From a virus: a stretch of DNA of 34,800 nucleotides. Below are positions 1 through 34,800 of this stretch, in pieces (positions within the stretch are counted from its first letter, which is position 1; each line of letters starts with the position of its first letter). The stretch lies in the IMG/VR virus record IMGVR_UViG_3300035666_002029, positions 1-34,800 of that record, one strand, 5' to 3'. The translations under genes were made by a program, and so were the position numbers. The notes under the pieces were generated by a model, which was not told the DNA's origin, searched no databases, and saw only the letters and a list, made by a program, of their open reading frames with translations.

Positions 1-2
1 AG

Positions 3-266
3 ATCAAAGCTACCAAAGGCGGTAAAGACATAGAATTTGCTAAGAGAACAAGGATTTCTTGTGATAAAAATCACGTTACGGGAGTTACAGCAGTTGCAAA
101 AGTAATAATGACTCCTCATGGATTCATCGATGATAAGCCTGCAGCTATTAAAGCTTATCAAAGTACTCACTCCCATGAATGGGCAAAAATTCTAGGATCG
201 GATACATTTGATATAGTGGAAGAAGAAGCAGATAATTTAGAGATATTCGATACATCAGAAGACTAA
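3..266 (+). CDS. C-terminal fragment, possibly RecA/UvsX-like recombinase
   Basis: Only the last 87 residues are in the window; the start lies upstream. The visible reading frame runs from base 3 to a TAA at 264-266. It holds a basic stretch (FAKRTRI, then KNHVTGVTA, then a hydrophobic strand ending in TPHGF) followed by a Glu/Asp-rich acidic tail. An acidic tail and a position just before exonuclease and helicase genes would suit a UvsX/RecA-type recombinase, because T4 places uvsX next to its helicase gene 41. No Walker motif is visible in this fragment, so the family is a guess from context and general character. Codon use matches the replication genes downstream. Confidence 0.35.
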   Translation: MKATKGGKDIEFAKRTRISCDKNHVTGVTAVAKVIMTPHGFIDDKPAAIKAYQSTHSHEWAKILGSDTFDIVEEEADNLEIFDTSED

Positions 267-325
267 TTATCATATATTTATTATAGTTAGAGAGTTAGTG
301 CGATTAACTATCTATAATAAACTTT

Positions 326-384
326 GGACTCTAGATGCATTGGTCATCGCACGACCTTTGCATTCGATGAGTCCTTTTTATTTT
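326..384 (+). terminator. Long hairpin with T-rich tail (terminator-like), directly before the HNH start
   Basis: Bases 326-331 (GGACTC) pair with 369-374 (GAGTCC), 335-339 (ATGCA) with 359-363 (TGCAT), and 342-345 (GGTC) with 353-356 (GACC). The loop is 346-352, and two internal loops separate the three helices, giving 15 base pairs. A run TTTTTATTTT (375-384) follows, and the HNH ATG begins at 385. The shape fits an intrinsic terminator for the upstream gene. It could also fold over the start region of the endonuclease mRNA and limit its translation, as is known for stem-loops upstream of T4 homing endonuclease genes. That second role is inference. Confidence 0.65.
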
Positions 385-1161
385 ATGAAAAGCAAAAAAA
401 GAGATACTTCTATAGCTAGAAATATATGGAAATCAACTTTTGGAGAAATACCAAAAGATGAGTTAGGTAGATCTTATGAAATACATCATATAGATAGTAA
501 TCCTGAAAATAATAGTATTGAAAACTTATCATGTATTAGTATAGAAGATCATTATAAAACTCATATTGAAAGAGGCGAAATTGCTGCTGCTTTATTAATA
601 GCTCAAAGAATTGATTTATTAGAAAAACCTAAACAAAAAACGAAATGGGTTTATAAGAATAATAAAGAAATGTTAGTATCATTAGATAGAATAGATGATT
701 ATATAAATTCTGGATGGACATTAGGTATGATTAGCACAAAGGGTAAAAATAATCCTATGCATAAGTCAAATGGAGTAAAACCACCTAGTTTAAATAAAAT
801 ATGGATAAACAATAAAGTTATAGATATTTTGATAGATAAGCGCAAAGAACAAGAATATATATATGAAAATTCAGAATGGATACGAGGTAGGCTTAGAATA
901 GCGGGAGATAGAAATGCTAAATCATTCACAGGCCGATTTGGAATATTGCACCCTAGATCTAAAAATGTGTGTAAAATAGACATTAGCACACACAAGATTA
1001 TACAAGTTTACAATGGTGTAAGAGAAGCAATGAGAAATACTAATCAAAAGCATCCAGGAAATATAAGCTCTTCTTGTAAAACATACGAAAAGTATGAAAA
1101 CGGAGAATTAAAAAATCCGAAAATATGTTATGGTTACTATTGGAAATATGAAAAGTTATGA
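385..1161 (+). CDS. HNH homing endonuclease with NUMOD-type DNA-binding repeats
   Basis: A 258-residue free-standing homing endonuclease of the phage HNH class. Near residues 30-60 it has the HNH core: EIHHID, then NNSIENL, then a His in EDHYKTH. A segment typical of phage endonucleases follows (WVYKNNKE...SGWTLGM). The C-terminus has a NUMOD1-like unit (DISTHKIIQVYNGVREA ... YGYYWKYEK) that should bind DNA. ATG 385 is chosen because the frame upstream (open to GTG 298) runs through a hairpin and has no protein-like character. Codons are more AT-biased (GAT, AAT, ATA) than in the replication genes either side, which fits recent insertion as a selfish element. No intron borders were recognised, and neighbouring genes appear intact. 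Confidence 0.85.
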   Translation: MKSKKRDTSIARNIWKSTFGEIPKDELGRSYEIHHIDSNPENNSIENLSCISIEDHYKTHIERGEIAAALLIAQRIDLLEKPKQKTKWVYKNNKEMLVSLDRIDDYINSGWTLGMISTKGKNNPMHKSNGVKPPSLNKIWINNKVIDILIDKRKEQEYIYENSEWIRGRLRIAGDRNAKSFTGRFGILHPRSKNVCKIDISTHKIIQVYNGVREAMRNTNQKHPGNISSSCKTYEKYENGELKNPKICYGYYWKYEKL

Positions 1162-1228
1162 AATACTATTACTAAAAAATTTAGCAATATACTAATTTTA
1201 TACTTTTTTAACAATAAAAAATTAAGTT

Positions 1229-2269
1229 TTGAAAGAAGATTACAAAAAGATATTTGACTCTTTAGGAAAAGGATCAGATCAAGAAGAAGTCGTACAGAAA
1301 AAAGTCAACGATAGAGTATTATTAGTTGATTCTTTAAACACCTTTATAAGATCTTTTACTGTAATTAGACACATTAATAAAAGTGGCAATCATGTGGGAG
1401 GTTTAACTGGCTATCTTAGGTCTCTGAGTTACGCGATAAGCCTAGTCAGACCAACCAGAATCATACTGGTGTTCGATGGACAAGGTTCATCCACAAACAA
1501 GAGGTACATATATCCTGAATACAAAGCTAATAGGGGAATAAGACGGATCACTAACTGGGATACGTTTGAAAATCAAGAGCAAGAGTCAGAGGCAATAACC
1601 AATCAATTGGTCAGGTTGATAGACTATCTAAAGTGTCTTCCTGTCGACTTATTGTCCATAGATAAAGTAGAGGCCGATGACGTTATTGGTTATTTGGTAA
1701 AACAGTTACCAGAATCGAAGATAACCATACTATCCAGTGATAGAGATTATTTACAGTTGGTCAACGATAACGTAGAAGTTTACTCTCCTACTAAAAAAAT
1801 ATTCTATAACAAAAAGAGAGTTTTAGAGGAGTACGAAGTAACTTCAAAAAATTTCTTAACTCATAAAATATTAGTCGGTGACAAAGGAGATAACGTACCG
1901 GGCGTTAATGGGCTTGGAATAAAAACTCTCGTAAAGCATTTCCCAGAATTGACCACAGAAAAAGAATTTACGCTAAATATGTTGTTAGAAAAGTGTGAAT
2001 TGGGTAACGATAAGGTCCATTCAAAAATTTTAGCTTTTAAGAATCAATTAGCAATAAACAAACTATTGATGGATCTTCACGATCCTAACATTCCACAAGA
2101 ATCTATGGAACACATAGCTGAGTTATTGGATAATCCTAATAAGAATTTTTATCCACGAGAATTTCAAATTTTATATAATGAAGACGATTTAGGAAATTCC
2201 ATAAATAACTTACAGTCGTGGTTATACAACGCTTTTCACGAATTGAGTAAAATAAAAAAACATGAATAG
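1229..2269 (+). CDS. 5'-3' exonuclease / flap endonuclease (PolA N-terminal domain family)
   Basis: A 346-residue metal-dependent 5' nuclease of the FEN / T4 RNase H / PolA 5'-exonuclease family, expected to remove RNA primers and flaps at the phage replication fork. Visible acidic motifs are LLVDS (Asp34), FDGQ (82-85), VEADD (147-151), SSDRD (169-173) and GDKGDNVPG (217-225); the last is the helix-3-turn / H3TH metal and DNA-binding region. The polymerase gene here lacks this domain, so the activity is supplied separately. TTG 1229 is the only reasonable start: an in-frame stop lies at 1223 and the next Met is about 250 residues in. The 3' end overlaps the next gene by 8 nt. Confidence 0.9.
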   Translation: MKEDYKKIFDSLGKGSDQEEVVQKKVNDRVLLVDSLNTFIRSFTVIRHINKSGNHVGGLTGYLRSLSYAISLVRPTRIILVFDGQGSSTNKRYIYPEYKANRGIRRITNWDTFENQEQESEAITNQLVRLIDYLKCLPVDLLSIDKVEADDVIGYLVKQLPESKITILSSDRDYLQLVNDNVEVYSPTKKIFYNKKRVLEEYEVTSKNFLTHKILVGDKGDNVPGVNGLGIKTLVKHFPELTTEKEFTLNMLLEKCELGNDKVHSKILAFKNQLAINKLLMDLHDPNIPQESMEHIAELLDNPNKNFYPREFQILYNEDDLGNSINNLQSWLYNAFHELSKIKKHE

Positions 2270-2717
2270 AGGTGCTTTCTTAAAAACTTTGAGTCTATCT
2301 GCTGGAGCTATAGCATTTTCTCCTCTATTATCTTTCGCACATGAGAATAGAGTGAAAATATATAAAATTAATACTCCAGTATTTCAGCTAACATATACAG
2401 ATGGACAAAAAGATGTTTTTGGTAATCTTATTAAACACACATGTTCTGGCTTCGTAAATACAATGTATGGCACACTAGATGAAAGATTACAAAACTATAA
2501 AAAATATCATATAAAAGATGAAGAAGAGAATATAAGTGTTATACTTTATTGTGAAAGAGAAGAGACACTTCCAATGATTGCTCAATGCTCTGATAATAGA
2601 TTAGTATTCTCTGGCGAAGAAAAGGTTATAAAATATACTAGAGCGTGTATTTACAAAAACATCCAAGTTATAAACGCACCAAGCTTACCAGTGTCATTCG
2701 CAGTATCAGCCAATTAA
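2262..2717 (+). CDS. Small exported protein with degenerate Tat-like signal
   Basis: A 151-residue protein I do not recognise. It begins with an obvious export signal: NRGAFLK, a hydrophobic stretch (LSLSAGAIAFSPLLSFA), and a likely cleavage site after residue 26 (SFA-HEN). The first segment matches the Tat box (S/T)RRxFLK except that the second Arg is Gly. The mature part is about 125 residues, mostly short beta-like segments, with three or four Cys, and ends in a hydrophobic stretch. It sits between exonuclease and helicase, overlapping the former by 8 nt, yet is more AT-rich than both. It is probably a late-acquired accessory gene acting in the periplasm or at the cell surface, perhaps affecting the host envelope; this is inference. 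Confidence 0.6.
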   Translation: MNRGAFLKTLSLSAGAIAFSPLLSFAHENRVKIYKINTPVFQLTYTDGQKDVFGNLIKHTCSGFVNTMYGTLDERLQNYKKYHIKDEEENISVILYCEREETLPMIAQCSDNRLVFSGEEKVIKYTRACIYKNIQVINAPSLPVSFAVSAN

Positions 2718-2734
2718 AAAAACATAAAATAATA

Positions 2735-4111
2735 ATGGTATTAAATTCACTAAATCAATACGGACACGGTTTTCAAATAAAAGTACTATCGAGTTTATTA
2801 AAACACAAAGAGTTTTTACAAAATATACACGACGCGATAGAAAAAGACTACTTCGATAGTCCATCTGGTCAGTGGATAGTCGCAGAAGTGCTTAGGTACT
2901 ACTATAAGTACAATACAGTACCCACTCTGGACTCTTTGCAAGCAGAAGTGAAGAAGATCGACAACGAAGTGTTGCGTGTGTCTGTAATAGAAAACTTAAA
3001 AGAGTCTTTAAAAGCCAGTAACGAAGATAGAGAGTACGTTGAGCAAGAATTCAATAATTTTTGTAGAAATCAACAAATAAAAAAAGCAATATTAAATTCG
3101 GTTAGTTTACTAGAAAACGGTAAATACGAAGAGATAGAGCTTATTATAAAAAACGCTCTTAAGTCTGGGCAAGACAAGTCGATAGGTCACGAATACGATA
3201 GGGACGTTGAGTCTAGATTTAGACAAGATGTTAGAAAAGTAGTACCTACGCCGTGGCCAAACGTCAATGAATTGTTGGCTGGTGGACTGGGAGTTGGAGA
3301 TTTGGGACTAATATTCGGAAATCCAGGAGGAGGTAAATCTTGGATGCTAGTTAACCTTGGAGCAATGGCTGTAAAAGCCGGTATGACGGTAGCCCATTAC
3401 ACACTAGAACTTTCAGAAGATTATGTGGGTAAAAGGTACGATGCTATATTCACAGGAATAGACGTACGAGACATACACATGCACAGAGCCGAGGTCGAAG
3501 AAGCTGTAAGTAAATTACCAGGAAAGTTGATCATACGAGAATTTTCTATGGGAAAAGCTAGTCCTCACGCAATAGAAAATCACTATAACAAGTGTAAAAA
3601 CATGGGCATAGTTCCCGACTTGATCATAATAGATTACGTCGATCTACTCAAACCTGTTCACAGGAGCAAAGAGCGGAAAGATGAATTGGACGATCTATAC
3701 GCAAGCATAAAGGGAATGGCAAGAGAACTCAAAGTGCCTATATGGACCGTATCTCAAGTTAATCGTGCTGGCGCTAAGGACGATGTTATCGAAGGAGATA
3801 AAGCCGCAGGATCTTACAACAAACTAATGATAGCGGATTTTGCCATGTCTTTATCGAGAAAAAGAATGGACAAAGTTAACGGTACTGGTAGAATACACAT
3901 TATGAAAAACAGATACGGCGGCGATGGTATGACGTATTCGGCCACTGTAAATACTGCGTGTGGATTTATAGATGTGAGTAACTCTCAAATGAACGATGAT
4001 GATCTAACTTTCGACGATGGAAATTCTCAACCTAAGCAACAAATAGGCGGATTTAGTAGCGACGAAAGAAAGTACTTGGCTCAAAAATTCTTTGAATTAA
4101 GTACAAAATAG
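2735..4111 (+). CDS. Replicative DNA helicase, DnaB / T4 gp41 family
   Basis: A 458-residue hexameric helicase expected to unwind the phage fork 5'-3' with the family A polymerase. The N-terminal ~150 residues look like the helical DnaB-N region. The RecA-like core has Walker A GNPGGGKS (about 195-202), an acidic segment after HYTLELSED, Walker B PDLIIIDYVDLL (about 294-305) and the DnaB motif SQVNR (about 340-344). A near-C-terminal basic KNRYGG fits the arginine-finger/H4 region. The acidic, Gln-rich tail is short. ATG 2735 is chosen over the longer frame from GTG 2645, which would overlap the preceding gene and give a non-family N-terminus. The start follows an A-rich leader without a Shine-Dalgarno sequence. 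Confidence 0.93.
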   Translation: MVLNSLNQYGHGFQIKVLSSLLKHKEFLQNIHDAIEKDYFDSPSGQWIVAEVLRYYYKYNTVPTLDSLQAEVKKIDNEVLRVSVIENLKESLKASNEDREYVEQEFNNFCRNQQIKKAILNSVSLLENGKYEEIELIIKNALKSGQDKSIGHEYDRDVESRFRQDVRKVVPTPWPNVNELLAGGLGVGDLGLIFGNPGGGKSWMLVNLGAMAVKAGMTVAHYTLELSEDYVGKRYDAIFTGIDVRDIHMHRAEVEEAVSKLPGKLIIREFSMGKASPHAIENHYNKCKNMGIVPDLIIIDYVDLLKPVHRSKERKDELDDLYASIKGMARELKVPIWTVSQVNRAGAKDDVIEGDKAAGSYNKLMIADFAMSLSRKRMDKVNGTGRIHIMKNRYGGDGMTYSATVNTACGFIDVSNSQMNDDDLTFDDGNSQPKQQIGGFSSDERKYLAQKFFELSTK

Positions 4112-4315
4112 AATATTTATTCAAGCAAATCCAAGCATCAAGGCAATAAGTTTAGTATACGCCTAACCCAAAAGGAAATACAACAAATATCATACAATGC
4201 CTGATCTTTGGTTGCGAAAATACACGTCATTAATTATTGGAATAGTTACAAACATTCGAAGGGCTCGGAAAGTTCTTCGAGTAGATATTATTTTTTATGT
4301 TTTAAAAACAAAATT
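4112..4315 (+). other. Leader region before nrdB
   Basis: About 204 bases separate the helicase stop from the chosen nrdB start. The stretch begins with AATATTTAT (4112-4120), a motif seen before several other genes here. It contains a modest hairpin: 4264-4269 (CTCGGA) pairs with 4276-4281 (TTCGAG, with one G-T pair); TCGAAG (4256-4261) with CTTCGA (4275-4280) is a competing fold. A T-rich run follows about ten bases later. Two frames stay open through it, one joined to nrdB, but the extra residues look unlike any RNR N-terminus. I therefore treat it as a leader that may hold a promoter or attenuator. Confidence 0.35.
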
Positions 4316-5290
4316 ATGGGAATATTTGATAAAAGAGTTAACTTTAAACCATTCGAATACCCAGAGGTCATGGAGTATGTCGACGCAGTAAATCACAGTT
4401 ATTGGATACACACAGAGTGGAATTTTATGAGTGATATACACGATTTCCACGTAAAGCTTGCTCCTCACGAAAAAAACGCCATAAAGAATACGCTGCTTGC
4501 AATATCTCAGATAGAAGTAAGTGTTAAGACTTTTTGGGGCAAATTATATGATAGGTTTCCTAAACCTGAGTTTAATGCTGTTGGTTCTACGTTTGCAGAA
4601 TCTGAAGTTCGCCACGAACGAGCGTATTCTCACTTATTGGAGGTGTTAAACTTAAACGGAGATTTTGAACTCTTATTACAAGAGCCTGTTATCCAAGGTA
4701 GAGTAGATTACTTGACAAAGTATTTGCGTGGCGCTTCGACAAACAGCGATGAAAATTACACGTTAACTCTAGCGCTTTTTTCACTTTTTATAGAAAACGT
4801 TAGTTTGTTTAGTCAATTCGCCATAATAAAAGCGTTCAATAAGCATAAAAATGTTTTGAAAGACATAGATAACGTTGTGCAAGCTACCCAAAAAGAAGAA
4901 ACAGTACACGCTTTATTGGGATCTTATGTTATCAACAAAGTTAAAGAAGAATTTCCAGAATGGTTCAACGAAGAGTTTTATACGAAAATATATCGCGCTT
5001 GTAAGAAAGCGTATGAAGCTGAGAGCAAGATAATTGATTGGATATTCGAACAAGGGGAATTAGACTTTTTACCAAAAGACGTGCTTAAAGAGTACATCAA
5101 AAGTAGATTTAATGATAGTGTAAAAATGATAGGCGGAGAAGCCGTATTTGAAATCGATCAAGAGTTGGTTAATCAACTCAAGTGGTTCGAAGAAGAGGTG
5201 TACGCTGAAGTAAACACGGATTTTTTCAACAAGAAAGCAGTTACATATTCAAAGAAAACAAAATCAATAACGGAAGCAGATCTATTTTAA
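4316..5290 (+). CDS. nrdB: Ribonucleoside-diphosphate reductase, small (beta) subunit
   Basis: A 324-residue class I RNR beta subunit that carries the diiron-tyrosyl radical cofactor for NrdA. Likely metal ligands are Glu67, Glu97 and His100 (EVRH), Glu160 (LFIE), and Glu195/His198 (EETVH). A Tyr at 104 (HERAYSH) matches the radical tyrosine position of E. coli NrdB, so this is not a Tyr-less class Ic type. The C-terminus ends in a short acidic/hydrophobic tail (ITEADLF), the kind used to dock to NrdA. ATG 4316 gives the family's typical start (MGIFDKR). nrdA follows after 2 nt, so the pair is cotranscribed in beta-alpha order. Confidence 0.95.
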   Translation: MGIFDKRVNFKPFEYPEVMEYVDAVNHSYWIHTEWNFMSDIHDFHVKLAPHEKNAIKNTLLAISQIEVSVKTFWGKLYDRFPKPEFNAVGSTFAESEVRHERAYSHLLEVLNLNGDFELLLQEPVIQGRVDYLTKYLRGASTNSDENYTLTLALFSLFIENVSLFSQFAIIKAFNKHKNVLKDIDNVVQATQKEETVHALLGSYVINKVKEEFPEWFNEEFYTKIYRACKKAYEAESKIIDWIFEQGELDFLPKDVLKEYIKSRFNDSVKMIGGEAVFEIDQELVNQLKWFEEEVYAEVNTDFFNKKAVTYSKKTKSITEADLF

Positions 5291-5292
5291 TT

Positions 5293-6942
5293 ATGGAAAA
5301 TAACTATAGGTGGTTAACAGAGCAAAGCAAGACTTTTTTGGAAAGAGATTATTTACTTCCAAATCAAACTATAGATGAGAGAGTTACAATAATTTGTGAA
5401 ACAGCTGAAAAGAGACTTAGAATAGAAGGTTTCGCAAAGAAGTTTAAAGAGAACGTACAAAAGGGATGGTATAGTTTTTCCACTCCGGTGTGGACAAACT
5501 ACGGCACAGACAGAGGGCTTCCAATATCTTGTTTTGGATCTTACGTGGGAGACAGCATGGAGAGCATATTAGAATCCGTAGCTGAGGTCGGTATGATGAC
5601 TAAGATGGGAGGCGGAACTTCTGGATATTTTGGTCATTTAAGAGCTCGCGGTTCAGAAATAAAAAACAACGGTTACTCTTCAGGAGCGGTACATCAAATG
5701 CAAATGTTCAATAATTTGATAAACGTAGTTAGTCAAGGAAAAACTCGTAGAGGAAACTTCGCTGCTTATTTAGATTTGAACCATAAGGATATTATGGAGT
5801 TTTTGACGATAAGGAGTGAAGGAAGTCCCATTCAAGATTTATCTTTTGGAGTTTGCGCACCGCGAGAGTGGTTACAACAAATGAAAGACGGAGATCAAGA
5901 AAAGAGAAAAGTGTGGGCCAAAGTGTTGCAAATAAGATCAGAAATTGGGTACCCTTATATAGAATTCATCGACAACGCTAACGAGAATACAGTAGACGTA
6001 TACAAAGATAAGGCAATGAGAATATTGGCTTCAAATTTGTGTAACGAAATTCAACTACCATCTGACGAATTTGAGTCTTTTGTTTGTTGCTTGTGTTCTA
6101 TGAACTTGAGATACTTCGATGAGTGGTACAACACAGACGCAGTAAAGTTAATGGTGTATTTTTTGGATACTGTGATGGAAGAATTCATAGAGAAATCTAA
6201 AAAAATAAAGTTCATGGATAGAGCAACCAGATTCGCAGAGAGACATCGAGCTCTCGGACTTGGTAGACTCGGTTGGCACAGTTATTTGCAAAGTAAAATG
6301 ATACCTTTCGAATCCATGGAAGCCAAAATAGAAAACGTGAAGATAGCAAAATTCATGAAAGAGGAAGCTTACACAGCATCAAAAGAATTGGCAGACATGT
6401 TTGGCGAACCTGAATTGTTAAAGGGTTACGGTAGAAGGAACACCACGCTGTTGGCGGACGCTCCCACAAAATCTTCAGCTTTCATATTGGGTCAAGCGTC
6501 AGAATCTAACGAACCAGTAAAATCTAATTATTACGTAACTGATCTTGCAAAGATAAAATTCACTGTTAAGAATCCGTATCTATTAGAACTATTGGAGAGT
6601 AAAGGTCAAAATACAGAAGAAACCTGGAATAGCATACTCAAAAGGGCTGGAAGCGTTCAACACTTAGATTTTTTAACAGAACACGAAAAAAATGTGTTTA
6701 AAACCTTTTCAGAGATTTCCCAGAGGGAGGTAATAATTCAAGCCAGTCAACGACAAAAATACATAGATCAAGGACAGTCTTTAAATCTAATGATACACCC
6801 CTCTGTACCTGTAAAAGACGTTAACGCTTTGATACTCGAAGCAGAGAGTCTTGGGGTGAAGGGACTTTATTATCAATTCTCAGTAAATGCAGCTCAGCAG
6901 TTCACCCGGGACATCCTGGCCTGCGCGAGTTGCGAAGCCTGA
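5293..6942 (+). CDS. nrdA: Ribonucleoside-diphosphate reductase, large (alpha) subunit, lacking ATP-cone
   Basis: A 549-residue class I RNR catalytic subunit; it reduces ribonucleotides using the radical from NrdB. It is about 200 residues shorter than E. coli NrdA and starts close to the catalytic barrel, so the N-terminal ATP-cone that senses dATP is absent. Active-site residues are visible: Cys80 (PISCFG), NLCNE at 248-252 (Asn, radical Cys250, Glu) and Cys268 (CSMNLR). The GLYY pair near the C-terminus fits the radical-transfer tyrosines. The protein ends CASCEA, a short redox Cys pair that thioredoxin could reduce. The last ~50 bp are strikingly GC-rich and use codons (CGG, CTG, CAG, GCC) rare elsewhere in the gene. 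Confidence 0.95.
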   Translation: MENNYRWLTEQSKTFLERDYLLPNQTIDERVTIICETAEKRLRIEGFAKKFKENVQKGWYSFSTPVWTNYGTDRGLPISCFGSYVGDSMESILESVAEVGMMTKMGGGTSGYFGHLRARGSEIKNNGYSSGAVHQMQMFNNLINVVSQGKTRRGNFAAYLDLNHKDIMEFLTIRSEGSPIQDLSFGVCAPREWLQQMKDGDQEKRKVWAKVLQIRSEIGYPYIEFIDNANENTVDVYKDKAMRILASNLCNEIQLPSDEFESFVCCLCSMNLRYFDEWYNTDAVKLMVYFLDTVMEEFIEKSKKIKFMDRATRFAERHRALGLGRLGWHSYLQSKMIPFESMEAKIENVKIAKFMKEEAYTASKELADMFGEPELLKGYGRRNTTLLADAPTKSSAFILGQASESNEPVKSNYYVTDLAKIKFTVKNPYLLELLESKGQNTEETWNSILKRAGSVQHLDFLTEHEKNVFKTFSEISQREVIIQASQRQKYIDQGQSLNLMIHPSVPVKDVNALILEAESLGVKGLYYQFSVNAAQQFTRDILACASCEA

Positions 6943-6955
6943 TATTTATATTCGT

Positions 6956-7243
6956 ATGCCGTACACATTAAGAATAAAGAGCGAGAACACAATATATCAA
7001 ACAGAAGTAAGGTGTAGAGTGAACGAAAATGACTTTAACTACACTCAAAATCCGACCGCTATAGAGCCCGGTACAGACGGCTCAGTCGCGAATAACATAA
7101 CAGGATCAGACTTTAGACCTTACGCAACTACAATAGGTTTGTACAATCAAAAAAACGAATTGATTGTGGTTGGAAAATTTGCAAACCCAATACCCATACC
7201 AAGAAACACAGATATCGTATTTGTAGTTAGGTGGGATTCTTAA
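6956..7243 (+). CDS. Conserved-looking small beta-rich phage protein
   Basis: A 95-residue protein with no signal peptide or membrane segment. Short beta-like strands dominate (TEVRCRVNE, YATTIGLYN, ELIVVGKF, DIVFVVRWD), with a Gly/Asn-rich middle (DGSVANNITGSDF). The pattern of a variable N-half followed by a GLYN...ELIVVGK...IPRNTDIVFVVRWD half resembles small virion-associated or tail proteins of tailed phages, but I cannot name a family. ATG 6956 is chosen over an upstream ATG at 6887 that would overlap nrdA. It follows the nrdA stop by 13 nt, with a TATTTATA motif between. Confidence 0.6.
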   Translation: MPYTLRIKSENTIYQTEVRCRVNENDFNYTQNPTAIEPGTDGSVANNITGSDFRPYATTIGLYNQKNELIVVGKFANPIPIPRNTDIVFVVRWDS

Positions 7244-7262
7244 TATTAAAAAACAAGTTACA

Positions 7263-7469
7263 ATGACAATTACGTTAACACAAGAGGTTATATTCGGAGC
7301 AGTGGGAGTACTGCTAACGATATTACAAGTTTATCAGCTTAGATTGATCTATAAAGTAAAGAAAGACATAGATATACTTTACGGACAAGTAGCTCGCATA
7401 ATACTACAGCTAGCTTATAGAAACGCTACGACTCAAGAAAATAGCGAAAACAATACTACTATTAAGTGA
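7263..7469 (+). CDS. Small single-pass membrane protein
   Basis: A 68-residue protein with one N-terminal membrane segment (about residues 8-28, VIFGAVGVLLTILQVYQLRLI). A basic amphipathic stretch (YKVKKDIDILYGQVARIILQL) and a polar tail rich in Asn, Thr and Glu follow. The layout suggests N-out, C-in insertion in the inner membrane. Its function is not recognised. Size and topology would allow a spanin-like, holin-partner or phage membrane-attachment role, but no motif distinguishes these. It lies 19 nt after the preceding gene with an A-rich leader. Confidence 0.5.
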   Translation: MTITLTQEVIFGAVGVLLTILQVYQLRLIYKVKKDIDILYGQVARIILQLAYRNATTQENSENNTTIK

Positions 7470-7485
7470 TATTTATACAAAAATC

Positions 7486-7824
7486 ATGTCTATTTTAGAA
7501 TTAAATAGTATACTCGGTCCAAAAGATACGTCCGGAATAAAAGACTCATCTATATCCGATAACAATACATCTTTGGGTCCAAAACCCAATCAAGCAAGGG
7601 GAGAAAGTTTGGATACAAAAACTAGCGATCTTGATCCTCAAGAGAGCGTAAAATCAAAAGTTAGTTTAGATACAATAAAAAGTTCGTTGGCGGCGCCAGA
7701 ATCTACGGTGGAAACTAAACAAAAACAGATAACGAGTCAATTCGCTCCAGTACCGCCTATTAAAGTAACAACTTTACCAGTAGATTCTAACGATAGCTTA
7801 TTTTCTAACAACTCTACTAGATAA
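7486..7824 (+). CDS. Hydrophilic low-complexity protein
   Basis: A 112-residue protein, very rich in Ser, Asp, Lys, Thr and Pro, with no membrane segment and few aromatic residues, so probably disordered. A short motif recurs: ILGPKDTSG (about residues 9-17) and SLGPKPNQ (about 29-36). No family is recognised. It sits in a run of small genes between RNR and polymerase, preceded by a GATATTTATAC motif at 7468-7478. Codon use and the absence of in-frame stops in an AT-rich region support it as real. Confidence 0.5.
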   Translation: MSILELNSILGPKDTSGIKDSSISDNNTSLGPKPNQARGESLDTKTSDLDPQESVKSKVSLDTIKSSLAAPESTVETKQKQITSQFAPVPPIKVTTLPVDSNDSLFSNNSTR

Positions 7825-7827
7825 TTA

Positions 7828-8004
7828 ATGAAATCTAGAGGCTTAGGCGACACTATTGAAAAATTTACACATTTTTTTGGACTCGATAAATTAGCCGAGT
7901 TTGTAGCAAAAATGTTTGGTAAAAAAGATTGTGGGTGTAAAAGACGAAGAGATAAGCTTAACGAAATCTTTCCGTACAAAGATTCTGACTCACTTAATAT
8001 TTAA
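7828..8004 (+). CDS. Small basic protein with CxC-RRR motif
   Basis: A 58-residue reading frame from ATG 7828 to TAA 8002-8004. The N-terminal two thirds form an amphipathic helix-like region (GDTIEKFTHFFGLDKLAEFVAKMFGKK). A compact motif DCGCKRRRDKLNEIFPYK follows. Short phage proteins ending in a Cys-Gly-Cys basic cluster and LN..FPY are, in my recollection, widespread, but with no assigned function. The two Cys could bind metal with a partner. It starts 3 nt after the previous stop and is probably cotranscribed with the genes before it. Confidence 0.55.
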   Translation: MKSRGLGDTIEKFTHFFGLDKLAEFVAKMFGKKDCGCKRRRDKLNEIFPYKDSDSLNI

Positions 8005-8007
8005 TTT

Positions 8008-8037
8008 TTTGTATTAGCAAGCAATAAGTTATATTTG
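8008..8037 (+). promoter_or_regulatory. Candidate Bacteroidota-type promoter before DNA polymerase
   Basis: TTTG at 8008-8011 and TATATTTG at 8030-8037 are 18 bases apart. This matches the TTTG-N17-23-TAnnTTTG promoter form known for Bacteroidota primary sigma factors. The -7 box ends only 3 bases before the ATG at 8041, so the transcript would be leaderless or start at the ATG 8045. That weakens the call. Confidence 0.35.
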
Positions 8038-8040
8038 ATT

Positions 8041-10356
8041 ATGAATGAAAAAAGTTATGTACTAGTAGATACCTACGATAAACTCTTAGGTATGACACAA
8101 GCTGCTAAAGCAGCGGACATCTTATCTTTTGATACTGAAACCAATTCTCTAAATCCCAGACAGGGTAAAATAGTTGGATTTTCTATAAGCACAGAAATTG
8201 GAAACGGTTACTATTTACCAACTTATGTGTACAATAAAGAATCTGATCAATTAGAAAAATACTTTATAGACTGCGATGGAACTTTAGTAGAAACAGAAAA
8301 AATAGCAACAATGTTTATACGTGATGTGATTAGTAAAAAGAAACTAATCATGCACAATTCTTCTTTCGACTGTAGATTCGTAAAGCATTGTTACGGAGTA
8401 GATTTGACTCAAGCTCTTTACATAGATACTATCCTTTTAGTTCACACCGTAAAGGAAGACGGAATTAATGGAAAATTTGCGCTAAAAGAGATAGCTAAAG
8501 CTATACAACAAGAAATAGGTTTGGACGTAGAAAAGGCGGCTAACGAAGAGCAGTTAGAGCTTAAAGCTTCGATAAAAGCAAACGGAGGTTCTGTAACTTC
8601 TTCTAACTTTGAAATATATAAAGCTGACTTAAACGTTTTGGCTAAATACGCCGCAACTGATACTGATTTGACTTTGAGAATTTGTGACTATTATTTGAAG
8701 ATATTACATCAAGAAGAACTATCTAATTTCTTTTTTGTCGACGAAGTCATGCCCCTTTGTAAAGAAGTAACCATAAAAATGGAAGAAAAGGGTGTAAAAC
8801 TGGATATGGATTTGATTTGTCAAGCAAAAAAAGACATTGTCAACACTCTAGCTGAGTACAAGACCAGGGTATTGACTAACATACTATCTCATGAAGGAGT
8901 AAGAGCTTGGGTAGTAAACGAAGCAATAACAGCGTATCCTCCAACGAATAAAGGACAGTTTGCTCAAGAACTAGCTAAAATGTACGATTTACCCATAGAG
9001 TACGATAGCGAAAAAGAAAAATACAACATAGTAAAGAGAACTATTTATGTAATGCCCGATTCTTCGTACAAGAAGTTTTTGGTTACTGGAGAAATAGATG
9101 ATTCTATAAAGAGTAACCTAGAAAAAGTTTCTATGAAGATGTGGAAGGACGCAAACGATGGGTATATAAACATCCAGTCCAAACTTCAAATGGGAAAAAT
9201 AGTTTTTGGAGTAATGGGATTCAAGCCTCTCTCTAAAACTAAAAAAGGCGCAGATCAATTCGACGATGATTTTATACAATCTATAGCAGATAAAGAGCAG
9301 TGGGCAAAAGACTTGCGAGTTTACAATCGATTGGTTAAAATATCTTCTACTTACATTGATAGATTCCTTGAATCTTCGGAAGACGGTAAATATTACTTTT
9401 CTTACAAGCAACACGGAACAATATCCGGCAGATACGGTTCGGACGCACAACAGCTACCAAGACCAAAAGACGAAGGCGACGATGATCCAGTCGTAATTCA
9501 TTACAACAACATGGTAAGGGCGTTTTTTGTGCCTGAAGAAGGTAATGTTTTTATAGACGACGATTACACTTCTCTTGAACCGAGTGTGTTTGCTCACGTA
9601 TCCGGAGACGAGGGCTTGATGGAAATTTTTAGAAAAGATTACGATTTCTATTCCACGATCGCTATAAAAACAGAAGGATACAAAGACTATTCTCCAGACA
9701 AAAAAGCAGACAATTACTTAAGAAAGCATTTGCCTAAAGTTAGAAGTAAAGCGAAAGCTTATGCTTTGGGTATACCTTATGGCATGGGCGCGTACGCTCT
9801 GGGTAAAAATCTTGAAATACCCACCAAAGAAGCGAAAAAACTAGTTGATGGTTATTTAGATGGATTTCCAGAGTTAAAAAAGTGGATGGAAAGATCTAAC
9901 ATTCAAGTAAAAGAGCACGGTTTCATAAAAACTCAAGTTGGTAGAATTAGACACTTACCCAAAGTTAAGAAGATTTACGAAACTATAGGTGACGCTATGT
10001 TAGATTGGGAAGCAAGAAAGATGTTAGAGAGAATATACGGAGAAAATAAAGTTACCAATATAAAAAGAGATTATAAGAACGGTCTTAATAATAGCATGAA
10101 TTTTCAGATTCAATCTCTAGCGGCTTCGATAGTTAATAGAGCTGCAATTGCAATAAATAGAGAATTTGCAAAAAAAGGAATAGTTGGTTGGGTCTGCGCT
10201 CAAATACACGACCAATTAATCGTAGAAGTGGAAGAGTCTCATTCAAAAGAAGCTGCTGAAATAGTGCAATACTGCATGGAAAATACCACTAAATTAAATG
10301 TTCCATTACACGCAGAGCCCGTAATATCTCACAATTGGAGAGACGGCCACGCTTAA
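8041..10356 (+). CDS. Family A DNA polymerase with 3'-5' proofreading domain
   Basis: A 771-residue replicative polymerase. The proofreading domain shows Exo I SFDTET (Asp31), Exo II NSSFD (about 107-111) and Exo III YAATDTD (about 203-209). The polymerase domain has HGTISGRYGS (near 458-467), motif A DDYTSLEPS (Asp508, Glu513), motif B RSKAKAYALGIPYG (about 568-581) and motif C IHDQL (about 722-726); the end, NWRDGHA, matches the Pol I C-terminus. There is no 5' nuclease domain; that enzyme is encoded at 1229-2269. Two points are odd: the E. coli Phe762 position is Leu, and the usual HDE of motif C is HDQ. ATG 8041 is preferred to TTG 8035, which lies inside a promoter-like box. Confidence 0.95.
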   Translation: MNEKSYVLVDTYDKLLGMTQAAKAADILSFDTETNSLNPRQGKIVGFSISTEIGNGYYLPTYVYNKESDQLEKYFIDCDGTLVETEKIATMFIRDVISKKKLIMHNSSFDCRFVKHCYGVDLTQALYIDTILLVHTVKEDGINGKFALKEIAKAIQQEIGLDVEKAANEEQLELKASIKANGGSVTSSNFEIYKADLNVLAKYAATDTDLTLRICDYYLKILHQEELSNFFFVDEVMPLCKEVTIKMEEKGVKLDMDLICQAKKDIVNTLAEYKTRVLTNILSHEGVRAWVVNEAITAYPPTNKGQFAQELAKMYDLPIEYDSEKEKYNIVKRTIYVMPDSSYKKFLVTGEIDDSIKSNLEKVSMKMWKDANDGYINIQSKLQMGKIVFGVMGFKPLSKTKKGADQFDDDFIQSIADKEQWAKDLRVYNRLVKISSTYIDRFLESSEDGKYYFSYKQHGTISGRYGSDAQQLPRPKDEGDDDPVVIHYNNMVRAFFVPEEGNVFIDDDYTSLEPSVFAHVSGDEGLMEIFRKDYDFYSTIAIKTEGYKDYSPDKKADNYLRKHLPKVRSKAKAYALGIPYGMGAYALGKNLEIPTKEAKKLVDGYLDGFPELKKWMERSNIQVKEHGFIKTQVGRIRHLPKVKKIYETIGDAMLDWEARKMLERIYGENKVTNIKRDYKNGLNNSMNFQIQSLAASIVNRAAIAINREFAKKGIVGWVCAQIHDQLIVEVEESHSKEAAEIVQYCMENTTKLNVPLHAEPVISHNWRDGHA

Positions 10357-10382
10357 TTTTAACAATAAAAAATACATAAAAT

Positions 10383-10544
10383 ATGAAGTGCGTAAAAAAC
10401 AAAAAAACTGGAAACGTAATTAGAGTAGAAGATAAAACAGCTATGAATATGGTGGGAAACACTTGGAAGTACGTTTCAAAATCAGAGTGGAAATCAAAGA
10501 GTGCTCAAACTGAAGACGAAGATAAAAATAGCACCAAAAAGTAA
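10383..10544 (+). CDS. Small basic phage protein (MKCVKNKKTG type)
   Basis: A 53-residue frame from ATG 10383 to TAA 10542-10544. It is highly charged: an N-terminal MKCVKNKKTGNVIRV, a central TWKYVSKSEWK, and an Asp/Glu/Lys tail. Short proteins with this beta-like N-terminus, an alternating 'xVxdexAxxlVxxGWKYvSKseWK' pattern and a charged tail are common in phage genomes, without known function (recollection, not a search). The start follows an A-rich leader (AAATACATAAAAT) 26 nt after the polymerase stop. Confidence 0.6.
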   Translation: MKCVKNKKTGNVIRVEDKTAMNMVGNTWKYVSKSEWKSKSAQTEDEDKNSTKK

Positions 10545-10581
10545 AATTTTTATTCAATTCGTATATTCGCTATATTTATAG

Positions 10582-10589
10582 TAGATTTG
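10582..10589 (+). promoter_or_regulatory. Candidate -7 box (TAGATTTG) before hsp20
   Basis: TAGATTTG matches TAnnTTTG exactly. The upstream box is imperfect: TTCG at 10558-10561, 20 bases away, instead of TTTG. A TATATTTATA motif (10571-10580), of a kind seen before other genes, directly precedes it. The resulting leader would be about 70 nt and would include the conserved-looking inverted repeats before hsp20. Confidence 0.35.
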
Positions 10590-10593
10590 GATA

Positions 10594-10603
10594 CGGTAGG
10601 TCC
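10594..10603 (+). repeat. Left arm of 10-bp inverted repeat flanking hsp20
   Basis: CGGTAGGTCC here is the exact reverse complement of GGACCTACCG at 11129-11138. The arms lie in the 5' leader of hsp20 and in the gap after it, so the whole coding region sits between them. Seven of ten bases are G/C in an AT-rich background. Confidence 0.5.
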
Positions 10604-10616
10604 AAGTTGCGAATTA

Positions 10617-10633
10617 GTTAAATTTCGATTAAC
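10617..10633 (+). repeat. Small inverted repeat in hsp20 leader
   Basis: GTTAA (10617-10621) and TTAAC (10629-10633) form a 5-bp palindrome with a 7-base spacer, 32 bases before the hsp20 start. It could be a weak hairpin or a protein-binding site. It is not a CIRCE element. Little weight can be placed on it alone. Confidence 0.2.
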
Positions 10634-10652
10634 AAAACAATTTAAAACACAC

Positions 10653-10661
10653 AGGAGGTGA
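10653..10661 (+). promoter_or_regulatory. Strong Shine-Dalgarno site for hsp20
   Basis: AGGAGGTGA, fully complementary to the 16S rRNA 3' end, lies 3 bases before ATG 10665 (6-7 bases from the core). Almost all other genes in the window start after A-rich leaders with no such site, so hsp20 has an unusual, strong initiation region and a secure start. Confidence 0.85.
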
Positions 10662-10664
10662 ATT

Positions 10665-11117
10665 ATGAGCAACGCTCTAAGCATTGAAGAATTTGACAAC
10701 ATGTTCGATTTATTATGGAAGAACATGCTTGATCACACAAACAATTTCAATTTATTAACAGAAAAAATCAACTACCCAGTTGACATTTACGAAACAAGCA
10801 CAGGCATTAATTTCGAAATTGCCGTAGTGGGTATCGAATCCAAAAACATCGATATAGAAGTCGATAATGATATCCTAAGAATCAAATACTTACCAGAAAG
10901 AAAAGAAGCAGACACAAAGAAGTACCTCTATAGAGGAATAGCAAAAAGGGCTTTTGATTTGAGCTGGAAAGTTTCTGCCAAGTACGACTTGACTAAGCTT
11001 TCTGCAGACATGGATAAGGGTCTTTTGGTAATTTCAATACCCACTAAAGAAAACAAAGAGAGTAAAAAATTAACTTTCAAACCACAAACAAGAACTTTAC
11101 CAGAAGTAAAAGCTTAG
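10665..11117 (+). CDS. Small heat shock protein, Hsp20 / alpha-crystallin family
   Basis: A 150-residue holdase-type chaperone that should bind unfolding proteins and pass them to other chaperones. The alpha-crystallin domain spans about residues 38-133: PVDIYETSTGINFEIAVVG at its start, then DIEVDNDILRIKY, the AFDLSWKV strand, and the closing DKGLLVISIP. The last carries the usual Gly-x-Leu-type signature. No clear C-terminal I-x-I oligomer motif is present. A strong Shine-Dalgarno site precedes the ATG. The gene is flanked by 10-bp inverted repeat arms and precedes GroES and GroEL, so phage folding functions are grouped here. Hsp20 genes are known in many marine T4-like phages. Confidence 0.92.
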   Translation: MSNALSIEEFDNMFDLLWKNMLDHTNNFNLLTEKINYPVDIYETSTGINFEIAVVGIESKNIDIEVDNDILRIKYLPERKEADTKKYLYRGIAKRAFDLSWKVSAKYDLTKLSADMDKGLLVISIPTKENKESKKLTFKPQTRTLPEVKA

Positions 11118-11128
11118 TTATATTTAAG

Positions 11129-11138
11129 GGACCTACCG
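11129..11138 (+). repeat. Right arm of 10-bp inverted repeat flanking hsp20
   Basis: GGACCTACCG is the exact reverse complement of 10594-10603. It lies between the hsp20 stop (11117) and the next ATG (11149), just after a TATATTTAA motif (11120-11128). Confidence 0.5.
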
Positions 11139-11148
11139 AATTCAAGTT

Positions 11149-11400
11149 ATGTCTTTAATCAATCAATTTATAAATGTTAACGATCAACTCTATCGAGTAA
11201 AAAGGATAGTTAGAGAAGAACACGTTAAGAATGTAGACGCAGCAAAAGAGGTATACTACTCTGAACACGTTTTCAGAAGGGACGGCTACCTTTACTTTTG
11301 CGAGATGGTTCAAGACCTAGAAATAATACCAGACGAAGAGGTAACTAAACTGGAAATTTCTGAACAACCGCAGGAACAAGAAACCGAAACAATTAAATAA
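11149..11400 (+). CDS. Small acidic protein between Hsp20 and GroES
   Basis: An 83-residue cytosolic protein. The first 65 residues look like a small alpha/beta domain (FINVNDQLYRVKRIVREE ... YYSEHVFRRDGYLYFCEMVQDLEIIPDEE), followed by a Glu/Gln-rich tail. I recognise no family. It lies 31 nt after hsp20 and 5 nt before groES and is probably translated with them, so a link to folding is possible but not shown by its sequence. Confidence 0.55.
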   Translation: MSLINQFINVNDQLYRVKRIVREEHVKNVDAAKEVYYSEHVFRRDGYLYFCEMVQDLEIIPDEEVTKLEISEQPQEQETETIK

Positions 11401-11405
11401 AAATC

Positions 11406-11711
11406 ATGAAACAAAAATCAAAAATCATACCGAAAAACGGTTACGTTGTGTTAAAGCCAATAGAGCTCACAGAAGAGGCTTATGGAAACATCATTATACC
11501 AAACCTCGGTCAAGAGCGTCCTGAGATGGGTGAAGTTGTTGCGATATCTGAACAATACAACTATCACACTGGAACTTACATAGATTCTACGTTTGACATC
11601 GGAGATGTAGCGTTGATTCCCAAATTAGGATCTCAACGCATAGTGATAGATGGAGAAGATTATTTTATGACCAAAGAATCAGAAATTTTAGGAACAATAA
11701 TAAAAGAATAA
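11406..11711 (+). CDS. groES: Co-chaperonin GroES
   Basis: A 101-residue GroES-type co-chaperonin that should cap the GroEL-like ring encoded next. It has the typical beta-barrel order: IIPKNGYVVLKPIE at the start, a mobile-loop region (EEAYGNIIIPNLGQERPEMGEVVAI), GDVALIPK, and the C-terminal DGEDYFMTKESEILGTI matching the family ending. The mobile loop has the hydrophobic IIIP needed to contact GroEL. T4 gp31 is a phage analogue, but this protein is closer to normal bacterial GroES. It begins 5 nt after the previous stop, and groEL follows 7 nt later, so it is part of a chaperone operon. Confidence 0.92.
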   Translation: MKQKSKIIPKNGYVVLKPIELTEEAYGNIIIPNLGQERPEMGEVVAISEQYNYHTGTYIDSTFDIGDVALIPKLGSQRIVIDGEDYFMTKESEILGTIIKE

Positions 11712-11718
11712 TAATAGC

Positions 11719-13335
11719 ATGAGTAAAACACAATTTGTAATTGGACAAGAGCTTAAAGAAAAATTATCATTAGGTATAGATAAGCTAAATACTGCTGTAT
11801 CTTCTACGTTGGGACCTGGCGGTAGAACGGTAATAATAAAAGAACAGAGTGGAGAAATAAAAGCTACTAAAGACGGAGTAACTGTAGCCAAAAGCTTCGG
11901 AGAATTGGAAGATCCAATTGAAACTATTGGAGCAACTTTAGTGAAGCAAGTTTCTATAAAATCTGCAAACGAAGCAGGAGACGGAACTACGACTTCTACG
12001 CTGTTAGCTACCGAAATGATTAAAGAGGGATTAAAACACATTCGTCAAGGCACTAACGCTGTCGCCATAAAAAACGAAATAAATAATGTCTCAGCGTTAG
12101 TTCTTGAAATAATCAAACGCAACGCTATAGATATCTCTACGCAAGATCAAATTAGACAAGTCGCCACAATATCTGGTAACAACGATTCCGAAGTTGGAGA
12201 ATTAATATCTTCCGCTTTAGAGAAAGTTGGTAGAGAGGGCGTAGTAACTATCGAAGAATCGAAGACAGGAGAAACAAGTTTGGAAATAGTGGAAGGCGTG
12301 CAATTCGACAGAGGCTATAAATCTCCGTACTTCGTTACAAACAATACGACTATGCAAGCAGCGTTGGAAGATCCTTATATCTTATTCTACGACGGTAGAA
12401 TATCCACTGCTCAAGAGATGGTGGAAGTGTTGACAAAAGTTAACGCAGAGAATAAACCTCTACTTGTAATCGCAGAAGATTTTGGAGACGAAGCAATTGC
12501 TACGCTTATCGTTAACAAGATGCGCGGCATAGTTCAAGTTTGTGCTGTAAAAGCTCCAGATTTTGGAGATAGAAAAACTCTTTTGTTAGAAGATATGGCA
12601 GTTATCACCGGAGGTGTAGTAATGTCTAAAGACAAGGGACACAAGCTTGATAAGATTTCAAGATCCGAAATTTCTAAATATTTGGGTAGAGCTAGAATGG
12701 TCACAGTATCCAAAGAAGAAACGACAATAGTTGACGGAAAGGGATCTGAAGAATCGATCGAAATGAGGATAGAAGAAATCAAAACTCAAATTGATAAAGC
12801 TAGCTCTTTCTACGAAAAAGAAAAGTTACAAGAAAGGTTAGGTAAACTTGTAGGTGGGGTTGCAATAATAAGTGTCGGAGGAAACTCAGAGATAGAAATT
12901 AAAGAAAAGAAAGACAGAGTAGAAGACGCGCTGTTCGCAACTAAAGCCGCGCTTTCGGATGGTATCGTACCTGGAGGAGGAACGACTTTACTAAACGCAG
13001 CGAGAGAATTGGAAGATACGACAGATCCTAATCGTTCTATAGCCCAATCCATAGTTAAAAAAGCTTTGGAAGCTCCGTTCAAAAAAATATTGTCCAACTC
13101 AGGAGTTGAAAATTGGTGGGATCGAGTACCAGCAAGCGGTCAAGTGTACGATGCAAAAAATCACGAAATCGTAGACGCTTTCGAATCAGGAATAATAGAT
13201 CCAGCTAAAGTGGTAATAACTGCTCTAAAGAACGCGGTATCTGTTGCAGGCACAGTATTGACTACAGAAAGCGTAGTTTTCGAAAAGAAAGACAAAGAAG
13301 AAAAACAACAAGACCCAATGATGGGAATGTATTAA
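11719..13335 (+). CDS. groEL: Chaperonin GroEL (Hsp60)
   Basis: A 538-residue, full-length group I chaperonin. Key elements are intact: TLGPGGR (30-36), KDGVTVAK (51-58) and GDGTTT (87-92) of the nucleotide site, with the hydrolysis Asp in [10 protein letters not shown] of the second equatorial part, and [12 protein letters not shown]. The usual apical hydrophobic substrate-binding region is present, and the C-terminus ends DPMMGMY instead of a long GGM repeat. It probably folds phage proteins, such as the major capsid protein, with the neighbouring GroES; that role is inferred from T4, which supplies only a GroES analogue. Codon use matches neighbours, so the gene is long resident. No CIRCE or other heat-shock operator is visible. 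Confidence 0.96.
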
Positions 13336-13353
13336 TAACAAAAAACAAAAACC

Positions 13354-13560
13354 ATGAAACAACAGTTATTTCAGTATGCTGTGATTTGGCACCCCACAAA
13401 AGAACAACACGAGGCGGGAAAAAAATCAAAATTGTTAGTAGAACCAAAAACCATTTTATCGCAAAGTAAAGATTCAGCTTTCGTGTTAGCCAGCCGGGAA
13501 ATTCCAGAGCAATATTTAGACGAGCTCGATCAAGTGGAGGTGGTCTTACGCCCTTTTTAG
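13354..13560 (+). CDS. Conserved-looking small phage protein
   Basis: A 68-residue protein: YAVIWHPTKEQHEAGKKSK, then an Ile/Leu beta segment (LLVEPKTILSQSKDSAFVLA), then SREIPEQYLDELDQVEVVLRPF. This fold pattern, an N-terminal YAVIWHP and a C-terminal IPEeYld.LDqVeV..RPF, recurs in tailed phages in my recollection, with unknown function. The two last codons before the stop (CCT TTT), with the preceding C, form a CCCTTTT heptamer (13551-13557), and the -1 frame is open past the stop into the next gene. A frameshift extension of about 68 residues is therefore possible. Confidence 0.7.
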   Translation: MKQQLFQYAVIWHPTKEQHEAGKKSKLLVEPKTILSQSKDSAFVLASREIPEQYLDELDQVEVVLRPF

Positions 13561-13592
13561 TATCAAACACCTCAGTTAGCGGTTTGAATTTC

Positions 13593-13763
13593 ATGAGTGG
13601 TACTGGAGAATACAATTCCACTATAAGTCCAGACTTCATATATCGCAGCCCTGGCCCCGCAGCTATTACAGGTACAGCGAATTTAAATTATGTTACTACG
13701 ACTACGGCAAATACAACGTCGATGACTTACGGTGATATTAAAAAGACCTTGCTTAAAGGATAA
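13593..13763 (+). CDS. Small Ser/Thr-rich protein, possible frameshift extension of preceding gene
   Basis: A 56-residue frame (MSGTGEYNSTISPDFIYRS, then PGPAAITGTANLNYVTTTT, ending YGDIKKTLLKG). It ends 5 nt before a strong intrinsic terminator. ATG 13593 is the simplest start, and TTG 13584 is an alternative. The frame is open upstream without a stop to base 13470, overlapping the end of the previous gene. It could therefore be reached by -1 slippage at 13551-13557, giving one product of about 136 residues. Its composition (Gly, Ser, Thr, Asn) resembles small structural proteins, but no family is recognised. Confidence 0.5.
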   Translation: MSGTGEYNSTISPDFIYRSPGPAAITGTANLNYVTTTTANTTSMTYGDIKKTLLKG

Positions 13764-13768
13764 AATCA

Positions 13769-13794
13769 AAGCCCTCAATTAAGAGGGCTTTTTT
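13769..13794 (+). terminator. Intrinsic terminator after the chaperone operon
   Basis: GCCCTC (13771-13776) and GAGGGC (13783-13788) form a GC-rich 6-bp stem, extended by A-T pairs (AA 13769-13770 with TT 13789-13790), with an AATTAA loop. TTTTTT follows at 13789-13794. This is the clearest Rho-independent terminator in the window and closes the hsp20-groES-groEL unit. Confidence 0.93.
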
Positions 13795-13847
13795 ATGTTA
13801 CTTACTTTTTAAATTTTTGAAATACAAAAAGATTAAGTAATTTTAAT

Positions 13848-13864
13848 ATTAAACGTATAATATG
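13848..13864 (+). repeat. 17-bp direct repeat at a start site, copy 1
   Basis: ATTAAACGTATAATATG ends in the start codon of the gene at 13862. An identical copy ends in the start codon of the next gene (14049-14065). The shared leader may contain a TATAAT-like promoter box or a shared translation/regulatory site. Confidence 0.6.
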
Positions 13865-14053
13865 GACAGAGATTTACAAATATTTTCATTAGGTTTCGGT
13901 TGTGGTACGGACGTGGCCTATGAACGTATGCGTGGTTTACATGACAATGAAATAAATAAGCACATGAATGCTATAGATTGGGAATCTGAAAAAATGTTTG
14001 ACACGTATAATAAGGTTAAAATAGCATTTCCGGAAGTATTTAATAAAAATTAA
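13862..14053 (+). CDS. Small acidic protein with CG-Asp motif
   Basis: A 63-residue protein: MDRDLQIFSLGFGCGTDVAYERMRGLHDNEINK, then a helical region MNAIDWESEKMFDTYNK, ending IAFPEVFNKN. No membrane segment and no family recognised. The first half has a GFGCG turn, and the rest is probably helical. It starts after the terminator and a 17-bp leader shared exactly with the next gene, which suggests joint regulation or duplication of the leader. Confidence 0.5.
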   Translation: MDRDLQIFSLGFGCGTDVAYERMRGLHDNEINKHMNAIDWESEKMFDTYNKVKIAFPEVFNKN

Positions 14054-14065
14054 ACGTATAATATG
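14049..14065 (+). repeat. 17-bp direct repeat at a start site, copy 2
   Basis: Identical to 13848-13864, and again ending in an ATG (14063). It overlaps the end of the preceding gene (stop 14051-14053), so the shared sequence is partly coding there. Confidence 0.6.
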
Positions 14066-15037
14066 AAAATAGGATTAATTAGTATGTTAGCAAACGTAGG
14101 AACTACTTTAAATTCTCAAGGAGGTGGTTACGGAATCATACAAACAAGAATGTTAAGAGACAATCACCCAACTGACGATGTCGTAGTAAATCCTAGTCCA
14201 AAAGACTGGAAGTATTTCGATATATTGTACATTTGCGAAGGAGTAAATTTTGTAGAGGGATCATTCAATATTCCCGGCGGACCTCAAGAGATACACTACG
14301 AAAAGATGAGAGCTATAGCCGATTTCAAAGGAGAATTAAGATATTCCAATCGTGTTTTTGATTTTAATCAATTTAATAAAAGATTAAAAATAGATGCCAC
14401 TTTTCCAGAAGCAAAATATATTAGATGGTATAACACACTATTAGCTCATGCCTTACAAAGCAGGAAGGCGGTTATAGGTGATTCTCATGCTTTATCTGTG
14501 TGGAAACCTGGGTATTCTTTAGATTTTACTGCTGGTAGAACTTTACATGGATTTCTAAAAAGAAATACGCCTGAAGCGATTACTGCTAATTCTCCTTGGC
14601 AACCCGTATTGAACGAAATATACGATGAAGTTATTTTGTATTTTGGCAATATAGATTTACGTTTTCATCTGATGAGACAAGATAATCCTAAACAAGCGAC
14701 GATAGATCTATTTACACGATACGTAGAGTTTGCAAAACAATTTAAAAACGCTACTTTAGTGAATTTACTTCCTGTAGAGCACGAATCGAGAAAGATTCCC
14801 GGCACTGGACTTTATAAAAAGCAACCATTTTTTGGAACAAGGGGAGAGAGAATGGAAATTAGAGAAGTCGCAAACAAGATTATGAATGAATCGGGACTTA
14901 AAACTATTCAATGGCCCGAGGAATGGATAGACGAAGACGGAACTAAAATGTTAGATATACTTGAGCAAAAAAGTTCTGTTCATCTACGTCCAAAAAATTA
15001 TCCATACTTAAACGAAATACTAAATGTTTCTAAATAA
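14063..15037 (+). CDS. SGNH/GDSL-hydrolase-like phage protein
   Basis: A 324-residue protein with an N-terminal region of unknown type (1-110) and a likely SGNH-like core. GDSHA (139-143) would provide the nucleophile Ser141, GNIDLRFH (195-202) resembles the GxND block, and SVHLRPKNY (305-313) could supply the catalytic His. The usual catalytic Asp two or three residues before the His is not obvious. The family usually hydrolyses esters or acts as an acyl/acetyl esterase. In phages such proteins may modify a metabolite or surface sugar. It overlaps the next gene (PLP-like) by 14 nt, so the two products probably act together. Exact substrate not recognisable. AT-rich patches inside contrast with its ends. 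Confidence 0.6.
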   Translation: MKIGLISMLANVGTTLNSQGGGYGIIQTRMLRDNHPTDDVVVNPSPKDWKYFDILYICEGVNFVEGSFNIPGGPQEIHYEKMRAIADFKGELRYSNRVFDFNQFNKRLKIDATFPEAKYIRWYNTLLAHALQSRKAVIGDSHALSVWKPGYSLDFTAGRTLHGFLKRNTPEAITANSPWQPVLNEIYDEVILYFGNIDLRFHLMRQDNPKQATIDLFTRYVEFAKQFKNATLVNLLPVEHESRKIPGTGLYKKQPFFGTRGERMEIREVANKIMNESGLKTIQWPEEWIDEDGTKMLDILEQKSSVHLRPKNYPYLNEILNVSK

Positions 15038-15911
15038 AGCAACAGATCAATCGAATTTGGATCTATCAGAAGGTAAAGACTTGAATTATTACCTAGAAAT
15101 GACCAAAGATTATAAGTTTAACTTTACATTTTCAATTAAACAAATAGATGGATTTAACGTAGTTGATGACGGAGACTTTCAGTTTGGTACCAAAGCCAAA
15201 ATGGCAGACTTTATGATAAGTCAAATTAAAGAAGACTCTATGGTTTACGTTGCTCCGAGAACCGGTTATGCTCCATACTCTTTGTGTTATCTTGCAAAGA
15301 AGTACAATAAAAAATTGTATTTGGTAATACCAGCGTCTAAGGATGCCTCTGAGCATCAACTATCTGCTATAGAAAACGGAGGAATTCCTCTATTCGTAAA
15401 AATACCTGCGATGCCAACAGCTAATATTTGGGCAAAACAATTCGCTGAAAGGGTAGGAGCAAAGTATCTTCCGTTTGGACTGAAGCACGAATCGGTTGTT
15501 GCTGGTGGTGTTAGAATATTTTATGAGACCTTTAAAAACTTAGGTATAGATACGATGTGGACTGTGTTTTCCACAGGAGTATTATCGAGAACTTTACAGA
15601 TAGCTATACCAAACGCTGAGTTTAATGCTGTCGCTGTTGCAAGAAACGTTCAGCAAGGCGAATTGGGTCGTGCAAAATTTTATTCTTACGACAGACCGTT
15701 TTTGAAACCCGCTAGGGTTAATACACCGTTCGATTGCATATCGACTTACGATGCTAAGGGTTGGGAAATGCTTAAAAAATACGGTAAACAAGGAGACTGG
15801 TTTTGGAACGTGGCACCCAATATGCCGAAGCCAACTATTAAAGCTAAAGACATAAATTCTAGTAGGGAGTGGGGAGACTTCACAGATTTTGAAAAACACT
15901 ACAAAGATTGA
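15024..15911 (+). CDS. Fold-type II PLP-dependent enzyme-like protein
   Basis: A 295-residue protein resembling ACC deaminase / D-cysteine desulfhydrase / tryptophan synthase beta enzymes. FGTKAKMADF (54-63) matches the Schiff-base Lys segment (usual GGNKxRKLE), with candidate Lys57. A Rossmann-like part follows (YVAPRTGYAPYSLCYLAKKY, LYLVIPAS). FSTGVLSRTLQIA (about 182-194) could be the phosphate-binding loop. It lacks the full SxN after the Lys region that many relatives use, so its reaction cannot be predicted. The 14-nt overlap with the SGNH-like gene suggests a two-step pathway. Possible roles are amino-acid or base modification. Confidence 0.6.
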   Translation: MFLNKATDQSNLDLSEGKDLNYYLEMTKDYKFNFTFSIKQIDGFNVVDDGDFQFGTKAKMADFMISQIKEDSMVYVAPRTGYAPYSLCYLAKKYNKKLYLVIPASKDASEHQLSAIENGGIPLFVKIPAMPTANIWAKQFAERVGAKYLPFGLKHESVVAGGVRIFYETFKNLGIDTMWTVFSTGVLSRTLQIAIPNAEFNAVAVARNVQQGELGRAKFYSYDRPFLKPARVNTPFDCISTYDAKGWEMLKKYGKQGDWFWNVAPNMPKPTIKAKDINSSREWGDFTDFEKHYKD

Positions 15912-15948
15912 TTTTTTAATAAGGTTATAATTTAGTAAATTAACAGTT

Positions 15949-16266
15949 ATGATTAAAGAAAAAAGTATTTTAGAAAGGGCACACGAGATTGTGTTTACTC
16001 GTAACGAAGAAGCTGAAAGAATGTATGGTCCCTTTGAAGAAGGCATGGAACAAACAGCCAGGATAGCATCCGAGCTCACCAGGAAGCAGTTAACTGCCTT
16101 CGATGTATATAACGTATTAATAGCTCTCAAGCTATCCAGAGCTTCCTGGAATTATAAACAAGACAACTATCTAGATGCTGCGGCTTACATGGCGTCTTTA
16201 GATAATTACCTAAACAAAAAACAAAAAAATGGAACAAACGGAACTGACGCAAGCGGAAACAAATAG
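15949..16266 (+). CDS. DUF6378-like phage protein
   Basis: A 105-residue helical protein. It has ILERAHEIVFTRNEEAERMYGPFEEGMEQTARI, then ELTRKQLTAFDVYNVLIALKLSRASWNYKQDNYLDAAAYMASLDNYL, a pattern I associate with the phage family DUF6378. A Lys/Asn/Gly-rich tail follows. The helices with conserved Glu/Asp (YGPFEEG, DNYLDAAAY) resemble the all-alpha NTP pyrophosphohydrolase fold, so a nucleotide role is plausible. It opens a nucleotide-metabolism operon, overlapping the MazG fusion gene by 38 nt. Confidence 0.65.
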   Translation: MIKEKSILERAHEIVFTRNEEAERMYGPFEEGMEQTARIASELTRKQLTAFDVYNVLIALKLSRASWNYKQDNYLDAAAYMASLDNYLNKKQKNGTNGTDASGNK

Positions 16267-16810
16267 CGAGTACCTACAAGAATTAAAAAATTATTACGCG
16301 TTTCATAAAACTAAAAAGCCCGTACCCATGACTACGTATCAGTTGGGTGAAGAGCCAGAAGTAGTGCACGTAATAAAAACAGGTTTCGAAGACATGTACT
16401 TGATGGTGTGGGAAGACGCGTATCAACATACATTGGGAAAAACAGAATTTTTATCTAGCTCAGAATTGAAAGAAAAATATCAAATAAACATAAAAGAAGA
16501 TCAAATGGAGTATCAAAAAATTGAAGTATTTGAAAAAATTAGAAATTGGGCCCAAGAGCGTGGAATTTACGATAAGGGCGACAAGAAAACGCAACTAATT
16601 AAGTTAGTAGAAGAATTAGGCGAGCTGTCCCAATCAGTGCTAAAAAACGATGAAGAGGAGTTCGTGGACGCGATAGGAGATTGCGTAGTAGTACTAACAA
16701 ATTTGGCCAAATTGGGAGGATACGATATAGAGCATTGTATTCAAAGCGCTTACGACGAAATAAAGAATCGTACTGGAAAAATGCAAAACGGCACTTACGT
16801 AAAAAATTAA
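16229..16810 (+). CDS. MazG-type nucleotide pyrophosphohydrolase with extra N-terminal domain
   Basis: A 193-residue protein. Residues ~97-193 form a MazG-like all-alpha domain with the metal-binding EExxE (Glu128, Glu129, Glu132) and ExxD (Glu144-Asp147, Asp151). It should cleave (d)NTP to (d)NMP and pyrophosphate. Residues 1-95 are a separate small domain (VPMTTYQLGEE, MYLMVWEDAYQHTL) I do not recognise. In T4 the all-alpha enzyme gp56 turns dCTP into dCMP, feeding gp42. The same arrangement here, two genes before a gp42-like enzyme, suggests a dCTPase-type role. It overlaps the preceding gene by 38 nt, and the deaminase follows 5 nt later. Confidence 0.78.
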   Translation: MEQTELTQAETNSEYLQELKNYYAFHKTKKPVPMTTYQLGEEPEVVHVIKTGFEDMYLMVWEDAYQHTLGKTEFLSSSELKEKYQINIKEDQMEYQKIEVFEKIRNWAQERGIYDKGDKKTQLIKLVEELGELSQSVLKNDEEEFVDAIGDCVVVLTNLAKLGGYDIEHCIQSAYDEIKNRTGKMQNGTYVKN

Positions 16811-16815
16811 TAATA

Positions 16816-17316
16816 ATGCCTTCGCAAAAAGAATTGGATAGGGTCTTTTTAAACGTAGCTAAGGAAATAGCATCGATGTCCAAGTGCGTAAGAGCTAAAG
16901 TGGGAGCTTTACTCGTAAAAGACTTGAATATAGTATCCTTTGGATACAACGGTACCCCTGCAGGCGCGTGCAATACTTGCGAAGATAAGATGTATGTGTC
17001 TTCAGAAGCTGGTGCTTGGATAGATGAAGATACGATACAAGAAAAGTGGCCTCACACTGATGATTTAGGTAGATTTAAACTCGTAACAAAAGACGAAGTG
17101 ATCCACGCAGAAAGCAATGCGCTGCTCAAAGCCGCAAGGATGGGTACGAGCACTGAAAATTCCACGATGTACTGTACTCTTTCTCCGTGTAAAGATTGCT
17201 CGAAACTAATATTGCAATCGGGTGTGAAAAGAGTTGTATATTTGGAATTGTTTAGTAGAGACAATGGAAGCGTTGATTTTTTAAAGCAATACATAGAAGT
17301 AGAAAAGTATGAATAA
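16816..17316 (+). CDS. Deoxycytidylate (dCMP) deaminase
   Basis: A 166-residue zinc enzyme converting dCMP to dUMP for thymidylate synthesis. The catalytic signature is HAE (His97-Glu99) in EVIHAESNALLKAA, together with PCKDC (Pro124, Cys125, Cys128). GYNGTPAG (43-50) contributes to substrate binding, as in T4 gene cd. An insertion between, CNTCEDKMY..., holds Cys52 and Cys55, which could form a second zinc site, also known in this family. ATG 16816 is used because the upstream in-frame region overlaps mazG and lacks protein character. The gene overlaps the next by 8 nt. Confidence 0.9.
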   Translation: MPSQKELDRVFLNVAKEIASMSKCVRAKVGALLVKDLNIVSFGYNGTPAGACNTCEDKMYVSSEAGAWIDEDTIQEKWPHTDDLGRFKLVTKDEVIHAESNALLKAARMGTSTENSTMYCTLSPCKDCSKLILQSGVKRVVYLELFSRDNGSVDFLKQYIEVEKYE

Positions 17317-17953
17317 GATTTATAAAACTCCGACAGAGGCATTCGAAAGCTTATATGCTTATGTTATGATGTACGGTAGAGATTTTGCAAACACTAAAGC
17401 TGTGTTTAATCAATCTTTCAATATAACATTTCCGAAGAAGAGAACGATAACAACTCCAGAGAGAAAATTCAACGAAGATTATGCAGAGTACGAGTATTCT
17501 TGGTACTTAAGCGGAAATAGGGACGCGTCCGAGATATCAGAGCGCGCTAAGATATGGAAAAACATGATGATTCCAGGCACCACTAACGTCATATCGAATT
17601 ACGGTTACTTTTGGAATTTGAATAACCAGCTTGATAGGATGATAACTGAAATTAAAAACAATAAATACACTAGAAAAGCTGTGTTAATTCACTACGACAT
17701 AGACGAACTTGATTCTTACAAGTACGATACGCCATGTAATTTAGCTCTTAACTTCTACGTTAGCGACGATAGGTTACAATTATCAGTATTCGCAAGATCT
17801 ATAGATTTGTGGTATGGATTTTGTAATGATCAATATTGTTTTTCTAAATTAATGGAAGAAGTTTCTGAAAAAACAGGATACGAAGTTGGTAGTATGCATT
17901 TTTTTATCACTAACCTACATCTTTATGAAAGACATTGGTTTAAATTAAAATAA
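17309..17953 (+). CDS. dCMP hydroxymethylase-like enzyme (thymidylate synthase fold)
   Basis: A 214-residue protein of the thymidylate synthase / T4 gp42 family. Active-site residues are present: Glu62 (EYSWYL), Trp83 (KIW), Tyr98 (SNYGY), nucleophile Cys143 (DTPCN), Arg163/Asp166 (ARSID), and His204/Tyr206 (NLHLYERH). At the base-selecting position, Asn177 in E. coli TS, it has Asp174 (GFCNDQY), exactly as in T4 gp42 (GFRNDYA, Asp179). Asp favours cytosine, so it likely makes 5-hydroxymethyl-dCMP from dCMP and methylene-folate. It is about 30 residues shorter than T4 gp42, ending soon after the HLY motif. A dCMP methylase role is possible instead. It overlaps the deaminase by 8 nt. Confidence 0.82.
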   Translation: MNKIYKTPTEAFESLYAYVMMYGRDFANTKAVFNQSFNITFPKKRTITTPERKFNEDYAEYEYSWYLSGNRDASEISERAKIWKNMMIPGTTNVISNYGYFWNLNNQLDRMITEIKNNKYTRKAVLIHYDIDELDSYKYDTPCNLALNFYVSDDRLQLSVFARSIDLWYGFCNDQYCFSKLMEEVSEKTGYEVGSMHFFITNLHLYERHWFKLK

Positions 17954-17958
17954 AGGTT

Positions 17959-18423
17959 ATGGTAGTTTACATGAGTAGGGATCACGTCGAACAAAAGTTA
18001 TCCAGACTAACTAAAAAGAAGTACAACAGATATTATTGGTGGAGAAGATACGAGTATCGTAACGAATTGCCAGAAAAATATCCGCTTAAACAAAGGATAA
18101 TTAACGGAGATTTCGATCCATCTGATTACCTATATCAGGCAGAACACGAACAATATTTATTGGAAGATAAGTTACCCACGTGTAAAAATCTAGAGGAAGA
18201 ATTAGAAGTGCGATCGTTGTTTTGCGAAAGAATGAGGAGACTTAACGAAGATTACGAGAAAGACGAAGCAAACATAATGAAAAGCTTATGTTCATCTTTT
18301 AAAAAGTGTTTTAACGTGAGTAAAGACGATCTAATGAAAATAATGGAAAGTTTCGATGGCACTTTGGAGGAACTTTACGATCACATAAAACTTGCGTACG
18401 AGGCTGGCAAGAGAAAAAAATAG
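17959..18423 (+). CDS. Hypothetical charged helical protein
   Basis: A 154-residue, strongly charged protein with no membrane or metal motif. An N-terminal basic/aromatic stretch (KKKYNRYYWWRRYEYRNELP) is followed by long Glu/Lys-rich helices (EHEQYLLEDKLP, LEVRSLFCERMRRLNEDYEKDE) and a final MKIMESFDGTLEELYDHIKLAY, giving a coiled-coil-like feel. I do not recognise the family. It follows the hydroxymethylase by 5 nt, so it may belong to the same transcript. The start could be ATG 17959 or 17971. Confidence 0.55.
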   Translation: MVVYMSRDHVEQKLSRLTKKKYNRYYWWRRYEYRNELPEKYPLKQRIINGDFDPSDYLYQAEHEQYLLEDKLPTCKNLEEELEVRSLFCERMRRLNEDYEKDEANIMKSLCSSFKKCFNVSKDDLMKIMESFDGTLEELYDHIKLAYEAGKRKK

Positions 18424-18438
18424 CGTATATTTATATGC

Positions 18439-19071
18439 GTGAACAAGCAATTAACCATAGTAGTTTCTTGTGACGGACAAAAAACTTCCGTGAATTCAAT
18501 AAAATTGTTATTTTACCAAAAAATAGATTGTCAAATAGTAGTTTTAAATTTATCTAATGACGAAATCACAAAGCAAAGACTCTTAGATTATCAAAAACAA
18601 AGTCATCAAGTCATAAAGATAGTAGAAGAAAATTCAAAAGTGGAAGATTACATAAAGACTCCGTACGTACTGTTTATGAAATGTGATACGATAATAACTG
18701 ATAAAAACTTATTAAGACGCTGCATAGAAAGTATGCACAGAAGATCCTTAGATTTAGTAACAGTTAAACTAATCGCAAAAAACGGATATTCGAAATACTA
18801 TAGAATATTTGAATTTTTTAGAGACAGAGTGTTGTCCAATTTTCCCACTTGTACAAATTCGTTTATGATGTATAGGAGCGATGTAGCAAAAAATAATAGG
18901 ATATACGATACATGTCACGATTTAGATCAATCTATAAAGTTAAGTAGAGCCATAGACAAAAACAAATTCGCAGTAGTAAAAGGAAAAGTTGCAACTTCCG
19001 AAGAAGTATTTAAAAATTACGGAAAGTATTATTTAACAATAAAGTTGTTTTCAAACTGGATACACAGATAA
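18439..19071 (+). CDS. Possible degenerate GT-A glycosyltransferase-like protein
   Basis: A 210-residue protein starting with GTG 18439; an ATG at 18435 is out of frame and soon stops. A Rossmann-like start (QLTIVVSCDGQKTSVNSIKLLFYQK, IVVLNLS) and a middle TPYVLFMKCDTIITDKNLLRRCIES resemble GT2 enzymes. The DxD motif is reduced to KCD, so metal binding and catalysis are doubtful. The C-terminal part has no GT2 motif I can see. It is preceded by GTATATTTATA (18425-18435), one of the recurring leader motifs. It could be a non-catalytic relative of the sugar enzymes downstream. Confidence 0.4.
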   Translation: MNKQLTIVVSCDGQKTSVNSIKLLFYQKIDCQIVVLNLSNDEITKQRLLDYQKQSHQVIKIVEENSKVEDYIKTPYVLFMKCDTIITDKNLLRRCIESMHRRSLDLVTVKLIAKNGYSKYYRIFEFFRDRVLSNFPTCTNSFMMYRSDVAKNNRIYDTCHDLDQSIKLSRAIDKNKFAVVKGKVATSEEVFKNYGKYYLTIKLFSNWIHR

Positions 19072-19092
19072 TAAACACAATAAATTAAGACA

Positions 19093-19350
19093 ATGAAAAA
19101 ATCAGTTATTTATTTTGGCGCACCATGGTGCACTCCATGCTCTAAATTTAAACCGATAGTACAACAAGTTTCACAAGAAACGGGCACTCCAGTACAATAC
19201 GTAGATATCGACGCGAGTCCAGAAATTGCTAGTATGTATCAAATAACTTCTATACCAACTTTGATAATTAAAGATTCGAGTACGGGACAAATTCTTACGA
19301 GTGCACGGGGTGTCGTAGATAAGGCCAGATTACACTCGATGTTAAAATAG
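19093..19350 (+). CDS. Thioredoxin
   Basis: An 85-residue thioredoxin-fold protein with the redox motif WCTPC (Trp12-Cys13-Cys16) and the cis-proline loop SIPT (Pro55). It is shorter than the ~108 residues of E. coli TrxA, which fits phage thioredoxins and glutaredoxin-like proteins. The likely substrate is the phage ribonucleotide reductase, whose C-terminal Cys pair (CASC) must be re-reduced after each cycle. Some phage thioredoxins act instead as polymerase processivity factors (T7), but that uses the host protein. It lies 21 nt after the GT-like gene with an A-rich leader. Confidence 0.9.
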   Translation: MKKSVIYFGAPWCTPCSKFKPIVQQVSQETGTPVQYVDIDASPEIASMYQITSIPTLIIKDSSTGQILTSARGVVDKARLHSMLK

Positions 19351-19431
19351 AACGATACGTTATACTCGAAAATTAAATTTACCTATTAGTGGATTATGTA
19401 GTATATTTACATTAACATTAAAAGATAAGTT

Positions 19432-19623
19432 ATGACTAAAACAAAACCCCCGGTGATGCCGGCCAACCGACCAACAGAATCAGAATGGTTTAGAGAATTT
19501 AAAGTAGGTATTTTGGCTAAAAAACCAAATGATCGTCCGAGAGATTTAATGAATATGTGGTTAAGAAATGGCCAAAATTCTTTAGATTTTTCTTACGCGA
19601 TCAATAAACTAAAAGTATCGTAA
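19432..19623 (+). CDS. Small hypothetical protein
   Basis: A 63-residue soluble protein: a Pro-rich N-terminus (TKPPVMPANRPTESEW), then FREFKVGILAKKPNDRPRDLMNMWLRNGQNSLDFSYAINKL. Basic and Trp-containing; no domain recognised. It follows a leader of 81 bases with GTATATTTAC at 19401-19410, a recurrent motif, and an AAGATAAGTT sequence before ATG. It may begin a small transcript with the two membrane proteins after it. Confidence 0.5.
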   Translation: MTKTKPPVMPANRPTESEWFREFKVGILAKKPNDRPRDLMNMWLRNGQNSLDFSYAINKLKVS

Positions 19624-19637
19624 GAATCTGGCCACCC

Positions 19638-19970
19638 ATGAAAATTTACATAGCGGTATTCGTATTTCAAGTGTTATTTAATGTCTTTAAGACGATGGAG
19701 ATAAAATACACTTATGAAAATAAGGTGTTTGCTCTAATGGTAAATTCACTGTGGATTAATTTGATATCGCTGTTTTCCATGTACCTTTCCTTAGAAAGAT
19801 TGTTCGCTAGAGATTGGCTAATAATAGTTATGTACATATCTGGAAGCGTGCTAGGTAAATGGGTGGCTATGACTCAATCAGAAAAATACGTAGCACTCAT
19901 TAATAAAAAAATTCATCGCGTATTTAGACTTAGCAAGATATTTATAAACAGAAAATATCACAAGCGATGA
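19638..19970 (+). CDS. Membrane protein, about three segments
   Basis: A 110-residue hydrophobic protein with likely membrane helices near residues 3-17 (IYIAVFVFQVLFNVF), 32-52 (LMVNSLWINLISLFSMYLSL) and 60-77 (LIIVMYISGSVLGKWVAM). The basic C-terminus (NKKIHRVFRLSKIFINRKYHKR) should stay in the cytosol. It overlaps the next small membrane gene by 4 nt. The pair may work together in lysis or in envelope modification. No family name is supported. Confidence 0.55.
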   Translation: MKIYIAVFVFQVLFNVFKTMEIKYTYENKVFALMVNSLWINLISLFSMYLSLERLFARDWLIIVMYISGSVLGKWVAMTQSEKYVALINKKIHRVFRLSKIFINRKYHKR

Positions 19971-20185
19971 ATAAGTTAAAATTCGGATGGAAATATTATT
20001 TTTCTCCAACTCCAAAAAGAATAAGAGTGTTTGGAGATAGCCTTGCTGCAGCAGGAACTTTTGCTGCAGGTTTAACTGCATTGAGCGGCCATGAGATTGT
20101 CGGCACTATCATAATGGTAATCGCCATAGCTGGAAAATTTGTTTCCAACTTTTTCGCCGACGACGCAGAAGCTCCCGCTGAATAA
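19967..20185 (+). CDS. Small two-helix membrane protein, holin-like
   Basis: A 72-residue protein. The basic N-terminus (MNKLKFGWKYYFSPTPKRIRVFG) is followed by two membrane segments (about 25-41, SLAAAGTFAAGLTAL; and 45-64, IVGTIIMVIAIAGKFVSNFF) and an acidic end (ADDAEAPAE). Size and topology fit small class II holins or antiholin-type proteins, but holins are too diverse to call from this alone. The preceding membrane gene overlaps by 4 nt. No endolysin gene is visible nearby in the window, which lowers confidence. Confidence 0.45.
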   Translation: MNKLKFGWKYYFSPTPKRIRVFGDSLAAAGTFAAGLTALSGHEIVGTIIMVIAIAGKFVSNFFADDAEAPAE

Positions 20186-20197
20186 TCTGTCGTACCA

Positions 20198-20228
20198 AAA
20201 ACAATTAATTTATTGTAAACTAATTGTT
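20198..20228 (+). repeat. 9-bp inverted repeat in the gap after the holin-like gene
   Basis: AAACAATTA (20198-20206) is the reverse complement of TAATTGTTT (20220-20228), with a 13-base spacer. A TAGATTTA box follows at 20231-20238. The palindrome could be a weak hairpin terminator, or an operator overlapping a promoter for the zinc-ribbon gene at 20252. Confidence 0.35.
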
Positions 20229-20251
20229 TGTTAGATTTATAAAAAAACTTT

Positions 20252-20497
20252 ATGAATCAACAAACTTTACAAGGCGTCAAGCAACCCAACGTATCGCTTG
20301 ATAAGACTACTCCCATGATTTGTGAAAATTGTGGATCTCATGTATTTAGAGAAGCAATCTTTATTAGAAAAGTAAGCAAATTTCTTGCTGGTACCGATCA
20401 AGATGCTATCGTACCTATTCCAACATTCTGTTGCGCAAAGTGCGGACACGTCAATTCAGAGTTAACTCCCCAAGGATTAAAAAGTGAGCAAGAATGA
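20252..20497 (+). CDS. Zinc-ribbon protein
   Basis: An 81-residue protein with two Cys pairs: CENCG (about residues 24-28) and CAKCGHVN (about 61-68), plus a further Cys at 60 (CCAKC). This is a zinc-ribbon layout. The middle (FREAIFIRKVSKFLAGTDQDAIVPIPTF) is beta-rich. Small phage zinc ribbons may bind nucleic acid or host polymerase; nothing here tells which. It overlaps the next gene by 4 nt (ATGA). Confidence 0.7.
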   Translation: MNQQTLQGVKQPNVSLDKTTPMICENCGSHVFREAIFIRKVSKFLAGTDQDAIVPIPTFCCAKCGHVNSELTPQGLKSEQE

Positions 20498-20760
20498 GTA
20501 CACAAGTAATCAAGGATTACGTTACAACCAGCGTGATAGAAGATCTACAATCAAGATCAGACGTGGGTATTAAAAAATACGGTACTACCATTCACCAAAA
20601 CAACAAAGATAACTTTCTTAATCATTTGTACGAAGAGCTATTAGACGCTGCTCAATACTGCAAAAAATTAAGAATGCAATCGCAAGACATCCAAGATTTG
20701 GTTAGGTCTCAACCCAACGATGCTGAACTTGGAAAATTAATCAGAGAGAAATATTCTTGA
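20494..20760 (+). CDS. Small helical phage protein, MazG-like region
   Basis: An 88-residue protein. Its central part, DLQSRSDVGIKKYGTTIHQNNKDNFLNHLYEELLDAAQYCKKL, matches a pattern (Rs.vGikKYG....N.....hlyEElLDaa.Y) common in small phage proteins tied to the all-alpha NTP pyrophosphohydrolase fold. The EExxD in YEELLDAA is a reduced metal site, and the second half of the fold appears missing. It could be a non-enzymatic or minimal nucleotide-pool protein. Overlaps the zinc-ribbon gene by 4 nt. Confidence 0.55.
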   Translation: MSTQVIKDYVTTSVIEDLQSRSDVGIKKYGTTIHQNNKDNFLNHLYEELLDAAQYCKKLRMQSQDIQDLVRSQPNDAELGKLIREKYS

Positions 20761-20763
20761 GTT

Positions 20764-21663
20764 ATGCCTAAGCACGACTGGAAGGTAAATCACGCTTACC
20801 AAAAGGCGATAAGTTATAGCCAATATTCGATGTATTCGCAGTGTCAACACCAGTGGTATTTGACTTACGTAAAAAAACATCGAGAGTTTAAACCTTCCAT
20901 TTATTTGGTGTTCGGTACTGCGTTTCACGAGACTATTCAACACTACTTACAAGTTATGTTCGATAAGTCCGCAAAGGCCGCTAATTCTATAGATACGACC
21001 GAGTATCTCAAAGAGAGAATGTACGAAAATTATAAATTGGCTATAGAAGACAACAAAGGTCAAAAATTTATAGAGAGGAAAGAATTCGATGAGTTCGTAC
21101 AGGACGGAGTTACGATAATGGATTGGATAAAGAAAAATAGGGCCAAGTATTTCAACGTTAGAAATACAAAATTGATAGGCGTAGAAATACCTTTCGAACA
21201 CCATGTAGTTGATGAGATACCAAATGTAATTATGGTGGGATCCATCGATTTAATCTTTTACAGCAAAAACACGGACACTTACGACATATACGATGTAAAA
21301 ACCTCTACTAAGGGATGGAAAGATTCAGACAAAAAAGATAAACTAAAAGTTTCGCAAGTCTTATTGTACAAACACTTTTACAGTAAGGCGTTAAACATAG
21401 ATCAAGACAAAATTAACGTTAAGTTCTTCGTAGTTAAGCGTCGACCCTTCATATCGCCCGACTATCCAACTAAGTACGTTCAAGAGTTCGAACCTGCTCA
21501 AGGCAAAAAGAAAGTCAAAGACGCAGTGCAAAGGGTGTCGGAATTTATTAAAAATTGTTTTAATGTTGACGCAAAATACATAGATAAAGAGTATCCAAAG
21601 AATTTCGATGCATGTAAGTGGTGTGCTTTTGCAAATAATGACAAGCTTTGTCCAAAAAAATAA
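20764..21663 (+). CDS. PD-(D/E)XK nuclease with likely Fe-S cluster (Cas4/AddB-like)
   Basis: A 299-residue RecB-family nuclease. SYSQYSMYSQCQHQWYL (17-33) and FGTAFHETIQHYL (50-62, His55) open the fold. The catalytic core is GSIDLIFY (Asp162) and YDVKTST (Asp177-x-Lys179), followed by Gln198 in SQVLLYKHFY. Cys27, Cys284, Cys287 (CKWC) and Cys296 match the C...CxxC...C arrangement of Cas4 and AddB, which hold a 4Fe-4S cluster. The expected activity is DNA exonuclease or DNA-end processing, perhaps in recombination, host DNA breakdown or replication. No CRISPR array or other Cas gene is nearby. It lies after small genes with a 3-nt gap. Confidence 0.85.
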   Translation: MPKHDWKVNHAYQKAISYSQYSMYSQCQHQWYLTYVKKHREFKPSIYLVFGTAFHETIQHYLQVMFDKSAKAANSIDTTEYLKERMYENYKLAIEDNKGQKFIERKEFDEFVQDGVTIMDWIKKNRAKYFNVRNTKLIGVEIPFEHHVVDEIPNVIMVGSIDLIFYSKNTDTYDIYDVKTSTKGWKDSDKKDKLKVSQVLLYKHFYSKALNIDQDKINVKFFVVKRRPFISPDYPTKYVQEFEPAQGKKKVKDAVQRVSEFIKNCFNVDAKYIDKEYPKNFDACKWCAFANNDKLCPKK

Positions 21664-21673
21664 ATTTTATATA

Positions 21674-21706
21674 TTTGTAAATATTTTGTATATTCATGTA
21701 TATTTA
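21674..21706 (+). promoter_or_regulatory. Candidate promoter before ribbon-helix-helix gene
   Basis: TTTG (21674-21677) and TATATTTA (21699-21706) lie 21 bases apart, close to the Bacteroidota form TTTG-N17-23-TAnnTTTG (last base differs). The next ATG is 21722, preceded by AAAAGG, a weak Shine-Dalgarno. This unit would start the ribbon-helix-helix protein and the sugar region after it. Confidence 0.4.
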
Positions 21707-21721
21707 TGATAAAAGGATATC

Positions 21722-21940
21722 ATGACAAGCAAAATTAAAAGAAGCATCACTTCGGTAAAAATACCGGACGCGCTTTACGAAGACTTTAAAGTTGCCGCAG
21801 TTAGGACCAAAATGAATTTACAAGAGCTCACAGAAAGAACTATGTACCTCTACCTAACTGACGGAGATTTTAGAATGAAGATACACAAAACTTACTCTAC
21901 TTATTACACGGGTTCACAAATCATAGAAGCAATAAAATAA
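21722..21940 (+). CDS. Ribbon-helix-helix-like DNA-binding regulator
   Basis: A 72-residue protein resembling the MetJ/Arc/CopG fold: a basic start (TSKIKRSITS), the strand VKIPDALYEDFKVAAVRTKMNLQELTERTMYLYL covering strand-helix-helix, and a tail of ~20 residues. Such proteins bind DNA as dimers and often regulate their own operon. A likely target is the AT-rich promoter region just upstream (21661-21720), which has repeated ATATTT units. It starts a unit leading into the GT4 genes, 8 nt away, so it may control the sugar cluster. Confidence 0.6.
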   Translation: MTSKIKRSITSVKIPDALYEDFKVAAVRTKMNLQELTERTMYLYLTDGDFRMKIHKTYSTYYTGSQIIEAIK

Positions 21941-21947
21941 ATAAAAA

Positions 21948-23393
21948 ATGAAATTAGGTTACATACCAAAAGATCAAAGAAAAAAAATATTGTTACTGTG
22001 CGACGATATCAGAATGCATAGTGGAATAGCGACCATGGCGAGAGAGATCGTTATAGGTACTGCTCATCACTACAATTGGGTAAATTTAGCCGGAGCGATA
22101 CAACACCCAGATCAAGGAAAAAAATTCGATATCTGCGAAGACACAAATCAAACCGCAGGAATCACCGACTCGAGCGTTTATCTGTATCCCATAAACGGTT
22201 ATGGTACCGCAGAGGCAATTAGACAGCTGATGGAAATAGAAAAACCGGACGCAATAATGCTGTTCACGGATCCGAGGTATTTCACTTGGTTTTTTCAAAT
22301 CGAGATGGAGGTAAGAAAGAGAATACCTGTACTTTATCTAAATATATGGGACGATTTTCCCGCGCCGATATACAATAAACCGTTTTACGAGTCTTGCGAT
22401 TGTTTAATGAGTATATCTAAACAAACCAAGCTAATAAACGAATTGGTTTTGGGTAAAGAACTCATTAAGGATAAAGTGTTGTCTTATGTACCTCACGGAA
22501 TCAACAACAAACTAATATATCCAGTCAACGAATTCATGAAAGAGGAAAACAAAGATATCATTGAATACAGAAAGAGCATATTTGGAGACTTCGACCCAGA
22601 GTTCGTGCTTTTGTACAACGCAAGAAACATAAGAAGAAAATCTCCCGGAGATTTGATAGCTGCTTGGTCTCACTTCTGTGATGTAATAGGAAAAGATAAA
22701 GCAAGCAAGTGTGCGCTACTGATGCACACGCAAGTGGTAGACGAAAACGGTACTGATTTGCGAGTGGTTAAAGATCTATTGTGCGATCCAGAATATCAAA
22801 AAGTGTATTTTTCAGAAAATAGACTCGCAGGTCCTCAAATGAACATACTGTACAATTCGGTAGACGCAGTAGCACTAATTTCTTCCAACGAGGGTTGGGG
22901 ACTTTCTTTAACAGAGGGTTTAATGGCTGGAAAAATGATTACAGCCACAGTGACTGGAGGAATGCAAGATCAAATGAGGTTCGAAGACGAAGAAGGTAAT
23001 TGGTACACTCCGTCAGAAGAGTTACCATCAAATCACTACAGTACGTTAAAGAATCACGGAGAATGGGCAGTACCTGTGTTTCCTAGCAACCTTAGCTTGG
23101 TTGGATCTGTGCCAACTCCGTACATATTCGACGATCGTCCAGACTTCAGAGACATCGCCAAAACCATTCAGTATATATATCAATTAGGCCCAGAGGAAAG
23201 GAAGCGCAGGGGAGAACTTGGGCGCAAATGGGTGAATTCAGAAGAGTCTATGATGACAGCTGAAAATATGTCTAAGAACGTAATAGAATCCATAGACAAA
23301 ACATTTGAAATATTCAAACCGAGAAAGAACTTCGAACTATTAAAAGTTGTTAAACAACCTCGTAAAAAAATATTGCACAAATTAGTATATTAA
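21948..23393 (+). CDS. GT4-type glycosyltransferase
   Basis: A 481-residue GT-B enzyme. The N-terminal half has ILLLCDDIRMHSGIATMAREI, with the Gly-rich acceptor-domain turn. The C-terminal half has LYNARNIRRKSPGDLIAAW and the GT4 signature EGWGLSLTEGLMAG, the E-x7-E element that binds the nucleotide-sugar. Retaining enzymes of this family move hexoses onto sugars, lipids or proteins, and some phage relatives act on DNA bases. Substrate unknown here. It lies after the ribbon-helix-helix gene and before a second GT4 gene, with a 19-nt gap. Codon use fits the phage core, unlike the cassette at 26.7-32.7 kb. Confidence 0.88.
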   Translation: MKLGYIPKDQRKKILLLCDDIRMHSGIATMAREIVIGTAHHYNWVNLAGAIQHPDQGKKFDICEDTNQTAGITDSSVYLYPINGYGTAEAIRQLMEIEKPDAIMLFTDPRYFTWFFQIEMEVRKRIPVLYLNIWDDFPAPIYNKPFYESCDCLMSISKQTKLINELVLGKELIKDKVLSYVPHGINNKLIYPVNEFMKEENKDIIEYRKSIFGDFDPEFVLLYNARNIRRKSPGDLIAAWSHFCDVIGKDKASKCALLMHTQVVDENGTDLRVVKDLLCDPEYQKVYFSENRLAGPQMNILYNSVDAVALISSNEGWGLSLTEGLMAGKMITATVTGGMQDQMRFEDEEGNWYTPSEELPSNHYSTLKNHGEWAVPVFPSNLSLVGSVPTPYIFDDRPDFRDIAKTIQYIYQLGPEERKRRGELGRKWVNSEESMMTAENMSKNVIESIDKTFEIFKPRKNFELLKVVKQPRKKILHKLVY

Positions 23394-23412
23394 TAAAAAT
23401 AAAATAGAGATT

Positions 23413-24729
23413 ATGAACAAACCGTATTGCGTAGTATCGTGTCCCATAGACTGTTATAGTGGATACTCAGCGCGAAGTAGGGATTTTTACAAAGCACTAT
23501 ACGAACTCAAAGGAAAAGAGTGGGAAATACAAGTAATACCACAGAGGTGGGGCAATACGCCTTGGGGATACATAGAAGATAACAATGAAGAGTGGGGATG
23601 GGTAGTACCCACGATGAATAAGTCGGGACAACTACACAAACAGCCTGATGTATGGATTCAAATCACTGTTCCAAATGAGTTTCAACCTATAGGAAAATAC
23701 AACATAGGCGTAACTGCTGGTATAGAGACTACGCTGTGCGATCCGTCTTGGTTAGAAGGTTGTAATAGAATGGATTTAACTCTAGTGTCTTCCAATCATT
23801 CTAAACAAGTCATGCAAAATAGTAAGTTCGATCAACATGATCAACAAACACGTGCTTTCGTACAAAAGATAGAATTAAAAAAACCAATAGACGTATTATT
23901 CGAAGGATTTGATCCCGTTAAGTACTTTTATAAATCAGATGAAGATATAGAATCTTCTGATCTTGTAGACGAATTGGATAACATTTCAGAAGATTTTTGT
24001 TTTTTATTCGTTGGTCACTGGTTACCTGGAGATATGGGAGAAGATCGTAAAAACGTAGGATTAACTATAAAGACTTTCTTAGAAACGTTCAAAGACAAAA
24101 AGTTTAAGAATAAACCTGCTCTAATACTTAAGGCCTCGACCGGAGTACCTGGTATACTTGATAGAGACGAAATGATAAATAGAATAGATAGAATTATGTC
24201 AGAAGTTCATGGTAAAGATTTACCAAACATATATGTCCTAAATGGAGATGTTAAAGACGAAGACATGAACGACCTGTACAATCATTCAAAAGTAAAAGCT
24301 ATGCTTAGCTTCACGAAAGGAGAAGGATTTGGCCGACCACTATTGGAATTTACTCAAGCTAGAAAGCCGATCGCAGCATCTTATTGGTCTGGCCACACTG
24401 ATTTCCTTGATTCGGAATTTGTGTATCCTGTAATAGGAGGATTAAAGAATATTCACCCGTCTGCAGTCATGCAAAACATGTTAATACCAGAAAGCGCATG
24501 GTTTACGCCAAACAATTCTAGCATGGTTCACGCGATGTCTAGCATATACAACAATTACGATGTGTTTAAAGAGAAAGCAAAGAGGCAAGCTTGGAAGTGT
24601 TCCAACGAATTCTCGTTTAACAACATGAAAGATTTGTTATCAAAGTACTTAGACAGAGTACCCAAACAAGTTCAAATACAATTACCCAAATTCGCCACAT
24701 TACCAAAATTAAAAAAGATAGAAAAATGA
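23413..24729 (+). CDS. GT4-type glycosyltransferase, second copy
   Basis: A 438-residue GT-B-like enzyme. It begins CVVSCPIDCYSGYSARSRDFYKAL, has the middle VLFEGFDPVKYF linker, a FCFLFVGHWLPGDMGEDRKN donor-domain start, and the signature KGEGFGRPLLEFTQA (Glu-x7-Glu) with AGIETT and LVSSNHSKQVM in the acceptor half. It resembles GT4 enzymes but is not close to the first copy in detail, so the two may use different acceptors. It overlaps the next zinc-binding gene by 4 nt. Confidence 0.85.
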   Translation: MNKPYCVVSCPIDCYSGYSARSRDFYKALYELKGKEWEIQVIPQRWGNTPWGYIEDNNEEWGWVVPTMNKSGQLHKQPDVWIQITVPNEFQPIGKYNIGVTAGIETTLCDPSWLEGCNRMDLTLVSSNHSKQVMQNSKFDQHDQQTRAFVQKIELKKPIDVLFEGFDPVKYFYKSDEDIESSDLVDELDNISEDFCFLFVGHWLPGDMGEDRKNVGLTIKTFLETFKDKKFKNKPALILKASTGVPGILDRDEMINRIDRIMSEVHGKDLPNIYVLNGDVKDEDMNDLYNHSKVKAMLSFTKGEGFGRPLLEFTQARKPIAASYWSGHTDFLDSEFVYPVIGGLKNIHPSAVMQNMLIPESAWFTPNNSSMVHAMSSIYNNYDVFKEKAKRQAWKCSNEFSFNNMKDLLSKYLDRVPKQVQIQLPKFATLPKLKKIEK

Positions 24730-25172
24730 TCAATGATAGTTTAGGCACTTGTCCAAAATGCAAAGCAAAAGAATCTTGTTACGTGACAGAGATAGAAAAA
24801 GGAAAGTTCGCTTATAGTTGTATGAATTGCGGATTCGCAACAAACGATTACATGAAGTCTGGAGAATACGACACAGAGTTGTACGAAGCAGAACTTCCTG
24901 AGTTGTACAAAGACATAAAATACGTAGACGAAGAAGGTAGAGTTTGGTATCCTTTAGCTGTTAACATAGAAAGCTTAGGCACCGTCTTCGTGTCAGGAAA
25001 AACAATTGACGATTGGTCTTGGAACGCTATAAAATCCGTGGAACTCGCAGAAGAAGACAAATCTAAGAAATTTTTTAAAGACAAAAAATACAAATCAGAT
25101 CCAACTACAATGAAGGATTTTGGTAGAGACGGATTTTTTGAAGCTTGCGATTACATAAAATTATACGATTAA
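24726..25172 (+). CDS. Zinc-ribbon-containing phage protein
   Basis: A 148-residue protein. The N-terminus has CPKC (9-12) and CMNC (32-35), forming a zinc ribbon about 25 residues long; Cys18 lies between. The rest is an acidic, aromatic-rich domain (LPELYKDIKYVDEEGRVWYPLAVNIESLGTVFVSGKTIDDWSWNAIKSVELAEEDKSK) ending in KDFGRDGFFEACDYIKLYD. I recall the ribbon plus RVWYPLAVN pattern as a conserved but uncharacterised phage protein. Placed among glycosyltransferases, overlapping the previous gene by 4 nt (ATGA). Confidence 0.65.
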   Translation: MINDSLGTCPKCKAKESCYVTEIEKGKFAYSCMNCGFATNDYMKSGEYDTELYEAELPELYKDIKYVDEEGRVWYPLAVNIESLGTVFVSGKTIDDWSWNAIKSVELAEEDKSKKFFKDKKYKSDPTTMKDFGRDGFFEACDYIKLYD

Positions 25173-25184
25173 AAACAAAATAAA

Positions 25185-25355
25185 ATGAAAATAACAATAA
25201 AATCAACCAACGAGGTAAAAGAAACGAAAACCAAAGAAGTTAAAGAGTATTTTGGAAAACCATTAGGTATTATAGAACCTATTGAGTCTTCCAAAACTAA
25301 TAAAGTTAAAAAAGAATATTTTGCTGCGCCTCTAGGAATTAAAAAAATTAAATAA
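25185..25355 (+). CDS. Small Lys-rich protein with internal repeat
   Basis: A 56-residue frame from ATG 25185 to TAA 25353-25355. It holds a repeated unit: KEYFGKPLGI (20-29) and KEYFAAPLGI (43-52), separated by 13 residues. The rest is Lys, Thr and Glu, so the protein is probably basic and flexible, with the two units as short binding motifs. No known family. It follows the zinc-ribbon gene by 12 nt and precedes a GT2 gene by 2 nt. Confidence 0.55.
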   Translation: MKITIKSTNEVKETKTKEVKEYFGKPLGIIEPIESSKTNKVKKEYFAAPLGIKKIK

Positions 25356-25357
25356 TT

Positions 25358-25981
25358 ATGCCGAGTATATCATTCGCAATATCTGCACACAACGAACACG
25401 AAGAGCTTGATAGACTACTTAAAGTTTTAATAGATTATGTAGACCAAGACGACGAAATTGTAGTGCAGTTGGATACAACTGCTACAAAACAAGTTAAAGA
25501 AGTTTTACAGAATTATACAAATAAAGTAAAAGTTATAGAATTCTCTTTGAACGGAAATTTTGCAAACTTTAAAAACAATTTAAAAAACGCATGTACTAAA
25601 GATTACATATTCAACATAGACGCGGACGAAGTTCCTAGTGAATCGCTTTTATCTTCGCTTAAAGAAGTGTTGTTTAGTAATTTTCACATAGACGTATTTT
25701 TGGTACCAAGAATCAACACAGTAGACGGATTGACAGACGAGCACATACATAGATGGGGATGGAAAGTTGAAGACAATAGAATCAACTTCCCCGATTACCA
25801 ATGGAGAATATGGAAAAATAGATCGGATATAGTTTGGATAAACGAAGTTCACGAGGTGTTGTCAGGTTACAGAATATTCTCAGCTCTTCCTTCTTTAGAC
25901 GAATTTTGTTTATTGCATCACAAGAGCATAAGTAGACAAGAAAAACAAAACGAGTTGTACGATAAAATACAAAGAGGTTGA
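25358..25981 (+). CDS. GT2-type glycosyltransferase
   Basis: A 207-residue GT-A fold enzyme. Its start ISFAISAHNEHEELDRLLKVL is typical of GT2, with the DEIVVQLDT strand. The DxD motif is IDADE (about 88-92), then the WRIWKN region and INEVHEVLSGY, which resembles the lipopolysaccharide-modifying WaaE/KdtX-like branch of GT2. It is shorter than many, and ends soon after HHKSISRQEKQNELYDKI, another shared feature. The end overlaps the next gene by TTGA (TTG start). Confidence 0.88.
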   Translation: MPSISFAISAHNEHEELDRLLKVLIDYVDQDDEIVVQLDTTATKQVKEVLQNYTNKVKVIEFSLNGNFANFKNNLKNACTKDYIFNIDADEVPSESLLSSLKEVLFSNFHIDVFLVPRINTVDGLTDEHIHRWGWKVEDNRINFPDYQWRIWKNRSDIVWINEVHEVLSGYRIFSALPSLDEFCLLHHKSISRQEKQNELYDKIQRG

Positions 25982-26649
25982 GAAGACATTTAGTAATAGC
26001 GGCTTACGACAAGGATTATTCTTGGATAAGACAGATTAGCTCTTCCGTAAAAACGATAGCGTACAGAAAAGGTGCTGCAGCCAAGCAAAGTAAAGACGAG
26101 ATACAACTCGAACCTAATAAGGGTAGATGCGTACACACTTTCTTTAATCACATAGCAGTTAACTACGATAACCTAGCCGATATTACGTTTTTCTGCCAAG
26201 ATTATCCATTCGACCATTTTGAAGATTTGATAGATGTAGTCAATAACTACAAAGAAGCGGAAAGGTGTCAATTGAGGATAGGAGGATATTATGGTTTTCA
26301 CTACAATAGCATAAAAGTACCTGGACCAAGGGGTGGAATTATGTGGAATTTATCCGAATCAAAACATCATGGTAATGGAAGAGTGTTGATATGCGATAAT
26401 TACGGAGCTCCTCAAGATTCTAATCCTCTCATCGATATGAAAAGGTATTGGAATAGATTTTTTAATAGTGAACCTCCAAACAATTACGAATTCATGCCTG
26501 GCGGCCACTTTGCAGTAACTAAAGAACACGCCAAATTGAGATCACAAGAGTATTATTACAATATTTGTAAATTTTTACAAGAAGAAGAAGTAGCTCCATG
26601 GATAATAGAAAGATTGGAGTGTTACATCTTTAATCCCAATATAAAATGA
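25978..26649 (+). CDS. DUF3431 family protein
   Basis: A 223-residue protein matching DUF3431: VIAAYDKDYSWIRQI at the start, then EPNKGRCVHTFFNHIAVNYDNLADITFFCQDYPFDHFEDL, later YEFMPGGHFAVTKEHAKL and APWIIERLECYIF. DUF3431 proteins are known in fungi and some bacteria and viruses, usually near glycosyltransferases; the reaction is not known to me. A sugar-transferase-like fold is a plausible guess. TTG 25978 is used as the start, because no ATG is available and it overlaps the previous stop codon. The 3' end overlaps the next gene by 4 nt. Codons match the upstream core genes, so the AT-rich cassette begins after it. Confidence 0.8.
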   Translation: MRRHLVIAAYDKDYSWIRQISSSVKTIAYRKGAAAKQSKDEIQLEPNKGRCVHTFFNHIAVNYDNLADITFFCQDYPFDHFEDLIDVVNNYKEAERCQLRIGGYYGFHYNSIKVPGPRGGIMWNLSESKHHGNGRVLICDNYGAPQDSNPLIDMKRYWNRFFNSEPPNNYEFMPGGHFAVTKEHAKLRSQEYYYNICKFLQEEEVAPWIIERLECYIFNPNIK

Positions 26650-27935
26650 TAAAATTAGAAAACATACAATCATTAGTAGGAAATCACGTTGCACCTTACA
26701 TATACAACGAAAAGAATTTCGAACCAGGAAAAACACCAATATATTACTCCGGACCTTATTGGGATAATCGGGAGATAGAAGCCGCTATAGATTCTTTTCT
26801 TAATGGTAAATGGATAACTGCGGGAGAAAAAGTACATAAATTTGAACATTCTTTTTCTAAGAAATTTAAGACTAGGCATTCTCACATGGTAAATTCAGGA
26901 TCTTCTGCCAATTTAGTATTGATAGCTGCATTAAAGAGAAGATTTCAGTGGAGTGATGATGATGAAATCATAGTATCTCCAGTAGGATTTGCAACGACTG
27001 TTTCAGTGATTTACCAAAATAGATTAAAACCAGTATTTGTAGATATAGAATGGGATACACTTAATTTTGATGTAAATAATATAGAGTCTAAAATAACAGA
27101 TAAAACAAAAGGCATATTCCTATCGCCTGTTTTAGGTAATCCTCCAGATATGGATAAGTTGATTAGACTTTGTCATAAGTATAATTTAAAATTAATAGGA
27201 GATAATTGTGATAGTCTAGGAAGTAAATGGAATGATAAGTATTTAAATGAATATTATGTAGCATATTCCAATTCATTCTATCCTGCTCACCACATATCTA
27301 CTGGAGAAGGCGGAATGGTTTGTACAGATGACGATGAATTAAAAAAGCTTTTTGTAAGCATTAGTTGGTGGGGTAGGGATTGCTATTGCGTAGGATCTGC
27401 AAATTTATTAGCATGTGGAACTTGTGGAAATAGATTTGATAAGTGGTTAGAAAATTATGATGGGGTGATAGATCATAAGTATGTGTTTAGTGAGATGGGA
27501 TATAATTTAAAACCTCTAGATCTACAAGGAGCAATTGGATTAGTGCAATTAGATAAATTTGATACTATAGACGAAAAGAGAAATAAGTCAAGAGAAGTTA
27601 TATCTAACATATTCTTAGGCAATGTAAAAGGAGTTAGAGTACCTAGCACAATAGCTGGCGCTACACCGTGTTGGTTTGGTACTCCAATAATATGCGAAGA
27701 GGATGGATTAAAGCATAAACTCGTAGCTCATCTAGAGGCTAATAAGATACAAACAAGAAATTACTTCGCAGGAAATATACTAATGCACCCCGGATATTCT
27801 CACTTAGATGATTATAAGAATTATCCTGAAGCAAATAAAGTTTTAGATAAAGTATTCTTTGTAGGCGCTGCTCCTCATTATGGTCAAGAAGTTTTTGATT
27901 ATATAGAATCAGTAGTAAAATCTTTTAAACCATGA
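26646..27935 (+). CDS. RfbH-like CDP-4-keto-6-deoxyglucose-3-dehydrase (DegT/DnrJ/EryC1 family)
   Basis: A 429-residue PMP/PLP-fold enzyme. Its active-site stretch is SFYPAHHISTGEGG (210-223), which matches RfbH/E1, where the usual catalytic Lys is replaced by His (His215-His216). Family members without this Lys perform C3 deoxygenation instead of transamination. Four Cys (246, 248, 257, 260; RDCYC...ACGTCGNRF) correspond to the [2Fe-2S] ligands of RfbH, with a longer gap between the pairs. VNSGSSANL, LIGDNCDSLGS and EMGYNLKPLDLQGAIGL also match. The first ~30 codons look like core codon use and the rest AT-rich, suggesting a junction. Expected role: 3,6-dideoxyhexose synthesis. Overlaps both neighbours by 4 nt. 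Confidence 0.88.
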   Translation: MIKLENIQSLVGNHVAPYIYNEKNFEPGKTPIYYSGPYWDNREIEAAIDSFLNGKWITAGEKVHKFEHSFSKKFKTRHSHMVNSGSSANLVLIAALKRRFQWSDDDEIIVSPVGFATTVSVIYQNRLKPVFVDIEWDTLNFDVNNIESKITDKTKGIFLSPVLGNPPDMDKLIRLCHKYNLKLIGDNCDSLGSKWNDKYLNEYYVAYSNSFYPAHHISTGEGGMVCTDDDELKKLFVSISWWGRDCYCVGSANLLACGTCGNRFDKWLENYDGVIDHKYVFSEMGYNLKPLDLQGAIGLVQLDKFDTIDEKRNKSREVISNIFLGNVKGVRVPSTIAGATPCWFGTPIICEEDGLKHKLVAHLEANKIQTRNYFAGNILMHPGYSHLDDYKNYPEANKVLDKVFFVGAAPHYGQEVFDYIESVVKSFKP

Positions 27936-28750
27936 TAAAAATATTTGGAGGAACAGGATTTGTAGGTTCAGAATTTTATAAAAAATATTCTCATGAATCT
28001 GAAGTTGTTAGTAGAAATCAATTAGAAGTGCCTAATGACTCAACAATACTTTACTTGATAAGTACTGTAGATAACTATAATGTTTTAGAAGATCCTAAAT
28101 TAGATATTAAAACTAATCTATTGCATCTAATCGATGTTTTGGAAGCCAATAAAAATAATAATGTTACATTTCATTTTGTAAGTTCATGGTTCGTATATGG
28201 AGATTGTGAACTTCCAGCAAATGAAAGATCTTCTTGCAGACCAAAAGGATTCTATTCAATTACAAAATTAGCGGCAGAACAATTATTAGAATCTTATTGT
28301 AAGACTTTCAATATAAAGTACACAATAACAAGATTAGCTAATGTTGTAGGCAAAACAGATGGTAAGATTTCAAAAAAGAAGAATGCTCTTCAATATCTAA
28401 TAAGTAAGCTAAAGAATAATGAGCACATAGATCTATATTACGATGGGATATTTTTAAGAGACTTTATACATGTTTCAGATGTAGCAGATGGATTAAGATA
28501 CATTATCGATCATGGTAAGAATGGAGAAATTTATAATCTCGGATCCGGTGCAGCTCCTATTATTTTTAAAGACGTAATAGAATATGCAAAAAAATCATTG
28601 GAATCTACATCGACAATAGGTAGTATGGATCCAACAGAATTTCATAAAATAGTACAAGTCAAGGATATGTACTTAGATACGAGTAAATTAAATAACTTAG
28701 GTTGGAAACCATCCATGACTGTATTTCAAGCTATAAATACGTTACTGTGA
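27932..28750 (+). CDS. NAD-dependent epimerase/reductase (SDR), possible CDP-dideoxyhexose synthase
   Basis: A 272-residue extended SDR. It has the nucleotide-binding GGTGFVGS (6-13), the catalytic Ser region SSWFVYG (84-90), and YSITK (Tyr108, Lys112). The C-terminal sugar-binding part has DFIHVSDVADGLRYI and EIYNLGSG. In Salmonella and Yersinia the gene after rfbH is rfbS/rfbJ (paratose or abequose synthase), which reduces the C4 keto group. Direct coupling with the RfbH-like gene (4-nt overlap) suggests the same step. The cytidylyltransferase (rfbF) and 4,6-dehydratase (rfbG) are not in this window and may be supplied by the host or lie elsewhere. Confidence 0.8.
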   Translation: MIKIFGGTGFVGSEFYKKYSHESEVVSRNQLEVPNDSTILYLISTVDNYNVLEDPKLDIKTNLLHLIDVLEANKNNNVTFHFVSSWFVYGDCELPANERSSCRPKGFYSITKLAAEQLLESYCKTFNIKYTITRLANVVGKTDGKISKKKNALQYLISKLKNNEHIDLYYDGIFLRDFIHVSDVADGLRYIIDHGKNGEIYNLGSGAAPIIFKDVIEYAKKSLESTSTIGSMDPTEFHKIVQVKDMYLDTSKLNNLGWKPSMTVFQAINTLL

Positions 28751-29583
28751 TTACATACAATAAAATAGGGCATTTTGGCCGTCTTGCGAATCAATTATTT
28801 CAATTCGCTTCTACAATAGGCATAGCAAAGAAGATAGGAACTAGTGCTTATTTTCCCATAGAAAATATGTACAATCCAAATGTAGAGCACTTTTTAGATG
28901 GTGTTACTAGGGAAATATATTTCGATATTCCAAAGTACTTTAAAAATGCTAATGAAGTATTATTACCTCTAAAAAATATAAAGTATTCAGCAGAAGTGCA
29001 AGAACCTAATTTTCATTTTTTTGAACAGATGTTTTCAATTCCAGATGGTAGCAATCTGAATGGATACTATCAAACGGAGAAGTATTTTAAACATTGTGAA
29101 GAGTATATTAGATATCTTTTAACTTTCCAAGATTCAATAATAGAAGAAAGTAAAAAGCTTTTTCCAAATGTAGAAAATGAAAAGGTATCTATTCATTTAA
29201 GAGTTGGAGATTATGCAGCTCTTCAACAGTTTCATCCAATAATGGACTCTCATTACTATCAAGCTGCGATGAATTATTTTTGTGATGAAAATTATGAGAC
29301 AGATAAATACTTCTTAGTATTTTCTGACGATATAGACTATGCAAAAAGATTAATAGGCGAAGGAGATTGTATACTCTATATGGAAAATAATCCCACAGAA
29401 ATAGATCTTTGCTTAATGAGTATGTGTGATCATAATATTATTGCAAATAGTTCTTTTAGTTGGTGGGGAGCATGGTTAAATAATAATCCAAATAAGAAAG
29501 TGGTCGCTCCAAAGAAATGGTTTGGACCTGCATATACTCACAATACAAAAGATTTATACCCAGAATCATGGATAATAGAATAA
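28747..29583 (+). CDS. GT11-type glycosyltransferase (alpha-1,2-fucosyltransferase-like)
   Basis: A 278-residue enzyme of the GT11 family. GHFGRLANQLFQFAS at the start, SIHLRVGDYA (the HxRxGDY donor motif) and IIANSSFSWWGAWLN match the family. GTG 28747 is chosen as start because it gives the family start (ITYNKIG) and a GTGA overlap with the previous stop; an ATG at 28702 would add 15 unrelated residues. GT11 enzymes usually transfer fucose to galactose, but donor choice cannot be read here; a dideoxysugar donor made by the previous two genes is possible. The next gene overlaps by 16 nt. Confidence 0.85.
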   Translation: MITYNKIGHFGRLANQLFQFASTIGIAKKIGTSAYFPIENMYNPNVEHFLDGVTREIYFDIPKYFKNANEVLLPLKNIKYSAEVQEPNFHFFEQMFSIPDGSNLNGYYQTEKYFKHCEEYIRYLLTFQDSIIEESKKLFPNVENEKVSIHLRVGDYAALQQFHPIMDSHYYQAAMNYFCDENYETDKYFLVFSDDIDYAKRLIGEGDCILYMENNPTEIDLCLMSMCDHNIIANSSFSWWGAWLNNNPNKKVVAPKKWFGPAYTHNTKDLYPESWIIE

Positions 29584-30950
29584 ACAAATTTTTTAGTGTA
29601 GTAATACCGTGTTGGGAAATAAAAGGGAAAGGCGTAGATTATTTAGAGTGGTCATTCAATATACTTGCAAATCAAACATTTAAAGATTTTGAAGTAGTTA
29701 TATCAGATCATAGTGTAGATGATGAAATAAGAGACTTATGTGATAGATGGTTACCTTATCTTGATATAATATATACAAAGAATTCACACGGTAGAGGAAA
29801 GATCTCTCCTAATCTAAATAATGCTATTAGGCACGCTACTGGTAAATACATTAAGATTTTATTTCAAGATGATTTTCTATATGACCAAGAGTCTCTAGAA
29901 ATTATTTACAAACATATAATAAATAATGCAGAAAAATATTGGTTCGTTAATGCTTGTGTACATACGAAAGATGCAGTAACTTGTTATGACCCTATGTTTC
30001 CCATGTATCACGATAGGATCCACGAAGGTTATAATACAATATCGTGTCCTACTGTACTTACTATTAAGAATGAAAACGTAATGGAATTTGATGAATCTTT
30101 AAATTGGTTAGTAGATGTAGATTACTATAAAAGATTATACATCAATCATGGACTTCCAGTGATAATACAGCATATATGTGCAGTAAATAGGGATTCAGAA
30201 GTAAGAACTACAACTATGATTACAGAGCAAGAAAAAATAGAAGAAGTTAAAAGAGTAATAGAGAGATATAATAATCAAAAATATTTAGACTTATCTAAAG
30301 TAACACTCATAGCCGTCACTTCTGTAAGATTGCAAGAGCACATAAAAGCACTAATGTATAGTTCTAAAAATATAAAATTTGGAGCTATAAAGCTTGTATC
30401 CCATGAAAAACCAGAAAACTTACCTGATAAAATACAGTTCGAGTATATAGAGAAGATGAATAATATAAATGAGTGGAACTACTCTATGATATATAAATTA
30501 GGAAAGTACATAGACACTGAATTTGCTATGGTGATTCATGATGATGGATTTGTAATTAATCCTAGTTCTTGGAAAAATGAATTCTTTGATTATGATTATA
30601 TAGGAGCCCCCTGGCCAATACCACATTCATCTGACAAAGTATCTTATAGAGATATTAATGGAGAATTAATAAGAGTAGGAAATAGCGTATCACTAAGAAG
30701 TAAAAAATTAATAGATCTTCCAAATCAATTAAATTTAGAATGGAAAGCTTTTCATGGATATTATAGTGAAGATGGTTATATAGCAGTAAATTATAGACAC
30801 ATATATAAAGAATATGGTTGTAAATTTGCCGATTTAAATATTGCCAAATATTTCTCTCACGAGACTGAAATTCCTGAAACTATTGGTATAGCCCCTTTCG
30901 CATTTCATGGAAAGAATAGTGTACATAGGCAACTATTAAATACAGTATAA
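29568..30950 (+). CDS. GT2-DUF5672 fusion protein
   Basis: A 460-residue two-part protein. Residues ~8-235 form a GT2-like domain (FFSVVIPCWEIKGKG, SDHSVDDEI, FQDDFLYDQES with QDD as its metal motif, and NWLVDVDYYKRLY). Residues ~255-460 match DUF5672: VTLIAVTSVRLQEHIKALMYS, EFAMVIHDDGFVINPSSW, YDYIGAPWP, EDGYIAVNYRH, and a final PFAFHGK. DUF5672 is often found in glycan loci and has its own DDG motif, so both halves may act on sugars. ATG 29568 is preferred to the upstream ATG 29517, since it begins just before the GT2 fold. Overlaps the GT11 gene by 16 nt. Confidence 0.85.
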   Translation: MDNRINKFFSVVIPCWEIKGKGVDYLEWSFNILANQTFKDFEVVISDHSVDDEIRDLCDRWLPYLDIIYTKNSHGRGKISPNLNNAIRHATGKYIKILFQDDFLYDQESLEIIYKHIINNAEKYWFVNACVHTKDAVTCYDPMFPMYHDRIHEGYNTISCPTVLTIKNENVMEFDESLNWLVDVDYYKRLYINHGLPVIIQHICAVNRDSEVRTTTMITEQEKIEEVKRVIERYNNQKYLDLSKVTLIAVTSVRLQEHIKALMYSSKNIKFGAIKLVSHEKPENLPDKIQFEYIEKMNNINEWNYSMIYKLGKYIDTEFAMVIHDDGFVINPSSWKNEFFDYDYIGAPWPIPHSSDKVSYRDINGELIRVGNSVSLRSKKLIDLPNQLNLEWKAFHGYYSEDGYIAVNYRHIYKEYGCKFADLNIAKYFSHETEIPETIGIAPFAFHGKNSVHRQLLNTV

Positions 30951-30953
30951 AAA

Positions 30954-31847
30954 ATGATAGCCACAGAATTTGTATTTGGCCAAGGATTTGGAAACCAATT
31001 AGCATGCTATGTAACAACGAGAGCAATTGCTAAAAGAAATGGTTATGAATTTGGATATGAAGGACAAGAAAACTTTGGAGATAAGAGATATAATGATCGA
31101 GGTGTATACTTCATGAATATGGATATGGGAATTCCCGTAAGCAGAATAGAAAGAACCTATACAGAAAGAGAAAGAAGAATAAAGTTTACTCATTCCCACC
31201 ACGATTCTACAATAGGTTGTGATGTTAGATTAATAGACAATGATTTAATCAATGTATTAGATAATACAAAGATTATGGGTATCATGCAAGGAGAGGATTA
31301 CTTTTGGGATTATAAAGAAGAAGTTAAAGACTGGTTGAAAGTAAAACCTGAATTTGATTGCATAGACTATAGAGATGATAATATCTGTGTATTAAATATT
31401 AGAGACTATGAAGGAGATCCAACGCTATTCCTACAAAGAGATTATTGGTTAGCTGCTATTACTCATATGAGAAGCATTAATCCAAAAATGAAGTTTGTCG
31501 TTATCACAGAAAATCCAGAAGTTGCAAAGCGACAGTTACCAGAATTAGCAGATAATTGTTATCACTTCGATTTAGCAAAAGATTATTCTATAGTAAAGAA
31601 TGCAAAATGGCTTATATTGTCAAATTCTAGCTTTGCATATTTCCCAGCGTTCTGTAGCGATGCTAACCTTATAATAGCACCAAAGTATTGGGCTAGACAT
31701 AATGTATCTGATGGCTATTGGGCATGTGGTTATAATATATCTAGAAAGTTTACCTACATGGATAGAGCAAGAACACTACAAACATATGACGAAGTAATTA
31801 GAGAATTTGAAATATATAAACAAGAAACCAAAATATATGATATTTGA
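30954..31847 (+). CDS. GT11-like glycosyltransferase, divergent
   Basis: A 297-residue protein sharing the GT11 plan: FGQGFGNQLACYVTTRAIAKRNG at the start, VLNIRDYEGDPTLFLQRDYW in place of the HxRxGDY donor motif, and LILSNSSFAYFPAFCSD near the end. Since the donor motif is changed (NIRDYEG), specificity differs from the first GT11 enzyme, and activity is uncertain. The start ATG follows 3 nt after the previous stop, and the end overlaps the GT17 gene by 11 nt. AT-rich codon use matches the rest of the cassette. Confidence 0.75.
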   Translation: MIATEFVFGQGFGNQLACYVTTRAIAKRNGYEFGYEGQENFGDKRYNDRGVYFMNMDMGIPVSRIERTYTERERRIKFTHSHHDSTIGCDVRLIDNDLINVLDNTKIMGIMQGEDYFWDYKEEVKDWLKVKPEFDCIDYRDDNICVLNIRDYEGDPTLFLQRDYWLAAITHMRSINPKMKFVVITENPEVAKRQLPELADNCYHFDLAKDYSIVKNAKWLILSNSSFAYFPAFCSDANLIIAPKYWARHNVSDGYWACGYNISRKFTYMDRARTLQTYDEVIREFEIYKQETKIYDI

Positions 31848-32694
31848 TGTTTTTACAATGAATAATGAGCTAGATCTTCTAGAGCTTAGATTAGAAATGT
31901 TAGATCCTTACGTTGATATATTTGTAATTGTAGAATGTGTTAGCACATTCTCAAGAAAACCAAAACCTCTACACTTTGAAGAGAATATGATAAGATATAA
32001 AAAGTATTTGCATAAGATACATCATCATGTGACTAGATTTCCTCCCGAGTCTTACGAAGATCTTCAATCAAGAATAGAAAATCCACAAACTACAGATTTA
32101 GAGAGACATATTTGTATGCAAGCGTTAACAAGTACTAATGTTCCTCCTGGAGAACTTCATTGGTTAAATGAATTTTATCAAAAAGAATTTATAAGAAAAG
32201 CATTACTAGATGCAGATGCTTCTGCTCAAGATATTATTATGGTAGGAGATTTAGATGAAATCTGGAATCCTGAATATGATTATAATTTTATAGATGATGT
32301 TAGCATATATAAACTTAAACAACTTGTCTATTCTGGATATATGAACGTTAGATCTAATGAAGAATGGGCAGGTACACTTGTTACTCGATATAAGAATATA
32401 AAAAATGCATGTCTTAATCATTTAAGAACAGCTTCAAAAACCAACTATGTTTATATAGATAATGCAGGTTGGCATTTTACTTTTATGGGCGGCCCAGAAC
32501 AGATTAAACACAAAATTCAATCTTATGGTCACCAAGAATTTAATAATGAATCTGTAATTAATAATGTTGAGAATTTATTAAAAAATAATCAAGACGTACT
32601 TGGAAGAAATAATTTTACTTTTTGGCAAGATGATGTAAATTTACCACAGTATGTGTTAGATAACAAAGAAAAATACAAACAATTTTTTAAATGA
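31837..32694 (+). CDS. GT17-type glycosyltransferase
   Basis: A 285-residue protein of the GT17 family (known from eukaryotic beta-1,4-mannosyl-glycoprotein GlcNAc transferase and many bacteria). MIFDVFTMNNELDLLELRLEML, VDIFVIVECVSTFSRKPKPLHFEEN, and the metal motif VGDLDEIWNP are seen, with the late GWHFTFMGGPEQIKHKIQSYGHQEF. ATG 31837 gives the family's typical start and overlaps the previous gene by 11 nt; a TTG at 31807 would extend it by 10 unrelated residues. Last gene of the AT-rich cassette; it overlaps the next GT2 gene by 4 nt. Confidence 0.85.
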   Translation: MIFDVFTMNNELDLLELRLEMLDPYVDIFVIVECVSTFSRKPKPLHFEENMIRYKKYLHKIHHHVTRFPPESYEDLQSRIENPQTTDLERHICMQALTSTNVPPGELHWLNEFYQKEFIRKALLDADASAQDIIMVGDLDEIWNPEYDYNFIDDVSIYKLKQLVYSGYMNVRSNEEWAGTLVTRYKNIKNACLNHLRTASKTNYVYIDNAGWHFTFMGGPEQIKHKIQSYGHQEFNNESVINNVENLLKNNQDVLGRNNFTFWQDDVNLPQYVLDNKEKYKQFFK

Positions 32695-33845
32695 TAAGCT
32701 ACTGTATTCCGTCTAAGAATAATCTTCGCTATTTAATACCCTGTATAAAATCGATAAGAGAGAATTCTCACTACGATAACGAAGTAATAGTTTTTGTGGA
32801 TCAAGACAACGACGGTACCGAATCTTGGTTAATAGAAAATAACATTAAATACTTTGTCAACCAATCAGGAGCTCCATTGGGCATAGGACACGCTTACGAT
32901 ACTATGTTTAAGCAAGCAAGATTCGATAAAGTTGTAGCTTTCCACGCTGACATGATATTAGGTAAAGACGCTGATCTAAACATGATCAAACACCACTCAA
33001 TAGGTAAAGTAGTTTGTTCAACTAGAATAGAGCCACCGCTACATCCGCACGGACCAGAAAAGATGACAATGGATTTCGGTCTATGGCCAGAAGAAATTAA
33101 GTGGAAAGAATTCGATGCTTACGTTAAACACTATTCGAACTTAAACTTCGGGGTGACAACAAAGTCCATGTTCGCACCGTGGTTGATCGATCGCAGGAAT
33201 CACTTGGGTCACGATCCCTTGTTCTTATCAGTTTACGAAGATGCAGATCTATTTAGAAGGTTTGTGCTTGCTGGATACGAACTTGTGCAGTCTTGGGATA
33301 GTTTGGTATATCACTTAACTTGCAGAGGCGGCCAGTTTAGCGGCGCAACGAAGATGGAAGACTTCAAAAAGAAAGACGAAAACTGGTTGAGAAATAACCA
33401 AATATCTATGTTGGAATACGTGAGGAAGTGGGGAGGAATGTTTAAAGAGTACGGACCTTGCGAACCAAGACCAAATATAAAATATGACATAGGATTAAAG
33501 GTAACCAATGCTAGACACATACCAGAGATTTTGGGTTACGAACCTTATTTCAATTCGATGCAAGTCGACATCGATACACAGAAATATATCGAAAGCGCGC
33601 AACTTAATTCTAAGTTTGATATAAAAGCTAAATTCGTAGAAGAATTAACCAATGACATTATTGTGGAGTTGGACTGTTCTTCTAAGACCCAATTAGAGTC
33701 TTTTGATTATGCGATTCAAAACATAGAGGATTTACTAAGTTCGACAGAACCCAACGAGACTTATCAATTAGCCAACGACGGAATTTTATTAACAATAAAA
33801 GTAAAAGATAAAATTCCTCAAAACATAAAAATAGATTTATGGTAA
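32691..33845 (+). CDS. GT2-type glycosyltransferase with extra C-terminal domain
   Basis: A 384-residue protein. Residues ~1-235 are a GT2-like domain (SYCIPSKNNLRYLIPCIKSI, VDQDNDGTESWL, FHADMILG as its DxD-equivalent HADM, and EDADLFRRF). A further ~120-residue part (KYDIGLKVTNARHIPEILGYEPYFNSMQVDID, ending IKVKDKIPQNIKIDLW) has no known fold to me. The next gene is clearly a paralogue (shared EPPLHP-G-EK-MDFG, MFAPW and YHLTCRG). Codon use returns to the core pattern within the first 30 bases. Overlaps its neighbours by 4 and 7 nt. Confidence 0.85.
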   Translation: MISYCIPSKNNLRYLIPCIKSIRENSHYDNEVIVFVDQDNDGTESWLIENNIKYFVNQSGAPLGIGHAYDTMFKQARFDKVVAFHADMILGKDADLNMIKHHSIGKVVCSTRIEPPLHPHGPEKMTMDFGLWPEEIKWKEFDAYVKHYSNLNFGVTTKSMFAPWLIDRRNHLGHDPLFLSVYEDADLFRRFVLAGYELVQSWDSLVYHLTCRGGQFSGATKMEDFKKKDENWLRNNQISMLEYVRKWGGMFKEYGPCEPRPNIKYDIGLKVTNARHIPEILGYEPYFNSMQVDIDTQKYIESAQLNSKFDIKAKFVEELTNDIIVELDCSSKTQLESFDYAIQNIEDLLSSTEPNETYQLANDGILLTIKVKDKIPQNIKIDLW

Positions 33846-34800
33846 CATTCGTAATACCCTCGCACAACAATTTAAGACACTTAAAAAACCTATACGATTC
33901 CATAAAGACAAATGCTCCAAATGCAAAACTCGTATTTTTAGACGATGCGTCAACTGATGGAACTTATGAATGGCTAAAAGAGATTTCAGCAAAAGACGAA
34001 AACGTATACGAGCCCTATAGAACAGAACAAAGGGTTGGTCATACAGTGTTGTACGATGTGGGAATTTCCATATCAAAAGAAGACATAGTGGGAATCCTTC
34101 ATGCTGACATGATCGTCGGTCCGAATTATATGGAAAACTTATTAAAACACTTAAAACCAAAAACAGTTGTGTGTGGAACTAGAGTTGAACCACCTCTCCA
34201 TCCACCAGGCCAAGAGAAGATTATCATGGATTTTGGTATGGACTTTGACGACTTGAATGTCGATTCGTTCTACAAGTATGCTACGCAAGCCCAAACTCAA
34301 TACGAAAATCAAATCACTTACGGAATGTTCGCTCCGTGGATAATCTACAAAGAAGATTTCGCTTCTATGGGAGGACACGATGCTTTGTTTTCTCCGTTTC
34401 CTTACGAAGATTCAGATATATTCCAAAGGTGGATGTTAAGTGGTTATAGGTTAATACAATCTAGAGACGCTTTTGTTTACCACTTAACTTGCAGAGGCCA
34501 TAGATTTGTAGAAAAGGTTGGTAAAGATGACGATTACTTCGTGGCAGCAAACCAACGATCTATGAGAAATTATTTAAGAAAGTGGGGATCTTGGATACAG
34601 AACGATGAGTATCACCACCCCATTTTAACCCCTCGATACGAAATAGGCATAGTGATTAAAAATTGTAATCAAGATGACTTATACGCGCTAGAACCAAGAT
34701 TCGATGCGGTTAGAGTAGATATGGATTATTCGTATTACATTGCAGAAGACGGAGAGCAGGGAGAAACTCCTTACGATTTGTCAGAGAAGATTAAACAAAT
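33839..34800 (+). CDS. GT2-type glycosyltransferase, partial (runs off the window)
   Basis: From ATG 33839 to the window end, 320 codons are open with no stop, so the gene is cut by the edge. The N-terminus is FVIPSHNNLRHLKNLYDSI, then FLDDASTDGTYEWL, the metal motif HADMIVG, the shared EPPLHPPGQEK, the MFAPWI segment, EDSDIFQRW and YHLTCRGH. It is a tandem paralogue of the gene before it, also with a C-terminal region resembling RYEIGIVIKN...RVDMDY. Gene duplication followed by divergence probably supplied two acceptor or donor specificities. Overlap with the previous gene is 7 nt. Confidence 0.88.
   Translation, partial: MVTFVIPSHNNLRHLKNLYDSIKTNAPNAKLVFLDDASTDGTYEWLKEISAKDENVYEPYRTEQRVGHTVLYDVGISISKEDIVGILHADMIVGPNYMENLLKHLKPKTVVCGTRVEPPLHPPGQEKIIMDFGMDFDDLNVDSFYKYATQAQTQYENQITYGMFAPWIIYKEDFASMGGHDALFSPFPYEDSDIFQRWMLSGYRLIQSRDAFVYHLTCRGHRFVEKVGKDDDYFVAANQRSMRNYLRKWGSWIQNDEYHHPILTPRYEIGIVIKNCNQDDLYALEPRFDAVRVDMDYSYYIAEDGEQGETPYDLSEKIKQ

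Follow-up and report, generated by a model that had tools for sequence, protein, structure and literature searches.

The 3,6-dideoxyhexoses are rare sugars that form the immunodominant tips of some enterobacterial O-antigens. E1 (AscC/DdhC/RfbH), the CDP-6-deoxy-L-threo-D-glycero-4-hexulose-3-dehydrase of Yersinia pseudotuberculosis (PDB 3bcx, 3bb8), requires a second [2Fe-2S] protein, the flavoprotein E3. Two other 3-dehydratases act on sugars attached to other nucleotides. ColD, the GDP-4-keto-6-deoxymannose 3-dehydratase (PDB 2gms, 3b8x), follows a hydrolytic mechanism and has no [2Fe-2S] cluster (PMC8987622), while SpnQ, the dTDP-4-keto-2,6-dideoxyglucose 3-dehydratase of the spinosyn pathway, is an Fe-S enzyme that works with general reductases of the ferredoxin/flavodoxin type (PMC8987622). 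Regarding viruses, auxiliary-gene lists from marine viral metagenomes name ascC/ddhC/rfbH (PMC10653327); in the part of that paper considered here, these names belong to a bulk annotation, without analysis of branch, context or reductase.

The window studied here, i.e., the whole stretch of 34,800 nucleotides, is a complete 34.8-kb virus record (IMGVR_UViG_3300035666_002029). It encodes an E1-like protein of 429 aa, followed by a short-chain dehydrogenase/reductase (SDR) of 272 aa, and both open reading frames were verified at the positions given in Table 1. The two genes share an ATGA, which agrees with the 4-nt overlap between dehydrase and reductase reported in the preliminary description. 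Around them lies a glycosylation island, which codes for GT1, GT2, GT11, GT17, DUF3431 and DUF5672 proteins and extends past the end of the record. The window has an order of genes in common with the Flavobacterium phage vB_FspM_immuto (MW353175), namely DNA polymerase, GroES/EL, nuclease and glycosyltransferases, the corresponding proteins being mostly 35–60% identical (DNA polymerase: 52%; GroEL: 53%; glycosyltransferases: 48–60%), and this synteny makes a Bacteroidota host likely. In place of the RfbH-SDR pair of the window, immuto carries a DegT transaminase annotated as WecE, so that the sugar-modifying gene of the island appears to be exchangeable. Outside of the island, the window features a phage chaperone set (10665–13335), with Hsp20, GroES and GroEL clustered downstream of the DNA polymerase, two neighbouring proteins of ~300 aa without any Pfam match (14063–15911), of which the first is found in PHROGs 13881 and 17781 (function unknown), and an HNH endonuclease frame adjoining the replication genes (298–1161), probably a homing endonuclease.

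Table 1. Features of the dehydratase-reductase module and its surroundings (positions in the window).
Feature	Positions	Strand	Evidence
E1/RfbH-like PMP-dependent [2Fe-2S] nucleotide-sugar 3-dehydratase	26646..27935	+	PF01041, NF011936, PDB, model, tree
H215 codon, equivalent in the alignment to the catalytic His220 in E1 (Lys in aminotransferases)	27288..27290	+	E1 alignment, conservation, model
Codon of C188, predicted first [2Fe-2S] ligand	27207..27209	+	Invariant in 85/85 viral and 29/29 bacterial members
C246-Y-C248, predicted second and third [2Fe-2S] ligands	27381..27389	+	Invariant Cys
Codon of C260, predicted fourth [2Fe-2S] ligand	27423..27425	+	Invariant; X11 after C248
Extended SDR, predicted NDP-4-keto-3,6-dideoxyhexose C4 reductase	27932..28750	+	PF01370, triad, fold, linkage
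DUF3431 protein, candidate glycosyltransferase	25978..26649	+	PF11913 4.1e-13; 4-nt overlap with RfbH
GT11 glycosyltransferase (fucosyltransferase family), which may use the product	28702..29583	+	PF01531 1.2e-22
Glycosylation island enclosing the module	21948..34800	+	Pfam matches; start syntenic with Flavobacterium phage immuto

Compared to Pfam, the 429-aa protein is a member of the DegT/DnrJ/EryC1/StrS family (PF01041, 1.6e-71). Its best curated model is RfbH (NF011936, 1.3e-109), at a score of 366.8 bits that lies below the cut-off of 423 for strict NCBIfam membership. The closest PDB relative by sequence is Yersinia E1 (3bcx/3bb8, 2e-73), and the second is ColD; likewise, the AlphaFold2 model has 3bcx as its top PDB match (TM 0.84) and ColD as the next one, the Cys loop (residues 242–280) being of low confidence in this model. 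In the motif SFYPAHHISTGEGG, the catalytic position is the first His of the pair (H215), which aligns with the catalytic His220 of E1 (the residue mutated in 3bb8), whereas C193, C251, C253 and C261 of E1 correspond to C188, C246, C248 and C260; C257, an extra Cys close by, is not kept in bacterial relatives. H215 and the four Cys are invariant in the 85 viral and the 29 bacterial members of the branch described below (114/114), which excludes chance and confirms both the Lys-to-His change and the four Cys of a [2Fe-2S] motif that had been read from the sequence in the preliminary description. The latter was also right that the Cys spacing is unlike that of Salmonella-type RfbH: all 114 members have C-X57-C-X-C-X11-C, with the last two Cys set apart by X11, against 57 (or 61)/1/7 in all 82 classical RfbH proteins. 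Moreover, 18 further positions distinguish the two. The classical set includes one protein from a Salmonella-derived contig (OR851175, “Salmonella phage S.Kent 1-2-1”), on which classical rfbG-rfbH (L107:1-2570) probably represent host DNA and not phage. To sum up the comparison with E1, the phage dehydratase shares its DegT fold, catalytic His, four aligned Cys and X57 and X1 spacings, but differs by X11 (X7 in E1) before the last Cys and by its separate branch, with about 35–43% identity to classical RfbH. With ColD, it has in common the His-for-Lys 3-dehydratase type, but not the absence of Fe-S cysteines, of which it keeps all four. A second DegT protein with a catalytic His (SFFVAHHMST) and without the Fe-S cysteines C246/C248 was seen in the huge-phage record LR756502 (L084:4422-5591), where this ColD-like protein is located ~6 kb from the E1-like copy of that phage.

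A tree of 89 sequences groups the viral and most bacterial members in one fully supported branch, while the classical RfbH proteins make up the other branch and three Nitrospirota proteins a group of their own. The Lys-type DegT proteins, represented by few rows with long branches, are far off, and the dehydratase falls outside of them. Identity as a catalytic-Lys aminotransferase is therefore ruled out by H215, the four Cys and the tree, and we regard the 429-aa protein, by sequence, fold and phylogeny, as firmly established as an E1/RfbH-type 3-dehydratase with a predicted [2Fe-2S] cluster. When 395 Bacteroidota, 369 Bdellovibrionota and 386 cyanobacterial genomes were surveyed, a sharp identity gap appeared: proteins 56–63% identical to the query occur in one, six and one of these genomes, respectively, and classical RfbH proteins, at no more than 43% identity, in many of them. 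Together, the tree and the gap bear out the distinct branch at which the preliminary description had hinted. In IMG/VR, one scan yielded 521 related stretches, and relatives are also carried by the cultured cyanophages S-B05, S-B43 and S-H68. Judging by these sequences, the branch is widespread in viruses and bacteria, and separate from the textbook enzyme of Salmonella and Yersinia. Several other contigs deserve mention. SDR-RfbH pairs of the present branch are found on Prochlorococcus single-cell contigs (L096:5138-7360, L102:3635-5751). A Woesearchaeota-labelled contig (L105:6979-10417) encodes RfbH, in one long frame, and an RmlD-like reductase that shares 51% identity with its viral counterpart, with replication-like genes around, and looks viral. 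In a Bacteroidia MAG (L089:3982-8971), an RfbH of the branch adjoins a ThDP acetolactate-synthase-like protein and an SDR-glycosyltransferase fusion, a gene set recalling the synthesis of branched-chain (yersiniose-type) sugars.

The 272-aa protein is an extended SDR (PF01370, 1.1e-33), with the glycine motif GGTGFVG and the triad S84, Y108, K112, which is invariant among 35 homologues, and its AlphaFold2 model (pLDDT 92) has the fold of the GalE/RMD/RmlB-type SDRs. It is thus plausible as an NDP-sugar C4 keto-reductase, a function predicted from sequence. The preliminary description had likened it to paratose/abequose-type SDRs: the enzyme class stands, with its triad intact, but its sequence does not justify naming it an abequose or paratose synthase, the best matches being generic GalE/RMD/RmlB-type SDRs. 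Two kinds of reductase gene are found behind viral rfbH, namely the present SDR (40 loci), which comes directly after RfbH in about half of the loci of viruses, and a short protein of RmlD-like type (35 loci). Bacteria have the opposite arrangement, with the SDR immediately before RfbH. Beside classical RfbH, the SDR family is absent (0/79 loci). The neighbouring genes differ between the two kinds of viral loci, since DUF3431 directly precedes RfbH in 32/40 SDR-type loci vs. 0/35 RmlD-like-type loci, and GT11 occurs at most four genes downstream in 27/40 vs. 4/35. On the best viral tree, the reductase type switches five times, but only one independent pair is located on supported branches, so that the association of DUF3431 and GT11 with the SDR may be due to shared ancestry.

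To decide which nucleotide carries the sugar, we considered the gene context in bacterial genomes and in 35 virus records, of which 34 have the branch and the last is that of immuto; several of these records exceed 100 kb, and virus records are often fragments. A 4,6-dehydratase gene next to the RfbH-SDR pair, where there is one, is mostly rmlB (dTDP). RmlB, SDR and RfbH are consecutive in Marine virus AG-345-D19, RmlB is close to the SDR in cyanophages S-B05/S-H68, SDR-RfbH is flanked by rmlB-rmlA in three Bdellovibrionota genomes, and rmlB is upstream of RfbH in Nostocales HT-58-2. A clear RmlB (at least 259 bits) was detected in 8/35 virus records. Among 14 control genomes, RmlB is over its cut-off in ten and RfbG in one, which indicates that hosts usually supply the dTDP precursor. 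On the whole, dTDP (rmlA/rmlB) agrees better with the gene context than CDP does. Nevertheless, rmlA and rmlB are common in polysaccharide loci, which makes their adjacency weak evidence, and three of these contexts come from a single phylum. With GMD in nine virus records, about the same as RmlB, and rfbF at 9–18 kb from the module in two bacterial genomes, dTDP is thus the best reading, not the sole one.

The preliminary description had assigned the pair to a CDP-3,6-dideoxyhexose (abequose/paratose-type) pathway. In this case, rfbF and rfbG would have to come from the host or from phage sequence that has not been seen. The CDP-specific E1 is indeed the closest characterised relative, RfbH is the best NCBIfam model, and in two bacterial genomes the missing genes are on the contig of the module (rfbF and rfbG ~18 kb away in G036; rfbF ~9 kb away in G038). 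However, the dehydratase scores under the RfbH cut-off, and rfbG, which lies within ~1.5 kb of classical RfbH in 54/79 loci, adjoins RfbH in no locus of the branch, with none near its bacterial members in the examined flanks (up to ~9 kb). Neither rfbF nor rfbG was found in a search of the window, as had been noted before, nor over cut-off in any of the 35 virus records, and RfbG reaches its cut-off in the single control genome mentioned above. Given that neither is over cut-off in the related virus records and that rfbG is absent beside the bacterial members, and the window being the whole record, these two genes are unlikely to reside elsewhere in the phage genome, and we consider a CDP pathway unlikely.

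A GDP sugar seems quite unlikely to us. Here, the substrate would be GDP-4-keto-6-deoxymannose and the product a colitose-like GDP-3,6-dideoxyhexose, to be transferred by the GT11 protein. GMD, present in 9/35 virus records, is mostly beside GDP-fucose synthase; GT11, a family including fucosyltransferases and colitosyltransferases, comes after the SDR in 27/40 loci; and the top fold match of the SDR is a structure with bound GDP-L-fucose, RMD (GDP-4-keto-6-deoxymannose reductase) ranking close behind. Yet GMD and Fcl together already account for GDP-fucose for fucosyltransferases, while most virus records have no GMD and the inspected bacterial neighbourhoods of SDR-RfbH showed none. Moreover, the known GDP enzyme, ColD, is devoid of the Fe-S cluster, whereas the phage dehydratase retains the cluster cysteines. 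Finally, that the dehydratase would mainly be an aminotransferase acting on a host NDP-4-keto-6-deoxy sugar, its Fe-S residues being a relic, is very improbable, for even if SpnQ transaminates without reductase, no electron partner is encoded and a WecE-annotated transaminase sits at the same locus in the related phage immuto, H215 in place of Lys and the four Cys are invariant in viruses and bacteria, the linked reductase is conserved, as expected for a keto product, and E1 and ColD showed no transamination in the SpnQ-type test (PMC8987622).

On balance, we favour the dTDP reading, in which a two-gene graft would turn host dTDP-4-keto-6-deoxyglucose into a dTDP-3,6-dideoxyhexose via host electron carriers. 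The E1-like dehydratase would form a Schiff base between PMP and the NDP-4-keto-6-deoxyhexose, H215 would promote elimination of the hydroxyl at C3, and the enzyme's own [2Fe-2S] cluster would mediate reduction of the unsaturated intermediate. The window has no Fer2/E3-like (RfbI/AscD) protein, and neither rfbF, rfbG nor E3 neighbours the dehydratase, unlike E1. Because a dedicated E3 reductase is not encoded, electrons would be supplied by the ferredoxin or flavodoxin of the host, similar to what has been reported for SpnQ; among the virus records, Fer2 domains are confined to two cyanophage records, which makes the manner of SpnQ, with host carriers, more likely. With NAD(P)H, the SDR would then reduce C4 to give the NDP-3,6-dideoxyhexose, which the glycosyltransferases of the island (GT11 as the first candidate) may transfer to a phage or host glycan; no signs of DNA glycosylation were found in the window. 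The most likely substrate is dTDP-4-keto-6-deoxyglucose, and as this is the rhamnose precursor of the host, two phage genes would suffice. Compared by description, SpnQ would resemble the phage enzyme in its dTDP substrate (if our reading holds), its Fe-S cluster and its use of general reductases, but it belongs to an antibiotic pathway and acts on a 2-deoxy sugar. Our results document sequence, fold, conserved residues, linkage and contrasts in gene context, while Fe-S binding, chemistry, electron source, C4 stereochemistry and acceptor are inferred, and so too is the nucleotide, dTDP, for which GDP and CDP are live rivals.

More tentatively, the proposal may extend to the branch as a whole: a virus-rich group of [2Fe-2S] 3-dehydratases would use dTDP-4-keto-6-deoxyglucose and be combined by phages with one of two interchangeable C4 reductases, yielding two different 3,6-dideoxyhexoses for phage-controlled glycans. 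In the open-access literature searched, most subscription papers lying outside of it, phage rfbH/ddhC came up in bulk gene lists only, and we found no description of the branch, of the reductase switch or of the separation from CDP genes. If the proposal is true, dTDP-4-keto-6-deoxyglucose would be a substrate class beyond those of E1 (CDP), ColD (GDP) and SpnQ (dTDP-4-keto-2,6-dideoxy), and the rfbH/ddhC labels given by annotation pipelines would assign the wrong nucleotide. It would also offer a clear handle on the products of phage glycosylation islands and might open a new way of making dTDP-3,6-dideoxy sugars enzymatically. With hundreds of phages, a host rhamnose precursor and only two genes involved, 3,6-dideoxyhexoses would then be far commoner than the CDP pathway implies.
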